The notes beneath the pieces are model-generated. The model was given only the letters and a program-made list of their open reading frames with translations. It was not told the origin of the DNA and searched no databases. Shown piece after piece: positions 1 to 64,000 of a DNA stretch of 64,000 nucleotides. The stretch comes from Mycobacterium mantenii (GTDB taxonomy: Bacteria > Actinomycetota > Actinomycetes > Mycobacteriales > Mycobacteriaceae). A program made the translations under genes and the position numbers. Position 1 is the stretch's first letter, and every line of letters starts with the position of its first letter. The stretch is taken from assembly GCF_010731775.1 (NCBI RefSeq), contig NZ_AP022590.1, positions 5,456,001 through 5,520,000 of the forward strand, written 5' to 3'.

Positions 1-868
1 CCCCGCCGGGGTGGTGAACGTGCTCAGCTCGTCGGATCCCGCGTCGGGCGTCGCGCTGACCACCAGCCCGGACGTCGACGTCATCACCTTCACCGGATCG
101 ACCGCGGTCGGACGCAAGATCATGGCCGCCTCGAGCGACACCGTCAAGCGCGTCTTCCTGGAGCTGGGCGGCAAGTCGGCAGCCATCATGCTCGACGACG
201 CCGACTTCGCCAACGCCGCCCTGTTCGCGGCCTTCAGCATGGTCACGCATGCCGGCCAGGGGTGTGCACTCACGTCCCGGCTGCTGGTGCCCAAGTCGCA
301 TCACGACGAAATCGTCGAACTGATCGCGCAGAATTTCGCCAAGGTGCGACACGGCGACCCGGCCGACCCCACGACCTATATGGGGCCGCTGATCAACGAG
401 CAACAGCGCGACAAGGTCGACGGCATGGTGCAACGCGCGGTGGCCGCCGGGGCGACCCTGGTCACCGGTGGCAGGCGACTGGATCCGGGCTACTTCTATG
501 CGCCGACGCTGCTGACCAATGTCGACCCCGACAGCGAGATCGCGCAGGACGAGATCTTCGGGCCGGTGCTCGTGGTGATCGCGTTCGACGATGACGACGA
601 TGCCGTGCGCATCGCCAACAACTCGATTTACGGGCTGGCGGGCGCGGTGTTCAGCCGCGACCAAGACCGGGCGCTCGCCGTGGCGCGCCGGATCCGCGCC
701 GGATCCTTCTCCATCAACGGTGGCAACTACTTCGGCGCCGACGCTCCCTTCGGGGGTTTCAAGCAGTCGGGCGTGGGCCGCGAGATGGGGGTGGCCGGAC
801 TCGAAGAGTTCCTGGAGAGCAAGACCTTTGCCGTGCCAGCCGTCTCAGCGAAAGGAGCCGGCGCATGA
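1..868 (+). CDS. Aldehyde dehydrogenase, 5' end outside window
   Basis: This is the C-terminal part of an NAD(P)-dependent aldehyde dehydrogenase, which oxidises an aldehyde to the acid. The frame is open from the first bases of the window (PAGVVNVL, the usual stretch before the NAD-binding part), so the true start lies upstream. Visible motifs are FTGSTAVGR (cofactor binding), LELGGKS with the general-base Glu, GQGCALTSR with the nucleophilic Cys, and EIFGPVL near the end. About 289 residues of a family that is usually about 480-500 long are present. The stop overlaps the next ATG by 4 bases (ATGA), so it is co-transcribed with the CoA-transferase. The substrate is not known; a role in lipid or sterol-like catabolism is inferred from neighbours only. 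Confidence 0.93.
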   Translation, partial: PAGVVNVLSSSDPASGVALTTSPDVDVITFTGSTAVGRKIMAASSDTVKRVFLELGGKSAAIMLDDADFANAALFAAFSMVTHAGQGCALTSRLLVPKSHHDEIVELIAQNFAKVRHGDPADPTTYMGPLINEQQRDKVDGMVQRAVAAGATLVTGGRRLDPGYFYAPTLLTNVDPDSEIAQDEIFGPVLVVIAFDDDDDAVRIANNSIYGLAGAVFSRDQDRALAVARRIRAGSFSINGGNYFGADAPFGGFKQSGVGREMGVAGLEEFLESKTFAVPAVSAKGAGA

Positions 869-2070
869 GGCCGCTCGAAGGCATCCGCGTCCTCGAAGTC
901 GCCATGTACGGCTTCGTTCCGTCGGCCGGCGCGGTCCTCGCCGAATGGGGCGCCGACGTGGTCAAGGTCGAGCACGCGGTGACCGGTGATCCACAGCGCG
1001 GGCTCCGGCAGACCGGGATGCTTCGCGTCGAAGGCGACCCCAACCCGAACATCGAGCACGCCAATCGCGGCAAGCGCAGTATCGGGCTGGACATGTCGGT
1101 GCCCGAGGGCAAGGAAGTGCTCTACGAACTGGCCCGCCGCGCCGATGTCTTCCTGACCAGTTTCCTGCCCGACCACCGGAAGAAGTTCGGCATCGACGTC
1201 GAAGACATCCGGGCGATCAACCCGAAGATCGTCTACGCGCGCGGGAGTGCGCTCGGCCCGCGGGGCGAAGAGTCGACCAAAGGCGGCTATGACATGACCG
1301 CCTTCTGGTGCCGGGCCGGAACCGCCGCCACCATCACACCGGCGGGCATGCCCGGCATGATCGCGCCGCCGGGACCGGCGTACGGCGACACGATCTCGGG
1401 TACCAACCTCGCGGGTGGCATCGCGGCAGCGCTGCTCAAACGCGAGCGCACCGGCGAACCGTCCGTGGTCGACGTGTCGCTGCTGGGCAGCGGCCTGTGG
1501 TCGCTGGGGCATACCGTCGCGCTGACAAAGCATTTGGGTCAGCGGCTGGAATCGCCGCCGCCTGGCGTGCACGGTGCCCCCAACAACCCACTGGTTGGGC
1601 TGTACACGACGTCCGACGGCCGTTACATCTCCTTCGTGATGATGCAGCCCACCAAGTTCTGGGCCGACGTGTGCCGTCACGTCGACCTGCCGGAGTTGGC
1701 CGATGACCCCCGCTTCGACACGGTGGAGAACATCGCCGCCAATACGCCCGACGCGGTGGAGCTCTTGACCAAAGCCATCGCTGCGCGCACGCTCGCCGAG
1801 TGGAGCGAGCGCTTCGCCACGCTGTCCGGGCCGTGGGCACCGGTGCAGGACACCCTGCAGGCCGCCGACGACGCGCAGATCCGTGCGAACGAGTACATGG
1901 TTCAGGCGGGCGAACTCGAGCTGGTGGCCAACCCGGTACAGTTCGACGTCGCAGCGCCACAGACCGGGCCGGCCCCCGGATTCGCTGAGCAGACCGACGA
2001 GATCCTGATTGAGCTCGGCCTTGATTGGGACCGCATCATCGAACTCAAGACGGCCGGTGCCGTCACCTAG
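865..2070 (+). CDS. CaiB/BaiF (class III) CoA-transferase
   Basis: A 401-residue protein of the CaiB/BaiF family, enzymes that move CoA between carboxylic acids through an aspartyl-CoA intermediate. The N-terminus (PLEGIRVLEVAMYG, then ADVVKVEH) and the segment GGYDMTAFWCRAG, whose Asp is in the position of the catalytic Asp, fit the family, as does the length. The start is the ATG overlapping the stop of the aldehyde dehydrogenase. The pair could convert an aldehyde to an acid and then to an acyl-CoA. The substrate cannot be read from the sequence; alpha-methylacyl-CoA racemases share the fold, so racemase activity is not excluded. Confidence 0.9.
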   Translation: MRPLEGIRVLEVAMYGFVPSAGAVLAEWGADVVKVEHAVTGDPQRGLRQTGMLRVEGDPNPNIEHANRGKRSIGLDMSVPEGKEVLYELARRADVFLTSFLPDHRKKFGIDVEDIRAINPKIVYARGSALGPRGEESTKGGYDMTAFWCRAGTAATITPAGMPGMIAPPGPAYGDTISGTNLAGGIAAALLKRERTGEPSVVDVSLLGSGLWSLGHTVALTKHLGQRLESPPPGVHGAPNNPLVGLYTTSDGRYISFVMMQPTKFWADVCRHVDLPELADDPRFDTVENIAANTPDAVELLTKAIAARTLAEWSERFATLSGPWAPVQDTLQAADDAQIRANEYMVQAGELELVANPVQFDVAAPQTGPAPGFAEQTDEILIELGLDWDRIIELKTAGAVT

Positions 2071-2281
2071 AACCGGAGCAGCCCTGACATGCTTGAGCCG
2101 AACGTCGCTTCCGTTGGGACGCAGTTGTCTTGCGCCATGGCGCCGACCGCGAAATGCGCGATAACGGTTATGCATTTTTCGCTCCGCCTGGACGCGGCAT
2201 GAGTCATAATCGCCGGACGCTTCAAGACGTGGAGCCCCTCGTTTTGCAGCGCCAACTCACACGACGGAACGGAGATTTGGC
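2071..2281. promoter_or_regulatory. Intergenic region upstream of the mce operon
   Basis: No convincing gene was seen here. The stretch is less GC-rich than its surroundings and holds an 11-base palindrome, ATAAC-G-GTTAT, at 2161-2171 followed by an AT-rich TGCATTTTTC. It is a reasonable place for the promoter and an operator of the mce operon. No -10/-35 pair could be assigned with confidence. Confidence 0.35.
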
Positions 2282-2464
2282 GTGAGCAAACTTGCGGCTG
2301 TCACATCGCATACCGCTACCGGAAAGTGGCTGCCCGCTGAGCATTTCGCCCTCGTCAGCGCGCCTTCACAGCTGTCGATTCTGCCGAATCTACCTCACCC
2401 GTTGCGCGACAACAAGACTGTCGGTCTCGTAGCGTGGGAAGGGGCTGCCGCCGATGGCGACTAA
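2282..2464 (+). CDS. Possible 60-residue leader peptide before yrbEA
   Basis: A short frame starts at GTG 2282 with a GGAG about 8 bases upstream. It ends at 2464, overlapping the first codons of yrbEA, as translationally coupled genes do. The peptide (start MSKLAAVTSH, end WEGAAADGD) has no membrane segment and no family I recognise. It could be a real small protein, a translational leader, or chance. Comparing it with other mce operons would decide. Confidence 0.3.
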   Translation: MSKLAAVTSHTATGKWLPAEHFALVSAPSQLSILPNLPHPLRDNKTVGLVAWEGAAADGD

Positions 2465-3272
2465 GGGGGCTGACCACTGGTCAGCCGGATTGCCTCAGCT
2501 GAAACTGAAATGGGATCTGTCGGGGCCCATGCAAGCCGTCGGCGCCTTGTTCGCCATGTCGGCCGACGCGGTCAAGTTCCTGTTCCGCCGCCCGTTTCAG
2601 TGGCGGGAGTTCTTGGAGCAGTCCTGGTTTGTCGCGCGGGTGTCACTGGCTCCCACCTTGTTGGTGGCGATCCCGTTCACCGTCCTGGTCAGCTTCACGC
2701 TGAACATCCTGCTGCGCGAGCTCGGCGCGGCGGACCTGTCCGGCGCGGGTGCCGCGTTCGGCGCGGTCACCCAGCTCGGCCCGCTGGTGACGGTTTTGAT
2801 CGTGGCGGGCGCGGGTGCCACGGCAATGTGTGCGGATCTGGGGTCGCGAACGATTCGTGAAGAAATCGACGCGATGGAAGTGTTGGGCATCAATCCGATA
2901 CAGCGGTTGGTTACACCGCGCATGCTGGCTTCCGGATTGGTCGCCTTCTTGCTAAACAGCCTCGTCGTCATCATCGGCGTCCTTGGCGGCTACGTCTTTT
3001 CGGTGTTTGTCCAGGACGTCAATCCCGGCGCGTTCGCCGCGGGTATCACCTTGCTCACCGGCGTGCCCGAGGTGGTCATCTCGTGCGTCAAGGCAGCGCT
3101 TTTCGGCCTCATCGCCGGACTGGTCGCCTGTTATCGGGGTCTGTCGATCACCGGCGGGGGCGCCAAGGCGGTGGGCAACGCGGTGAACGAAACCGTGGTT
3201 TATGCCTTCATGTCCCTGTTCGTCGTCAACGTGGTGGTTACCGCCATCGGCATCAAGATGACGGCGAAGTAG
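2454..3272 (+). CDS. yrbEA: YrbE/MlaE-type permease, first of pair
   Basis: A 272-residue integral membrane protein of the MlaE/YrbE family, the permease half of the ABC-type Mce lipid importers in the inner membrane. Several hydrophobic helices are evident (for example LAPTLLVAIPFTVLVSF and LVVIIGVLGGYVFSVFV). The family's conserved cytoplasmic loop is seen as SRTIREEIDAMEVLGINPI, which is thought to contact the ATPase. Start is ATG 2454. It is followed by yrbEB after 7 bases. No Mce ATPase (Mkl/MceG) lies nearby; in mycobacteria it is normally encoded elsewhere. The copy number of this mce locus (mce1-8) was not determined. Confidence 0.93.
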   Translation: MATKGADHWSAGLPQLKLKWDLSGPMQAVGALFAMSADAVKFLFRRPFQWREFLEQSWFVARVSLAPTLLVAIPFTVLVSFTLNILLRELGAADLSGAGAAFGAVTQLGPLVTVLIVAGAGATAMCADLGSRTIREEIDAMEVLGINPIQRLVTPRMLASGLVAFLLNSLVVIIGVLGGYVFSVFVQDVNPGAFAAGITLLTGVPEVVISCVKAALFGLIAGLVACYRGLSITGGGAKAVGNAVNETVVYAFMSLFVVNVVVTAIGIKMTAK

Positions 3273-3279
3273 GGCAACT

Positions 3280-4125
3280 ATGGCGCTGAGGGCTGCATAT
3301 CCGCGATTAACCCGCCAACTCGAGAGGCCGGTCGCCTTCATGGGGCGGATCGGCGACCACACCCTGTTCTACGGCAAAGCGCTCGCCGGGGTGCCTTTCG
3401 CGGCCACACATTACACCCGCGAAGTTATTCGACTGATTGCCGAGATCAGCATGGGCGCGGGCACTTTGGCGATGATCGGCGGAACCGTTGTGATCGTCGG
3501 CTTCCTGACGCTGGCGGCGGGCGGCACACTGGCCATCCAGGGCTACACCTCGCTGGGCAATATCGGCATCGAGGCGCTGACGGGCTTTTTGTCCGCGTTC
3601 ATCAATGTGCGTATCGCGGCACCGGTGGTCGCCGGGATCGGTCTCGCGGCCACCTTCGGTGCCGGCGTGACCGCTCAGCTAGGTGCCATGCGGATCAATG
3701 AAGAAGTCGATGCGTTGGAAAGCATGGCCATTCGGCCGGTCGCCTACCTGGTGAGCACCAGGATCCTGGCCGGAATGATGGCCATCACGCCGTTGTACAG
3801 CATCGCCGTGATCCTGTCGTTCGTGGCCAGCCAGTTCACCACGACGTTCTTGCTCGGACAGTCGCAGGGTCTGTATCAGCACTACTTCAACACGTTCCTG
3901 AACCCGATCGACCTGTTGTGGTCGTTCCTGCAGGCCATCTTGATGGCGCTCACCATTCTGCTGATCCACACTTACTACGGCTATTTCGCTTCGGGGGGGC
4001 CGGCCGGTGTCGGCAATGCAACCGGCAACGCGGTCCGCACCTCGCTCATCGTCGTGGTGTCGGTAACGCTGTTGGTCTCGCTCTCTATTTACGGTACGAA
4101 CGGCAACTTCAACCTATCCGGTTAG
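3280..4125 (+). CDS. yrbEB: YrbE/MlaE-type permease, second of pair
   Basis: A 281-residue partner of the preceding permease with the same helix pattern. The conserved loop is present as LGAMRINEEVDALESMAIRPVA. YrbEA and YrbEB are expected to form the membrane channel that receives lipids from the MceA-F assembly. Start is ATG 3280, 7 bases after yrbEA. The next gene (mceA) begins 20 bases downstream with a good AGGAGG ribosome site in between. Confidence 0.93.
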   Translation: MALRAAYPRLTRQLERPVAFMGRIGDHTLFYGKALAGVPFAATHYTREVIRLIAEISMGAGTLAMIGGTVVIVGFLTLAAGGTLAIQGYTSLGNIGIEALTGFLSAFINVRIAAPVVAGIGLAATFGAGVTAQLGAMRINEEVDALESMAIRPVAYLVSTRILAGMMAITPLYSIAVILSFVASQFTTTFLLGQSQGLYQHYFNTFLNPIDLLWSFLQAILMALTILLIHTYYGYFASGGPAGVGNATGNAVRTSLIVVVSVTLLVSLSIYGTNGNFNLSG

Positions 4126-4145
4126 CTTCAGGAGGTGGAACGGCA

Positions 4146-5408
4146 ATGACGCAGAGTGTGCCAGCGGGTCGCGGCGCGGTCGCCGGTCGACCCGCGCGCA
4201 CCGGCCATGCGCGACCGCCGGCCGGACGTAATTATGTGCCACCCCTGCTCGGCCTGACCACCGTCGTTATCATCGGCCTGATTTTCGCCGTGGCGGTGGG
4301 CCTGTTCCAGGGCTCCTTCACCGAAACCGTGCCGGTGACCGTGATCTCGCAACGAGCCGGCCTGGTGATGAACCCGGACGCCAAGGTCAAGATGCGCGGC
4401 GTGCAGGTCGGCAAGGTCGCCTCCATCCAATCCCTGCCCAACGGCCAAGCGGCCATCCACTTGGCGATGGACCCCTCGCAGTTGCACTTCATCCCCGGCA
4501 ACGTGCTCGTGAATATCGCGTCATCGACGGTGTTCGGCGCAAAATCCGTCGAACTGGTAGAACCCGACCAGCCCTCGGCGCAGCGGCTACACAGCGGCCA
4601 GACGCTGCAGGGCCAGCACGTCATGGTCGAAATCAACACGGTATTCCAGCAATTGGTGTCGGTCCTGAGCCATATCGATCCGCCGAAGCTCAACGAGTCG
4701 CTGGGTGCGCTGGCACAGGCGTTCAGTGGGCGGGGCCCACAGCTCGGCCAGTCCCTGAGCGACCTGGACTCGTTCCTGGCCAGGCTGGAGCCGAGCCTTC
4801 CCGCGTTCCGTCATGACCTCGCGGTTCTGCCGGCGGTGTCCAACGCCTATGCCGACGCGGCACCGGACCTGGTGAAGACCGCGGCCAACGCCACCCGGAT
4901 CAGCAAGACCCTCGTGGATGAGCAGCACAACCTGGATGCGTTGCTGATCAGCGCGATCGGCTTGGCCGACATCGGTAACGACGTCTTGTCGACGAACCGC
5001 CAACCGCTGACGGATGTGTTGCATCTGCTGGTGCCGACCACCGATCTGACCAACGAGTACAACCCAGCGCTTACCTGTGCTTTTGGCGGGCTCATACAGA
5101 TAGCGCACGGGGCGCCGTTGTCGGAACCGAGCATCAACATCTCGGCGAGTCTCACCTGGGGCGCCGAACGCTATCGGTACCCGACAAACCTGCCCAAGGT
5201 TGCGGCGACCGGCGGCCCGCAGTGCGTGGGTCTGCCGCATCTGCCGTTCAATACGGCCCCGCCGCAATTGATTACCGATACCGGCGCGAACCCGGTGAAC
5301 TACGGAAACCCACAGCTGCTGATCAACTCCGATCTCCTCAAACAGTTGTTGTACGGACCGATCGCCGGCCCGCCACGCAACTCCGCTCAGATCGGACAAC
5401 CCGGATGA
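4146..5408 (+). CDS. mceA: Mce family protein MceA
   Basis: A 420-residue Mce protein: short cytoplasmic N-terminus, one membrane anchor (about residues 34-52, LLGLTTVVIIGLIFAVAVGL), then the MlaD/Mce domain (VKMRGVQVGKVASI) and a long helical domain. Mce proteins build a hexameric tube that carries lipids from the outer envelope to the YrbE permease. The start at ATG 4146 is supported by CAGGAGGTGG a few bases upstream. The end overlaps mceB by 4 bases. The cargo of this copy is unknown; known family cargoes are fatty acids (Mce1) and cholesterol (Mce4). Confidence 0.92.
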   Translation: MTQSVPAGRGAVAGRPARTGHARPPAGRNYVPPLLGLTTVVIIGLIFAVAVGLFQGSFTETVPVTVISQRAGLVMNPDAKVKMRGVQVGKVASIQSLPNGQAAIHLAMDPSQLHFIPGNVLVNIASSTVFGAKSVELVEPDQPSAQRLHSGQTLQGQHVMVEINTVFQQLVSVLSHIDPPKLNESLGALAQAFSGRGPQLGQSLSDLDSFLARLEPSLPAFRHDLAVLPAVSNAYADAAPDLVKTAANATRISKTLVDEQHNLDALLISAIGLADIGNDVLSTNRQPLTDVLHLLVPTTDLTNEYNPALTCAFGGLIQIAHGAPLSEPSINISASLTWGAERYRYPTNLPKVAATGGPQCVGLPHLPFNTAPPQLITDTGANPVNYGNPQLLINSDLLKQLLYGPIAGPPRNSAQIGQPG

Positions 5409-6427
5409 GAACGCGCGCCACGCTGATCAAGTTCGGCATCTTCGCGGTCGTGATGGCGATGCTGACCGCCTTCTTGTTCTTCATCTTCGGCCAGTACCGG
5501 ACGGGTGCGACGACCGAGTATTCGGCGGTGTTCACCGACGTGTCGCGTCTGAAGACGGGCCAGTCGGTGCGGGTCGCCGGGATCCGGGTGGGCACGGTCA
5601 ACAGCGTTTCGTTGCAGCCGGACAAAAAAGTTGTGGTGAAGTTCGACGCCGACCGCAGCGTCGTTCTCACCGAGGGCACCAGGGCGGCGGTCCGCTACCT
5701 CAACCTGGTGGGCGATCGCTACCTCGAGCTCGTCGATGGTCCGGGCTCGCCCAAGCATCTGCCGGCCGGCGGGCAGATTCCCGTCAACCGCACGGCGCCG
5801 GCGCTTGACCTCGATCTCTTGCTCGGCGGACTCAAACCCGTCACCCAGGGCCTGAATGCGCGCGACGTCAACGCCCTGACATCGGGTTTGCTGCAGGTCT
5901 TCCAGGGCCAGGGCGGGACTCTCGACTCGCTGTTCGCCAAGACGACATCGTTCTCGAACGCCTTGGCCGACAACGATCAAACCGTGCAGCAACTGATCGA
6001 CAACCTCAACATCGTGATCGGCACGGTTTCCAATGACGGCAAACAGTTCTCCGGCGCGATCGACCGCCTCGAGCAGCTTGTCAGCGGGCTGTCGAATGAC
6101 CGCGACACCATCGGATCGGCCATTGATGCACTGGACAAGGGAACCGCCTCGCTGGCGGATCTGCTTGCCGAGGCCCGCCCGCCGCTGTCCGGCACCATAG
6201 CTCAGTTGAATCGGCTGGCGCCGATACTCGACGGCGACAAGGACCGCCTCGACGCCGCACTCCAGAAGGCGCCACAGAACTACCGCAAGCTGGTGCGGCT
6301 CGGCGTGAACGGCGCCACCATCCCGTACTACATCTGCCAGTTCGGGCTCCGCGGCACGGATCTCAACGGCAAGACCGTGCGCGCCAATATCTTCAGGTCA
6401 GATGCAGGAAGGTGCACAGAACCCTGA
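5405..6427 (+). CDS. mceB: Mce family protein MceB
   Basis: A 340-residue Mce subunit. An N-terminal anchor (IKFGIFAVVMAMLTAFLFFIFG) is followed by the Mce domain with TGQSVRVAGIRVGTV and by a helical region rich in coiled-coil-like repeats (LAEARPPLSGTIAQLNRLAP). The start ATG 5405 overlaps the stop of mceA, so translation is coupled. The short C-terminus, without a proline-rich tail, is usual for this subunit. Confidence 0.92.
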   Translation: MRTRATLIKFGIFAVVMAMLTAFLFFIFGQYRTGATTEYSAVFTDVSRLKTGQSVRVAGIRVGTVNSVSLQPDKKVVVKFDADRSVVLTEGTRAAVRYLNLVGDRYLELVDGPGSPKHLPAGGQIPVNRTAPALDLDLLLGGLKPVTQGLNARDVNALTSGLLQVFQGQGGTLDSLFAKTTSFSNALADNDQTVQQLIDNLNIVIGTVSNDGKQFSGAIDRLEQLVSGLSNDRDTIGSAIDALDKGTASLADLLAEARPPLSGTIAQLNRLAPILDGDKDRLDAALQKAPQNYRKLVRLGVNGATIPYYICQFGLRGTDLNGKTVRANIFRSDAGRCTEP

Positions 6428-7545
6428 TGCTCAAGTATCGCGGAGCTCAGCTCGTCAAGCCCGGCCTCATCGGCGTCATCCTGGCGGTGATGGTCATCCT
6501 GGTCGGCCTGTCGCCCGACCGCTTCATCCAATGGGCGACGATGGTCAGGTATCAGGCGCTGTTCACGGAAGCCGGCGGCCTTGCGACGGGCAACCCCGTA
6601 ATCGTGTCGGGGATGAAGGTCGGCACGGTGTCGGATGTGAAGCTGCGCCACGGCGATGCCCTGGTGACCTTTGCGATGAAGGGCAACATCCTGCTCGGCT
6701 CGGAGACTTCCGCGCACATCCGCACGGGCACGCTGCTGGGCGAGCGGATGCTGACGGTGGAGTCCGCCGGCACCGGCACGATGCACCCGATGGCTCTCAT
6801 CCCCGTCTCGCGCACGTCCTCGCCGTATTCGTTGACCGAAGCGGTCAGCGACCTGACTTCGGACACGGCCGGCACCAACACCACGGCGCTTAATCAATCG
6901 CTGGACACGCTGGCGGCGACGCTCGACCAGATCGCTCCCCAAATGGGGCCGGCCTTCGACGCGCTCACCCGGCTGTCACGAACCCTCAACAGCCGCAACA
7001 AGAACCTGGGCGAACTCTTCAAGAGTGCCGGCGACGTCACCGGCATACTTTCCGAACGCAGCATGCAGGTCAACAAGCTCATCCTCAACTCCGATTCCCT
7101 GCTGCAGGTGCTGGTCGCACGCCGGCAAGAGATCGTGGACCTGCTGGCCAACACGTCCGTGGTAGCCAAGCAGCTGACGGCGTTGGTGCACGAGAACGAA
7201 AGCACGTTGGCCCCGACGCTGGAGCGGCTGAACAGGGTGACCGGGGTGCTGGAGAAGAACCGCGACAACATCGGCAAAGCGCTGCCGGGTCTCGCCAAAT
7301 TCCAGATCACTGTCGGTGAGGCCATCTCCGGTATGTACGCCTACCAGGCGTTCGCCCCGAACTTCCTTATCCCGCAACTCTTCCAGGAGCTGGTCGACTA
7401 CCTCTGGGGATTCCGCACCTTCGATACTTCCAAGGGTCCCGGCTTCCCATCACCGGTGCCTCGGGCACTGACCCCCTGGCCGTACAACTCCATTCCACTG
7501 TGCCCTGGCTGCACGTTGGGCGGACGGATCGGAGGATCGCAATGA
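6412..7545 (+). CDS. mceC: Mce family protein MceC
   Basis: A 377-residue Mce subunit with an N-terminal anchor (GLIGVILAVMVILVGL) and the Mce domain (NPVIVSGMKVGTVSDV). Two starts are possible. GTG 6412 gives MHRTL, resembling the MRTL start of known MceC proteins, and overlaps mceB by 16 bases. ATG 6427 overlaps the mceB stop by one base. I used the first. The C-terminus holds a CPGC pair. It overlaps mceD by 4 bases. Confidence 0.9.
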   Translation: MHRTLMLKYRGAQLVKPGLIGVILAVMVILVGLSPDRFIQWATMVRYQALFTEAGGLATGNPVIVSGMKVGTVSDVKLRHGDALVTFAMKGNILLGSETSAHIRTGTLLGERMLTVESAGTGTMHPMALIPVSRTSSPYSLTEAVSDLTSDTAGTNTTALNQSLDTLAATLDQIAPQMGPAFDALTRLSRTLNSRNKNLGELFKSAGDVTGILSERSMQVNKLILNSDSLLQVLVARRQEIVDLLANTSVVAKQLTALVHENESTLAPTLERLNRVTGVLEKNRDNIGKALPGLAKFQITVGEAISGMYAYQAFAPNFLIPQLFQELVDYLWGFRTFDTSKGPGFPSPVPRALTPWPYNSIPLCPGCTLGGRIGGSQ

Positions 7546-8960
7546 CCTCCCGGATCCCGCGCAAGCGACTGGCGGCCGTGACGGCGGTTGTCCTGGTCGG
7601 GCTGATCGTTGCCGGCGCCGCCGTGGTCGTTCGTAACACGTTCTTCGGCCCACGAACGATCACCGCCTACTTCACCACCGCCACCGCGATCTATCCCCAT
7701 GACGAGGTGCGGGTTTCGGGTGTCAAAGTCGGCAACATCAAATCCATTCAGCCGCAAGGCACCCAGGCCAAGATGGTTCTCACCGTCGACCACGACGTGC
7801 CCATCCCGGCGGACGCCAAGGCGGTTATCGTCGCCCCGAACCTGGTGGCTTCCCGCTACGTCCAACTGACGCCGGCCTACCGCGACACCGGGCCGGTCAT
7901 GCACGACGGTGCGGTTATCCCGGTCGAACGGACCGCAGTGCCGGTCGAGTGGGACGAGGTCAAAACCCAGTTGATGCGGCTGGCAACGGATTTGGGACCC
8001 AAGAGCGGGGTATCGGGCACGTCGGTGGGCCGGTTCATCGACAGCGCCGCCAACGCGCTCGACGGCAACGGCGACAAGCTGCGGCAAACACTCGGTCAAT
8101 TGTCGGGCGTGGGACGGATCCTCGCCAACGGCAGCGGCAACATCGTCGACATCATCAAAAACCTGCAGACCTTCGTCGCCGCACTGCGCGACAGCAACGT
8201 GCAGATCGAACAGTTCAACGGTCGCCTGGCCACGCTCACCAGCGTGGTAAACGACAGCAAATCCGACCTGGACGCGGCGCTGACCGATCTGTCGACCGCG
8301 GTCGGTGAGGTGCAGCGATTCATCGCGGGGACTCGCAATCAGACCAGCGAGCAGATCGCCCGGTTGGCCGATGTCACGCAGAACCTGGTCGATCACCACA
8401 TGGCCCTGGAAAACATCCTGCACGCGGCGCCGAACGCGTTCGGCAACTTCTTCAACGACTACAACGCCGACACCGGAACCATCGTGGGAGGATTCGGGCT
8501 GATGAATATGGCGAACCCCACCTGGGGCGGCCAGGTTCTGCTGTCCACTCCGGGCTGCACGCAAATCGGCGCCATCGAGAACATCACCGCGGTCGAATCG
8601 GGCAAGCTCTGCTCCCTGTTCCTCGGTCCCGGATTGCGGCAGACCAGCTGGAACAACTCGCCAATCCCGATCAACCCGTTCATAGCGAAGTCGATTGACC
8701 CGTCCAGGGTTCTCTACACCGAGCCGCGCCTGGCGCCGGGCGGCGAGGGCCCGAAACCCGCGGCACCAGAGATCCCGCCCGCAGTCTCGGCCTTCACCGG
8801 TCTGCCGGGTGATCCGGTGGGGCCCCCGGGGGCGGTGCCGCCGGAGCGGATACCGGGCGCGGCGATGCCGCTGCCGCCGCCACCGTCGACACCGGTGCCA
8901 CCACCACCGGCGCCCAGCACCTCGGGCATGCTGTTGCCGGCAGACGGGCCACAACAATGA
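7542..8960 (+). CDS. mceD: Mce family protein MceD
   Basis: A 472-residue Mce subunit. The N-terminal anchor is AAVTAVVLVGLIVAGAAVVV. The Mce domain shows HDEVRVSGVKVGNI. A long helical part follows, and the last 70 or so residues are proline-rich (PLPPPPSTPVPPPPAPS), a tail common in MceD and MceF. The start ATG 7542 lies behind GGAGGATCGCA. It overlaps mceC and mceE by 4 bases each. Confidence 0.92.
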   Translation: MTSRIPRKRLAAVTAVVLVGLIVAGAAVVVRNTFFGPRTITAYFTTATAIYPHDEVRVSGVKVGNIKSIQPQGTQAKMVLTVDHDVPIPADAKAVIVAPNLVASRYVQLTPAYRDTGPVMHDGAVIPVERTAVPVEWDEVKTQLMRLATDLGPKSGVSGTSVGRFIDSAANALDGNGDKLRQTLGQLSGVGRILANGSGNIVDIIKNLQTFVAALRDSNVQIEQFNGRLATLTSVVNDSKSDLDAALTDLSTAVGEVQRFIAGTRNQTSEQIARLADVTQNLVDHHMALENILHAAPNAFGNFFNDYNADTGTIVGGFGLMNMANPTWGGQVLLSTPGCTQIGAIENITAVESGKLCSLFLGPGLRQTSWNNSPIPINPFIAKSIDPSRVLYTEPRLAPGGEGPKPAAPEIPPAVSAFTGLPGDPVGPPGAVPPERIPGAAMPLPPPPSTPVPPPPAPSTSGMLLPADGPQQ

Positions 8961-10309
8961 TCGCCCGGGTGGTCGCTCGCCGGGTGTTCGCCCTCGGCTG
9001 TTGCGTGGTGTTGACGTCGACGGGATGCGCGTTCCACGGCCTGAATTCACTACCGCTGCCCGGTGCGGTCGGACGCGGGCCGGGGGCCAAAATCTACCAT
9101 GTCGAACTCCCGAATGTCGGCACGATGGAGTCGAATTCGCCGGTGATGATCGACGATGTCGTCGTCGGCAGTGTGGGTGCGATGCGGGTGCAAGGCTGGC
9201 ACGCCGACGTCGAGATCTCGGTCAAGCGCGATGTGGTCGTTCCGGCCAACGTGGTAGCCACCGTCGGTCAGACCAGCCTGCTGGGCTCGATGCATGTGGA
9301 GCTCAATACGCCGCTGGGCCAGGAGGGAAGCGGACGGCTGCAGCCGGGCGCCACCATCCCGCTCAGCCGGTCATCGGCCTACCCGTCGACCGAGCAGACA
9401 CTGTCGTCGCTGGGCGCGGTCGTCAACGGCGGTGGACTGGGACAGATCGGGGAGGTCATCCACAATTTCTCGGCCGCCCTGTCCGGGCACGAGGGCGCCG
9501 TGCGCGATCTGATCACCCGTCTGGACACGTTCGTCGGAACACTGGACGACCAGCGGGACGACATCGTCGCCTCCATCCAGGCGCTGAATCGTCTGTCGGC
9601 CACTTTCGCCGACCAACGCGACGTCCTCACCGATGCGCTGCACAAGATACCGCCGGCGCTCGAGGTGTTGATCAAGGAGCGGCCTCGTCTGACGGCAGCC
9701 CTGGACCACCTTCGCGTGTTCAGCAACACCGCCACCCGGCTGGTCAACGACTCCCAGGCCGACCTGGTCAAGAACCTCAAAAACCTGGAGCCGACCATCA
9801 AGGCGCTCGCCGACGTCGGACCGGACTTCGGCGCGGCGGTCGCGGCGTCGTTCGTGTTCCCGTTCACCCAGAACTTCGTCGACCGAGCGGTCCGAGGCGA
9901 CTTCTTCAACCTGCATTTCGATTTCGACCTAACGATTCCCCGGCTCAAGAAGGGCTTGTTCCTGGGAACCCACTGGGGGCAGGCGGGTATGCCCGTGCCA
10001 CCGGTGCCCGGGGACCCCTATCGCTTGAATTACACACTCGATCCTCTGCACAACCCGCTGAGGCCGCCGTGGATCGATCCCAACGCGTTGCCGCTGCCCC
10101 CACCACCGCCGGGTGCGGTACCGGCACCGGGACCGGGGAACTATGGACCGCTGCCCGGACCGCCGCCGGCTGCGGCTCCGCTGCCCGGGCCACCGCCTGG
10201 TGCGGCTCCGCTGCCCGGCCCCCCGCCGGCTGCGGCTCCGCTGCCCGACGCGGGTCTTGGTCAAATGCCCGCGCCCGCGGAGGCGCCTGGAACGGGAGCC
10301 GGTGGATAG
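8957..10309 (+). CDS. mceE: Mce family lipoprotein MceE (LprK/LprN type)
   Basis: A 450-residue Mce subunit that is a lipoprotein: the N-terminus (MIARVVARRVFALGCCVVL) ends in the lipobox LTSTGC, so Cys24 should be lipid-modified. The Mce domain shows NSPVMIDDVVVGSV. The C-terminal 75 residues are rich in Pro, Ala and Gly and include a 10-residue unit (PLPGPPPxAA) repeated three times. MceE is the lipoprotein subunit in most mycobacterial mce operons. Its stop codon is directly followed by the ATG of mceF. Confidence 0.93.
   Translation: MIARVVARRVFALGCCVVLTSTGCAFHGLNSLPLPGAVGRGPGAKIYHVELPNVGTMESNSPVMIDDVVVGSVGAMRVQGWHADVEISVKRDVVVPANVVATVGQTSLLGSMHVELNTPLGQEGSGRLQPGATIPLSRSSAYPSTEQTLSSLGAVVNGGGLGQIGEVIHNFSAALSGHEGAVRDLITRLDTFVGTLDDQRDDIVASIQALNRLSATFADQRDVLTDALHKIPPALEVLIKERPRLTAALDHLRVFSNTATRLVNDSQADLVKNLKNLEPTIKALADVGPDFGAAVAASFVFPFTQNFVDRAVRGDFFNLHFDFDLTIPRLKKGLFLGTHWGQAGMPVPPVPGDPYRLNYTLDPLHNPLRPPWIDPNALPLPPPPPGAVPAPGPGNYGPLPGPPPAAAPLPGPPPGAAPLPGPPPAAAPLPDAGLGQMPAPAEAPGTGAGG
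10151..10240 (+). repeat. 30-bp tandem repeat, three units, in mceE
   Basis: Three consecutive 30-bp units (10151-10180, 10181-10210, 10211-10240) begin with CTGCCCGG and end with GCGGCTCCG. They encode LPGPPPxAAP in frame. A fourth partial unit follows. Units differ at a few bases. Since the unit is a multiple of three, copy-number change would keep the frame, so this could vary between strains. Confidence 0.8.
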
Positions 10310-12109
10310 ATGCTGACGCGCTTCGTTCGTATTCAGCTGGCGATCTTCACGATCGCCGGAACCATCGGCGTGATCTCAATGATCCTGTTCTACATCCAAG
10401 CGCCGACGCTGTTGGGCATCGGCCGGATGACGGTGACCCTGGAGCTGCCGGCCACCGGCGGCCTGTATCGATTTTCCAACGTGACCTATCGTGGGGTTCA
10501 GCTCGGCAAGGTCACCGCCGTGGGTTTGACGCCGACCGGCGCGAAAGCCACGCTCTCGTTGAGCACTTCACCTAAAGTCCCCGCGGACCTGACAGCCGCG
10601 GTACTCAGTGTCTCCGCGGTGGGTGAACAGTACGTAGACCTGCAGCCCAAAACCGATTCGCCACCCTACCTGCACGACGGCTCGGTAATCGCCGTGCGCG
10701 ACACGACAATTCCGCAGCCGGTCGCCCCGATGCTCGAGCAGGTCAATGCCTTGGTCCAAAGCATCCCGAAGACCAAACTCGGCCAATTGCTGGATGAGTC
10801 CTTCCAGGGCTTCAACGGCACCGGTTACGACCTGGGGTCACTGATCGACTCCTCGAAGACGTTGTCCCGCGACGCCAACGGCGTCGTCGATCGCACCAAA
10901 GCCCTCACCGAAGACACCGGGCCGCTGCTGGACACCCAGGCGCGCACCACCGATTCGATCAGGACGTGGGCGCGCAGCTTCGCGGGCATCTCGGATACGT
11001 TGGTGAACAACGATTCTCACTTCCGCACGATCCTGCAGACCGGTCCCGATACGGCGAACGAAGCATCCCGGCTTCTCGAACAAATCAAACCGACGCTGCC
11101 GGTGTTGCTTGCCAACCTGACCACCATCGGGCAGATCGGCATCACCTACCACCCCTCGATCGAGCAGCTACTGGTGTTGCTGCCGTCGGGGGTCGCGATC
11201 GAACAGGCCGCGCAGGGTGAAAACCATCCCGACGGAAGGGCTTACGGCGACTTCGCAGCCACGGTCGACGATCCGCCTATCTGCACGGTCGGCTTCATGC
11301 CACCCAATACCTGGCGATCCCCGGACGACCTCACCGACATCGACACACCGGACGGGTTGTATTGCAAACTCCCGCAGGACTCACCGATCGCGGTTCGCGG
11401 TGCCCGCAACTATCCCTGCATGGGTCACCCGGGTAAGCGCGCGCCGACTGTCGAAATCTGCAACAGCGACAAGCCGTACATGCCGCTGGCGATGCGCCAG
11501 CACACCCTCGGTCCCTATCCGCTGGATCCCAATCTGTTAGCCCAGGGTGTCCCGCCCGATGACCGGATCACCACCAATGACAGGATTTTCGGCCCGGTCG
11601 AGGGCACGCCGCTGCCGCCGGGGGCGGTTCCGCGCGGCACCCCGGCGGGGCCGCGGGGAGAAAATCCGCCGCCGGGCACGGTGGGAGCCGCCGTTCCGCC
11701 ATCGCCGTCGTCGGGCCCGTCGCTACCCATGTCCAGAATGTCGGCGGACCTGCCGCCCATCGCGCCGCTCGACGTCCCCGTGGCGGGGGAACTTCCGCGG
11801 CCCGCCGCGCCGCCGGCACCGGTTTTTTCTCCCGACCCCGCGCCGGGCGATTCCGCACCTGCCATCCCCGCACCGGCCAACCCCGCACCGGCCAATCCCG
11901 CACCGGCCGACACGGCCGGCGGTGGAGGACCCCAGGCCGCTCCAAGCTCGTTCGGGGCCAACGCATCTAAGCCCGCGCCCTCGGTCGTGGTGGCAAAGTA
12001 CGATTCGCGCACCGGTCGCTATGTCGGTCCGGACGGAAAGCTGTACCAGCAGTCGGACCTCGTTGCTCCGAAAGCGCCCAAGACGTGGAAGGACATGCTT
12101 CCCACCTGA
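10310..12109 (+). CDS. mceF: Mce family protein MceF
   Basis: A 599-residue final Mce subunit. The N-terminal anchor (IQLAIFTIAGTIGVISMILFYI) precedes the Mce domain (FSNVTYRGVQLGKVTAVGL) and a helical domain. Four or more Cys in the middle (ICTVGF, YCKL, YPCMG, EICNS) suggest disulfides outside the cytoplasm. The last 170 residues form a Pro/Ala-rich tail containing an APANP repeat, and then a conserved-looking end, YDSRTGRYVGPDGKLYQQSDL. The start ATG abuts the stop of mceE. Confidence 0.92.
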   Translation: MLTRFVRIQLAIFTIAGTIGVISMILFYIQAPTLLGIGRMTVTLELPATGGLYRFSNVTYRGVQLGKVTAVGLTPTGAKATLSLSTSPKVPADLTAAVLSVSAVGEQYVDLQPKTDSPPYLHDGSVIAVRDTTIPQPVAPMLEQVNALVQSIPKTKLGQLLDESFQGFNGTGYDLGSLIDSSKTLSRDANGVVDRTKALTEDTGPLLDTQARTTDSIRTWARSFAGISDTLVNNDSHFRTILQTGPDTANEASRLLEQIKPTLPVLLANLTTIGQIGITYHPSIEQLLVLLPSGVAIEQAAQGENHPDGRAYGDFAATVDDPPICTVGFMPPNTWRSPDDLTDIDTPDGLYCKLPQDSPIAVRGARNYPCMGHPGKRAPTVEICNSDKPYMPLAMRQHTLGPYPLDPNLLAQGVPPDDRITTNDRIFGPVEGTPLPPGAVPRGTPAGPRGENPPPGTVGAAVPPSPSSGPSLPMSRMSADLPPIAPLDVPVAGELPRPAAPPAPVFSPDPAPGDSAPAIPAPANPAPANPAPADTAGGGGPQAAPSSFGANASKPAPSVVVAKYDSRTGRYVGPDGKLYQQSDLVAPKAPKTWKDMLPT

Positions 12110-12135
12110 ATTCACCCTGCGGCGAAGCAACCCGA

Positions 12136-12165
12136 GGGGCGGGGGAATGAAGCTACGACCGCCCC
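12136..12165. terminator. Possible bidirectional terminator between mceF and convergent gene
   Basis: In the 57-base gap between two convergent genes, GGGGCGG (12136-12142) pairs with CCGCCCC (12159-12165) around a 16-base loop. There is no T-run, as is common in mycobacteria. The placement supports a terminator, but the stem is short and the loop long. Confidence 0.35.
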
Positions 12166-12166
12166 G

Positions 12167-12688
12167 TCAGGAGAGCTGGTCGAGGCGTAACGGCATCGCG
12201 ATATCAAGCCAATTGTTTTGCCCGCAGGCACCGCTTGGGCCGACCGTCTTGTCCTTGCCCGAGAGGACTCGCGACCCGATTTGGAATCCACCATTGTCGT
12301 TCACCGGGTAGAAAAAGAAGGTCTGTACCCCGGGGAACGCGGTACCGTCCTCGCACCGCTCCCAGTCCGGCACTTCGCGCCTCACCTTCCACATCTCCCC
12401 ATCTTTCATATAGAGGGGAGCGCTCCAGCCCTGGTCGCTCGTCACCGTGCCGTGGCATTCCATGGTTGACTCGCACGTCGAACTGATCGTCCACGTTTGG
12501 TAGACCGTCGGTTCGCCGAAGTACTGGTCATTTCTCTGGGCCCAATCCCCAATGGATGTGGCGCGGAAAGTCCCGTTGATCGCCACGTCTTCCTTGGTTA
12601 TCGCCCGGGCCGTTGATGCAGTGCTCAAACCGCCGAATGCAATGGCAGCCACCAGCGTTGCGGTGGTGAGTGTCTTGACTGAACGCAT
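12167..12688 (-). CDS. Secreted protein of unknown function, 173 residues
   Basis: The N-terminus MRSVKTLTTATLVAAIAFGG followed by STASTARA is a clear signal peptide, with cleavage likely after ARA. The mature protein of about 145 residues has four Cys (TCESTMEC, RCED, GACG) and many aromatic residues (VYQTWTIS, FFFYPVN). It resembles small exported mycobacterial proteins with no assigned role. It is convergent with mceF. A part in the mce system is possible from position only. Confidence 0.75.
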   Translation of the reverse strand: MRSVKTLTTATLVAAIAFGGLSTASTARAITKEDVAINGTFRATSIGDWAQRNDQYFGEPTVYQTWTISSTCESTMECHGTVTSDQGWSAPLYMKDGEMWKVRREVPDWERCEDGTAFPGVQTFFFYPVNDNGGFQIGSRVLSGKDKTVGPSGACGQNNWLDIAMPLRLDQLS

Positions 12689-12819
12689 CAGGTGCTCCTC
12701 GAACCGCGTAATCCGAGAGTGCCTACGGCACCTTTTCGCCGTCGGTTGCGGCGCTCTCGAGCGATGACGTTACACCGCTTCGGGCCGCCGGTTAATGGTT
12801 AGCACAAGATCTGCCGCGC

Positions 12820-13461
12820 TCATCCGGCCGGGTCGAATTTCGCGATCAGCCAGGAGCCGTTGACTTTTGACAGCGTGACCAGGACGCTGCTCTGGGTGTT
12901 CTCGGGATCCTTCTTTTGCGCGCTTTTCGTGGTCTGGTCGACGAAAACCAGCACGGCGGCCGAATCGGGATGCAATTCCGAGACTGCGGCCCGAATCACC
13001 TTGGCGGACGCCGTCAGTTGACCCTTCTGCGCCGTCGGCGCGACGACATCGTCGCTGAATTTGCTGTAATAGGCCAGCAGGTCGCCGGTGAGATGTGATT
13101 TCGCGTTGCTGAAATCGCGGTTCAAATGGTCGTAGGAATACGACAACACCGCCACGGCTCCATCTGACGCCGCCTGGATCGCCCGGTGCGCCGCCGCGTC
13201 GCCGACCTGCTGATCCGGCCGGTACAGGATGACGTACACGCCGGCAGCGACTCCCACTGCGGCAATAACCAGCGTTGTCGCGAGGATCGAACGCCACCTA
13301 GCCGAATACCGGCGGGCCCCGCGCCGAATCGCTGCCAGCCGGCGCAAGCGTGCCGGTCCCGCGCCGGCGGGCGCCAGACCGTCGTCGTCGGCGGGTGAAG
13401 GGTGGGCGCCGTCAATCGCCTTTTCGGTGCCGTCCGGCGACGAGTCGGGTTCGAGAGTCAT
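12820..13461 (-). CDS. Mce-associated membrane protein (Mas type)
   Basis: A 213-residue protein with a charged N-terminus of about 55 residues, one membrane segment (SILATTLVIAAVGVAAGVYVILY) and an extracellular domain that ends in VNGSWLIAKFDPAG. This layout and the ending match the Mce-associated (Mas) proteins that follow mce operons, such as Rv0177/Rv0178 behind mce1; Mas proteins are thought to stabilise the transporter. The start ATG overlaps the stop of the upstream Mas gene by 4 bases. Unlike mce1, it lies on the strand opposite to the mce genes. Confidence 0.82.
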   Translation of the reverse strand: MTLEPDSSPDGTEKAIDGAHPSPADDDGLAPAGAGPARLRRLAAIRRGARRYSARWRSILATTLVIAAVGVAAGVYVILYRPDQQVGDAAAHRAIQAASDGAVAVLSYSYDHLNRDFSNAKSHLTGDLLAYYSKFSDDVVAPTAQKGQLTASAKVIRAAVSELHPDSAAVLVFVDQTTKSAQKKDPENTQSSVLVTLSKVNGSWLIAKFDPAG

Positions 13462-14273
13462 CGCAGGAAGTCAACTTTCGACATCTTGAGCTTGCCGTCG
13501 TCGCGGTCCAGATTGACGCTCAGCCGAAACAAGGCCGGTGGCGGTTTGGCGTTATCCGGCCCAATTGGATCGGTTTTCGCCGCCACAAGCACGACTCCCG
13601 AATTGTCACTGAACGACTCGACGGCGACGGCTTCGATGGTGACCTTGGTGCCGACCTTGGTCTCCTCGGCCTTCTGGACCATCAGGGTCGACAGCACGGA
13701 TAGCTGGTCTTTCTGGTCGCCCGTGGAGGCATCGATGGTGCGCTGGACACTCTCCTTGGCATGATCGGGGTCAATCGACATGAAAGCCGTGATCCCTTGC
13801 CGGGCGGCCGCACTGAACTCCGCGGCGAGTTGGCGATTATGCACCGCGGTGTGGTGCTGCCACAGCATGTAGCCGCTCGCGGCGAGAGAAGTGGAGAAGA
13901 GCACGATGCCGATGCCGGCGGCTACCGTCTTCCGCCTTGGGCGCCGGAGCCACCGTGGCCGCCTGGGACGCCGCGGCAACCGTAGCCGTCTCCGGGTCGA
14001 CGCCGCGGGTCGCTGCTCGACATCGTGGGCGTCCTCCGCGTCCCCGGTTTCGGCTGCCCCGCGCAGGCTTTCCAGGCGTGCCCGAGCCGCCTCGGCGCGC
14101 GCTTCGGCCTTGGCAACTTCGTCTTCCGGGTCCCCTTCTGACGCGGCCGCTACATCGCCGCTGCCGGCCCCTGGGCTTGACCGTGGTTCGTCGGGATTTC
14201 TCACATCCCTCGGGTCACCACGATCGTCGGCGTTGGGCCTCTCCGGATCGTGCACGGAGAAGCAGCTTATCAC
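13458..14273 (-). CDS. Mce-associated membrane protein (Mas type) with long charged N-terminus
   Basis: A 271-residue protein whose first 115 residues are cytoplasmic-looking and highly charged (an acidic/Ala part with EVAKAEARAEAARARLESL, probably helical, then an Arg-rich stretch RRLRLPRRPRRPRWLRRPRRK). A membrane segment follows (VAAGIGIVLFSTSLAASGYML), then an exported domain of about 125 residues. The C-terminal domain resembles its downstream neighbour. Start is uncertain: GTG 14273 and GTG 14255 are both possible. It forms a two-gene operon with 12820-13461. Confidence 0.78.
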   Translation of the reverse strand: MISCFSVHDPERPNADDRGDPRDVRNPDEPRSSPGAGSGDVAAASEGDPEDEVAKAEARAEAARARLESLRGAAETGDAEDAHDVEQRPAASTRRRLRLPRRPRRPRWLRRPRRKTVAAGIGIVLFSTSLAASGYMLWQHHTAVHNRQLAAEFSAAARQGITAFMSIDPDHAKESVQRTIDASTGDQKDQLSVLSTLMVQKAEETKVGTKVTIEAVAVESFSDNSGVVLVAAKTDPIGPDNAKPPPALFRLSVNLDRDDGKLKMSKVDFLR

Positions 14274-14455
14274 TCCGGCCTGGGCTCAACGCCGTCACCG
14301 GATGGCCGCCTTTGTGCCCCTTACATGCGGAAATACTCGCTCGCCGGGGATGCGGTGGAGTGGTTTTCGGGATGGCCCGGCTCCTACCGCCGGTCGGTCC
14401 AGGTGATGTTCTCCAACCAGGAGAATTTTCCTTTCAGGTGTGGCAGAGTAATCGG

Positions 14456-14857
14456 GTGCGATCAATCGTGGCTCTGGTTGCCGCGTTGCTCGGCGCTGGT
14501 GCGGTGGCGGCGCCGCCAGCCACGGCCGGGCCGACCGTCTGCGACTACCCCACCTGCACCCCGGGCATCATGCCCCATCAGGTCTTAGGTGCACCGTGTG
14601 ACAACACCACCTACTACGCCTTCGGTGTCGCCGACGGATACGTTTCCTTCGCCTCTGAGCCCGGACGGCTGATGTTCTGCGGCTCGCCGAGGCGATACCA
14701 GCCCCGATGGTTCCGCTCACCTCCGATGGCGGGGGTCAAGGACGAAAACGCCGACTGCCAGAACTATCTGAACTACGTCGCGCAGGCGCCTGACGGTCTG
14801 TTCCTGATCTGTATCGCTCACGACGGCATATCGAGCTGGGTCCGCGCCGACACGTAG
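14456..14857 (+). CDS. Small secreted Cys-rich protein
   Basis: With a GTG start at 14456 the protein has 133 residues and a signal peptide (VRSIVALVAALLGAGAVAAPPATA), so the mature form begins near GPTVCDYPTC. Six Cys remain in the mature part, suggesting disulfide bonds. I do not recognise a family beyond short exported mycobacterial proteins. An upstream GTG at 14438 would add six residues. It is convergent with the TetR gene, 8 bases away. Confidence 0.7.
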   Translation: MRSIVALVAALLGAGAVAAPPATAGPTVCDYPTCTPGIMPHQVLGAPCDNTTYYAFGVADGYVSFASEPGRLMFCGSPRRYQPRWFRSPPMAGVKDENADCQNYLNYVAQAPDGLFLICIAHDGISSWVRADT

Positions 14858-14865
14858 CAGTCACT

Positions 14866-15462
14866 TCAGGGCTTGCGGGGCAGGCCGAGCAGGCGGCGGC
14901 TCAAATCGGTAACCCGTTCGAGCAACGTGTCGTCATCGATGTCGGCAACCAGCGGATGCATGACCGCGGTGCTGAGCGCGCCGGAGAACATGGCGGCTTC
15001 GATCCGCCCGTCTAGACCAGCATCGCTCAGCAGGACCTGATACAAGCGGTCCATGAAAACCTGAAATGGCTTGTGCTCGGCCAGCAGCCGGACTACAACG
15101 GGATCGAATTGCAACGTGCGTACCAACCGGCGGTCACGCACGGCCATCTCAACCACGCCCACCAACAACGCATCTCGTGCTTGAGGCCCGTCGTCGTACG
15201 CTTCGGCCGCCTCGAGCGCCGGCTCGAGCCGGCCGAGTTCGCGCTCGGTCACGGCGATGACGATCTGCTCCTTGGTCCGAAATTGGTGGTAGACGGCAGC
15301 TTTCGTGATTCCGACGGCGTCGGCGATCATCTGCAGCGACGTACCGCTGACACCGTGTGTGGCGAACAGGTCCAACGCGGCATCGAGTACCCGGGTCCGC
15401 GCAGCGCTGTGCTCGATCAGCCAGAATTGCTCACCGGTGACCGGCTGCCGTGCTGTTCCCAC
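14866..15462 (-). CDS. TetR-family regulator, divergent from membrane operon
   Basis: A 198-residue TetR repressor. The DNA-binding helix-turn-helix is clear: ARTRVLDAALDLFATHG, then TSLQMIADAVGITKAAVYHQF. The C-terminal ligand domain is not diagnostic. It is transcribed away from the four-gene membrane operon starting at 15565, and the shared 102-base promoter region contains a perfect 22-bp palindrome, so it most likely represses itself and that operon. The ligand is unknown. Confidence 0.9.
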   Translation of the reverse strand: MGTARQPVTGEQFWLIEHSAARTRVLDAALDLFATHGVSGTSLQMIADAVGITKAAVYHQFRTKEQIVIAVTERELGRLEPALEAAEAYDDGPQARDALLVGVVEMAVRDRRLVRTLQFDPVVVRLLAEHKPFQVFMDRLYQVLLSDAGLDGRIEAAMFSGALSTAVMHPLVADIDDDTLLERVTDLSRRLLGLPRKP

Positions 15463-15492
15463 GCACCGAGACTAGACGACGCTCTTGACCGT

Positions 15493-15514
15493 AAGCTAGC
15501 CGATCGGCTAGCTT
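15493..15514. promoter_or_regulatory. Perfect 22-bp palindrome, probable TetR operator
   Basis: AAGCTAGCCGA is followed directly by its reverse complement, with no mismatch. Another half-site, CTAGCCGA, occurs at 15520-15527. The palindrome lies in the promoter region between the TetR gene (14866-15462) and the divergent membrane operon, which is the usual place for a TetR operator. Confidence 0.75.
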
Positions 15515-15564
15515 CGCTCACTAGCCGAGTTCTGGCAGCGATTTCGTGCGGGGAAGGAGTACCG

Positions 15565-16350
15565 ATGTCCGACATCGGTGGGAACGATGCAGACGGTCGC
15601 CAATCCGCGCGAACCGCGCCGCGGCGGACCGACGGCGAGCTGATCCTGCTTTGGACGTTGCCGGCGGCGCTGATCTTGTGGATCGCGTCCTTCTTCCTGT
15701 TCCCGGGATTCAACCCGCCGATGTCGCCCACCATGCCCGCGGAGCAGGTGGCCGCCTTCTACCGCGATCCGTCGCACATTCCTCAGATCCGTTCCAGCAT
15801 GATCCTGTTCAACTGGTTCGGGGTGTGCCTCGTGCCGATCCTGGCCCTGATCGTGCTGCAGATCCGCCGCATGGCGCACCGGACACCGATCTTCTCCTAC
15901 GCGATGCTGGGGTGCGCGGCCGGCGGCCCGACGCTGTTTCTCGTCGCCAACGTCTGCTGGCTGCTGGCCGCCTTTCGCCCGGAGCGAAGCCCCGAGCTGA
16001 CTCAACTGCTCAACGATCTCGGTTGGATGACCTTCACCATCCTGGTGCCGTTTCTGATCGGGCAAAGCGTAATCCTGGCCGTGGCAATCTATTTCGACGA
16101 TCAGCCGCGCCCGGTATTCAGCCGTTGGGTGGCCCATTTCAACCTCGTGGTGGCGGCCGCTCTGGTGCCCGCGGCTTTTGTCGGAGTCTCGTTGACCGGC
16201 CCGCTGGCGTGGGACGGCTTCCTGTCGTTCTGGGTGAAGAACGTTGCCATCGCGGTCTGGATCGTCGTGATGGGCGTCGTGCTGGGGCAGTCTATCTACC
16301 GGGAGCGGGCCGAAAACCCAAGGCGTGCAGACGAAGTGATCACCGCATGA
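15565..16350 (+). CDS. Integral membrane protein, first of a paralogous pair
   Basis: A 261-residue protein with about six or seven membrane helices (for example LLWTLPAALILWIASFFLF and VWIVVMGVVLGQSIY). The start ATG 15565 is backed by GGAAGGAG. It shares a pattern with the next gene: an N-terminal helix, then PPMSPTMPAEQVAAFYRD versus PPEPTWDLATQVRWFSER, then matching helices and a late WDGFLSFW versus WDGEIAWW. I do not recognise a named function. It overlaps the next gene by 4 bases. Confidence 0.82.
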   Translation: MSDIGGNDADGRQSARTAPRRTDGELILLWTLPAALILWIASFFLFPGFNPPMSPTMPAEQVAAFYRDPSHIPQIRSSMILFNWFGVCLVPILALIVLQIRRMAHRTPIFSYAMLGCAAGGPTLFLVANVCWLLAAFRPERSPELTQLLNDLGWMTFTILVPFLIGQSVILAVAIYFDDQPRPVFSRWVAHFNLVVAAALVPAAFVGVSLTGPLAWDGFLSFWVKNVAIAVWIVVMGVVLGQSIYRERAENPRRADEVITA

Positions 16351-17153
16351 GCGCGGTGATCACCCCACCGACCGCGCCCCCGTCTGGGCCGTTGTATCGC
16401 CGGATCGGGTGGCACCTATGGCACGGCCCCAAGCGCGAGCTTTGGCTGGCTTGGGCGGCACTGCTGTTCTTCTACAACCTGTTCTTCCCGATGTTCTTCA
16501 TCGTGGCGCAAGTCCAGCCCCCGCCGGAGCCCACCTGGGACCTCGCCACGCAGGTGCGCTGGTTCTCCGAACGCCACCTGGGGATCCCGGTTGGTTTCGG
16601 CATCATCTTCGCCATCAGCGGCTTGATCGCCACCAACAACGCCCTGATCGCGTATTCCATGCGGCGCATGTCCGTCAGCCGCGCGTTCGCCTACTCGTAT
16701 CTGCTCATCTACTCGCTCAGCGCGGTTCCCGGCATGCTGCTGCTCAACATCGCGCTGATCGTCGGCACGCTGCGGCCGGACCGCGACCCCCGACTGATCG
16801 GTTGGCTCTACGACTTCGCCTTCCTGTCCTTTGACGGGACCATGGGAGTGTTCCTGATCGGCTCGCTGATCTGGATGGTGGCGATCCTGCTCGACAAGAA
16901 TCGCGTGTTCCCCAAGTGGTTCGGCTATCTCAACCTGTGCAACGCGCTGACCGAGGTCGTCGTGGCGCCCTGTTGGATCTTCCGGCGCGGCGTGTTCGCG
17001 TGGGATGGCGAGATCGCCTGGTGGCTGGACATGGTGGTGTTCGGCATCTACCAAGTCACGTTCATCGTCATGCTGTTTCAGATGATCCGCCGCGAAGACT
17101 TCGGCACCGGCGAGCTGCCGGTCCCGCCGCGCAGGAAGGCGGTTGCGCAGTGA
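16347..17153 (+). CDS. Integral membrane protein, second of a paralogous pair
   Basis: A 268-residue polytopic membrane protein with about seven hydrophobic segments (LAWAALLFFYNLFFPMFFIV, IFAISGLIATNNALIAY, MVVFGIYQVTFIVMLF). It is a diverged copy of the preceding gene. Both overlap in ATGA/GTGA fashion with their neighbours, so the four genes 15565-18013 are translated together. Pairing with oxidase-like subunits suggests a membrane complex; the reaction is unknown. Confidence 0.82.
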   Translation: MSAVITPPTAPPSGPLYRRIGWHLWHGPKRELWLAWAALLFFYNLFFPMFFIVAQVQPPPEPTWDLATQVRWFSERHLGIPVGFGIIFAISGLIATNNALIAYSMRRMSVSRAFAYSYLLIYSLSAVPGMLLLNIALIVGTLRPDRDPRLIGWLYDFAFLSFDGTMGVFLIGSLIWMVAILLDKNRVFPKWFGYLNLCNALTEVVVAPCWIFRRGVFAWDGEIAWWLDMVVFGIYQVTFIVMLFQMIRREDFGTGELPVPPRRKAVAQ

Positions 17154-17728
17154 CCGACCTGGCCGACAAGCGCGGAGGCGTCAGGGCCGTGCCGGGCCAA
17201 CCCGACATGTGGGCCTTCGTGTTATTCGAGACCCTGCTCTTCACAGCGTATTTCGGCTTCTACTTGTTCTCGCGGGGCCGCAATCCCGAGCTCTTCCTGC
17301 AGTCGCAGGCGCACCTCGACCTGCGCGTCGGAGTCTTCAATACGTTGTTCCTATTGCTCAGCTCGTGGTCGGTGGCGCGGTGTGTTCAGTCGGCACGCGC
17401 CGGCGCCTATCGGGCGGCTCTCAGGGATGTCCTCATCACGGCAGCGCTCGCCGTTGTGTTCCTTTTCCTCAAGGTGTTTGAGTGGGCTCGGTTGGTTCAC
17501 ACGGGAAACGGCGTGGCCAGCAACGACTTCTTCATGTACTACTTTTTTCTCACCGGGATCCACTTCGTGCACCTGCTGATCGGCTTCGTCGTCCTGGGCG
17601 TCATCGTCTATCAACTTCGCAGTCCGATGCGGCGCTCCCAGGAACTCGTCGAAACCGGCGCAACGTATTGGCACACCGTCGATTTCCTTTGGGTGCTCAT
17701 CTTTGCGCTGCTCTACGTGGTGAGGTGA
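17150..17728 (+). CDS. Cytochrome c oxidase subunit III-like (NorE-type) protein
   Basis: A 192-residue five-helix protein of the heme-copper oxidase subunit III family. PDMWAFVLFETLLFTAYFGF and, near the end, FFLTGIHFVHLLIGFVVLG and ATYWHTVDFLWVLIFALLY are typical of the short five-helix forms, including NorE. The GTG start at 17150 overlaps the previous stop. Subunit III does not carry out the redox reaction. No subunit I or II is found in the window, so it is either an accessory protein for an oxidase or NO reductase encoded elsewhere, or part of a different complex. Confidence 0.88.
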   Translation: MTDLADKRGGVRAVPGQPDMWAFVLFETLLFTAYFGFYLFSRGRNPELFLQSQAHLDLRVGVFNTLFLLLSSWSVARCVQSARAGAYRAALRDVLITAALAVVFLFLKVFEWARLVHTGNGVASNDFFMYYFFLTGIHFVHLLIGFVVLGVIVYQLRSPMRRSQELVETGATYWHTVDFLWVLIFALLYVVR

Positions 17729-17731
17729 GCA

Positions 17732-18013
17732 GTGAAATTCAATAAGAGGCTGCTGGTTGTCTGGGTGATCCTGGCCGCGCTGACACTGGGCTATCTGTGG
17801 ATAGACCGCTCCGTCGACGGTGCGCTGAAATCCAGCGCCGTGGTGACGTCGAGCGTCATCGTCATCGCACTGGTCAAGGTGCGCATCATCTTTCGCGAGT
17901 TCATGGAGGTGCGAGACGCACCGGTCCTGCTGTGCCGGCTCACCGACGCGTGGGTGGTGCTGATCGGCATCGTCTTGCTCGGCTGCTACTTCGCCGGCAT
18001 GCAGGTCAGGTAG
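17732..18013 (+). CDS. Cytochrome c oxidase subunit IV-like small membrane protein
   Basis: A 93-residue protein with three hydrophobic helices (LLVVWVILAALTLGYLWI, SAVVTSSVIVIALVKVRIIF, WVVLIGIVLLGCYFAGM). The motif KVRIIFREFMEVRDAP is characteristic of the prokaryotic COX IV/NorF-like family, usually found beside subunit III. The start is GTG 17732, 3 bases after the subunit III stop. It ends the operon, convergent with the P450 gene 19 bases away. Confidence 0.82.
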   Translation: MKFNKRLLVVWVILAALTLGYLWIDRSVDGALKSSAVVTSSVIVIALVKVRIIFREFMEVRDAPVLLCRLTDAWVVLIGIVLLGCYFAGMQVR

Positions 18014-18032
18014 CGCTCGCGAGCGAAAAGCC

Positions 18033-19331
18033 CTATGCCACCGGCGCGATCGCGTCCGCCGTGGCGAACGACAGGTGCAGTTCGCTCAGGCCGCGCAGGA
18101 TGTAGGTCGGCTCGTAGGTGTAGCGACGCTCCGCGGCAGGCCCGTGATGGGCCTCGTTGATCTCGATGTGCGGCATCCGGTCCAGGATCCGCTCGATCGA
18201 GACACGGCCCTCGACGCGGGCGAGCGGGCCGCCGGGGCAGGAGTGCACGCCGCGGGCGAACGCCATGTGTTCGCGAACGTTCTTGCGGCGCAGGTCGAAC
18301 TCGTGCGGGTTCTCGAACCGGCGGGGGTCGCGGTTGGCTGCACCCGGCAGGATCATCACCACGGTGCCCGCGGGGATGTCGACACCGCCGATGGTGGTTG
18401 CCTTGCGGGCCAGCCGCGAGTCGCTCTTGACGGGGCTGTCCATGCGCAGCGATTCCTCGATGAACCCGGGAATCAGACTGCGGTCCTCACGCAACTGTTG
18501 CTGGATGTCGGGCCGGTCACCAAGCACTTGCAGGGCGGCGCTGAGCAACTTGGCCGTGGTCTCCTGTCCGGCGGCGAAGAGGAACGTGGCCGAGCGGACC
18601 ACCTCGATCACCGGGGGCGTCGATCCGTCCGGATACTTCGCTTCCGCCAGGTGAGTCAGTACGTCGTCGCCGCGTGGTTCACGCCGCCGGTCCTCGATGT
18701 AGTTGCAGAACTTGTCGTCGAGCCACTCCAGCGGATTGATGCCGACGGACTCGTGGTCGAGGGCACCCACCCGCGCTTCGGGTCGGTCGGCGCCCAAGAC
18801 TTTACGAAACTCCTTGTGGTCGGATTCCGGGACGCCGAGCAGGTCGGCGATCACCAAGGTGGCGAAGGGCTTTGAGTATTCGGCGATGAACTCACACTCG
18901 CCGTTGTGCAGGAACTCGTCGAGCTGACGGTCGGCGAGGCGCCACATGAACTCCTCGTTCTGCTTCAGCCGGCTCGGGGTCAGCAGCTTGGCGAGCACCG
19001 ACCGGGCCTTGGTGTGGTCCGGCGGATCCATGGTGACCATGTGCTCGAACATGGGGAAGGAGCTGCGATGCTGGTCGATCTGGGGGGTGATGTCGTCGCC
19101 TTCGGGCGTGAACGGGAGCGGCGGGAAGGGGCCGCCGAGCGCGACGATGTTGGAGAACGTGTCCGGGTCCTTGTAGATCTCGCAGGCTTCGTCGTAGCCG
19201 GTGACCGCGACGACGCCGTAGTGCGGAAGACGCAATACCGGGTTTTGACTGCGCAGGTAGTCGAAGTACGGGTGCGGATCTGGGACCAGTGACGGATCGG
19301 TGAAGAAGTCGATCGAGTCGTACGTGCTCAT
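18033..19331 (-). CDS. Cytochrome P450
   Basis: A 432-residue soluble bacterial P450, which uses O2 and reducing equivalents from a ferredoxin to hydroxylate a substrate. The I-helix motif AGQETTAKLL, the ExxR motif ESLRM and the heme-binding loop FARGVHSCPGG with its Cys ligand are all present. The start MSTYDSIDFF (ATG 19331) was preferred over an in-frame start 48 bases further upstream because the latter adds a Pro/Arg-rich non-conserved stretch. CYP family and substrate were not assigned. A divergent TetR follows upstream; no dedicated ferredoxin is adjacent. Confidence 0.92.
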   Translation of the reverse strand: MSTYDSIDFFTDPSLVPDPHPYFDYLRSQNPVLRLPHYGVVAVTGYDEACEIYKDPDTFSNIVALGGPFPPLPFTPEGDDITPQIDQHRSSFPMFEHMVTMDPPDHTKARSVLAKLLTPSRLKQNEEFMWRLADRQLDEFLHNGECEFIAEYSKPFATLVIADLLGVPESDHKEFRKVLGADRPEARVGALDHESVGINPLEWLDDKFCNYIEDRRREPRGDDVLTHLAEAKYPDGSTPPVIEVVRSATFLFAAGQETTAKLLSAALQVLGDRPDIQQQLREDRSLIPGFIEESLRMDSPVKSDSRLARKATTIGGVDIPAGTVVMILPGAANRDPRRFENPHEFDLRRKNVREHMAFARGVHSCPGGPLARVEGRVSIERILDRMPHIEINEAHHGPAAERRYTYEPTYILRGLSELHLSFATADAIAPVA

Positions 19332-19416
19332 CGGAATGCGTCTCCCTGGGCTGGGTTTACCGGTGTTGTTCGGCGGCACCGCGATACCGCCGCCCGATTA
19401 CGAGATCGAAAATCTG

Positions 19417-19432
19417 CTGAGCATCTGCTTAG
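19417..19432. promoter_or_regulatory. Candidate operator between P450 and TetR
   Basis: CTGAGCA-TC-TGCTTAG is a near-perfect inverted repeat (6 of 7 positions match). It is embedded in two copies of TGCTNAGCA at 19415-19423 and 19426-19434. It lies in the 195-base divergent promoter region between the P450 (starts 19331, minus) and the TetR gene (starts 19527, plus). Confidence 0.5.
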
Positions 19433-19526
19433 CATGGCGGTAATGTCAGGGTCAAGGTCGAGGGCGCCGCGCCACGATACGATCCGTGTGGTCGGCACGG
19501 GATGGCACACAGTACGGAGCAACGAC

Positions 19527-20246
19527 ATGACATCGGCCCGCAGAATCGGGGCACCGGACGCGAAAAATCGCGTTCTGCTGCTCGATGCCGCCGAGCAGCT
19601 GATGCTCGAGGAGGGCTATGCCGCGGTCACGTCGCGCCGCCTCGCGAACAAGGCCGGGCTGAAGCCTCAGCTGGTGCATTACTACTTCCGCACCATGGAA
19701 GAGCTGTTCCTGGAAGTCTTCCGTCGCCGGGCGGAAGAAGCGCTCGAAGCCCACGCGCAAATGCTGAAGTTGCCACAGCCGCTGTGGGCGCTGTGGAGAT
19801 TCGGCACCGATCCCGCCTTCACCCGGATTTCCATGGAATTCATGGCACTGGCCAATCACCGCAAAGACATGCGGGCCGAAATCGCGTATTACGCAGAACG
19901 TTTTCGCGAAGAACAGCGCCAAGCGGTGGCGACGGCGCTGGAACGCTACGGCTCCAGGATCCAAGACGAGGGCCAGGACATCGACATTTCTCCGGTGGTG
20001 TGGACGGTGCTGATGAGCAGCCTGTCGCGCTTTCTGGTGCTCGAGCAGGCGATCGGCATGTCCGCCGGCCATGCCGAGACGCTGGAGTTGGTCGAGAACT
20101 ACTTGCGGCGCCTGGAAGGCGAACCGCAGCCGATCGAGGGTGTACCGGAGACCTGGCTGGTTCACCAGTTCCGCAGCGAGCAGAGCACGCCTTTGGGGCC
20201 GTCCTTGGATACGACGACGGATCCGTCCACCGCCAGATCGCAGTGA
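19527..20246 (+). CDS. TetR-family regulator, divergent from P450
   Basis: A 239-residue TetR regulator. The helix-turn-helix reads LLLDAAEQLMLEEGYAAVTSRRLANKAGL and continues QLVHYYFRTMEELF. The start MTSARRIG (ATG 19527) was chosen because the frame extension upstream adds 31 residues of non-conserved sequence over the promoter region. Its 3' end overlaps the 3' end of the MmpS-like gene on the other strand by 85 bases. It probably controls the P450; this is inferred from the divergent layout and the palindrome between them. Confidence 0.88.
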   Translation: MTSARRIGAPDAKNRVLLLDAAEQLMLEEGYAAVTSRRLANKAGLKPQLVHYYFRTMEELFLEVFRRRAEEALEAHAQMLKLPQPLWALWRFGTDPAFTRISMEFMALANHRKDMRAEIAYYAERFREEQRQAVATALERYGSRIQDEGQDIDISPVVWTVLMSSLSRFLVLEQAIGMSAGHAETLELVENYLRRLEGEPQPIEGVPETWLVHQFRSEQSTPLGPSLDTTTDPSTARSQ

Positions 20247-20599
20247 AGTCCCGGCGTGCCGGGCTCTGTGCCCGTGCTCGCCACGACCATCGCGTATACG
20301 TCGGGGTTCGACATATCCAGATCGAAGCTCCACGGCTTGCCCGGGGCGATGTCGACGTCGACGTGCGGTGTGAACGAGTAGGGGTTGTGGCTGTAATCGG
20401 AGAATTTGTCCGGCTGGTGGTCCAGGTAATAAATGTCTGTATAGATCGGATTCTGCGCGCTGACGGTGTACTTGACGTGATGCATGACCGGGTCATCGGC
20501 GTGTGCGCGTCCGCTTCCCGACACCACGCCGGCTGCCGCCAATAGAGAAGCCAACGACACGATGGAGCCGACGTTCAGCAAGGTCCTGATGCTCGTCAT
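20162..20599 (-). CDS. Exported MmpS-like protein
   Basis: A 145-residue protein with a signal or anchor sequence (NVGSIVSLASLLAAAGVVSG, then GRAHA). The mature part has the pattern of MmpS proteins: VKYTVSAQ, then YYLDHQPD, an internal beta-rich part (WSFDLDMS), and LHCDLAVDGSVVV near the end with a second Cys. MmpS proteins assist MmpL lipid exporters, but no mmpL lies in the window. The start ATG overlaps the echA stop (ATGA), so it is the second gene of an echA operon. The MmpS link is tentative. Confidence 0.68.
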   Translation of the reverse strand: MTSIRTLLNVGSIVSLASLLAAAGVVSGSGRAHADDPVMHHVKYTVSAQNPIYTDIYYLDHQPDKFSDYSHNPYSFTPHVDVDIAPGKPWSFDLDMSNPDVYAMVVASTGTEPGTPGLHCDLAVDGSVVVSKDGPKGVLCSLRNW

Positions 20600-21351
20600 G
20601 ACGCTCCTCCGGCTGCCGCGCGCGGTTTGGCGTTGCGGTTCATGACCCGTTCTGCGGCCTGCCAGTGCGGGTCAGCTACCCATAGTCGTGCGAAGGATGC
20701 TATCGCCTCCTCAGGGGAAACTCCGCGGATTACGCGCTTTACCTCGGCCGCGGGCCGGCGCGCCAGCGACCGTGCGACGGATCGCCATCCCTGGTCGGGC
20801 GAGTCGAAGACGTCGCGGGGCACGACCTGGTCCACCAAGCCGATGCGTTCGGCGGCGGCCGCGGTGAGCGCCTTTCCCGACCCGGCCAACAGCAGCGCCC
20901 GGCTCTTGCCGATTAGCGCGGCCAGTCGCTCGGCGCCGCCCCAGGCCGGCATGATCTCCAGCTGCACCTGGTTGAAGGCGATCTTGATGTCGTCGGCGGC
21001 CACCCTGATGTCGGCGGCGACAGCGACTTCGGCGCCGCCGCCGAACGCGTGGCCGTTGAGCGCGGCGATGACCGGGGCGGGGAAGTCTGCCAGCTGATCG
21101 CAGATGGACCGCATCCGCCGGGCCATGGCCGCAGCGTCCTCCTCGGTCCGCAGCGCGCTCAATTCCTTGAGGTCGCCCCCGGAGACGAAGGCTTTGTCCC
21201 CGGCGCCCTTGATTACCAGCGCCCGCGCGCCCGCCGCCGCATCGAGCGCCTTCTCCAGCTGGTCCATGGTGTCCAGACCGATGGCGTTGCGCGCGTGCGG
21301 GCGGTCGATGGTGACCACCGCCAGCCCGTCGTCGATCTCCAGGTCCACCAT
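20596..21351 (-). CDS. Enoyl-CoA hydratase/isomerase family protein
   Basis: A 251-residue crotonase-fold protein, typically hydrating the double bond of enoyl-CoA in beta-oxidation. Family motifs are RPHARNAIGLDTMDQL, GAGDKAFVSGGDLKEL (oxyanion hole region), NGHAFGGGAEVAVAADIRVA and a second acidic site in QLEIMPAWGG. The start ATG 21351 has GAGGAG 8 bases upstream. It belongs to the large EchA group; the exact substrate cannot be told. It is followed by the MmpS-like gene and is divergent from an LpqH-like lipoprotein, with a palindrome in the shared promoter. Confidence 0.9.
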   Translation of the reverse strand: MVDLEIDDGLAVVTIDRPHARNAIGLDTMDQLEKALDAAAGARALVIKGAGDKAFVSGGDLKELSALRTEEDAAAMARRMRSICDQLADFPAPVIAALNGHAFGGGAEVAVAADIRVAADDIKIAFNQVQLEIMPAWGGAERLAALIGKSRALLLAGSGKALTAAAAERIGLVDQVVPRDVFDSPDQGWRSVARSLARRPAAEVKRVIRGVSPEEAIASFARLWVADPHWQAAERVMNRNAKPRAAAGGAS

Positions 21352-21385
21352 GTGTTATCGCTCCTCGCAGGAACCCGATATTGGC

Positions 21386-21404
21386 ATTCTCTTTTCGCGA
21401 GAAT
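21386..21404. promoter_or_regulatory. ATTCTC-N7-GAGAAT palindrome in echA / lipoprotein promoter
   Basis: A perfect 6-base inverted repeat, ATTCTC and GAGAAT, spaced by 7 bases, lies between the divergent echA-type gene and the LpqH-like gene. The same half-site forms a tighter palindrome at 21928-21942 before the amidohydrolase gene, so the two promoters probably share a regulator. Confidence 0.5.
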
Positions 21405-21458
21405 AACATCATCGCTGCAGGCCCAAGAACTTTCGTCAGCGAGGATGGAGGTGACTCG

Positions 21459-21878
21459 ATGCGGAACCGAAGCGTGGTCGCCGTTGCGGTCCTGACCGTG
21501 GCCGTGGTCGGGGCGTGCACGTCGCGCCCACCGACCCAACTCGCCAGCACGGCATCGGTCACCGTGAACGGTATCGACCGGAATTTCCACATCGTGAAGT
21601 GCGGTCAGGTGGAGTGGACCCGGATGATCGACATCGGCAGCGATTTCTCCGGAGCCAAGGTGGTCATCAACGAGAGTGCGCAACCGGCGATCGCCGAGTC
21701 CGTACACATCCAGAACCTGGGTGGGTTCAGCGGGATGTACTCGCGGGGTGGTACCGGCAGTGCGGACATGAGCATTGCAGGTGACAAATTCACGGTCTCC
21801 GGCACCGCCGACGGCCAGAAGACGAACAAATCAGGCGAACCGGCGACCGCCACGTTCAAGATCGTCGTGAAGTGCTGA
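21459..21878 (+). CDS. LpqH-like (19-kDa antigen family) lipoprotein
   Basis: A 139-residue lipoprotein. The signal MRNRSVVAVAVLTVAVVGAC ends in lipobox VGAC. The mature part carries the LpqH-family pattern: VTVNGIDRNFHIVKC, then a mid-protein VHIQNLGGFSG, and a closing FKIVVKC, with two Cys likely joined. The start ATG 21459 has a GGAGGTG ribosome site. An upstream in-frame ATG (21381) lies inside the palindrome region and was rejected. LpqH relatives are surface-exposed and act as TLR2 agonists; the role of this paralog is not known. Confidence 0.85.
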   Translation: MRNRSVVAVAVLTVAVVGACTSRPPTQLASTASVTVNGIDRNFHIVKCGQVEWTRMIDIGSDFSGAKVVINESAQPAIAESVHIQNLGGFSGMYSRGGTGSADMSIAGDKFTVSGTADGQKTNKSGEPATATFKIVVKC

Positions 21879-21927
21879 TCTCGTCGAATTCCGGATCGGC
21901 GGGGCACGTTGCGATTAGGCGCCTGTA

Positions 21928-21942
21928 GAGAATAGTATTCTC
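21928..21942. promoter_or_regulatory. GAGAATA-G-TATTCTC palindrome upstream of amidohydrolase
   Basis: A perfect 15-base palindrome with 7-base arms lies 22 bases before the ATG of the amidohydrolase gene, close to its AAAGGAGG ribosome site. It probably overlaps the promoter or the early transcript, a position suited to a repressor. The half-site matches that at 21386-21404. Confidence 0.6.
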
Positions 21943-21964
21943 ACAAATTGCAAAGGAGGATCTC

Positions 21965-23155
21965 ATGGGCCAGTTGTCCCACAAGGTGGACGTCCCGTTC
22001 CCGATCTTTGACGCGGATAACCACCTGTACGAGCCGCCGGAGGCGCTGACCAAGTTCCTGCCCAAGGAGTACAAGGACTACGTCCAGTACGTGCAGATCA
22101 ACGGTCGTACCAAGATCGCCATCCGCGGCCAGATCAGCAACTACATTCCCAACCCGACCTTTGAGGTCGTCGCCCGGCCGGGCGCATGGGAGGAGTACTT
22201 CAAGTACGGCAACCCGGACGGCAAGAGCAAGCGCGAGCTGTTCGGTGAGCCGATGCGCGCCATCCCGGCGTTCTTCGAGCCCGGCCCACGCTTGGAGACG
22301 ATGAACGAGCTGGGCCTGGACAAGACGCTGATGTTCCCGACCTTGGCCAGCCTCCTGGAGGAGCGTCTGCGTGACGACCCGCTCGCCATCCACGTCCTGG
22401 TCCACGCGCTGAACGAGTGGCTGGACGAGGTCTGGGGTTTCAACTACCAGAACCGCATCTTCACCACACCAGTCATCACCTTGCCGATCGTCGAGAAGGC
22501 GATCGAGGAGCTGGAGTGGGCGGTCAAGCGTGGCGCCCGCGCCATCCTGATTCGCCCGGCGCCGGTCCCCGGCTACCGCGGTCCGCGGTCGTTCGCGGTG
22601 CCCGAGTTCGACCCGTTCTGGGAGCGGGTCGTCGAGCACGACGTGCTTGTCGGCATGCACTCCAGCGACAGCGGCTACTCCCGGTACACCTCGGAGTGGG
22701 ACGGCGCCGACCAGGAGATGCTGCCATTCCAGACCAACGCGATGGGCATCCTCAACGAGTGGCGGCCGATCCAGGACTCGGTGGGGTCGTGGGTGATTCA
22801 CGGCGCGCTGTACCGCCACCCGAAGCTGAAGGTCGCGATCGTCGAGGCCGGTTCGAAGTGGATGACCCCGCTGCTGGACGGTCTGGCGGAGGTCTTCCGC
22901 AAGGCCCCGGAGGCGTTCCCGAGCGACCCGGTCGAGATGGTCAAGAGCCGGATTCACGTCAGCCCGTTCTTCGAGGACGGCATCGACGATCTGGTCAACC
23001 TGGTCGGTGTGGATCAGGTGCTCTACGGCTCGGACTGGCCGCACCCGGAGGGGCTGGCGGAGCCGACCTATTACATCGAGGCGCTGTCGCACCTGTCCAC
23101 TGAGGACCAGGCGAAGATCATGGGCGGCAACCTCGGTCGACTCGTCTCGGTGTGA
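21965..23155 (+). CDS. Amidohydrolase family (TIM-barrel) protein
   Basis: A 396-residue member of the amidohydrolase-2 superfamily, metal-dependent hydrolases or decarboxylases. The metal-binding start FDADNHLYEP and the later YGSDWPHPEG with the conserved Asp are present. A strong AAAGGAGG precedes ATG 21965. Related proteins in actinobacteria occur in operons for aromatic or sterol-like acyl-CoA breakdown. The following acyl-CoA synthetase starts 35 bases downstream, so the two are probably co-transcribed. Confidence 0.88.
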   Translation: MGQLSHKVDVPFPIFDADNHLYEPPEALTKFLPKEYKDYVQYVQINGRTKIAIRGQISNYIPNPTFEVVARPGAWEEYFKYGNPDGKSKRELFGEPMRAIPAFFEPGPRLETMNELGLDKTLMFPTLASLLEERLRDDPLAIHVLVHALNEWLDEVWGFNYQNRIFTTPVITLPIVEKAIEELEWAVKRGARAILIRPAPVPGYRGPRSFAVPEFDPFWERVVEHDVLVGMHSSDSGYSRYTSEWDGADQEMLPFQTNAMGILNEWRPIQDSVGSWVIHGALYRHPKLKVAIVEAGSKWMTPLLDGLAEVFRKAPEAFPSDPVEMVKSRIHVSPFFEDGIDDLVNLVGVDQVLYGSDWPHPEGLAEPTYYIEALSHLSTEDQAKIMGGNLGRLVSV

Positions 23156-23189
23156 CGCCGGGCGGCGACTATGCGGAGCGCGAAGCGCG

Positions 23190-24647
23190 ATGAGGAGGAG
23201 CCGGCCAATCGGATCTAGCCCAACCTGGCAGACCATCCCCGAGATGGTCTTGAGCGCGGCGGACCGTTTCGGCGACGCGGAAGCAGTCGTTGACGGTCCG
23301 CTGCGCCTAACTTTCACGGAGATCGTCGAGCGAATCCGTCGCGCCGCGGGCGCTTTCGCCGACCTCGGCATCGAGAAGGGTGACCGCGTCGCCATCTGGG
23401 CGCCCAATTCGGCCGAGTGGATCATCGCGGCATTCGGCTTGCTCACCGCGGGCGGCGTGCTCGTCCCGGTCAATACGCGGTTCAAGACCGAAGAAGCGGG
23501 CGACATCATCGCCCGCAGTGGCGTCAAGGCTGTCCTGGTGCAGAAGGGGTTCCTGGACCAGGACTACACCGCGCCCGCCGGGGTGCCGGTCATCGATCTG
23601 AAGTCCGACTTCCTATCCAGCGGTTCACCATTCGAGCGGACGGTGAGCGGCACCGACACCTCGGACATCATCTTCACCTCGGGCACGACCGGGCGTCCCA
23701 AGGGCGCGATGCTCAGCCACGGCCAAACGCTGCGCATGTACGAGGAGTGGGCGACGCTCGCCGACCTGCGCGAGGGCGACCGTTACTTGCAGATCAACCC
23801 GTACTTCCACACGTTCGGGCTCAAGGCGGGCCTGGTCACCTCTTTCCTGCGCGGGGCGACGATGCTGCCCGTCGCGGTGTTCGACGTCGACGCCGTGGTG
23901 GATCTCATTGAACGCGAACGCATTACGATGCTTCCCGGTCCGCCGACGCTGTATCACTCGCTGCTGATGGTCAAGGACAAGTCCAAGCTGTCGTCCTTGC
24001 GTGCGGGAGTGACCGGAGCCGCCGACATTCCCGTCGAACTGGTGCGCCGCATCCGTGACGAACTGCCGTTCCAGACGTTGATGACGGGTTACGGGCTGAC
24101 CGAGGCCGGCAACGTCACCCTGTCCCTGCGCGGCGACTCCCCGGAGGACGTCGCCACCACCGCGGGCGTGCCGTGCGACGGGGTCGAGGTGCGCATCGCC
24201 GACGACGGCGAGGTGCTGGTCCGCGGCTACGGAGTCATGAAGGAGTATCTCGACGAACCGGAGGCCACCGCCCAAGCGATCGACGGGGGAGGCTGGCTGC
24301 ACACCGGAGATCTGGGGGACTTCACCGAGACCGGGCGGTTGCGCATCGTCGGCCGGAAAAAGGACATGTTCATCGTCGGCGGATTCAACGCCTATCCGGC
24401 CGAGATCGAAGGCTTCCTGATCAACCACCCGGCCGTCGCCCAGGCTGCCGTCATCGGCGTCCCCGATGAACGGATGGGCCAAGTGGGCAAAGCGTTTGTG
24501 GTCCGCAAAGGTGACGTCGGCACCGACGAACTGATCGACTGGTGTCGAGACCGCATGGCCGGATTCAAGGTGCCGCGCACGGTACAGTTCCTTGATTCAC
24601 TCCCACTCAACGCGACCGGGAAAGTGATGAAGGACCAACTTCGATGA
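23190..24647 (+). CDS. Acyl-CoA synthetase (FadD family)
   Basis: A 485-residue AMP-forming acyl-CoA ligase. It has the ATP-binding motif FTSGTTGRPKGA, the motif TGYGLTEAG, the hinge WLHTGDLG with GRKKDMF, and the terminal catalytic Lys in PLNATGKVMKD. It activates a carboxylic acid to its CoA thioester. The shape and length are close to FadD3-like enzymes that act on sterol ring remnants, but this is a similarity by eye only. The start ATG 23190 was chosen as the last in-frame ATG before conserved TWQTIPEMV. It overlaps the next gene by 4 bases. Confidence 0.9.
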   Translation: MRRSRPIGSSPTWQTIPEMVLSAADRFGDAEAVVDGPLRLTFTEIVERIRRAAGAFADLGIEKGDRVAIWAPNSAEWIIAAFGLLTAGGVLVPVNTRFKTEEAGDIIARSGVKAVLVQKGFLDQDYTAPAGVPVIDLKSDFLSSGSPFERTVSGTDTSDIIFTSGTTGRPKGAMLSHGQTLRMYEEWATLADLREGDRYLQINPYFHTFGLKAGLVTSFLRGATMLPVAVFDVDAVVDLIERERITMLPGPPTLYHSLLMVKDKSKLSSLRAGVTGAADIPVELVRRIRDELPFQTLMTGYGLTEAGNVTLSLRGDSPEDVATTAGVPCDGVEVRIADDGEVLVRGYGVMKEYLDEPEATAQAIDGGGWLHTGDLGDFTETGRLRIVGRKKDMFIVGGFNAYPAEIEGFLINHPAVAQAAVIGVPDERMGQVGKAFVVRKGDVGTDELIDWCRDRMAGFKVPRTVQFLDSLPLNATGKVMKDQLR

Positions 24648-25270
24648 ACAACGGCGACATCCATTCGATGGTGATCGCGTCCGACTACCGTGTGCCGGAC
24701 CCGACCCGGGTGTGGCCGCTGCTGGAACGCAATAAAGCCGCCCTGGCCGATATCGGCGCGCACCACGTGCTGGTCTACACCTCGACCCACGACCACGGCC
24801 GAGTGCTGGTGATGATCGGCGTCCACAGCCGTGAGCCCATCGTGGAGCTGCTGCGCTCCCGGGTCTTCTTCGATTGGTTCGACGAGGCCGGCGTCGAGGA
24901 TATCCCCGCGGTCTTCGCCGGCGAGATCGTCGACAGGTTCATCGCGCAGCCGCAGCAAGACCCGGCGGTACCCGGCGTCGTGGTGGCCACCATCGCGTCC
25001 GTCAACGACGTCTCCCTGCTGACCTCCGAAGTCAGCACGGCGATCGACAGATTCACCACGGCCGGCATCCGAAAGACGTGGGTATTCCAGGCTTTCGACG
25101 ACGACCACGAAGTGCTGATCCTGCAGGAGTTGCCCGACGAGGAAAGCGCGCGGCGCTGGATCGACCACCCCGACGCCGCGGCGCAGTGGATGTCTGGGGC
25201 GGGCATCGGCGCCTACCCGCCCGTGTTCGTCGGCCGATTCTTCGACATGATGCGCATCGAGGCGGACTGA
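24644..25270 (+). CDS. Conserved protein of unknown function, 208 residues
   Basis: A soluble protein with two half-domains that look alike (HHVLVYTSTHDHGRVLVMIGVHSREPIVELLRS and KTWVFQAFDDDHEVLILQELPDEESARRWID), resembling tandem ferredoxin-like alpha/beta folds. No catalytic motif or named family was recognised. It overlaps the acyl-CoA synthetase by 4 bases, so it likely works in the same pathway. Confidence 0.75.
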   Translation: MNNGDIHSMVIASDYRVPDPTRVWPLLERNKAALADIGAHHVLVYTSTHDHGRVLVMIGVHSREPIVELLRSRVFFDWFDEAGVEDIPAVFAGEIVDRFIAQPQQDPAVPGVVVATIASVNDVSLLTSEVSTAIDRFTTAGIRKTWVFQAFDDDHEVLILQELPDEESARRWIDHPDAAAQWMSGAGIGAYPPVFVGRFFDMMRIEAD

Positions 25271-25280
25271 GGATTCGCCG

Positions 25281-25466
25281 TTGTACGTGTGCCTGTGTAA
25301 CGGAGTCACCAGTCACGCCGTGACCGAGGCGGTTTCGTGCGGTGCGTCGACGACGAAGGAAGTCGCCCAGGCCTGCGGAGCGGGCGCCGATTGCGGTCGC
25401 TGCCGGCGGACCGTGCAGGCCATACTGCGATCGTCGACCCCGGATCGGCCCCCGAACTCGCGCTAG
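25281..25466 (+). CDS. Bfd-like [2Fe-2S] protein
   Basis: A 61-residue protein with the four-Cys pattern of bacterioferritin-associated ferredoxin: MYVCLCNGVTSHAV, then GADCGRCRRTVQ. These Cys bind a [2Fe-2S] cluster. Start is TTG 25281, because no ATG or GTG lies before the first Cys motif. Bfd proteins donate electrons to release iron from bacterioferritin; no bfr gene is adjacent. It follows the preceding gene by 10 bases, so a redox role in that operon is also possible. Confidence 0.8.
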   Translation: MYVCLCNGVTSHAVTEAVSCGASTTKEVAQACGAGADCGRCRRTVQAILRSSTPDRPPNSR

Positions 25467-25471
25467 ATCCC

Positions 25472-27163
25472 TCAGCGCCTCGGGCTGCCGTCCGGTGACG
25501 TCGGTTGGACGAGTTCGACGAGCAGGTTGGGGATTTCGAGCCTCGGCAACATCACCTCGACGAACACCATGCGGTCCTGGTGCTCCGCGGCGGCGGTCAG
25601 GGCGTCGTCGAGCTCGCCGTAGGTCTGGACCCGAAACGCCAGGTGGTCGGTAACGCCCAGCGCGTGGGGCACGTCCGTCCATTTCCAATTCACGATGTCG
25701 TTGTACGGCGCGGTCGCGCCGTGGATCGCCCGTTCGACGGTGTAGCCGTCGTTGTTGACCACCACGATGACGGGGGAGAGGCCCTCGCGTGAAAAGGTGC
25801 CGAGCTCTTGGACGGTCAGTTGCGCGGCGCCGTCCCCGATGAGCAACACAGTCCTGCGCTCCGGATGCGCCACCGCCGCCCCGAGCGCGGCGGGCAACGT
25901 GTAACCGATTGAGCCCCATAGTGGTTGACCGATGAAGGTGACTCCCTGCGGCAGCCGATGGTCGGCCATGCCGTAGAAGGAGGTGCCCTGGTCGGCGAGC
26001 ACCACGTTGCCCGGTGTGAGGGCGACACAAAGGCGGTCCCACAACATCTTCTGCGTCAGCGGTTGGTCGCGCGGTGGGGGCGGCGGCAGTGGCTCGGCCG
26101 GCGGCGATACCACCGGAGGCGAAGAGATTCCGCGGCGGACCAGGATCGTGGCCAGCGACTCCAGCGCGGCGCCCATTTCCAACGGCGCGAAGACTTCTCC
26201 GGCCACACTGCTCTGATATTGGCCGACGTCGATGGTCCGGGCCAGGTCGATCCGCTGGCTGAAGAAGCCGCTGACCATGTCGGTGAAGACCACGCCGGCG
26301 GTGACCAACACGGGCGCCCCTTCGATCGCGGTGCGCACCGCCGGCGCGCTGGCGGACCCCGCGTAGATGCCGAGGAAGTTCGGCGAACTCTCGTCGAGCA
26401 GGCTCTTTCCCCACATCAACGTGGCGTGCGGCACCACGTCGGCCGCCAGCAACGCCTCGAGTTCTTTGATCGCCTGCAGCCGGTGCACCAGCAAGTCGGC
26501 GAGCACGGTGAGCTGATGGTCGCCGATGAGTTCGGTCGCGGCCTCGACGAACATCGCCAGCGCGCGCGGACTGGTGCCGCCGGTGTAGCGGGGCAACGGC
26601 GACTGCGGCGGCTCGGTGGGGAAGCGTGCCACGTCGGTGGACAGCAGGATGTATCCGGGACGCTTCTGCTCGCGCACCTCGGACAGCACCCGATCGATCT
26701 CGCGGCGGGCCGTCGCGGGCATTAGATTGGCTTGGGCGCAAGTGATTTCGCGGCTGACCCGGAAGAAGTGCTCGAAGTCCCCGTCGCCGAGCGAATGGTG
26801 CAGCGCCCTACGGGTGCCCTGGGCATCCTTGGACGGGCCGCCCACGATGTGCACGACGGGCACCTGTTCGGCATAACTGCCCGCGATCGAGTTGGCTGCG
26901 GAGAGCTCACCGACGCCGAATGTCGTTACCAAGGCCGACATTCCGCGTAGCCGACCATACCCGTCGGCGGCGTATCCGGCGTTGAGCTCGTTGGCGTTGC
27001 CGACCCAACGAATGCTGGGGTGGGCGATGATGTGGTCGAGGAATTCCAGGTTGTAATCGCCGGGAACGCCGAAGATTTCCGAAACGCCGAGCTCGGCGAG
27101 ACGGTCCAACAGGTAGTCACCGACGGTGTATGCGGGATCGGTCGCGGCATCAGTCACAGGCAC
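25472..27163 (-). CDS. pdc: Alpha-keto-acid decarboxylase (ThDP-dependent), Rv0853c ortholog
   Basis: A 563-residue thiamine-diphosphate enzyme of the pyruvate/indolepyruvate decarboxylase family, converting 2-oxo acids to aldehydes. The N-terminal [32 protein letters not shown] with its catalytic Glu region ([17 protein letters not shown]) and the ThDP/Mg motif [11 protein letters not shown] to NNDGYTVE are intact. The start GTG 27163 (or GTG 27157) lies just before the conserved [11 protein letters not shown]. Position next to the genes below matches H37Rv Rv0853c. Confidence 0.92.
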
Positions 27164-27222
27164 GACGGTACGCTCGGTCGAATCCGTTCCGGGTGAGACG
27201 CCGTGCCAGTATCGTGCGGGCC

Positions 27223-27666
27223 ATGGCACTCAAAGAATCCCGCGACATCGTCATCGAAGCCAGTCCGGAGGAGATTCTGGACGTCATCGCCGACTTCGAA
27301 GCGATGCCCGAATGGTCGGAGCCGCATCAGAGTGCGGAGATCCTCGACACCGGCGATGACGGGCGTCCCCGCCAAGTGAGGATGAAGGTCAAGGTCGCCG
27401 GGATCACCGACGAACAAGTGGTCGCCTACACGTGGGGCGACAATGTGGTGAGCTGGAAGCTGGTCAGCTCCTCGCAGCAGAAGGCGCAGGACGGGAAGTA
27501 CACCCTGGTGCCCAAAGGCGCCGAGACCCTGGTCAAGTTCGAGCTTCTCGCGGACCCGAACGTGCCGCTGCCCGGCTTCGTGCTCAAGCGTGCCGTCAAG
27601 GGAACGATCGATTCGGCAACCAAGGCGCTGCGCGATCGGGTGCTCAAGGTGAAGAAAGGCAAGTAG
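27223..27666 (+). CDS. SRPBCC (START-like) protein, Rv0854 type
   Basis: A 147-residue lipid- or ligand-binding fold protein of the polyketide cyclase/dehydrase family: [33 protein letters not shown], then a beta-rich core ending in a long C-terminal helix ([23 protein letters not shown]). Such proteins bind hydrophobic ligands; no catalytic residues can be named. It is divergent from pdc and followed by far 5 bases later. Two further paralogs lie downstream. Confidence 0.88.
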
Positions 27667-27671
27667 CCCCG

Positions 27672-28754
27672 GTGAGCGGTGGCGCGCCGCTGGCCGGGGT
27701 GAGGGTCATCGAACTCGGTGGCATCGGGCCGGGGCCGCACGCGGGAATGCTGCTCGCCGATCTGGGTGCCGACGTGGTGCGGGTGCGCCGGCCAGCGGGC
27801 GGCTTGGGGATGCCGGCCGAGGACCGCGACCTGCTGCACCGCGGCAAGCGGATCGTCGACCTGGACGTCAAGACGCAGCCGCGAGCGCTGCTGGACCTGG
27901 TCGCCAAGGCCGACGTGCTGCTGGACTGCTTCCGGCCCGGCACCTGCGAGCGGCTCGGCATCGGGCCGGACGACTGCGCGGCGGTCAACCCGCGGCTGAT
28001 CTACGCGCGGATGACCGGGTGGGGACAGGACGGGCCGCTGGCGCCGACCGCCGGTCACGACATCAACTACCTGGCGCAGACCGGTGCGCTGTCGGCGCTG
28101 GGCTACGCCGACCGGCCACCGATGCCGCCGCTGAACCTGGTCGCCGACTTCGGCGGTGGCTCCATGCTGGTGGTGATCGGCATCGCGGTCGCCCTCTACG
28201 AACGGGAACGTTCGGGCCAGGGACAGGTGATCGACGCGGCGATGGTCGACGGGGTCAGCCTGCTGGCCCAGATGATGTGGACCATGAAGTCCACTGGCGC
28301 ACTGCGCGACCGGCGCGAATCGTTTCTGCTCGACGGCGGCGCCCCGTTCTACGGCTGCTACGAGACCGCCGACGGTAAATATGTCGCCGTCGGCGCCATC
28401 GAGCCACAGTTCTTCGCGGCCTTGCTCAATGGGCTTGGCCTCTCACCCGACGACGTGCCCGCCCAACACGACAGAGCTTCCTATCCCCAGATGCGCGCGG
28501 TCTTCACCCGACGGTTCGCCAGCCGGGCGCGCGACGAATGGGCGCAGACCTTCGCCGGCACCGATGCGTGTGTCACCCCGGTGCTGACGTGGACTGAGGC
28601 CGCCGCCGACGAGCACTTGCGGGCGCGGTCCACGGTGATCACCGCCCACGGGGCCGACCAGGCCGCGCCCGCCCCGCGCTTTTCGCGGACCCCGGCCGGA
28701 CCGGTCGGAGGGCCGCCGGCGGCGACCACGCCGCTCAGCGAAATCAACTGGTAG
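27672..28754 (+). CDS. far: Fatty-acid-CoA racemase (CaiB family), Rv0855 ortholog
   Basis: A 360-residue alpha-methylacyl-CoA racemase-type protein that inverts the 2-methyl centre of branched acyl-CoAs, needed before beta-oxidation. It shows PLAGVRVIELGGIGPGPHAGMLLADLGADVVRV, the region GHDINYLAQTGALS with the catalytic His/Asp area, and GQGQVIDAAMVDGV. The start is GTG 27672, 5 bases after the previous gene. Synteny with Rv0854 and Rv0856 supports the name. Confidence 0.92.
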   Translation: MSGGAPLAGVRVIELGGIGPGPHAGMLLADLGADVVRVRRPAGGLGMPAEDRDLLHRGKRIVDLDVKTQPRALLDLVAKADVLLDCFRPGTCERLGIGPDDCAAVNPRLIYARMTGWGQDGPLAPTAGHDINYLAQTGALSALGYADRPPMPPLNLVADFGGGSMLVVIGIAVALYERERSGQGQVIDAAMVDGVSLLAQMMWTMKSTGALRDRRESFLLDGGAPFYGCYETADGKYVAVGAIEPQFFAALLNGLGLSPDDVPAQHDRASYPQMRAVFTRRFASRARDEWAQTFAGTDACVTPVLTWTEAAADEHLRARSTVITAHGADQAAPAPRFSRTPAGPVGGPPAATTPLSEINW

Positions 28755-28812
28755 GAAACTGTTTACGCTGAATCGGTCCGTTTCGGGGTCGGCGTTGCTA
28801 AGTTGATCCTCA

Positions 28813-29262
28813 GTGGCCGTAAAAGCATCACGGGAATTTGTTGTCAACGCGCCGCCAGAAGTGGTCATGGAGGCGCTGACAGATGTCGGCGTCCTGTCAT
28901 CGTGGTCGCCGCTGCACAAACACATCGAAGTCATCGACCGGTATCCGGACGGACGGCCCCACCATGTCAAAACCACCATCAAGATTCTCGGGCTGGTGGA
29001 CAAAGAGGTCCTGGAATATCACTGGGGCCCCGATTGGGTTGTTTACGACGCCAAGGGAACCTCCCAGCAGCACGGGCAGCACGTCGAGTACACGCTCAAG
29101 CCCGAAGGGGTCGACCAGACCCGGGTGCGATTCGACATCACCGTCGAACCCGGCCGGCCCATGCCCGCCTTCATCGTGCGGCGGGCAAGTGAAAGCGTTC
29201 TCGACGCGGCGGTCAAGGGATTGTGCGACTTGGTGAACCGCGGTTCGGCCGAGTCCGAATAG
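28813..29262 (+). CDS. SRPBCC (START-like) protein, Rv0856 type
   Basis: A 149-residue START-like protein starting at GTG 28813. It shares with its two neighbours the segments REFVVNAPPEVVMEALTDVGVL, WSPLHKHIEVIDRYPDGRPHHV and VLEYHWGPDWVVYD. It likely binds a hydrophobic ligand; the function is unknown. It is closest to the next gene, which suggests a recent duplication. Confidence 0.88.
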   Translation: MAVKASREFVVNAPPEVVMEALTDVGVLSSWSPLHKHIEVIDRYPDGRPHHVKTTIKILGLVDKEVLEYHWGPDWVVYDAKGTSQQHGQHVEYTLKPEGVDQTRVRFDITVEPGRPMPAFIVRRASESVLDAAVKGLCDLVNRGSAESE

Positions 29263-29322
29263 CCGGAATCGTCCGCGATTTTCGCCTCCGTCGGCGGCGT
29301 CGCTGTTGTTAACTAGTAGGCG

Positions 29323-29763
29323 GTGGCCATACGCGCATCGTCAGAGATTGTCATTGAGGCGCCCCCGGGAGCGATCATGGAGGCGCTGGCCGACATGGAC
29401 GCCGTGCCCTTATGGTCCCCGTTGCACAAGCGGGTCGAAGTCGTCGACAGATATCCCGACGGCCTGCCACACCACGTCAAGATGACGATCAGAGTCGGCG
29501 GCATCGCGGACACCGAAATGGTCGAATATCACTGGGGCCCCGACTGGATGGTCTGGGATGCGCAGAAGACCGCCCAGCAACATGCTCAGCACGGCGAATA
29601 CAACCTGGAGCGTGAGGGCGACGACAAGACCCGGGTGCGATTCAGCCTCACGATCGAGCTCCGGGCGCCGCTGCCCGGGTTCTGGGTGCGCTCGGCCGGC
29701 AACAAAATCCTTCATGCCGCGCTGGATGGCCTGCGCAAGCGTGTGATGGGGGCCCTGGGTTAA
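29323..29763 (+). CDS. SRPBCC (START-like) protein, Rv0857 type
   Basis: A 146-residue paralog of the preceding gene with the same landmarks (EAPPGAIMEALADMD, WSPLHKRVEVVDRYPDG, MVEYHWGPDWMVWD). Start is GTG 29323. Its stop overlaps the stop of dapC on the other strand by 4 bases, so the two genes are tail to tail. Confidence 0.88.
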   Translation: MAIRASSEIVIEAPPGAIMEALADMDAVPLWSPLHKRVEVVDRYPDGLPHHVKMTIRVGGIADTEMVEYHWGPDWMVWDAQKTAQQHAQHGEYNLEREGDDKTRVRFSLTIELRAPLPGFWVRSAGNKILHAALDGLRKRVMGALG

Positions 29764-30947
29764 CCGGCTGACCCGTTTTTCAGCGCGGTCAGGCGCTTGA
29801 TGGCCTCATCGAGGGTGTCGTCGCGTTTACAGAAGGTGAAGCGCACCAGGTGATTCCACACGTCGGCGGGACCGTGCGTCGCGGCCGGGTCGCAGAATGC
29901 CGACATCGGGATCGCGGCCACTCCAACCTTTTCCGGCAGCGCCGCGCAGAACGCGCTGCTGTCGTCGTAGCCCAGCGGACGCGGATCCGCGCACAGGAAG
30001 TACGTGCCGGCGCTGTCGTGCACCTCGAACCCGACGTCGATCAGGCCGGCGGCCAGTCGATCGCGCCGTGCCTGCAAGGTGGCGCGCAGGCTGGCGACCC
30101 AGGCGTCCTCGGTCTCCAGCGCCAAGGCCACCGCCGGCTGGAACGGCGCGCCGCCGACGTAGCTCAGATATTGTTTGGCCGCGCGCATCCCGGAGATGAG
30201 TTGTGCTGGGCCGCAAGCCCATCCGATCTTCCAGCCGGTGCAGTTGAACATCTTGGCCGCGCTCGAGATCGTGATCGTCCGCTCGGCCATGCCGTCGAAG
30301 CCGGCCAGCGGAACATGTTGCCGACCGTCGAAGACCAGGTGCTCGTACACCTCATCGGTGATCACCAACAGGTCGGCGGCGACCGCGACCTCCGCGATGG
30401 CGGCCAGCTCGTCGGCGCTGAGCACCGTTCCGGTTGGGTTGTGCGGCGAGTTGACGATCAGCGCGCGGGTCCGTGGGGTCACCGCCCGGCGCAGGGCGTC
30501 GGCGTCCAGCGCGAAGCCGCGGCCATGGGGGACGAGCGGCACGGCCACCCGTTGCGCCGAGGCCATCGCCACCACCGGCGAGTACGAGTCGTAGAACGGC
30601 TCGATGATCAGCACCTCGGAGCCGGGTTCGACCAGGCCCAGAACCGCCGAGGCGATGGCCTCGGTCGCGCCGACCGTCACCAGCACTTCGGTGTCGGGGT
30701 CGTACTCGATGCCGTAGCGGCGCTGCCGCTGGGCGGCGATCGCGTGGCGCAGCGGTGCGATGCCGATGCCCGGTGGGTACTGGTTGACGCCGTCGGCGAT
30801 GGCCTCCTGGGCGGCCTTCAGCATGGCCGGGGGCCCGTCCTCGTCGGGAAACCCCTGACCGAGGTTCACCGCTCCGATCCGCGCGGCCAGCGCCGACATC
30901 TCGGCGAACACCGTGGTCGCGTAGGGGCGCAGTCGCGACACCGTCAT
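29760..30947 (-). CDS. dapC: PLP-dependent aminotransferase, Rv0858c (dapC) ortholog
   Basis: A 395-residue class I aminotransferase. In M. tuberculosis Rv0858c is N-succinyl-diaminopimelate aminotransferase in lysine/cell wall precursor synthesis. Visible are NLGQGFPDEDGPP, SPHNPTGTVLS, DEVYEHLVFDG and the PLP Lys in SSAAKMFNCTGWKIGW. Start ATG 30947 (MTVSRLRPYATTVF); an in-frame extension to 31145 runs through the repeats upstream and was rejected. The enzyme resembles kynurenine aminotransferases too, so substrate assignment rests on synteny. Confidence 0.92.
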   Translation of the reverse strand: MTVSRLRPYATTVFAEMSALAARIGAVNLGQGFPDEDGPPAMLKAAQEAIADGVNQYPPGIGIAPLRHAIAAQRQRRYGIEYDPDTEVLVTVGATEAIASAVLGLVEPGSEVLIIEPFYDSYSPVVAMASAQRVAVPLVPHGRGFALDADALRRAVTPRTRALIVNSPHNPTGTVLSADELAAIAEVAVAADLLVITDEVYEHLVFDGRQHVPLAGFDGMAERTITISSAAKMFNCTGWKIGWACGPAQLISGMRAAKQYLSYVGGAPFQPAVALALETEDAWVASLRATLQARRDRLAAGLIDVGFEVHDSAGTYFLCADPRPLGYDDSSAFCAALPEKVGVAAIPMSAFCDPAATHGPADVWNHLVRFTFCKRDDTLDEAIKRLTALKNGSAG

Positions 30948-31012
30948 GGTGGACGAGCTTAGGCGGGGCGGGCGTCTGCGGGTGTCACGCCAGCGTGGCG
31001 CCCGGCCCGCCC

Positions 31013-31068
31013 AGCGCGAAGTTAGGTGCACATTCGGCGTCGAGCGTGAAGTTAGTTTCACATTCGGC
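31013..31068. repeat. Two 26-bp direct repeats upstream of fadA
   Basis: Copies at 31013-31038 and 31043-31068 share AGCG, GAAGTTAG and CACATTCGGC and differ at a few bases. The second contains the dyad GTGAA-N6-TTCAC. They lie in the 288-base gap between the divergent dapC and fadA genes. Either an intergenic mycobacterial repeat or tandem regulator sites would fit. Confidence 0.6.
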
Positions 31069-31107
31069 CGGACATGGCAGCCATCAGCCCAGCGAGGGCG
31101 TGGTATG

Positions 31108-31174
31108 CCTAACAGGGCGCCTGTGAGCTGCGCGGTCTTGCCCAACCAACAGGTTGGCCGGGGCCCCTGTTAGG
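31108..31174. promoter_or_regulatory. Distant 10-bp inverted repeat before fadA
   Basis: CCTAACAGGG (31108-31117) and its exact complement CCCTGTTAGG (31165-31174) are 47 bases apart. Between them lies a second dyad, CCAAC-CAACAG-GTTGG (31142-31157). The site ends about 60 bases before the fadA start, where a promoter is expected. It may serve a fatty-acid-responsive regulator. Confidence 0.45.
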
Positions 31175-31235
31175 GTGGTGCGGGACCTAGTCTTGAAGAC
31201 GGATTCGAACCCAATTCGGAGAACAGGAAGTCGTC

Positions 31236-32447
<1,212 letters not shown>

Positions 32448-32451
32448 GACC

Positions 32452-34596
32452 ATGGCAGAGAACACCATTCAGTGGGACAAGGACGCCGACGGCATCGTCA
32501 CACTGACCCTGGACGACCCCACCGGGTCGGCCAACGTGATGAACGAGCACTACAGCGAGTCCATGCACAACGCCGTGGAACGCCTTGCCGCCGAGAAGGA
32601 TTCGATCACCGGTGTGGTCATCACCAGTGCGAAGAAGACCTTCTTCGCCGGCGGTGACCTGAAGGGCATGATCAACCTCGGCCCGGAGAACGCCGGTGAG
32701 GCGTTCGACACCGTCGAGTCGGTCAAGCGAGACCTGCGCGCGCTGGAGACGCTGGGCAAGCCGGTGGTGGCCGCCATCAACGGCGCCGCGCTCGGCGGCG
32801 GCCTGGAGATCGCGCTGGCCTGTCACCACCGCATCGCCGCGGACGTCAAGGGCCTGGTCGTCGGCCTGCCCGAGGTCACGCTGGGCCTGCTTCCCGGCGG
32901 CGGCGGGGTGACCCGCACCGTGCGGATGTTCGGCATCCAGAACGCGTTCATGAACATCCTGTCGCAGGGCACCCGCTTCAAGCCGGACAAGGCCAAGGAG
33001 ATCGGTCTGGTCGACGAGCTCGTCGGCTCGGTCGAGGAACTGGTGCCCGCCGCCAAAGCGTGGATCAAGGCCAACCCCGACTCACACGAACAGCCTTGGG
33101 ACAAAAAGGGTTACAAGATGCCCGGCGGCACCCCGTCCAGCCCCGCGCTGGCCGGCATCCTGCCGTCTTTCCCCGCGTTGCTCAAGAAGCAGCTCAAGGG
33201 CGCGCCGATGCCGGCGCCGCGGGCCATCCTGGACGCGGCCGTCGAGGGCGCGCAGGTGGACTTCGACACCGCCAGCCGCATCGAGAGCCGCTACTTCACC
33301 CAGCTGGTCACCGGCCAGGTCGCCAAGAATATGATCCAGGCGTTCTTCCTGGACCTGCAGCACATCAACGGCGGTGGGTCGCGGCCCGACGGCATCGAGC
33401 CGGTCAAGATCAACAAGATCGGTGTGCTGGGGGCGGGCATGATGGGTGCGGGCATCGCCTACGTCTCGGCCAAGGCCGGCTTCGACGTGGTGCTCAAGGA
33501 CGTCAGCCGCGAGGCCGCCGAGAAGGGCAAGGGCTACTCGGAAAAGCTTGAGGCCAAGGCGCTTCAGCGTGGCAAGACCACCGAGGAGAAGAGCAAGGCA
33601 CTGCTGGACCGCATCACCCCGGCCGCCGACCCCGAGGCCTTCAAGGGCGTCGACTTCGTGATCGAGGCCGTGTTCGAGAACCAGGAACTCAAGCACAAGG
33701 TCTTCCAGGAGATCGAGGACATCGTCGAGCCCAACGCGCTGCTGGGTTCGAACACCTCGACGCTGCCGATCACCGGTCTGGCGACCGGCGTGAAGCGCCA
33801 GGAGGACTTCATCGGGATCCACTTCTTCTCTCCGGTCGACAAGATGCCGCTGGTCGAGATCATCAAGGGTGAGAAGACTTCTGACGAGGCGCTGGCCCGG
33901 GTTTTCGACTACACGCTGGCCATCGGCAAGACCCCGATCGTCGTCAACGACAGCCGCGGCTTCTTCACCAGCCGCGTCATCGGCACGTTCGTCAACGAGG
34001 CGCTGGCGATGCTGGGCGAGGGTGTGGAGCCGGCCAGCGTCGAGCACGCCGGCTCGCAGGCCGGCTACCCGGCACCGCCGCTGCAGCTGTCCGACGAGCT
34101 CAACCTGGAGCTGATGCACAAGATTGCCACCGCCACCCGTAAGGGTGTCGAGGACGCGGGCGGCACCTACGAGCCGCACCCGGCCGAGGCCGTCGTCGAG
34201 AAGATGATCGAGATCGGTCGTCCCTCGCGGCTGAAGGGCGCGGGCTTCTACGAGTACGACGACGGCAAGCGGACCCGCCTTTGGCCGGGCCTGCGCGAGA
34301 CGTTCAAGTCCGGTAGCGCGCAGATCCCGTTGCAGGACATGATCGATCGCATGCTGTTCGCCGAGGCGCTCGAGACGCAGAAGTGCCTGGATGAGGGCGT
34401 GCTGACGTCGACCGCCGACGCCAACATCGGGTCGATCATGGGCATCGGCTTCCCGCCCTACACCGGTGGTAGCGCGCAGTTCATCGTCGGTTACCAGGGT
34501 GCGGGCGGTATCGGCAAGGAAGCCTTCGTGGCCCGTGCCAAGGAATTGGCCGCCAAGTACGGCGACCGCTTCCTGCCGCCGGCGTCGCTGAGCTAA
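32452..34596 (+). CDS. fadB: Fatty oxidation complex alpha-subunit FadB
   Basis: A 714-residue bifunctional enzyme. The N-terminal 300 residues are an enoyl-CoA hydratase (KKTFFAGGDLKGM, NGAALGGGLEIALACHHRIA, LPEVTLGLLPGGGG). From about residue 320 it is a 3-hydroxyacyl-CoA dehydrogenase with the NAD fold GVLGAGMMGAGIAYVSAKAG and the signature IHFFSPVDKMPLVEII. Together with FadA it completes trifunctional beta-oxidation. ATG 32452. It corresponds to Rv0860; a strong hairpin follows. Confidence 0.96.
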   Translation: MAENTIQWDKDADGIVTLTLDDPTGSANVMNEHYSESMHNAVERLAAEKDSITGVVITSAKKTFFAGGDLKGMINLGPENAGEAFDTVESVKRDLRALETLGKPVVAAINGAALGGGLEIALACHHRIAADVKGLVVGLPEVTLGLLPGGGGVTRTVRMFGIQNAFMNILSQGTRFKPDKAKEIGLVDELVGSVEELVPAAKAWIKANPDSHEQPWDKKGYKMPGGTPSSPALAGILPSFPALLKKQLKGAPMPAPRAILDAAVEGAQVDFDTASRIESRYFTQLVTGQVAKNMIQAFFLDLQHINGGGSRPDGIEPVKINKIGVLGAGMMGAGIAYVSAKAGFDVVLKDVSREAAEKGKGYSEKLEAKALQRGKTTEEKSKALLDRITPAADPEAFKGVDFVIEAVFENQELKHKVFQEIEDIVEPNALLGSNTSTLPITGLATGVKRQEDFIGIHFFSPVDKMPLVEIIKGEKTSDEALARVFDYTLAIGKTPIVVNDSRGFFTSRVIGTFVNEALAMLGEGVEPASVEHAGSQAGYPAPPLQLSDELNLELMHKIATATRKGVEDAGGTYEPHPAEAVVEKMIEIGRPSRLKGAGFYEYDDGKRTRLWPGLRETFKSGSAQIPLQDMIDRMLFAEALETQKCLDEGVLTSTADANIGSIMGIGFPPYTGGSAQFIVGYQGAGGIGKEAFVARAKELAAKYGDRFLPPASLS

Positions 34597-34616
34597 TCCT
34601 GCGCCACGCACGCGCG

Positions 34617-34652
34617 GAAGCCCCCGAAACAACGAGGTTTCGGGGGCTTCTT
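34617..34652 (+). terminator. Rho-independent-type hairpin after fadB
   Basis: GAAGCCCCCGAAAC (34617-34630) and its exact complement (34637-34650) form a perfect 14-bp stem with a 6-base loop, 21 bases after the fadB stop. A short TTC follows rather than a T-run, which is normal for mycobacterial terminators. It also lies downstream of the convergent methyltransferase gene and can serve both. Confidence 0.8.
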
Positions 34653-34672
34653 CGTGCGGTGGTCGCGAAAGG

Positions 34673-35278
34673 CTAACGGCGCCTTTGGAACAGGTAGTAC
34701 CACGCCGGCGTCTTCTCGGCGCGGTCCAGCTCGCGTTCCGCGCCCGCCGACAGCAGCGTCCAGCTCTGCGTGAATCGTCGTTCCATCTCGGCGCGGTCGA
34801 CTCCACGCACCCCGACCCGACCGCCCGGCACGAACGCGACGATCAGCAGCCGCGCCCCGGGTGCCGCCAGGGCGCTGATTTCGCGCACGTAGGCGTCGCG
34901 ATCCGCGTCGCTCATGTTGTGCAGGCACCCGTTGTCGACGATCAACCCGAAGTCCGCGCCGATGCCGGCCTGGCTCAGCTGCGTGGCGTCGGCCTGGACG
35001 AAGTCGACCACGGCGCCGGCCGCGCCGGCCTTGGCGCGTGCCCGCTCAAGGGGTTTGGCCACAAAGTCAACCGCGGTGACCTTCCAGCCGTGTTGGGCGA
35101 GATAGATCGAGCAGTCACCGGTACCGCAGCCGACCTCCAGGGCCGCCCCGGCGGGCAGCGCGGCCGCGTCGCGGGTTCCCTCGACCAGATCGCGCACGCT
35201 CTGCGCGAGCGGATGGCCATCCCATGGGGTGAAACCGATGCGGTAAAAGATCCGGAATAGCGTCTGTTTGGAAGCCAT
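34673..35278 (-). CDS. Class I SAM-dependent methyltransferase
   Basis: A 201-residue Rossmann methyltransferase. Motif I is ALEVGCGTGDCSIYLA, followed by the acidic residue of KVTAVDFVAKPLERA and motif DFGLIVDNGCLHNMS. The small size with an N-terminal FYRIGFTPWDGHPL resembles thiol/halide or small-molecule methyltransferases. It is the first gene downstream of fadB in the stretch absent from the M. tuberculosis arrangement. Methylation of the NRPS product is a guess from proximity. Confidence 0.85.
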   Translation of the reverse strand: MASKQTLFRIFYRIGFTPWDGHPLAQSVRDLVEGTRDAAALPAGAALEVGCGTGDCSIYLAQHGWKVTAVDFVAKPLERARAKAGAAGAVVDFVQADATQLSQAGIGADFGLIVDNGCLHNMSDADRDAYVREISALAAPGARLLIVAFVPGGRVGVRGVDRAEMERRFTQSWTLLSAGAERELDRAEKTPAWYYLFQRRR

Positions 35279-35302
35279 AGCTCACCCTAGGCCCTGGGTT
35301 CC

Positions 35303-36163
35303 CTATCGGGAGGCGGCCGCGATGCGGCGCCATTCCTCCCGCGGGAATGCCCGGGGATCGGCCAGCAGCACCTGGACGCAGACGTGGTCGGCGCCCGCGG
35401 AACGATGCTCGGCGACGCGGCGCATGATCGCCTCTTCATCGCCCCACGCGATGATTGCGTTGAAGAGCCGATCGCTCACCTGCGACAGGTCGTCTTCGGA
35501 GAACCCGCTGCGCAGCAGGTTGTTGGCGTAGTTGGGTAGGGCCAGATACGCCCGCAGCCAATCGGTTCCGATCTGGCGGGCCTCGTCGGCGCTGTCGGTC
35601 AGGATCACCGTCTGTTCCGGAAGCAGCAAGGGGCCCCGGCCCAAAGTCGAACGAGCAGAAGCGGTGTGCTCGGGCGTGACGAGGTACGGGTGGGCGCCGC
35701 CGGCGCGGGTAGCCGACAGCGTCAGCATCTTCGGGCCGAGCGCGGCGAGCACCCGGCGCTCGGTGGGGACAGGCCGCGGCGCGGCGTCCAAACCGTCCAG
35801 GAATGCGGCCGTCGCCGCCAGCGGTTTGCGGTATCGCCCGGGTTGGCCTGCATCGATCAGCGGTGCGTGGCTGACGCCGATTCCCAGCAGAAAGCGGTCA
35901 CCGTGCTCGGCGGTCAGCGTCGCGTAGGACTCGGCGGTATCGCCGGGCGAATGCATCCACAGATTCAGGATTCCCGTGGCGATCACGGTCCGCTTGGTCG
36001 CGCCGAGCAGATCACCCACCGCGTCGAACACCGGCCCGCCGACATCGGGTATCCAGAGCGCCGGAAAGCCCAGTTCGTCGAGTTCAGTTGCGGCCTCGGC
36101 GGATTCGGTGGGATCGCCGTAACGCAGCTGACTGCTCCAGATTCCAACGCCGGTCAGTTCCAT
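35303..36163 (-). CDS. LLM-class F420-dependent oxidoreductase
   Basis: A 286-residue luciferase-like protein of the F420 group (TIM barrel). ELTGVGIWSSQLRYGDP, ELGFPALWIPDVGG and RFLLGIGVSHAPLID are typical. These enzymes use coenzyme F420 for hydride transfer; the substrate cannot be predicted. It begins at ATG 36163 and is followed by the methyltransferase 24 bases later on the same strand. Confidence 0.87.
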   Translation of the reverse strand: MELTGVGIWSSQLRYGDPTESAEAATELDELGFPALWIPDVGGPVFDAVGDLLGATKRTVIATGILNLWMHSPGDTAESYATLTAEHGDRFLLGIGVSHAPLIDAGQPGRYRKPLAATAAFLDGLDAAPRPVPTERRVLAALGPKMLTLSATRAGGAHPYLVTPEHTASARSTLGRGPLLLPEQTVILTDSADEARQIGTDWLRAYLALPNYANNLLRSGFSEDDLSQVSDRLFNAIIAWGDEEAIMRRVAEHRSAGADHVCVQVLLADPRAFPREEWRRIAAASR

Positions 36164-36232
36164 GTGCAGCCTTCCCTTCGTGGCGCGCGCCGGCCGCGGC
36201 TACTCGGGCCCGCGGCTCTACAGGACATGCTG

Positions 36233-37441
36233 TCAGACGTCGCTTCCGGTGTATTCGGGCACCGGCATCGAATCGTGCATTCGGACGCCCTTGGTGTTGA
36301 GCTTCGCCAACGATCGGGACACCGATCCCGGCATCGCCGAGACCAGTTGAGCGCCACGGGTTAACGCCCACAATCCAATTCGTGAACCTGGGATGATGCC
36401 CTTGGCGGCGCCGCGGGCGAAAGTACGGCTGCGATGCACCGGTTCGTGCATCTGTAGTTCATAGGCGGCGAAGGCGCGCAGGTGATCGCCGTCGGCCTCG
36501 GCGAGTTCTCCGGCCAGGACATAGGCGCCGAGGACCGCGAGGCTGGTGCTGCCGCCCACCGCGGGGCCCGGGCAGTATCCGGCGTCGCCGACCAGGGTGA
36601 CCCGACGGCGCGACCACCGGTCGGTGCGCAGTTGGGTGATCGAGTCGAAGTAGAAGGTGGGCGTGCGCTCGAGTTCGCCCAGCCAGCTGTCCACCTGGTC
36701 GTGCATCCCGGCGAACGCGCCACGCAGTAATTCCTTCTGCCGCAACGCATCGTGGTGGTCGTAGTCCAATTCCTCTTTGCTGCGGAACATGAACACGGCG
36801 CGCGCGTCGTCCAGGTGATCGGCGGTGTAGATCGCGGCCAACCTGCCGACACCGACGTGAGTCACCATCTCGCCGGACTCCGCCATCGCCTTGGGCGCCG
36901 ACAACACCGCCAGGTATCCCCCGAGGAAGCGGGTCAGCTCGGCCTCCTCGCCGAACGTCAGGCGCCGAACGTTGGAGTGCAACCCGTCGGCGCCGACGAT
37001 GACGTCGAACGTGCGCGCCGGGCCGTGCTCGAACGTCACGGTGCCGTCGTGCTCGATCGCGGTGATCGAGTCGCCGAACAGGTACGCGACGTCGTCGCGG
37101 GCGGCGTCGTAGTAGATCTCGCTCAGGTCGTCGCGCATGATTTCCACGTGCCGGACGGAGGTGGCGGCGTAGATCTTGGTGAGATCGATCCGGGTGGCCT
37201 TCGTCCGGCCTTCCCGGCGTATCGTCAGCCGGTCGGTTCCGGTGGCCAGTGCCTCGATGCGTGGGAGGACACCCATTCTCTCCGAGATTTCCATTGCGGG
37301 ACGGAACAAGTCGACGGCGTGACCGCCGGTTTTGCGCAGCGCCGGTGAGCGCTCCACGACGGTGACGTCGAAGCCGTACCGGGTCAGCCAGTACGCCAGG
37401 ACCGGGCCGGCGATGCTGGCGCCAGAGATGAGGATCCGCAT
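36233..37441 (-). CDS. FAD-dependent monooxygenase (Rv1260-like)
   Basis: A 402-residue flavoprotein hydroxylase. The FAD-binding fold is at the N-terminus (ILISGASIAGPVLAYWL), with the DG motif VIVGADGLHSNVR and the GD motif VTLVGDAGYCPGPAVGGS. It uses NAD(P)H and O2 to oxidise small aromatic or similar substrates. The start ATG 37441 is fixed by TTAGGAGG 5 bases upstream. It is divergent from a TetR gene with two palindromic sites between them, so it is likely induced by its substrate. Confidence 0.9.
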   Translation of the reverse strand: MRILISGASIAGPVLAYWLTRYGFDVTVVERSPALRKTGGHAVDLFRPAMEISERMGVLPRIEALATGTDRLTIRREGRTKATRIDLTKIYAATSVRHVEIMRDDLSEIYYDAARDDVAYLFGDSITAIEHDGTVTFEHGPARTFDVIVGADGLHSNVRRLTFGEEAELTRFLGGYLAVLSAPKAMAESGEMVTHVGVGRLAAIYTADHLDDARAVFMFRSKEELDYDHHDALRQKELLRGAFAGMHDQVDSWLGELERTPTFYFDSITQLRTDRWSRRRVTLVGDAGYCPGPAVGGSTSLAVLGAYVLAGELAEADGDHLRAFAAYELQMHEPVHRSRTFARGAAKGIIPGSRIGLWALTRGAQLVSAMPGSVSRSLAKLNTKGVRMHDSMPVPEYTGSDV

Positions 37442-37456
37442 GATCACCTCCTAACA

Positions 37457-37476
37457 CTTACTTAACGTTCGGTAAG
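37457..37476. promoter_or_regulatory. TetR operator candidate, proximal to monooxygenase
   Basis: CTTAC-N10-GTAAG is an inverted repeat immediately upstream of the monooxygenase ribosome site. It shares the half-site with the perfect palindrome at 37488-37505, making a tandem operator in the 80-base divergent promoter. Confidence 0.6.
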
Positions 37477-37487
37477 CATAACAACCC

Positions 37488-37505
37488 ACTTACCTATCGG
37501 TAAGT
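37488..37505. promoter_or_regulatory. Perfect TetR operator palindrome ACTTACC-TATC-GGTAAGT
   Basis: Seven-base arms without mismatch lie between the divergent monooxygenase and TetR genes, 17 bases before the TetR start. A related weaker site lies 12 bases away. This layout is standard for a TetR repressor acting on itself and the neighbouring enzyme. Confidence 0.75.
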
Positions 37506-37521
37506 CAGATAAACTCGGGGG

Positions 37522-38058
37522 GTGAGCAGGGCCCGGTCGGACACTCGTGAGCGCATTCAAGAGGTCGCCCGCGAGCTGTTCTTGCAACGGGGCGTGCAGC
37601 GCACCAGCCTGCAGGACATCGCGAACCGGCTGGGCATCACCAAACCCGCGTTGTACTACCACTTTCCGTCGCGCGAAGACCTGGTGCGCAGCATTCTGGT
37701 GCCGCTGATCGACGAGGGCGAACGGTTCGTCGCCGAGCACGAGAGCCGCGACCGCAACGATGTGCACGAACTGTTGGAGGGCTATTTCGACTTCCACTAC
37801 CGGCACCGCCGGGATCTGGTCCTGCTGTTGACCGAGCTGTCGACACTGATCGACCTCGACCTCATCGACACCGTGCTGGCGTGGCGTGAGCGGTTGGCCG
37901 GGCTGGTGTTCGGTAAGAAGCCGACACTCGCCCAGTCTACTCGGGCGGTGGTCGCGTTCGGCGGCCTGCAGGACTGCTGCGTGCAGTTTCCCGATGCGCC
38001 CCAGGAGGAGCTGCGCGAGAAAGCAGTTGCGGCCGCGCTCGACGCGCTCGGGCGCTGA
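37522..38058 (+). CDS. TetR-family regulator of the divergent monooxygenase
   Basis: A 178-residue TetR repressor. The DNA-binding domain reads TRERIQEVARELFLQRG, then TSLQDIANRLGITKPALYYHF. Start is GTG 37522. In H37Rv an Rv1260-like oxidoreductase is also near a TetR gene. The divergent enzyme at 36233-37441 is the obvious target, through the GGTAAG sites between them. Confidence 0.9.
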   Translation: MSRARSDTRERIQEVARELFLQRGVQRTSLQDIANRLGITKPALYYHFPSREDLVRSILVPLIDEGERFVAEHESRDRNDVHELLEGYFDFHYRHRRDLVLLLTELSTLIDLDLIDTVLAWRERLAGLVFGKKPTLAQSTRAVVAFGGLQDCCVQFPDAPQEELREKAVAAALDALGR

Positions 38059-38101
38059 CGCCAGCTACCACCGCATCGTCGCCGGGCTAGAGTCCCTTGG
38101 T

Positions 38102-39091
38102 ATGCGCTTTGGTCTCTTCATTCCGCAAGGCTGGCGAATGGATCTCGTCGGCATCGAACCGGAAAAGCACTGGGCGGTGATGCGCGACCTGGCTGACCAC
38201 GCGGACAAGGGCAGCTGGGACTCGCTGTGGGTCTACGACCATTTCCACACCGTGCCGGTCCCGACCGCAGAAGCCACGCACGAGGCGTGGTCGCTGATGG
38301 CCGCGTACGCGGCCACCACGTCGCGGATCAAACTCGGCCAGATGTGCACCGCGATGAGCTATCGCAACCCCGTCTACCTCGCGAAGGTCGCCGCGACGGC
38401 CGACATCATCTCCGGTGGCCGCATTCAGATGGGCATCGGCGGCGGCTGGTACGAACACGAATGGCGGGCCTACGGTTACGGATTCCCCTCGGCGGGCGTG
38501 CGATTGGGCCGGCTGGACGAGGGCGTGCAGATCATGCGCGATGCCTGGCGCGACGGCAAAGTCAGTTTCGACGGCAAGCATTACCAGGTCGACGGTGCGA
38601 TTGTCGCGCCTAAGCCCCTGCAGGACAACGGGATTCCACTGTGGATCGCCGGTGGTGGCGAGAAGGTGACGTTGCGTATCGCCGCCAAGTACGCGCAGTA
38701 CACCAACTTCACTCCCGAGCCGGAGGCATTCGCCCACAAGTCCGAGGTGCTGGCCGAGCACTGCCGCAACGTGGGCACCGACTTCGACGCCGTCGTGCGT
38801 TCGGTCAACGTCAACGCCATCGTGGGCACGTCGGAGGCCGACGTCAAAGATCGGCTGCGACGCGTCCGCGACCGCCTGGTCGGCTGCGTGAGCGAGGCCT
38901 CCGCGGATGCGATGATCGCCGGCACCAGCGGGCCGGACTCGGCGACGGGCACGACCGAACAGGTCATCGAGCGGCTCACCAAGCTCCGTGACCTCGGGTG
39001 CGAATATGCCATATGCTACTTCCCCGAGGCCGCCTACGACCGTTCCGGTATCGAGATGTTCGAACGAGAGGTCATGCCGGCGCTGAGCTGA
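38102..39091 (+). CDS. LLM-class F420-dependent oxidoreductase
   Basis: A 329-residue luciferase-like F420 enzyme with MRFGLFIPQGWRMDL, the barrel segments WDSLWVYDHFHTVP and IKLGQMCTAMSYRNP, GGRIQMGIGGGWYEHEW and a C-terminal TTEQVIERLTKLRDLG. It fits the family length. ATG 38102 lies 43 bases after the TetR gene on the same strand, so it may be under the same control. The substrate is unknown. Confidence 0.9.
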   Translation: MRFGLFIPQGWRMDLVGIEPEKHWAVMRDLADHADKGSWDSLWVYDHFHTVPVPTAEATHEAWSLMAAYAATTSRIKLGQMCTAMSYRNPVYLAKVAATADIISGGRIQMGIGGGWYEHEWRAYGYGFPSAGVRLGRLDEGVQIMRDAWRDGKVSFDGKHYQVDGAIVAPKPLQDNGIPLWIAGGGEKVTLRIAAKYAQYTNFTPEPEAFAHKSEVLAEHCRNVGTDFDAVVRSVNVNAIVGTSEADVKDRLRRVRDRLVGCVSEASADAMIAGTSGPDSATGTTEQVIERLTKLRDLGCEYAICYFPEAAYDRSGIEMFEREVMPALS

Positions 39092-39096
39092 TCGCG

Positions 39097-39393
39097 CTAG
39101 ATGTCGCTGGTGACGTACCGAGTCTTGACCGGAGGCGCGGCCAGCAAAGGCGGCAGCTCCGTCAGCTTGCCCTCGCCGGCACGAAACGCGCGGTAGGCCT
39201 CGTCGTGCTCGACCGTCTCCCACAACTCGTAGATGATCCAGTGCGCTTCGTCTTCCTCATCGACAAGCACGTCGGTGCGGACATTGCCGTCGAACGCCCG
39301 GGTGTCCTGCAGCGCCCGGCCCATGACCTCGCGTGCCGCGGCGACCTCGCCGGGCTTGATCTTCAGTTCGAGTAGCACCGTGATCGGCATCAT
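39097..39393 (-). CDS. Antibiotic biosynthesis monooxygenase (ABM)-type small protein
   Basis: A 98-residue dimeric alpha/beta-barrel-type protein (ITVLLELKIKPGEVAAAREVM, then WIIYELWETVEHDEAYRAF). The family contains quinone-forming monooxygenases and heme-degrading enzymes, but many members have no proven activity. Start ATG 39393 (or 39390) follows AAGGAG; an in-frame start further upstream was rejected. It is tail to tail with the F420 enzyme. Confidence 0.82.
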   Translation of the reverse strand: MMPITVLLELKIKPGEVAAAREVMGRALQDTRAFDGNVRTDVLVDEEDEAHWIIYELWETVEHDEAYRAFRAGEGKLTELPPLLAAPPVKTRYVTSDI

Positions 39394-39697
39394 CGTCTCC
39401 TTAATCCGGGGTTCAGCGCCCGTCACCGAGTCTAGGTAGTCGCCCCAATTCAATAGAGTGCCTCACTGTCGCGTGGCCAGGGAATTCGAGTAACGCTAAA
39501 AGTTTCCAAAGGTCGGATCCGACGGCCATCGCGATGGTAGCGTCCTCTTCGCGATAGGGGGCGCACGACGGTAGTCGAGCGGCCCCAAACAGCCGCCCGC
39601 ACAGTGCAACTCCGCCAGGTGCCATTCGCTACAGATACACGGTGGATCAAGACAATCGTCATATGAGGCCAAATCGTGTGGGTGGGAGGGGCTTCGG
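39394..39697. promoter_or_regulatory. Intergenic region upstream of the NRPS
   Basis: Here 304 bases separate the divergent ABM gene and the NRPS start. No convincing gene or strong palindrome was seen. Base composition is more AT-rich than the flanks, and GTGGGAGGGG lies just before the NRPS ATG. It should contain the NRPS promoter, but no box could be assigned. Confidence 0.4.
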
Positions 39698-42600
39698 ATG
39701 AATCCCGATGAGCGGATGCTTCCGCTGACACGGGGACAGCTGGATATATGGCTCGCGGAGGCAACCGGCCGCTTTGGTGCCAAGTGGCAGTTGGGCGTGC
39801 TTCTGCGAATCGACGGCACGATCGACCGCGGTTTGCTCGAGTCGGCGATCCGTCAAGTTGTGTACGAGGCCGAACCACTTCGCGCCGCCTTCTTCCAGGT
39901 CGACGGCCAAGTGTTCCAAAAGGTGGTTGAGTACCCGGACATTGACCTCGCGTGCCACGATCTGATGGGGTCGCAGGATCCTGCGCAGGACGCTTACCGG
40001 CTGGCGTCATCGATCCAGCAAACGCTGATGCCGCTGAGCGGCACGCTGTTTAAATTTGCGTTGCTGCAGACAAAGGTTGACGAATTCTATTTGTTCGCGT
40101 GCTGCCATCACATAGTCGTCGACGGAATCGGCCTTGCACTCGTTTGTCATCGAATCACAGATGTCTATTCTGCAATTGCTTCGGGCGCTCAGATTTCGCC
40201 TGCTTTTTTTGGTTCACTAAGAGAGCTGATCGATTGCGAGTTGGCGTACGAGGCATCCGACGATTACCTCGATGACCAGACCTATTGGACGGAAAACCCT
40301 CCGCCGGAAAGTGAATCGCGTTCCTGGTTCGCGCACGTTGCAGACGGGCGTGATCCTGGTGAGTCTTCTGCGCCGGTTCAATTAGACCCTTCCGTCGTTG
40401 CCGGGATCGACGAGTTGTCGCGGGCGCTGGGGGTGCGCCGGTCGTCCGTGATTACGGCGGCGTGCGCGCTGCTGGTGCACGGGTGTCACACCGAGGGTTC
40501 GAAGGTAGCGCTGGATTTTCCGGTAAGCAGGCGGGTACGTCCGGAGGTACAGACGGTCCCCGGAATGATCTCCGGGGTAGTGCCTCTGGTGTTCGAAGCT
40601 GCGCCGGGATCCACGGCCGCTGGTTTTTGCGCACACGTCGACGCGCGAATCCGGGAAGCGCTGCAGCATCAGCGTTTCCCGGTTCACACTGTCGAGACTG
40701 CGGGGCGTTCGCGTATCCCAGGGGAGCTGTCGAATAGGGTAGTCGTCAATTTCATTCCGGCAGCCCACATGTCGCATTTCGCCGATGCTGCGACAACGGC
40801 GACCCTGACTCACTCGGGGATCGTCGATCAATTTGGGCTGGCCTTCTTCAGGGACGAAGACCGGCTTTTTCTTACCACCCAGGGTGCCGGCCAGTTGTTC
40901 CCCGATTGTGGTGTCCGCGATTTAGCGGGGCGTTTGGAGCGGCTGTTGGCCGCCCTGATCACCGGGCCCACGCGTCGGTTGTCATCGATGGATTTGCTGG
41001 ATCAGGTCGAGCATGTCCGCCTGGATGGGTGGGGCAACCGCGCGGCGTTGACCGGCGCGGTGACGACGGCGGTGTCGGTTCCGGTGTTGTTCGCCGGCCA
41101 AGTCGCGCGGGCCCCGGAAGCGATGGCGGTTACCTGCGAAGGCCGTTCCATGACGTATCGGGAGCTGGACGAGGCTGCTAACCGGTTGGCACACTTGCTG
41201 ATTAGCCGGGGAGTGGGGCCGGGGCAGTGTGTTGCCCTGGTGTTGGAACGCTCAGCGCAGGCGATCGTGGCGATTCTGGCTGTGCTGAAGACCGGGGCGG
41301 CGTACCTGCCGATCGACCGCGCCCTGCCCGATGCCCGGATCGATTTCATGCTCACCGATGCCGCGCCGGCCGCCGCCATCACTACCGCCGGACTGGCCGA
41401 CCGGCTGGGCGGGCGTGATCTGGCGGTCATAGATGTCAACGACCCCGATGTGGACGCCCAGTCCAATACCGCTTTGCCGCCGCCGCAGCCCGACGACATC
41501 GCCTACTTGATCTACACCTCGGGCACGACCGGCGTGCCCAAAGGGGTGGCCATCACGCACCACAACGTCACCCAGCTGTTGTCGACTCTGACCCTCGGTT
41601 CGGCGCCGGGCCGGGCGTGGACCCAATGCCATTCCTATGCCTTCGACTTTTCGGCGTGGGAGATCTTCGGCGCGTTGCTAGGTGGTGGGCGGCTGGTCGT
41701 GGTGCCCGAAGAGGTGACCGCCTCACCGGAGGATTTCCACGACGTACTGATCCGCGAACAAGTTAGCGTGTTGAGCCAAACCCCTTCTGCCGCGGGCATG
41801 TTAACGCCACAGGGGCTGGAATCGGTGGCTTTGCTGCTGGGCGGTGAGCCTTGTCCGGCAGAGCTGGTCGACCGTTGGGCACCCGGGCGGGTGATGCTCA
41901 ACGCTTACGGTCCCACCGAAACCACGGTGTGTGCGGCGATCAGTGCGCCGTTGAAGCCGGGCTCGGACGTGGTGCCGATCGGTTCGCCGGTGTCGGGCGC
42001 GGCGTTGTTTGTGCTGGATGGATGGTTACGTCCGGTGCCGGCCGGGGTGGTGGGGGAACTGTACGTGGCCGGTGCCCGGGTGGGGTGCGGTTATTGGCGC
42101 CGGTCCGCACTATCCGGATCGCGGTTCGTGGCGTGTCCGTTCGGCGGGGCCGGAACACGGATGTATCGCACCGGGGATTTGGTGCGGTGGGGTGCAGACG
42201 GGCAGATGCAGTATCTGGGGCGTGCCGATGAGCAGGTCAAGGTCCGCGGGTATCGCATCGAGCTGAACGAGGTGCGGACGGTGTTGGCCGGGCTCGACGG
42301 GGTGGAGCAGGCGGTGGTGGTTGTCCGCGAGGACCGCCCCGGCGGCAAGCGTCTGGTGGGTTATGTGACCGGGACCGCCGACCCGGCCGAGATGCGCGCC
42401 GCGCTGACCGAGCGACTCCCCGCCTATATGGTCCCGGCGGCGGTGGTGGTGTTGGAGGCGCTGCCGTTGACGGTCAACGGCAAACTCGATACCCCTGCCC
42501 TGCCGGCACCGGAATACACCGATGGCGGGTATCGGGCCCCGGGCAGTGCGGTCGAGGAAATTTTGGCCGGGATTTATGCGCAGGTGCTCGGGGTCGAACG

Positions 42601-45600
42601 GGTCGGGGTGGACGACTCGTTTTTCGAGTTGGGTGGCGATTCGCTGTCGGCGATGCGGTTGATCGCGGCCATCAATGCCGGTGTGGATGCTGGCCTTTCG
42701 GTGCGTGCGGTGTTCGAGGCGCCCACGGTGGCGCAGTTGGTGCTGCGGATTGGTGAGGGCGCGGATCGGTGGCAGCCGTTGGTGGCGGGGGAGCGGCCGG
42801 CGGTGGTTCCGTTGTCGTTTGCCCAGAACCGATTGTGGTTCCTCGACCAGTTCCAAGGGCCGTCACCGGTCTATGTCATCGGGGCGGCGTTGCGGCTGCG
42901 CGGGCGGCTCGGTGCCGTTGCGTTGGGTACGGCGTTGGCCGATGTGGTGGCCCGCCACGAGAGTCTGCGCACGCTGTTCCCGGCCCCCGAAGGCATACCC
43001 CAACAGGTGGTGGTGCCGGTTGAGCGGGCCGATTTCGGCTGGCAGGTCATCGATGCCAGCGGCTGGCCGACACCGCGGTTGAATGAAGCCATCGACTCCG
43101 CTGTGCGGTACCCGTTTGATCTGGCGGTCGAGATCCCCTTACGGACAACACTTTTCCGTATCTCCGACGACGAACACGTGTTGGCGGTCGTGGTGCACCA
43201 TATTGCCGCTGATGGCTGGTCGTTGGGGCCGTTGGTGCGCGATCTGGGCGTCGCCTATGCCAGCCGGTGCGCCGGGCATGCGCCGGGGTGGGCTGCATTG
43301 GCGGTGCAGTACGCCGATTACACGTTGTGGCAGCGCACGCAGCTCGGTGATCTCGATGACAGCGATAGTCCCATCGCGCACCAACTTGGGTATTGGCAGG
43401 ACGCGCTGGCGGGGATGCCCGAGCGGCTGGAGTTGCCGACTGATCGGCCCTATCCGTTGGTGGCCGATTATGCCGGTGCCGCTGTGGCGGTGGAGTGGCC
43501 GGTCGAGTTGCAGCAGCGGGTGGCTCGGGTGGCAAGGGAGCATAACGCGACCAGTTTCATGGTGGTCCAAGCCGCGCTGGTGGTGTTGTTATCCAAGCTC
43601 AGTGCGAGTTCTGATGTGGCGGTGGGGTTCCCGATCGCCGGCCGACGTGATCCGGCGCTTGACGAGTTGGTCGGGTTTTTCGTCAACACGTTGGTGTTGC
43701 GGGTGGATCTGGCCGGTGATCCCAGTGCGGCGGAGGTGCTGGGCCAGGTGCGTCGGCGCAGCCTGGCCGCCTACGAACACCAGGACGTGCCTTTTGAGGT
43801 GCTGGTGGAGCGGCTCAACCCGACCCGAAGTTTGACCCATCATCCGTTGGTGCAGGTGTTATTGGCCTGGCAAAACAACGGCACCCCGGAACTGGGCTTG
43901 GGTGATCTGCAGATGAGCGCGTTGCCGGCCGATACCCACACCGCCCGGGTGGATTTGGCGTTCTCCCTGTCCGAACAATGGGACGAGGCCGGTGCGCCGG
44001 CGGGGATCGACGGGACGGTGGAATTCCGCACCGACGTCTTCGATGCGGCCAGCATCGAAGTACTCGTCGAGCGTTTACGGCGAGTATTAATCGCAATGAC
44101 CGCCGACCCAACGCGGCGGCTGTCGTCGATCGATGTGCTCGACGCGGCCGAGCGTGCCCGCCTGAACGAGTGGGGCAACCGGGCGGTGTTGACCCGGCCC
44201 GCACCGGCACGGGTATCGGTTCCGGTGTTGTTCGCTGACCGAGTCGCGCGCGCTCCCGAGGCGATCGCGCTGAGCTTCCAGGGCCGCTCCATGACGTATC
44301 GGGAGCTCGACGAGTCCTCAAATCGGTTGGCGCACTTGCTGATTAACCGGGGTGTGCGGCCGGGGCAGTGTGTGGCGCTGGGTTTGGAGCGCTCGGCCCA
44401 GGCGATTGCCGCGATGCTCGCGGTGTTGAAAGCGAGGGCGGCCTACCTGGCGATCGACCCCGCCCTGCCTGATGCCCGGATCGAATTCATGCTCACCGAT
44501 GCCGCTCCGGTTGCCGCTATAACTACCACCGATCTGGCCGGGCGGCTCGACAGGCACGAACTTACGGTCATCGATATTGACGACCCCGCCGTGCACACCC
44601 AACCCAGCACCGCTTTGCCGCCGCCGCACCCAGGCCACATCGCCTACCTGATCTACACCTCGGGCACCACCGGCGTACCCAAAGGGGTGGCCATCACCCA
44701 CCGCAACTTGACTCATCTAGCGGCGTCATTGCCGACGCATCTGCCGGTGGCGCAAGCATGGACGCAGTGTCACTCGTATGCCTTCGACTTCGCAGTGTGG
44801 GAGGTATGGGCTGCGTTGCTAGGTGGTGGGCGGTTGGTCGTGGTGCCCGAAGAGGTGGCCGCCTCGCCGGAGGACTTCCACGCCTTACTGATTGCCGAAC
44901 AGATCAACGTCCTCACCCAGACCCCTTCTGCCGCGGGCATGTTGTCGCCCTGCGGGTTGGATTCGGTGGCCTTGCTGCTCGGTGGCGAGACCTGCGCGGC
45001 CGAGTTGGTGGACCGCTGGGCGCCCGACCGAGTGGTGATCAACGCATACGGCCCCACCGAAGCCACGGTGTATGCATCGATGAGTGCTCCGCTTGCAGTC
45101 GGGACCGGTGAGGCACCCATCGGGTCACCGGTAGCGACCGCGGCGCTGTTTGTTCTCGACGACTGGTTGCGGCCGGTGCCGGTGGGCGTGGTCGGTGAGT
45201 TGTATGTGGCGGGCCGGGGCGTGGGGATCGGGTATGTGCGCCGGGGGGATCTGACGGCGTCGCGGTTTGTGGCGTGTCCGTTCGGTGGGGTCGGCACGCG
45301 GATGTATCGCACCGGGGATTTGGTGCGGTGGGGTGCTGACGGGCAGTTGCGGTATCTGGGGCGTGCCGATGAGCAGGTCAAGGTCCGTGGGTATCGCATC
45401 GAGCTGGGCGAGGTGCAGGCGGCATTGCTTGCGCTGCAGGGGATCGACCAGGCGGTGGTGATCGCCCGCGAAGACACGCCCGGCGACAAGCGTCTGGTGG
45501 CCTATGTGACCGGGACTGCCGATCCGGCCGAAGTGCGTATTCAGCTGGTCGAGCGGCTCCCGGCCTATATGGTGCCGGCGGCGGTGGTGGTGTTGGCGGC

Positions 45601-45829
45601 GTTGCCGTTGACGGTCAATGGCAAGCTCGACAAGCGCGCCTTGCCGGCACCGGAGTACGGCGCGCAGGCGTATCGGGCCCCGGGCAGTGCGGTCGAGGAG
45701 ATTGTGGCCGGTATTTATGCGCAGGTGCTGGGGTTCGAGCGGGTCGGGGTGGACGACTCGTTTTCGAGTTGGTGGCGATTCGCTGTCGGCGATGCGGTTG
45801 ATCGCGGCCATCAATACCACTGTGGATGA
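39698..45829 (+). CDS. NRPS segment 1: C1-A1-T1-C2-A2-T2(part)
   Basis: The start ATG 39698 gives [20 protein letters not shown], the usual start of mycobacterial NRPSs whose first C domain acylates the first residue. The C1 active site is HHIVVDG (residues 137-143). A1 shows [33 protein letters not shown] and VNGKLD. T1 has [12 protein letters not shown] with the pantetheine Ser (about residue 982). C2 has HHIAADG. A2 follows with [12 protein letters not shown]. The frame leaves the NRPS at 45761-45772, where a T5 run is T4 and a G3 run is G2 compared with sister copies, so T2 loses its GGDS motif. The last 19 or so residues are out-of-frame. C1 DNA is visibly less GC-rich than the rest. Confidence 0.9.
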
Positions 45830-47744
45830 GGGCCTTTCGGTGCGTGCGGTGTTCGAGGCGCCCACGGTGGCGCAGTTGGTGCTGCGGATTGGTGAGGGCG
45901 CGGATCGAGTGCAGCCACTGGTCGCGGGGGAGCGGCCGGCGGTGGTTCCGTTGTCGTTTGCCCAGAATCGATTGTGGTTCCTCGCCCAGCTGCAGGGTGC
46001 CTCGGCGGTCTACAACATGGCGGCGGCGTTGCGGCTGGACGGGTCCCTGAACGCCGACGCGTTGGGTGCGGCGTTGGCCGATGTGGTGGGCCGCCACGAG
46101 AGTCTGCGCACGTTGTTCCCTGCGGTCGATGGGGTTCCGCAGCAGGTGGTGGTGCCGGTTGAGCGCGCCGATGTCGGGTGCGTTGTTGATAGCACCGGTT
46201 GGGCGGTAAGCCAGCTGAACGAGGCCGTTAACGCGGCGGCGCGCTATACGTTTGATCTGGCTGCCGAGATCCCGTTACGGGCAACGCTTTTCCGTGTCGC
46301 CGACGATGAGCATGTGTTGGTGGTGGTGGTGCACCATATCGCGGCTGATGGCTGGTCGTTGGGGCCGTTGGTGCGCGATCTGGGCGTCGCCTATGCCAGC
46401 CGGTGCGCCGGGCGCGCGCCGGGGTGGGCTGCATTGGCGGTGCAGTACGCCGATTACACGTTGTGGCAGCGCACTCAGTTGGGGGATTTGGCCGATCCTG
46501 ACAGCCGGATCAACGCACAGCTGGCCTATTGGCAGGACGCGTTGGCGGGGATGCCTGAGCGGCTGGAGTTGCCGACTGATCGGCCCTATCCGTTGGTGGC
46601 CGATTATGTCGGTGCCGCTGTGGCGGTGGGGTGGCCGGCGCAGTTGCAGCAGCGGGTGGCTCGGGTGGCTCGGGAGCATAACGCGACCAGTTTCATGGTG
46701 GTCCAGGCTGGCCTGGCGGTGCTGCTGTCCAAGCTCAGTGCGAGTTCTGATGTGGCGGTGGGGTTCCCGATCGCGGGGCGGGGTGATTCAGCACTCGATG
46801 AGTTGGTGGGGTTTTTCGTCAACACGTTGGTGTTGCGGGTGGATCTGGCCGGTGATCCCAGCGTGGCGGAGGTGCTGGGTCAGGTGCGTCGGCGCAGCCT
46901 GGCCGCCTATGAGCACCAGGGTGTGCCTTTTGAGGTGCTGGTGGAGCGGCTCAACCCGACCCGAAGTTTGACCCATCATCCGTTGGTGCAGGTGTTGTTG
47001 GCCTGGCAAAACAACGGCACCCCGGAACTGGGCTTGGGTGATGTACAGGTCACGCCGTTGCCGGTCGACACCCATACCGCCCGGGTGGATTTGGTGTTCT
47101 CCCTGTCCGAACAATGGGACGAGGCCGGTGCGCCGGCGGGGATCGACGGGACGGTGGAATTCCGCACCGACGTCTTCGATGCGGCCAGCATCGAAGTACT
47201 CGTCGAGCGTTTACGGCGAGTATTAATCGCAATGACCGCCGACCCAACGCGGCGGCTGTCGTCGATCGATGTGCTCGACGCGGCCGAGCGTGCCCGCCTG
47301 AACGAGTGGGGCAACCGGGCGGTGTTGACCCGGCCCGCACCGGCACGGGTATCGGTTCCGGTGTTGTTCGCCGACCAAGTCGGGTGCGCTCCCGAGGCGA
47401 TCGCGCTGAGCTTCCAGGGCCGCTCCATGACGTATCGGGAGCTCGACGAGTCCTCAAACCGGTTGGCGTACTTGCTGTGCGACTACGGAGCCGCCCCGGG
47501 ACAATGCGTGGCGCTGCTGTTCCCCCGGTGCGCGCAGGCCATCGTGGCGATGCTGGCGGTGCTCAAAACCGGGGCGGCCTATGTGCCGATCGACCCCGCC
47601 CTGCCCGATGCCCGGATCGACTTCATGCTCACCGACGCCACGCCGATTGCCGCGATCACCACCACCGATCTGGCCGGGCGGCTCGACAGGCACGACCTTG
47701 CGGTCATCGACATCGACGACCCCGCCGTGCGCACCCAACCCAGC
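45169..47744 (+). repeat. NRPS internal repeat, copy X
   Basis: This is the first of three near-identical stretches in the NRPS gene. It runs from the C-terminal third of A2 through T2 and C3 to the N-terminal third of A3, ending just before the A3 core motif YTSGTTG. Against copy Y (48350-50924) I saw about four base substitutions plus the run-length differences in 2.6 kb. It contains the frame break at 45761-45772. Confidence 0.92.
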
Positions 47745-48983
47745 GCGGCGCTAGCGCCGCCGCAGCCTGACGATATTGCCTACCTGATCTACACCTCCGG
47801 GACCACCGGCATGCCTAAGGGCGTGGCCGTCACCCACCGCAACGTCACCCAACTCTTGGCGTCACTCGACCTCGGCTCGGCGCCGGGTCAGGTGTGGGCG
47901 CAGTTCCATTCCTATGCCTTCGACTTCTCGGTCTGGGAGATCTTTGGTGCGCTACTTGGGGGTGGGCGGCTGGTCGTGGTACCCGAAGAGGTGGCCCGCT
48001 CACCGCAAGACTTCCACGCCTTGCTGGTCACCGAGAAAGTCACCGTCTTAAGCCAGACCCCCTCGGCCTTTTATGCGTTACAACGTGCCGATGTGCTACA
48101 GCCCGCGTTGAGCGGTCAGCTAAAGCTTGAGACTGTGGTTTTCGGCGGCGAAGCGCTGGAACCACAACGCCTCGCCACATGGCTGGTCACTCACCCGGGA
48201 CTACCGAGCCTGATCAACATGTATGGCATCACCGAGACGACGGTGCATGCTTCGTTCCGGCAAATCGTCGACGGTGACGTCGAGATCAATGCCAGCCCCA
48301 TCGGGGTGCCGTTGGGTCATTTCGGTTTCTTCGTCTTGGATGGGTTGCTGCGGCCGGTGCCGGTGGGCGTGGTCGGTGAGTTGTATGTGGCGGGCCGGGG
48401 CGTGGGGATCGGGTATGTGCGCCGGGGGGATCTGACGGCGTCGCGGTTTGTGGCGTGTCCGTTCGGTGGGGTCGGCACGCGGATGTATCGCACCGGGGAT
48501 TTGGTGCGGTGGGGTGCTGACGGGCAGTTGCGGTATCTGGGGCGTGCCGATGAGCAGGTCAAGGTCCGTGGGTATCGCATCGAGCTGGGCGAGGTGCAGG
48601 CGGCATTGCTTGCGCTGCAGGGGATCGACCAGGCGGTGGTGATCGCCCGCGAAGACACGCCCGGCGACAAGCGTCTGGTGGCCTATGTGACCGGGACTGC
48701 CGATCCGGCCGAAGTGCGTATTCAGCTGGTCGAGCGGCTCCCGGCCTATATGGTGCCGGCGGCGGTGGTGGTGTTGGCGGCGTTGCCGTTGACGGTCAAT
48801 GGCAAGCTCGACAAGCGCGCCTTGCCGGCACCGGAGTACGGCGCGCAGGCGTATCGGGCCCCGGCAGTGCGGTCGAGGAGATTGTGGCCGGTATTTATGC
48901 GCAGGTGCTGGGGTTCGAGCGGGTCGGGGTGGACGACTCGTTTTTCGAGTTGGGTGGCGATTCGCTGTCGGCGATGCGGTTGA
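45618..48983 (+). CDS. NRPS segment 2: T2(part)-C3-A3
   Basis: Genuine NRPS protein begins near 45774 ([17 protein letters not shown]); the open frame before it is shadow. No start codon with ribosome site is present, so this is not an independent gene. C3 has HHIAADG. A3 has [11 protein letters not shown] and, unlike the others, [13 protein letters not shown]. Its pocket residues read DFWSVGMVHK, 8 of 10 identical to the classic Thr code DFWNIGMVHK, so Thr is the likely residue 3. The frame is lost at 48863, where one G of a G3 run is missing. Confidence 0.85.
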
Positions 48984-50924
48984 TCGCGGCCATCAATACC
49001 ACTGTGGATGAGGGCCTTTCGGTGCGTGCGGTGTTCGAGGCGCCCACGGTGGCGCAGTTGGTGCTGCGGATTGGTGAGGGCGCGGATCGAGTGCAGCCAC
49101 TGGTCGCGGGGGAGCGGCCGGCGGTGGTTCCGTTGTCGTTTGCCCAGAATCGATTGTGGTTCCTCGACCAGCTGCAGGGTGCCTCGGCGGTCTACAACAT
49201 GGCGGCGGCGTTGCGGCTGGACGGGTCCCTGAACGCCGACGCGTTGGGTGCGGCGTTGGCCGATGTGGTGGGCCGCCACGAGAGTCTGCGCACGTTGTTC
49301 CCTGCGGTCGATGGGGTTCCGCAGCAGGTGGTGGTGCCGGTTGAGCGCGCCGATGTCGGGTGCGTTGTTGATAGCACCGGTTGGGCGGTAAGCCAGCTGA
49401 ACGAGGCCGTTAACGCGGCGGCGCGCTATACGTTTGATCTGGCTGCCGAGATCCCGTTACGGGCAACGCTTTTCCGTGTCGCCGACGATGAGCATGTGTT
49501 GGTGGTGGTGGTGCACCATATCGCGGCTGATGGCTGGTCGTTGGGGCCGTTGGTGCGCGATCTGGGCGTCGCCTATGCCAGTCGGTGCGCCGGGCGCGCG
49601 CCGGGGTGGGCTGCATTGGCGGTGCAGTACGCCGATTACACGTTGTGGCAGCGCACTCAGTTGGGGGATTTGGCCGATCCTGATAGCCGGATCAACGCAC
49701 AGCTGGCCTATTGGCAGGACGCGTTGGCGGGGATGCCTGAGCGGCTGGAGTTGCCGACTGATCGGCCCTATCCGTTGGTGGCCGATTATGTCGGTGCCGC
49801 TGTGGCGGTGGGGTGGCCGGCGCAGTTGCAGCAGCGGGTGGCTCGGGTGGCTCGGGAGCATAACGCGACCAGTTTCATGGTGGTCCAGGCTGGCCTGGCG
49901 GTGCTGCTGTCCAAGCTCAGTGCGAGTTCTGATGTGGCGGTGGGGTTCCCGATCGCGGGGCGGGGTGATTCAGCACTCGATGAGTTGGTGGGGTTTTTCG
50001 TCAACACGTTGGTGTTGCGGGTGGATCTGGCCGGTGATCCCAGCGTGGCGGAGGTGCTGGGTCAGGTGCGTCGGCGCAGCCTGGCCGCCTATGAGCACCA
50101 GGGTGTGCCTTTTGAGGTGCTGGTGGAGCGGCTCAACCCGACCCGAAGTTTGACCCATCATCCGTTGGTGCAGGTGTTGTTGGCCTGGCAAAACAACGGC
50201 ACCCCGGAACTGGGCTTGGGTGATGTACAGGTCACGCCGTTGCCGGTCGACACCCATACCGCCCGGGTGGATTTGGTGTTCTCCTGTCCGAACAATGGGA
50301 CGAGGCCGGTGCGCCGGCGGGGATCGACGGGACGGTGGAATTCCGCACCGACGTCTTCGATGCGGCCAGCATCGAAGTACTCGTCGAGCGTTTACGGCGA
50401 GTATTAATCGCAATGACCGCCGACCCAACGCGGCGGCTGTCGTCGATCGATGTGCTCGACGCGGCCGAGCGTGCCCGCCTGAACGAGTGGGGCAACCGGG
50501 CGGTGTTGACCCGGCCCGCACCGGCACGGGTATCGGTTCCGGTGTTGTTCGCCGACCAGTCGGGTGCGCTCCCGAGGCGATCGCGCTGAGCTTCCAGGGC
50601 CGCTCCATGACGTATCGGGAGCTCGACGAGTCCTCAAACCGGTTGGCGTACTTGCTGTGCGACTACGGAGCCGCCCCGGGACAATGCGTGGCGCTGCTGT
50701 TCCCCCGGTGCGCGCAGGCCATCGTGGCGATGCTGGCGGTGCTCAAAACCGGGGCGGCCTATGTGCCGATCGACCCCGCGCTGCCCGATGCCCGGATCGA
50801 CTTCATGCTCACCGACGCCACGCCGATTGCCGCGATCACCACCACCGATCTGGCCGGGCGGCTCGACAGGCACGACCTTGCGGTCATCGACATCGACGAC
50901 CCCGCCGTGCGCACCCAACCCAGC
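48350..50924 (+). repeat. NRPS internal repeat, copy Y
   Basis: The second copy spans the end of A3, T3, C4 and the start of A4. The unique 605 bases between copies X and Y are the A3 substrate core. It contains frame breaks at 48863, 50283 and 50558. Correcting X by two bases and Y by three makes both 2,578 bases. Confidence 0.92.
48884..50407 (+). CDS. NRPS segment 3: T3-C4(part)
   Basis: From about 48865 the protein reads [28 protein letters not shown] (given here in two parts: linker, then T3 with intact GGDS), followed by C4 with HHIAADGWS. The frame is lost at 50283-50284, where CTCCCTG is CTCCTG. After that the correct frame continues at about 50285-50557 ([14 protein letters not shown], then the A4 N-terminus) until another one-base loss at 50558 (CCAAG to CCAG). 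The final 40 residues of this open frame are therefore not NRPS. Confidence 0.82.
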
Positions 50925-53900
50925 ACCCCATTACCGCTACCGGACCCCGAAGACATCGCCCACATCATCTACACCTCCGGGACCACCGGCATGCCTAAGG
51001 GCGTGGCCGTCGCGCAGCACAACGTCACTCAGCTATTCAACTCACTGGAAATCGGGGTGGAGCTGGCGCCGGGTCAGGTGTGGGCGCAGTTCCATTCGTA
51101 TGCCTTCGACTTCTCGGTCTGGGAGATCTGGGGCGCGCTGATGCACGGTGGGCGGCTGGTCGTGGTACCCGAAGAGGTGGCCCGCTCACCGCAAGACTTC
51201 CACGCCTTACTCGTTGCTGAACAGGTCAGCGTGCTTACCCAGACTCCGTCGGCGGTGGGGGTGCTCTCACCTGACGGGTTGGGGGCGGCGGCGTTGGTGA
51301 TCGGCGCCGAGCCCTGCCCTCCCGAGTTGGTAGATCGGTGGGCACCCGGGCGGGTCATGGTCAACGTCTATGGTCCGACCGAAACCACGATGTGGGCATC
51401 CAAGAGCACACCGCTTGCAGCGGGGTTGGGGTTCCCACCTATCGGTTCGCCGGTGACGGGCGCCGCCTTTTTTGTGCTGGACGACTGGTTGCGGCCGGTG
51501 CCGGTGGGCGTGGTCGGTGAGTTGTACCTGGCGGGCCGGGGCACGGGGTCTGGATACTGGCGCCGGTCCGCGTTGACCGGCTCGCGGTTTGTGGCGTGTC
51601 CGTTCGGTGGGACCGGAGTACGGATGTATCGCACCGGGGATCTGGTGCGGTGGGGTGCTGACGGGCAGTTGCGATATGTCGGGCGTGCCGATGAGCAGGT
51701 CAAGATCCGTGGGTATCGCATCGAGCTGGGCGAGGTCCAAGCCGCACTTGCCGAACTCGATGCGGTGGAGCAGGCGGTGGTGGTCGTCCGCGAGGACCGT
51801 CCCGGCGACAAGCGTCTGGTGGCCTATGTGACCGGGACTGCCGATCCGGCCAAAGTGCGCACCCAGCTGGTCGAGCGGCTCCCGGCCTATATGGTCCCGG
51901 CCGCGGTCATGGCATTGGCGGCGTTGCCAATGACCATCAACGGCAAGCTCGACAAGCGCGCCCTGCCGGCACCGGATTACCAGGATGCCGATCGATACCG
52001 TGCCCCAGACACTCCGGTCGAGGAGATCCTGGCCGGGATCTATGCCCAGGTACTCGGGTTCGAGCGGGTCGGGGTGGACGACTCCTTCTTCGAGTTGGGT
52101 GGCGATTCGCTGTCGGCGATGCGGTTGATCGCGGCCATCAATACCACTGTGGATGAGGGCCTTTCGGTGCGTGCGGTGTTCGAGGCACCCACGGTGGCCC
52201 AGCTGTCGCTGCGGATTGGTGAGGGCGCGGATCGAGTGCAGCCACTGGTCGCGGGGGAGCGACCGGCAGTGGTTCCGTTGTCGTTTGCCCAGAATCGATT
52301 GTGGTTCCTCGCCCAGTTCCAAGGGCCGTCACCGGTCTACAACATCGTGGCGGCGTTGCGGCTGGACGGGTCCCTGAACGCCGACGCGTTGGGTGCGGCG
52401 TTGGCCGATGTGGTGGGCCGCCACGAGAGTCTGCGCACGTTGTTCCCTGCGGTCGATGGGGTTCCGCAGCAGGTGGTGGTGCCGGTTGAGCGCGCCGATG
52501 TCGGGTGCGTTGTTGATAGCACCGGTTGGGCGGTAAGCCAGCTGAACGAGGCCGTTAACGCGGCGGCGCGCTATACGTTTGATCTGGCTGCCGAGAGCCC
52601 ATTACGGGCAACGCTTTTCCGTGTCGCCGACGATGAGCATGTGTTGGTGGTGGTGGTGCACCATATCGCGGCTGATGGCTGGTCGTTGGGGCCGTTGGTG
52701 CGCGATCTGGGCGTCGCCTATGCCAGCCGGTGTGAGGGGCGCGCGCCGGGGTGGGCTGCATTGGCGGTGCAGTACGCCGATTACACGTTGTGGCAGCGCA
52801 CTCAGTTGGGGGATTTGGCCGATCCTGACAGCCGGATCAACGCACAGCTGGCCTATTGGCAGGACGCGTTGGCCGGGATGCCCGAGCGGGTCGAGTTGCC
52901 GACTGATCGGCCCTATCCGTTGGTGGCCGATTATCGGGGTGCCAGTGTGGTGGTGCAGTGGCCGGCGCAGTTGCAGCAGCGGGTGGCTCGGGTGGCAAGG
53001 GAGCATAACGCGACCAGTTTCATGGTGGTCCAGGCTGGCCTGGCGGTGCTGCTGTCCAAGCTCAGTGCCAGTTCTGACGTGGCGGTGGGGTTCCCGATCG
53101 CGGGGCGGGGTGATCCGGCGCTCGATGAGTTGATCGGATTTTTCGTCAACACGCTGGTGTTGCGGGTCGATCTGGCCGGTGACCCCAGCATGGCGGAGGT
53201 GCTGGGTCAGGTGCGTCGGCGCAGCCTGGCCGCCTATGAGCACCAGGACGTGCCTTTTGAGGTGTTGGTGGAGCGGCTCAACCCGACGCGGTCGTTGACC
53301 CATCAACCCCTGGTGCAGGTGCTATTGGCCTGGCAGAACCTTCCCTGGCGCAGTAGCGATCCCGCCGCCCGCCTGGTATTGGGTGATCTGCAGGTCACGC
53401 CGTTGCCGGCCGACACCCACACCGCCCGAATGGATTTGGTGTTCTCACTGTCCGAACAATGGACCGAGGACGGTGCGCCGGCGGGGATCGGCGGGGCAGT
53501 GGAATTCCGCACCGACGTCTTCGATGCGGCCAGCATCGACACACTCGTCGAGCGGTTCGAGCGGGTACTGCACGCAATGACCGCCGACACCACCCGGCGG
53601 CTGTCCTCGATCGATGTGCTCGACACGTCCGAGCACACCCGCCTAGCTGAGTGGGGCAACCGCACGGTGCTGACCCAGCCCGCACCGGCACGGGTATCGA
53701 TCCCGGAGTTGTTCGCCGCGCAGGTGGTGCGTGCACCCGAGGCGATCGCACTGACCTTCCAGGACTACTCGCTTACCTACCGCGAGCTTGACGAGGCCTC
53801 AAACCGGTTGGCGCACTTGCTTTCCACCCACGGGGCGAACCCCGGTAACTGTGTGGCGCTTTTGTTGGAGCGTTCAGCCCAGGCTGTCATGGCGATTCTG

Positions 53901-55976
53901 GCGGTGCTCAAAACCGGGGCGGCCTATGTGCCGATCGACCCAGCGTCGCCGTCGGCGCGGATCGGGTTCATGCTTACCGATGCCGCGCCGGTCGCCGCGA
54001 TCACCACCGCTGATCTGGCCGGGCGGCTCGACGGGGATGACGTGGTGGTGCTTGACGTCAACGACCCCGCCGTGCGCACCCAACCCAGCGCGGCGCTAGC
54101 GCCGCCGCACCCGGACGATATCGCCTACTTGATCTACACCTCCGGGACCACCGGTGTCCCCAAAGGGGTTGCGGTCAAGCACCACAACGTGACCCAGTTG
54201 CTGACATCACTGAATGGGGGCCTGCCGCGCGCGGGGGTGTGGTCCCAGTGGCATTCGTTGGTCTTCGATGTCTCGGTATGGGAGATTTTCGGCGCGCTGC
54301 TGCGCGGCGGGCGGTTGGTCGTGGTGCCCGAAGAGGTGGCGCGCTCACCGGAAGACCTTCACGCCTTACTGGTCGACCAACGGGTCAGTGTGTTAAGCCA
54401 GACCCCTTCTGCCGCGGGAATGTTGTCGCCGTGCGGGTTGGAATCGACGGCGTTGGTGGTGGCCGGTGAGGCGTGCCCGCCCGAGTTGGTGGACCGGTGG
54501 GCTACCGGGCGGGTGATGATCAACGCCTACGGCCCGACCGAGACGTGGTACCCGGCGATCAGTGCGCCGTTGACACCTGGAGCAGGAGTGCCACCAATCG
54601 GCTCGCCCGTAGCGGGGGCGGCCTTCTTTGTGCTGGACGGATGGTTGCGGTCGGTGCCGGCTGGGGTGGTCGGGGAGTTGTATCTGGCCGGTGCCGGGGT
54701 GAGCTTTGGTTACGTGCGCCGTCCCAGCTTGACTGGGTCGCGGTTTGTGGCGTGTCCGTTCGGTGGGGTCGGCACGCGGATGTATCGCACCGGGGATTTG
54801 GTGCGGTGGGGTGCTGACGGGCAGTTGCGGTATCTGGGGCGTGCCGATGAGCAGGTCAAGGTCCGTGGGTATCGCATCGAGCTGGGCGAGGTGCAGGCGG
54901 CATTGCTTGCGCTGCAGGGGATCGACCAGGCGGTGGTGATCGCCCGCGAAGACACGCCCGGCGACAAGCGTCTGGTGGCCTATGTGACCGGGACTGCCGA
55001 TCCGGCCGAAGTGCGTATTCAGCTGGTCGAGCGGCTCCCGGCCTATATGGTGCCGGCGGCGGTGGTGGTGTTGGCGGCGTTGCCGTTGACGGTCAATGGC
55101 AAGCTCGACAAGCGCGCCTTGCCGGCACCGGAGTACGGCGCGCAGGCGTATCGGGCCCCGGGCAGTGCGGTCGAGGAGATTGTGGCCGGTATTTATGCGC
55201 AGGTGCTGGGGTTCGAGCGGGTCGGGGTGGACGACTCGTTTTTCGAGTTGGGTGGCGATTCGCTGTCGGCGATGCGGTTGATCGCGGCCATCAATACCAC
55301 TGTGGATGAGGGCCTTTCGGTGCGTGCGGTGTTCGAGGCGCCCACGGTGGCGCAGTTGGTGCTGCGGATTGGTGAGGGCGCGGATCGAGTGCAGCCACTG
55401 GTCGCGGGGGAGCGGCCGGCGGTGGTTCCGTTGTCGTTTGCCCAGAATCGATTGTGGTTCCTCGCCCAGCTGCAGGGTGCCTCGGCGGTCTACAACATGG
55501 CGGCGGCGTTGCGGCTGGACGGGTCCCTGAACGCCGACGCGTTGGGTGCGGCGTTGGCCGATGTGGTGGGCCGCCACGAGAGTCTGCGCACGTTGTTCCC
55601 TGCGGTCGATGGGGTTCCGCAGCAGGTGGTGGTGCCGGTTGAGCGCGCCGATGTCGGGTGCGTTGTTGATAGCACCGGTTGGGCGGTAAGCCAGCTGAAC
55701 GAGGCCGTTAACGCGGCGGCGCGCTATACGTTTGATCTGGCTGCCGAGAGCCCATTACGGGCAACGCTTTTCCGTGTCGCCGACGATGAGCATGTGTTGG
55801 TGGTGGTGGTGCACCATATCGCGGCTGATGGCTGGTCGTTGGGGCCGTTGGTGCGCGATCTGGGCGTCGCCTATGCCAGCCGGTGCGCCGGGCGCGCGCC
55901 GGGGTGCATTGGCGGTGCAGTACGCCGATTACACGTTGTGGCAGCGCACTCAGTTGGGGGATTTGGCCGATCCTGA
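50220..55976 (+). CDS. NRPS segment 4: A4-T4-C5-A5-T5-C6(part)
   Basis: True NRPS sequence starts near 50560 ([21 protein letters not shown]). A4 has [11 protein letters not shown] and [14 protein letters not shown]4, C5 (HHIAADG), A5 ([13 protein letters not shown], with an unusual Trp-Tyr-Pro after the ETT position) and T5 are complete, then half of C6. A four-residue-class difference at C5 ([13 protein letters not shown]) marks it as less related to the other C domains. The frame ends at 55904, where five bases present in the sister copies are missing, and the stop follows at 55976. Confidence 0.86.
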
Positions 55977-57144
55977 CAGCCGGATCAACGCACAGCTGGC
56001 CTATTGGCAGGACGCGTTGGCGGGGATGCCTGAGCGGCTGGAGTTGCCGACTGATCGGCCCTATCCGTTGGTGGCCGATTATGTCGGTGCCGCTGTGGCG
56101 GTGGGGTGGCCGGCGCAGTTGCAGCAGCGGGTGGCTCGGGTGGCTCGGGAGCATAACGCGACCAGTTTCATGGTGGTCCAGGCTGGCCTGGCGGTGCTGC
56201 TGTCCAAGCTCAGTGCGAGTTCTGATGTGGCGGTGGGGTTCCCGATCGCGGGCGGGGTGATTCAGCACTCGATGAGTTGGTGGGTTTTCGTCAACACGTT
56301 GGTGTTGCGGGTGGATCTGGCCGGTGATCCCAGCGTGGCGGAGGTGCTGGGTCAGGTGCGTCGGCGCAGCCTGGCCGCCTATGAGCACCAGGGTGTGCCT
56401 TTTGAGGTGCTGGTGGAGCGGCTCAACCCGACCCGAAGTTTGACCCATCATCCGTTGGTGCAGGTGTTGTTGGCCTGGCAAAACAACGGCACCCCGGAAC
56501 TGGGCTTGGGTGATGTACAGGTCACGCCGTTGCCGGTCGACACCCATACCGCCCGGGTGGATTTGGTGTTCTCCCTGTCCGAACAATGGGACGAGGCCGG
56601 TGCGCCGGCGGGGATCGACGGGACGGTGGAATTCCGCACCGACGTCTTCGATGCGGCCAGCATCGAAGTACTCGTCGAGCGTTTACGGCGAGTATTAATC
56701 GCAATGACCGCCGACCCAACGCGGCGGCTGTCGTCGATCGATGTGCTCGACGCGGCCGAGCGTGCCCGCCTGAACGAGTGGGGCAACCGGGCGGTGTTGA
56801 CCCGGCCCGCACCGGCACGGGTATCGGTTCCGGTGTTGTTCGCCGACCAAGTCGGGTGCGCTCCCGAGGCGATCGCGCTGAGCTTCCAGGGCCGCTCCAT
56901 GACGTATCGGGAGCTCGACGAGTCCTCAAACCGGTTGGCGTACTTGCTGTGCGACTACGGAGCCGCCCCGGGACAATGCGTGGCGCTGCTGTTCCCCCGG
57001 TGCGCGCAGGCCATCGTGGCGATGCTGGCGGTGCTCAAAACCGGGGCGGCCTATGTGCCGATCGACCCCGCCCTGCCCGATGCCCGGATCGACTTCATGC
57101 TCACCGACGCCACGCCGATTGCCGCGATCACCACCACCGATCTG
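54737..57144 (+). repeat. NRPS internal repeat, copy Z
   Basis: The third copy spans the end of A5, T5, C6 and the start of A6. It matches 45259-47672 of copy X; after correcting missing bases both are 2,416 bases. At 55747-55755 it has the variant GAGAGCCCA shared with C5 (52592-52600) instead of GAGATCCCG, hinting at local conversion between copies. It contains frame breaks at 55904 and 56250-56288. Confidence 0.9.
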
Positions 57145-59895
57145 CGTCCGCGACTGGACAGCTGGGATGTGCCGGTGGTGGATGCCTGCGATGGCGCTCT
57201 CGGGGCTCAGCCCCGTACCGCCCTCGCGGTGCCGGCGGCGGAGAACATCGCCTACATCATCTACACGTCGGGTACCACGGGAGCCCCGAAAGGTGTTGCC
57301 ATTCCGCACTACAACGTCGCCTGGCTGATCGAGTCACTTGATCAAGCGCTGCCACCGGGGCGCGTGTGGACGCAGTGTCATTCCTCCGCCTTCGACTTTT
57401 CGGTCTGGGAGATCTGGGGTGCGCTGCTGGAGGGTCGGCGGTTAGTGGTGGTGCCGGAGTCGGTGGCCGCCTCGTCGGAGGACTTCCGCGCGTTGCTGGC
57501 CGCAGAAAAGGTCAGCGTGTTGACCCAGACACCGTCATCGGTGGCGATGCTGCCGGCGGAGGGGTTGGAGTCGGCTGCGTTGGTGGTGGCCGGGGAGGCC
57601 TGCCCGACTGAGGTGGTGGAGCGGTGGGCGGCGCCGGGGCGGGTGATGGTCGATGCCTACGGACCGACAGAAACCACGGTATGTGCCTCGATCAGTACGC
57701 CACTGGTCCCGGGTTCGGCGGTGCCGATCGGTTCGCCGATCTCGGGTGCCGCAATGTTCTTGCTGGACAAGTGGTTACAGCCGGTGCCGACCGGTGTAGT
57801 CGGAGAGTTGTACCTGGCCGGTCGCGGAGTGTCCGTAGGGTACGTGCGCCGGGCCGGGTTGACGGCGTCGCGATTTGTGGCCTGTCCGTTCGGCGGGCTG
57901 GGAACACGGATGTATCGCACCGGCGACCTGGGTCGGTGGGGTGATGACGGGCAGGTGCAATACGTTGGGCGCGCCGATGAGCAGGTCAAGATCCGCGGTT
58001 ACCGCATCGAACTCGGCGAGGTGCAGGCGGCATTGCTTGCGCTGCAGGGGATCGATCAGGCGGTGGTGATCGCCCGCGAAGACAGGCCCGGCGACAAACG
58101 GCTGGTGGGCTACATCACCGGGACCGCCAACTCTGCCGAGATCCGCGCTCAGCTGACCAACCGGCTCCCGCCCTACATGATCCCGACCACGGTGATGGTG
58201 CTGGAGACACTGCCGCTGACACCCAACGGCAAACTCGACACCCACGCCCTGCCGGCACCCGAATACCAGGATGCCGACCGCTACCGCGCCCCGGCCAGTC
58301 CTCTCGAGGAAACCCTGGCCGGCATCTACGCCCAGGTACTCGGGCTCGAGCGCGTCGGGGTCGACGATTCCTTCTTCGATCTCGGTGGCGACTCGCTGTC
58401 GGCGATGCGCCTGATCGCCACCATCAACACCAGCCTGGATGCCGACTTGGCGGTGTCCACCGTGTTCCACGCGCCGTCGGTGTCATGCCTGAGTCAGCAG
58501 TTGGAGAGCGATGGCGGCTCGATGGAAGCAACCCCGCTTACCGGCCCCAGCTTTGCGTCCGTGCACGGCCGCAACGCCGTTGAGGTCTACGCGGGCGATC
58601 TCACGTTGGACAAGTTCATCGACGCCGCAACCCTGAACGGCGCGCCGACGCTGCCCGGACCGAGCGCCGAGGTGCGGACAGTCTTGCTGACCGGGGCGAC
58701 CGGTTTCCTTGGGCGGTATCTGGCCCTGCAGTGGCTCGAGCGCATGGAATCGGTCGGCGGCATCCTGATCTGTCTGGTGCGAGCGGAGTCCAACGAAGAT
58801 GCGCGGCGGCGTCTGGAAAAGACGTTCGACAGTGGCGACCTGAAACTATTACGCCACTTCCAGGAGTTGGCTGCCGATCATCTGCAGGTCATTGCCGGCG
58901 ACAAAAGCGAGGCGAACTTGGGCGTGGACGAGCAGACCTGGCAGCGGCTGGCCGCCACCGTCGATCTGATCGTCGATCCCGCGGCCGTGGTCAGCAGCGT
59001 TCTGCCCTACGCCGAGCTGTTCGGGCCCAACGTAGTGGGGACCGCCGAACTGATCCGGTGCGCTCTCACTACGAAGCTCAAGCCTTACATCTACGTGTCG
59101 ACGGCCAACGTGGGCGACCAGATTGAGCCGTCGGCGTTCACCGAGGATGCCGACATCCGCGTCATCAGCCCCGCGCGGATCAACAACGGCGGCAACGTCA
59201 ACGGCTACGGAACCAGCAAATGGGCCGGCGAGGTGCTGCTGCGCGAGGCCAACGACCTGTGCGGGCTGCCGGTCACAGTGTTCCGTTGCGGCATGATCCT
59301 GGCCGGCACCACTTATGCGGGTCAGCTGAACGTGTCGGACATATTCACTCGGATGGTGCTGGGCCTGGTAGCCACCGGCATAGCGCCGACTTCGTTCTAC
59401 CCCGTTGGCGCCCAAGGTAATCGGCGACGGGAACACTTTGACGGGTTGCCCGTCGAATTCGTCGCCGAGGCGATCACCACGCTGGGTGCTCGGGCAATCG
59501 ATGGGTTCGACACCTATCACGTGATGAATCCGCATGACGACGGCATCGGAGTCGACGAGTACGTCGACTGGTTGATCGAGGCCGGTTACCCGATCGAGCG
59601 CATCGATGACTTCGGGGAGTGGTTACAGCGGTTTGAGACCGCCCTGCGTGCCCTGCCGGAACGACAGCGTCAGCACTCGCCGCTGTCGGCGTTGCCGTTG
59701 CGAAACTCCAATCATTCGATCGAATTTCGGCCGGCACGACCGGCGCGCGGCTTCCTCGCGTCGGCCGACCGATTCCGTGCTGCGGTGCAAGAGGCGAAAG
59801 TCGGCCCTGACAAGGACAGCCCGGACATCCCGCACGTCTCGGCACCGATCATCATCAAATATGTGACCGACCTACAGCGGCTCGGATTGCTTTAG
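55732..59895 (+). CDS. NRPS segment 5: C6(part)-A6-T6-reductase
   Basis: NRPS protein resumes near 55907 ([17 protein letters not shown]). Between 56250 and 56288 three single-base losses scramble about 12 residues but restore the frame. A6 ([12 protein letters not shown]) and T6 ([12 protein letters not shown]) follow. The C-terminal 400 residues are a NAD(P)H thioester reductase: [13 protein letters not shown], Tyr-Lys motif [24 protein letters not shown]. It closely resembles the reductase domain of carboxylic acid reductases such as FadD9, so release is as an aldehyde, or an alcohol after a second reduction. Stop at 59895. Confidence 0.88.
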
Positions 59896-59930
59896 GCCGC
59901 TTGAGGACGTTCGCATACGGCTATTTCGCG

Positions 59931-61181
59931 TCACGAATCAAGCTTCGCCAGAGCGGCATCGGCAATGGCGAATACTTCATCAGCGTCATAGAGGTCCCTG
60001 GCGAATGTGACATTGCCGGTGAGGCGGCCGTGCAACCTGAATACAGTGAAAAGAACCGTTTGGGATTTGGTGGTGCCGGTGCCGGACTCGACCTGAGCGC
60101 AGATTGCCGGAGATTTGATGCTACCGATGTTTGTCACGGCGCAGGAAACGTCCTGAAACGGTCCGCGGTGCAGGACAGGAAGCGACGCAGCACGGGCACC
60201 GGTTCTTAAAAGTTTCTGCTGGTTAGCGGACAAGAAACCGATGACCCGGGTGAGCCAGTAATCGATTCCCCAGCGAAACCAGCGAAATTGCCGGGCGACC
60301 TGTGAATGCAGCGGCGCTCCGCGCCGCAATTGCACAGACAGGCTGCCGGTGAAATTGCCGGGTACGGTATGTGGCAAACCGGGTGAATAGCGGGCGAGAT
60401 CGGTGGGGACGGCGATACAGACGCGCGATTTCTCGGGGTGGGCCGAGAGCATTGCTTCGCCGACCGCGAGGCAAACGTATTGGTGAAGCGAGAGACCAAG
60501 GGCGTGGGCCTTGTCCAGGATCCGAGTCGTCTCCTGCTCAGAGAATCGATACGTCCGGGACGCGTAGCCCTTATCGTGGGGAATCGGCGTCTTGCCATGG
60601 GTGAGGTCGACTGTTTTGCGGGCTTGCTTCAGACCCGCCCTTGCGAGAAAGCTGAGGAAATAGAACGGCAACAGAGTCAGTCCGACTAGAGGGGCGGTGG
60701 AATGGAAGCGGCCCGCTGTATGGTCCGCTTTCTGGTCAACAGTGGCGCATTCACCGTCGGTGGTGGCGAGCCAATATTCGATCCACTGCAGGGCGCCGCG
60801 TCCGCTGGTGAACGCGTGGCTCATCTGGAAGCAGACTTCCCTATCCCCGACCCGCGAGACCTGAATGGGTAACGGGGGCCGCAGGGCATGAGCGGGCAAA
60901 AGTAATTCCTCGAAGGAGAATGGCTGTGAGAAGTGTGCGCGCTGTTGGTCGAGGGCGGCGGTGAGCTCGGCAGAATCGACAGATTCCCACGAATAGGACT
61001 TACCAATAGGTTTGAGGCCTACTTGTAAGGCAGCGTTTCGCCGCACCAGAGATTCGTAGGAAGCCCACAAGCGATCGGGATCGTAGTCTTCGCGAAATTT
61101 GACCACGAATGCGATGTCTTCGCCACGCAGTACCGGCTCCAGTGCGTGGATGAGCAAGCTGCCAACACGGCCTACGTCCAT
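59931..61181 (-). CDS. Condensation-like acyltransferase (PapA/WES-like), degenerate active site
   Basis: A 416-residue protein of the CoA- or carrier-dependent acyltransferase fold shared by NRPS C domains and PapA proteins. The usual HHxxxDG motif appears as SHAFTSG (MSHAFTSGRGALQWIEYW), keeping the second His but with Ser for Asp. Later LHQYVCLAVGEAML and VPTDLARYSPGLPHTVPGNFTGSL match the C-terminal half. Start ATG 61181 has GGAGAG 5 bases upstream; the frame stays open to 61496 but that part is poor in family features and contains a hairpin. It is convergent with the NRPS, 35 bases away. It may esterify the lipopeptide or another lipid. Confidence 0.75.
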   Translation of the reverse strand: MDVGRVGSLLIHALEPVLRGEDIAFVVKFREDYDPDRLWASYESLVRRNAALQVGLKPIGKSYSWESVDSAELTAALDQQRAHFSQPFSFEELLLPAHALRPPLPIQVSRVGDREVCFQMSHAFTSGRGALQWIEYWLATTDGECATVDQKADHTAGRFHSTAPLVGLTLLPFYFLSFLARAGLKQARKTVDLTHGKTPIPHDKGYASRTYRFSEQETTRILDKAHALGLSLHQYVCLAVGEAMLSAHPEKSRVCIAVPTDLARYSPGLPHTVPGNFTGSLSVQLRRGAPLHSQVARQFRWFRWGIDYWLTRVIGFLSANQQKLLRTGARAASLPVLHRGPFQDVSCAVTNIGSIKSPAICAQVESGTGTTKSQTVLFTVFRLHGRLTGNVTFARDLYDADEVFAIADAALAKLDS

Positions 61182-61538
61182 ATCGCTCTCCAGGTTGATC
61201 GGCAAAGCGCGCACGATGGCTTTTAAGCGTACCGGCTCATCAGGCCCAGTTGAGAACTCTTGGTATACCTCAAAATATGGGCCGGTCGGCCCGCCCCGGG
61301 CCGTGAATACCTGACCGCTACGGCTTCCGAACGGATGGTGTTCCACGACTGGGGCCGACCACCATGGTGCAGCCGGTTCACCGACTCGGTGTCGGTGAAC
61401 CGATGCTTGCGCGCGGGCGCGCCACCAAGCGTCCCGGTCGCTTCCGAGAATGCGGTTTCCACTTTTCGGAAACCTGTTATACGGTTCAGTGAGCAATATT
61501 CTGTTGGCGGATTGTGGACGATCCTGGAGGATCCCTCG
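61182..61538. promoter_or_regulatory. Intergenic region with perfect inverted repeat
   Basis: This region separates the divergent acyltransferase and DUF35 genes. At 61374-61402, CGGTTCACCGA is followed by a 7-base spacer and its exact complement, an 11-bp stem. No T-run follows, so an operator or RNA hairpin is more likely than a terminator. CTGGAGG at 61524-61530 is the ribosome site of the DUF35 gene. Confidence 0.6.
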
Positions 61539-61952
61539 ATGCAGAAGGCACTTGCCCCCGAGATCTCTACCTGGCCCGATGAGAGCCCGCAGCTGATCGG
61601 CAGCCGATGCGGCAGCTGTGATGCCACCACCTTCCCGGTGCAGCAGTGGTGCCCGCGGTGCAGCGCCGGCGAGATGTCCGAGGTGCTGTTGCCCCGCCGC
61701 GGGACGCTGGTGGCGTGGACCACCCAGGGCTTCCCGCCCGGAGCCCCCTATGCCGGCCCGACCGGCAAGGACTTCGTGCCGTTCGGCGTCGGGTTGGTCC
61801 AGCTCGACGACGTCATCCGCGTCGAGGGCCGGCTGACCGAGAACGACCCGGCCAAGCTGCAGTTCGGGCAGGAAGTCGAGCTCATCATGGTGCCGCTCAC
61901 CACCGACGACGAGGGCGCCGAGATTATGACCTTCGCGTTCCAGCCGGTCTAG
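61539..61952 (+). CDS. Zn-ribbon/OB-fold protein (DUF35)
   Basis: A 137-residue DUF35 protein. Its N-terminal zinc ribbon is CGSCDATTFPVQQWCPRC (two CxxC pairs) and the rest is an OB fold (GTLVAWTTQGFPPG, GVGLVQLDDVIRVEGRL). DUF35 proteins pair with thiolase-like partners; in sterol side-chain breakdown they form an aldolase with Ltp2-type thiolases. The next gene, 76 bases on, is such a thiolase, so the two probably form one complex. ATG 61539 follows GGAGG. Confidence 0.92.
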   Translation: MQKALAPEISTWPDESPQLIGSRCGSCDATTFPVQQWCPRCSAGEMSEVLLPRRGTLVAWTTQGFPPGAPYAGPTGKDFVPFGVGLVQLDDVIRVEGRLTENDPAKLQFGQEVELIMVPLTTDDEGAEIMTFAFQPV

Positions 61953-62028
61953 ACGGACCTATGGCGATCGCGAGGGCGGCGCAGCCGGGCGAAGCGGGTC
62001 GCCACCATCTATCCAGGGAGGATTTGAG

Positions 62029-63174
62029 ATGACCAACGACGTCGCCATCATCGGCGTGGGCCTCCACCCGTTCGGCAGGTTCGAAAAGACCGCGATGCAG
62101 ATGGGCGCCGAGGCCGTGCAGCTCGCGCTCAAGGACGCCGGCGTGGACTGGAAGGACATCCAGTTCGGCTTCGGCGGCAGCTACGAAGTCTCCAATCCCG
62201 ACGCGGTGACCCGCCTGGTCGGCCTGACCGGCATCACGTTCACCAACGTGTTCAACGCCTGCGCCACCGCGGCCAGCGCGATCCAGCAGACCGCCGACAC
62301 CATCCGGCTGGGCAAGTACGACATCGGCATCGCCATCGGACTCGACAAGCATCCGCGCGGCGCGTTCACCGATGACCCCGCCAAGCTGGCGCTGCCGCAG
62401 TGGTACGCCAACAACGGTCAGTTCGTCACCACCAAGTTCTTCGGGATGAAGGCCAACAAATACATCCACGACCACAACATCTCGCAGGAGACACTGGCGC
62501 GGGTGGCCAACAAGAACTTCCGCAATGGTGCGCTGAACCCGAATGCCTTCCGGCGCAAGGAGATCTCCGTCGAGGAGATCCTCAACTCGCCCGCGCTCAA
62601 CTACCCGCTAACGCAGTACATGTTCTGCGCGCCCGACGAGGGCGCCGCCGCGGTCATCATGTGCCGCGCGGATATGGCCGAGAAATTCACCGACAAGCCG
62701 GTCTACGTGCGCGCCTGCGAGATTCGGACCCGGCGCTTCGGTGCCTACGAGGTGCACGCCACGTCGGCGCCGCTGGACGAGGACGCCTCACCGACGGTGT
62801 ATGCCGCCAAGGCGGCCTACGAGGCTGCCGGTATCGGCCCGGAGGACATCGACGTCGCGCAGCTGCAGGACACCGACGCCGGCGCCGAGGTGATCCACAT
62901 GGCCGAGACCGGTCTGTGCGCCGACGGCGAGCAGGAGAAGCTCCTGGCCGACGGCGCCACCGAGATCCACGGCTCGATGCCGGTCAACACCGACGGCGGG
63001 CTGATCGCCAACGGCGAGCCGATTGGCGCGTCGGGACTGCGGCAGGTGCACGAACTGGTGCGGCAGTTGCGCGGTGAGGCGGGGGAGCGTCAGGTACCCG
63101 GCGACCCGCGTGTCGGTCTGGCCCAGGTGTACGGCGCGCCCGGCACCGCATCGGCGACCATTCTGTCGCTTTAA
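62029..63174 (+). CDS. Thiolase-fold lipid-transfer protein (SCP-x/Ltp type)
   Basis: A 381-residue thiolase superfamily protein (DVAIIGVGLHPFGRFE). The nucleophilic Cys position is NVFNACATAASAI. Motifs GLIANGEPIGASGLRQVHEL and VYGAPGTASATILSL close the fold. Such proteins, coupled to a DUF35 partner, catalyse thiolytic or retro-aldol cleavage of branched acyl-CoAs. ATG 62029 follows AGGGAGGATTTG. It is convergent with the helicase gene, 16 bases away. Confidence 0.92.
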   Translation: MTNDVAIIGVGLHPFGRFEKTAMQMGAEAVQLALKDAGVDWKDIQFGFGGSYEVSNPDAVTRLVGLTGITFTNVFNACATAASAIQQTADTIRLGKYDIGIAIGLDKHPRGAFTDDPAKLALPQWYANNGQFVTTKFFGMKANKYIHDHNISQETLARVANKNFRNGALNPNAFRRKEISVEEILNSPALNYPLTQYMFCAPDEGAAAVIMCRADMAEKFTDKPVYVRACEIRTRRFGAYEVHATSAPLDEDASPTVYAAKAAYEAAGIGPEDIDVAQLQDTDAGAEVIHMAETGLCADGEQEKLLADGATEIHGSMPVNTDGGLIANGEPIGASGLRQVHELVRQLRGEAGERQVPGDPRVGLAQVYGAPGTASATILSL

Positions 63175-63190
63175 ATCGCTGAGCTTCAGG

Positions 63191-64000
63191 TTAAATCGCC
63201 GGACCCAGAAGATCGTCCGCGTCGCGGATGACGTAGCCGTAGCCCTGCTCGGCCAGGAAGCGCTGCCGGTGCGCGGCGTACTCGGCGTCCAGGCTGTCGC
63301 GCGCCACCACGGAATAGAAGATGGCGCCGCCACCGTCGGACTTGGGCCGCAGCAGCCGGCCCAGCCGTTGCGCCTCCTCTTGGCGTGATCCGAATGTTCC
63401 CGAGACCTGCACTGCCACAGAGGCTTCCGGCAAGTCGATGGAGAAGTTGGCGACCTTGGACACCACCAAAGTGGACAGCTCGCCGCGGCGGAAGGAGTCA
63501 AAGAGTTCTTCGCGTTCCTTGGTGCGGGTGGATCCCTGGATCACCGGGGCGTTCAGCTCGGCACCGAGTTCGTCGAGCTGATCGAGATAAGCGCCGATCA
63601 CCAGGGTCTGTTCGCCAGGATGCTTTGCCAGGATCGATTTGACCACAGCGATTTTGGTGTGCACCGTCGAGCACAGCTTGTAGCGCTCGTCGGGTTCGGC
63701 GGTGGCGTAGATCATCCGCTCGTTGTCGGTCATGGTGACCCGCACCTCGACGCACTCGGCGGGCGCGATCCATCCCTGCGCCTCGATGTCCTTCCATGGC
63801 GCGTCGTAGCGTTTCGGGCCGATCAGGGAGAACACGTCGCCCTCGCGGCCGTCCTCGCGGACCAGCGTGGCGGTCAGGCCCAGGCGCCGCTTGGACTGCA
63901 GGTCGGCGGTCATCCGGAACACCGGCGCCGGCAGCAGGTGGACCTCGTCGTAGATGATCAGTCCCCAGTCGCGGCTGTCGAAGAGCTCAAGGTGCCGGTA
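63191..64000 (-). CDS. ercC3: XPB/ERCC3-type DNA helicase, 5' end outside window
   Basis: The C-terminal 269 residues of an XPB-family superfamily-2 helicase (Rv0861c). The window edge falls just before the DEVH box (IIYDEVHLLPAP). Motif III LGLTATLVREDG, motif V (VVSKVANFSIDLPEA) and motif VI QRLGRLLRPK follow. The enzyme is an ATP-dependent 3'-5' helicase implicated in DNA repair. In M. tuberculosis it is next to fadB; here 28.6 kb separate them. The N-terminus lies beyond base 64000. Confidence 0.95.
   Translation of the reverse strand, partial: YRHLELFDSRDWGLIIYDEVHLLPAPVFRMTADLQSKRRLGLTATLVREDGREGDVFSLIGPKRYDAPWKDIEAQGWIAPAECVEVRVTMTDNERMIYATAEPDERYKLCSTVHTKIAVVKSILAKHPGEQTLVIGAYLDQLDELGAELNAPVIQGSTRTKEREELFDSFRRGELSTLVVSKVANFSIDLPEASVAVQVSGTFGSRQEEAQRLGRLLRPKSDGGGAIFYSVVARDSLDAEYAAHRQRFLAEQGYGYVIRDADDLLGPAI

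What the first reader, a model, noticed from the sequence alone, without database searches (positions are those of the whole stretch)
45169..57144. Three near-identical T-C blocks with borders inside A domains: A-core swapping
Copies X, Y and Z (45169-47744, 48350-50924, 54737-57144) differ by only a few bases over 2.4-2.6 kb. Every border falls inside an A domain, just before the YTSGTTG motif and just after the pocket residues. Only the substrate-binding core differs between modules. This is what would result if A cores were exchanged into a common chassis, or if the chassis were homogenised by gene conversion.
Basis: seen in the sequence. Interest (0 to 1): 0.85.

Follow-up and report, generated by a model that had tools for sequence, protein, structure and literature searches.

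The report
Homogenised peptide-synthetase chassis around distinct cores
A mycobacterial gene that builds a small peptide carries three almost identical stretches that look as if the bacterium has repeatedly copied everything except the parts that choose the amino acids, a known way for such genes to evolve, seen here in an unusually clean form.

Summary
Confirmed: X, Y and Z are real, with the stated borders (within 1 nt), and differ by 2-6 substitutions per pair over their common 2.41 kb. They lie in a six-module NRPS gene (39698-59895) ending in a thioester reductase, in a Mycobacterium genome. Each copy is an A C-terminal part, T, C and A N-terminal part. The A cores between them are old and unrelated: 0 of 6 has its nearest relative in this gene, while the 5 T-C blocks form one clade.

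Two further identical tracts have borders inside C domains and chassis parts differ in age. This favours repeated gene conversion (concerted evolution) of the chassis over swapping of A cores into it. In an orthologous NRPS pair of two other genomes the cores stay orthologous while a C domain is homogenised. Similar tracts occur in 16 of 25 other NRPS regions. Core exchange is not excluded: the A3 core is a mosaic, and no ortholog of this gene was found to polarise it.

Caveat: the frame breaks four times, always inside the copies, with more length differences than substitutions: probably consensus errors in repeats. Both mechanisms and this border position are published.

The parts
39698..59895 (+). 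Six-module NRPS gene with terminal thioester reductase; read here only as separate open frames
   Evidence: Pfam and NCBIfam scans of five open frames; ORF list
45169..47744 (+). Copy X: A2 C-terminal part, T2, C3, A3 N-terminal part
48350..50924 (+). Copy Y: A3 C-terminal part, T3, C4, A4 N-terminal part
54737..57144 (+). [not shown]
43960..44235 (+). Further identical tract: end of C2 and start of A2, matching the same place before A3, A4 and A6
52349..52873 (+). Further identical tract inside C5, matching C3, C4 and C6; both borders in the C domain
44657..45168 (+). A2 core (left neighbour of X), unlike its siblings
47793..48349 (+). A3 core between X and Y: first part (about 47853-48013) 92-98% like A4, rest (from about 48083) with no good sibling match
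50973..51493 (+). A4 core (right neighbour of Y)
54138..54736 (+). A5 core (left neighbour of Z)
57265..57785 (+). A6 core (right neighbour of Z)
58690..59895 (+). Terminal thioester reductase domain
   Evidence: NAD_binding_4 and TIGR01746 in the last open frame
39391..61445 (.). Island holding the NRPS and a PapA-like gene; absent at this place from the 8 nearest relatives fetched

Best explanation
X, Y and Z are tracts of recent, repeated gene conversion between modules of one NRPS gene (concerted evolution). Homologous recombination between the repeated modules overwrites the A C-terminal part, T, C and A N-terminal part. It stops near or in the A core, where modules are too different to pair well and where overwriting would change the amino acid used, and so the product. 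The chassis stays uniform while the six cores keep old, separate identities. Shown: the identity, the borders, the discordant trees, the tracts with borders in C domains, and a polarised example in another NRPS gene. Inferred: that the same process made X, Y and Z here, that selection on the product helps to set the borders, and that the events were conversions rather than unequal crossing-over.
For: Copies identical but for 2-6 substitutions beside cores that scatter over the whole core tree. Two more identical tracts whose borders lie in C domains, which exchange of cores alone would not make. Chassis parts of several ages: N-flank tree distances to the nearest sibling of 0.003, 0.093, 0.199, 0.359 and 0.395; C5 identical to the copies in its middle only. 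Identity of A3 with A4 runs on into the first part of the core (92-98%), where the first pocket residues are the same, and ends before the later ones, which differ (position numbers recalled). In G065 against G102, orthologous cores are 83-95% alike (38-80% between modules) while modules 1 and 2 of G065 share a 1446-nt tract at 99.9% that is 66-91% like its orthologs. In 25 other NRPS regions, 59 of 319 module pairs share at least 240 nt at 98% or more; 14 have a near-identical flank with a different core, 0 have a near-identical core with both flanks different. Of 15,875 inter-genome module pairs, 0 have conserved chassis with a replaced core and 5 a conserved core with a diverged chassis part.
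Against: No ortholog of the window gene was found (best full-length match of the C3 copy 79% in 396 genomes, at most 2 candidates scored per genome), so direction is inferred. One of the 5 pairs (G000a@20948 with G247@4622: core 89%, flanks 73 and 77%) looks more like a core that moved between genes. The A3 core is a mosaic, which may record a part-core exchange. Cores are not always spared: 13 of the 59 pairs have cores at 98% or more, and a 3.8-kb tract in G316 runs straight through a core. In one search siblings beat orthologs in C domains in only 5 of 20 comparisons; 3 of those 5 are by 0-2 points and share one gene. Module duplication followed by core exchange gives much the same footprint.
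Confidence: 0.7

Rival explanations
1. A-core exchange: a module was duplicated recently and different A cores, from other modules or genes, were recombined into the common chassis, changing the product.
For: Borders of X, Y and Z fall where published core exchanges break (between motifs A2 and A4 and near A5; Calcott et al. 2020, passages). The six cores scatter. A3 is a mosaic whose later part matches A domains of other NRPSs at 79-86%. A probable moved core exists elsewhere in this genome (G000a@20948).
Against: Identical tracts with borders in C domains and chassis parts of different ages. No donor: the best match of each core outside the gene, among the regions fetched, is 77.5-80%. No pair among 15,875 with conserved chassis and replaced core.
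Confidence: 0.22
2. Assembly artefact: the copies, or their near-identity, come from mis-assembly or from a consensus made with reads of the wrong copy.
For: 8 distinct length differences, none a multiple of three, against 6 substitutions between copies; all four frame changes lie inside copies, while other NRPS frames of the genome are open up to 10,452 aa.
Against: Each copy lies between different cores. Similar tracts occur in other genomes, some in unbroken frames (G161 6188, G316 4665, G006 16,070 codons).
Confidence: 0.05
3. Recent tandem duplication of whole modules, with the cores diverging afterwards by mutation under selection.
For: Even spacing of 3.13-3.18 kb between repeats.
Against: Cores are as far from each other as from cores of other genes and sit apart in the tree, which mutation cannot give while the chassis gains almost no substitutions.
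Confidence: 0.02

Closest known systems
Concerted evolution of NRPS and PKS domains by internal recombination (Medema et al. 2014, PMC4256081; passages seen)
   Same: Within-gene clustering of domains, attributed to gene conversion; divergent, functionally distinct domains are said to be protected from it
   Different: There shown by trees of whole domains in named clusters; here the tracts are resolved to the base and the unit spared is the A core rather than a whole domain
A-core subdomain swapping (Baunach et al. 2021, PMC8097286; passages seen)
   Same: Breakpoints inside the A core, with the C-A linker and the A C-terminal part kept
   Different: There the core is the moving part, judged against orthologs; here no ortholog or recent donor was found and the recent homogenisation is in the chassis
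Recombination hot spots between motifs A2-A4 and near A5 (Calcott et al. 2020, PMC7486941; passages seen)
   Same: The borders of X, Y and Z fall in the same two zones (motif names as used there)
   Different: Pseudomonas, Bacillus and Streptomyces; read there as A-domain substitution
Desotamide/wollamide assembly-line evolution (Booth et al. 2022, PMC9205934; passages seen)
   Same: Recombination inside A domains; warns that gene conversion hides duplication history
   Different: One core exchange with biochemical support

Membership tests
Concerted evolution by intragenic gene conversion | Repeats of one gene more alike than expected, in tracts | tested here: met
   Tracts of up to 960 nt without a substitution; 0 of 1000 shuffles for 9 of 10 unit pairs (17 of 1000 for units 1-4)
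Concerted evolution by intragenic gene conversion | Domains cluster by gene rather than by position | tested here: met
   T-C blocks 5 of 5 and N-flanks 6 of 6 in window-only clades; C-flanks in a clade of 8 tips with 2 outsiders
Concerted evolution by intragenic gene conversion | Siblings closer than orthologs, judged on an orthologous gene | not testable with these tools
   No ortholog of the window gene found; met in another gene, G065 against G102
A-core subdomain swap | Breakpoints around the substrate-binding core, with linker and A C-terminal part kept | tested here: met
   All six ends of X, Y and Z; not the ends of the two further tracts, apart from one early in A2
A-core subdomain swap | Core closer to a donor module than to its own ortholog | tested here: inconclusive
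   No ortholog; best core matches outside the gene 77.5-80% among the regions fetched
Recent whole-module duplication | Cores as alike as the chassis | tested here: not met
   Cores scatter; chassis near-identical
Assembly duplication | Copies share the same flanking sequence | tested here: not met
   Different cores beside each copy; no reads were available

The most novel reading that the evidence does not exclude
In mycobacterial NRPSs the apparent A-core recombination hot spot is largely the edge of continual chassis conversion. The shared chassis is rewritten again and again and the cores are what is left standing, so many events read elsewhere as core swaps may be conversions of everything else.
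Probability: 0.3. Interest if true: 0.6.

Novelty: new member of a known kind. Interest (0 to 1): 0.4.

Why it matters
It is a clean natural example of one chassis used with several unrelated A cores, which bears on where to cut A domains when NRPSs are engineered. It also shows that conversion of the chassis and swapping of the core leave nearly the same footprint unless orthologs polarise it, which matters for claims that core swapping dominates NRPS evolution.

Tried and rejected
Orthologs of the window gene: the C3 copy against 396 genus genomes gave at best 79% over its full length and 80% over part of it; the A6-to-reductase stretch against 41 genomes (relatives, own included) gave 76% in the own genome and 75% outside over its length, 77% over half. 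Both lists were capped and few candidates per genome were scored. An ortholog of G161, which has the cleanest core-only difference, was sought with one core: best full-length match 77% in 396 genomes; dropped.

Substrate prediction: gramicidin synthetase 1 was in the hit table but not among the alignments shown, so pocket residues were read from motifs with recalled position numbers; only the contrast between cores is used. Programmed frameshifting was considered and put aside because the frame changes lie at different places in the copies. Rfam and tRNA scans of the locus found nothing. No direct repeat was seen by eye at the island ends printed, and no integrase among the 10 flanking ORFs scanned.

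Selection effects: the other NRPS regions were picked from the hits, which favours relatives of this C domain, and from long contigs. One region (G000d, a single A3 motif) gives no pairs and is left out of the 25. The ortholog sets were chosen by core similarity, so its core result (siblings closer in 0 of 21) is partly by construction; one search was run without that choice, but only on the regions fetched.

Full report
WHAT IS THERE. The window is part of a one-contig genome of 6.19 Mb. From 39698 to 59895 (+) lies a six-module NRPS with a C domain at its start and a thioester reductase at its end. A C domain in first place, a reductase exit and a neighbouring gene weakly like PapA acyltransferases (59931-61496, 27.4 bits against a cut-off of 30) suggest an acylated hexapeptide aldehyde or alcohol; that is inference.

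THE COPIES. Over the shared 2.41 kb the pairs differ by 4 (X-Y), 2 (X-Z) and 6 (Y-Z) substitutions. Each block runs from a point after the pocket region of one A domain, through the A C-terminal part, T and C, to just before the TSGTTG motif of the next A domain. Left borders are +511, +556 and +599 nt after the motif; right borders are 49, 49 and 121 nt before it. Shuffling of sites excludes chance (0 of 1000 for the pairs holding the copies).

First, two more identical tracts: 43960-44235 (end of C2, start of A2) and 52349-52873 (inside C5). Three of their four ends are in C domains, so not every border of identity lies at a core. Second, the frame of the gene changes four times, within 45618-45829, 48884-48983, 50220-50407 and 55732-55976, each inside a copy. 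Between the copies there are 8 distinct length differences, none a multiple of three, but only 6 distinct substitutions. The rest of the gene is open, and other NRPS frames of the genome reach 10,452 aa. This fits consensus errors left in repeats better than decay, but reads would be needed to tell. In other genomes, long near-identical tracts lie in unbroken frames in G161, G316 and G006, while in G060, G083, G046, G146 and G320 the open frames also change near or inside such tracts; there I did not separate true gene boundaries from errors. Third, the NRPS is on a 22-kb island. In 7 of the 8 nearest relatives fetched (L090-L096; nearest by fadB), 39390 is followed by 61446 with 54-58 nt between; the eighth (L097) has about 1.5 kb of other sequence there and no NRPS.

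CORES AGAINST CHASSIS. In trees of the modules of 27 regions, the six window cores lie apart over the whole tree of 134 tips and none has its nearest relative in the window. N-flanks form a clade of their own (6 of 6, 133 tips); T-C blocks do too (5 of 5, 72 tips); C-flanks fall in a clade of 8 with two outsiders. Outside the gene and among the regions fetched, the best core matches are 77.5-80% and the best matches of other parts about 75-86%: no recent donor of a core is known. The A3 core is a mosaic. Its first part (about 47853-48013) is 92-98% like A4; from about 48083 no sibling matches well and the best relatives, in other NRPSs, are 79-86%. By recalled position numbers the first three pocket residues are Asp-Phe-Trp in five of six cores, A3 and A4 included (Asp-Val-Trp in A5), and the later ones differ between A3 and A4; A3 resembles the recalled threonine code. 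Identity seems to run into the core only as far as specificity is the same.

WHICH MECHANISM. A uniform chassis with scattered cores can arise by conversion of the chassis or by exchange of cores. Three lines favour conversion. (a) Chassis parts have several ages: N-flank distances to the nearest sibling are 0.003 (A3, A4), 0.093 (A6), 0.199 (A2), 0.359 (A5) and 0.395 (A1), and C5 is identical to the copies in its middle only. (b) A polarised case: orthologous NRPSs of G065 and G102 keep their cores module by module (83-95%, against 38-80% between modules), while modules 1 and 2 of G065 share 1446 nt at 99.9% that are 66-91% like their orthologs. In G102 the same two C domains are also patchily alike, up to 100% in one 100-column bin. 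(c) In 25 other NRPS regions (3 of this genome, 22 of other genomes) 59 of 319 module pairs, in 16 regions, share at least 240 nt (not always in one piece) at 98% or more; 14 have a near-identical flank with a core under 85%, 13 have cores at 98% or more, and 0 have such a core with both flanks under 85%. Among 15,875 inter-genome module pairs, 0 have conserved chassis with a replaced core and 5 a conserved core with a diverged chassis part.

AGAINST. One of those 5 pairs (G000a@20948 with G247@4622; core 89%, flanks 73 and 77%) reads more naturally as a core that moved between genes. In ortholog sets chosen by their cores, siblings beat orthologs in 5 of 20 C domains, 1 of 20 N-flanks, 1 of 20 C-flanks and 0 of 21 cores; the last is partly by construction, and 3 of the 5 are by 0-2 points in one gene. 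Some tracts run through a core (G316). For the window gene no ortholog was found, so direction is inferred.

WHAT IS KNOWN. Concerted evolution of NRPS domains by gene conversion (Medema et al. 2014), A-core swaps (Baunach et al. 2021), breakpoint hot spots between motifs A2 and A4 and near A5 (Calcott et al. 2020), and the masking of duplications by conversion (Booth et al. 2022) are in print; of each I saw passages only. Searches with mycobacterial terms (3 papers; 223 papers, 15 listed; 3 papers) listed none that, by title and abstract start, describes this for mycobacterial NRPSs. The library lacks most subscription journals.

VERDICT. Real, well observed, and best explained as concerted evolution of the NRPS chassis around protected A cores: a clean new example of a known kind, with an assembly caveat on the reading frame.

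Noticed in passing
window 39391-61445; relatives L090-L097: The NRPS and a PapA-like gene form a 22-kb island at a place where 7 of 8 nearest relatives have only 54-58 nt and the eighth about 1.5 kb without an NRPS. Source of the island unknown.
   Followed up: partly
window 45618-45829, 48884-48983, 50220-50407, 55732-55976: The NRPS frame changes in these four intervals, all inside the near-identical copies.
   Followed up: partly
window about 54543-54560: Just after the GPTE motif of A5 the protein is one residue shorter than its siblings and unlike them; real or not is open.
   Followed up: no
G000a@20948 (L045, near 769948) and G000b@14083 (L047): Cores of two NRPS genes of this genome are 87.7% alike; the first is 89% like the G247 ortholog of the second in the core but 73 and 77% in the flanks: a candidate core exchange between genes.
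   Followed up: no
G006 C1, L059-L061: One open frame of 16,070 codons with NRPS modules, holding an 11.9-kb stretch repeated at 99.6%.
   Followed up: no
G161 C1, L056-L057: Two modules share 620 nt and 2.73 kb at 99.5-99.8% on either side of about 420-460 nt of different A core, in an unbroken frame of 6188 codons: a cleaner case than the window's.
   Followed up: partly
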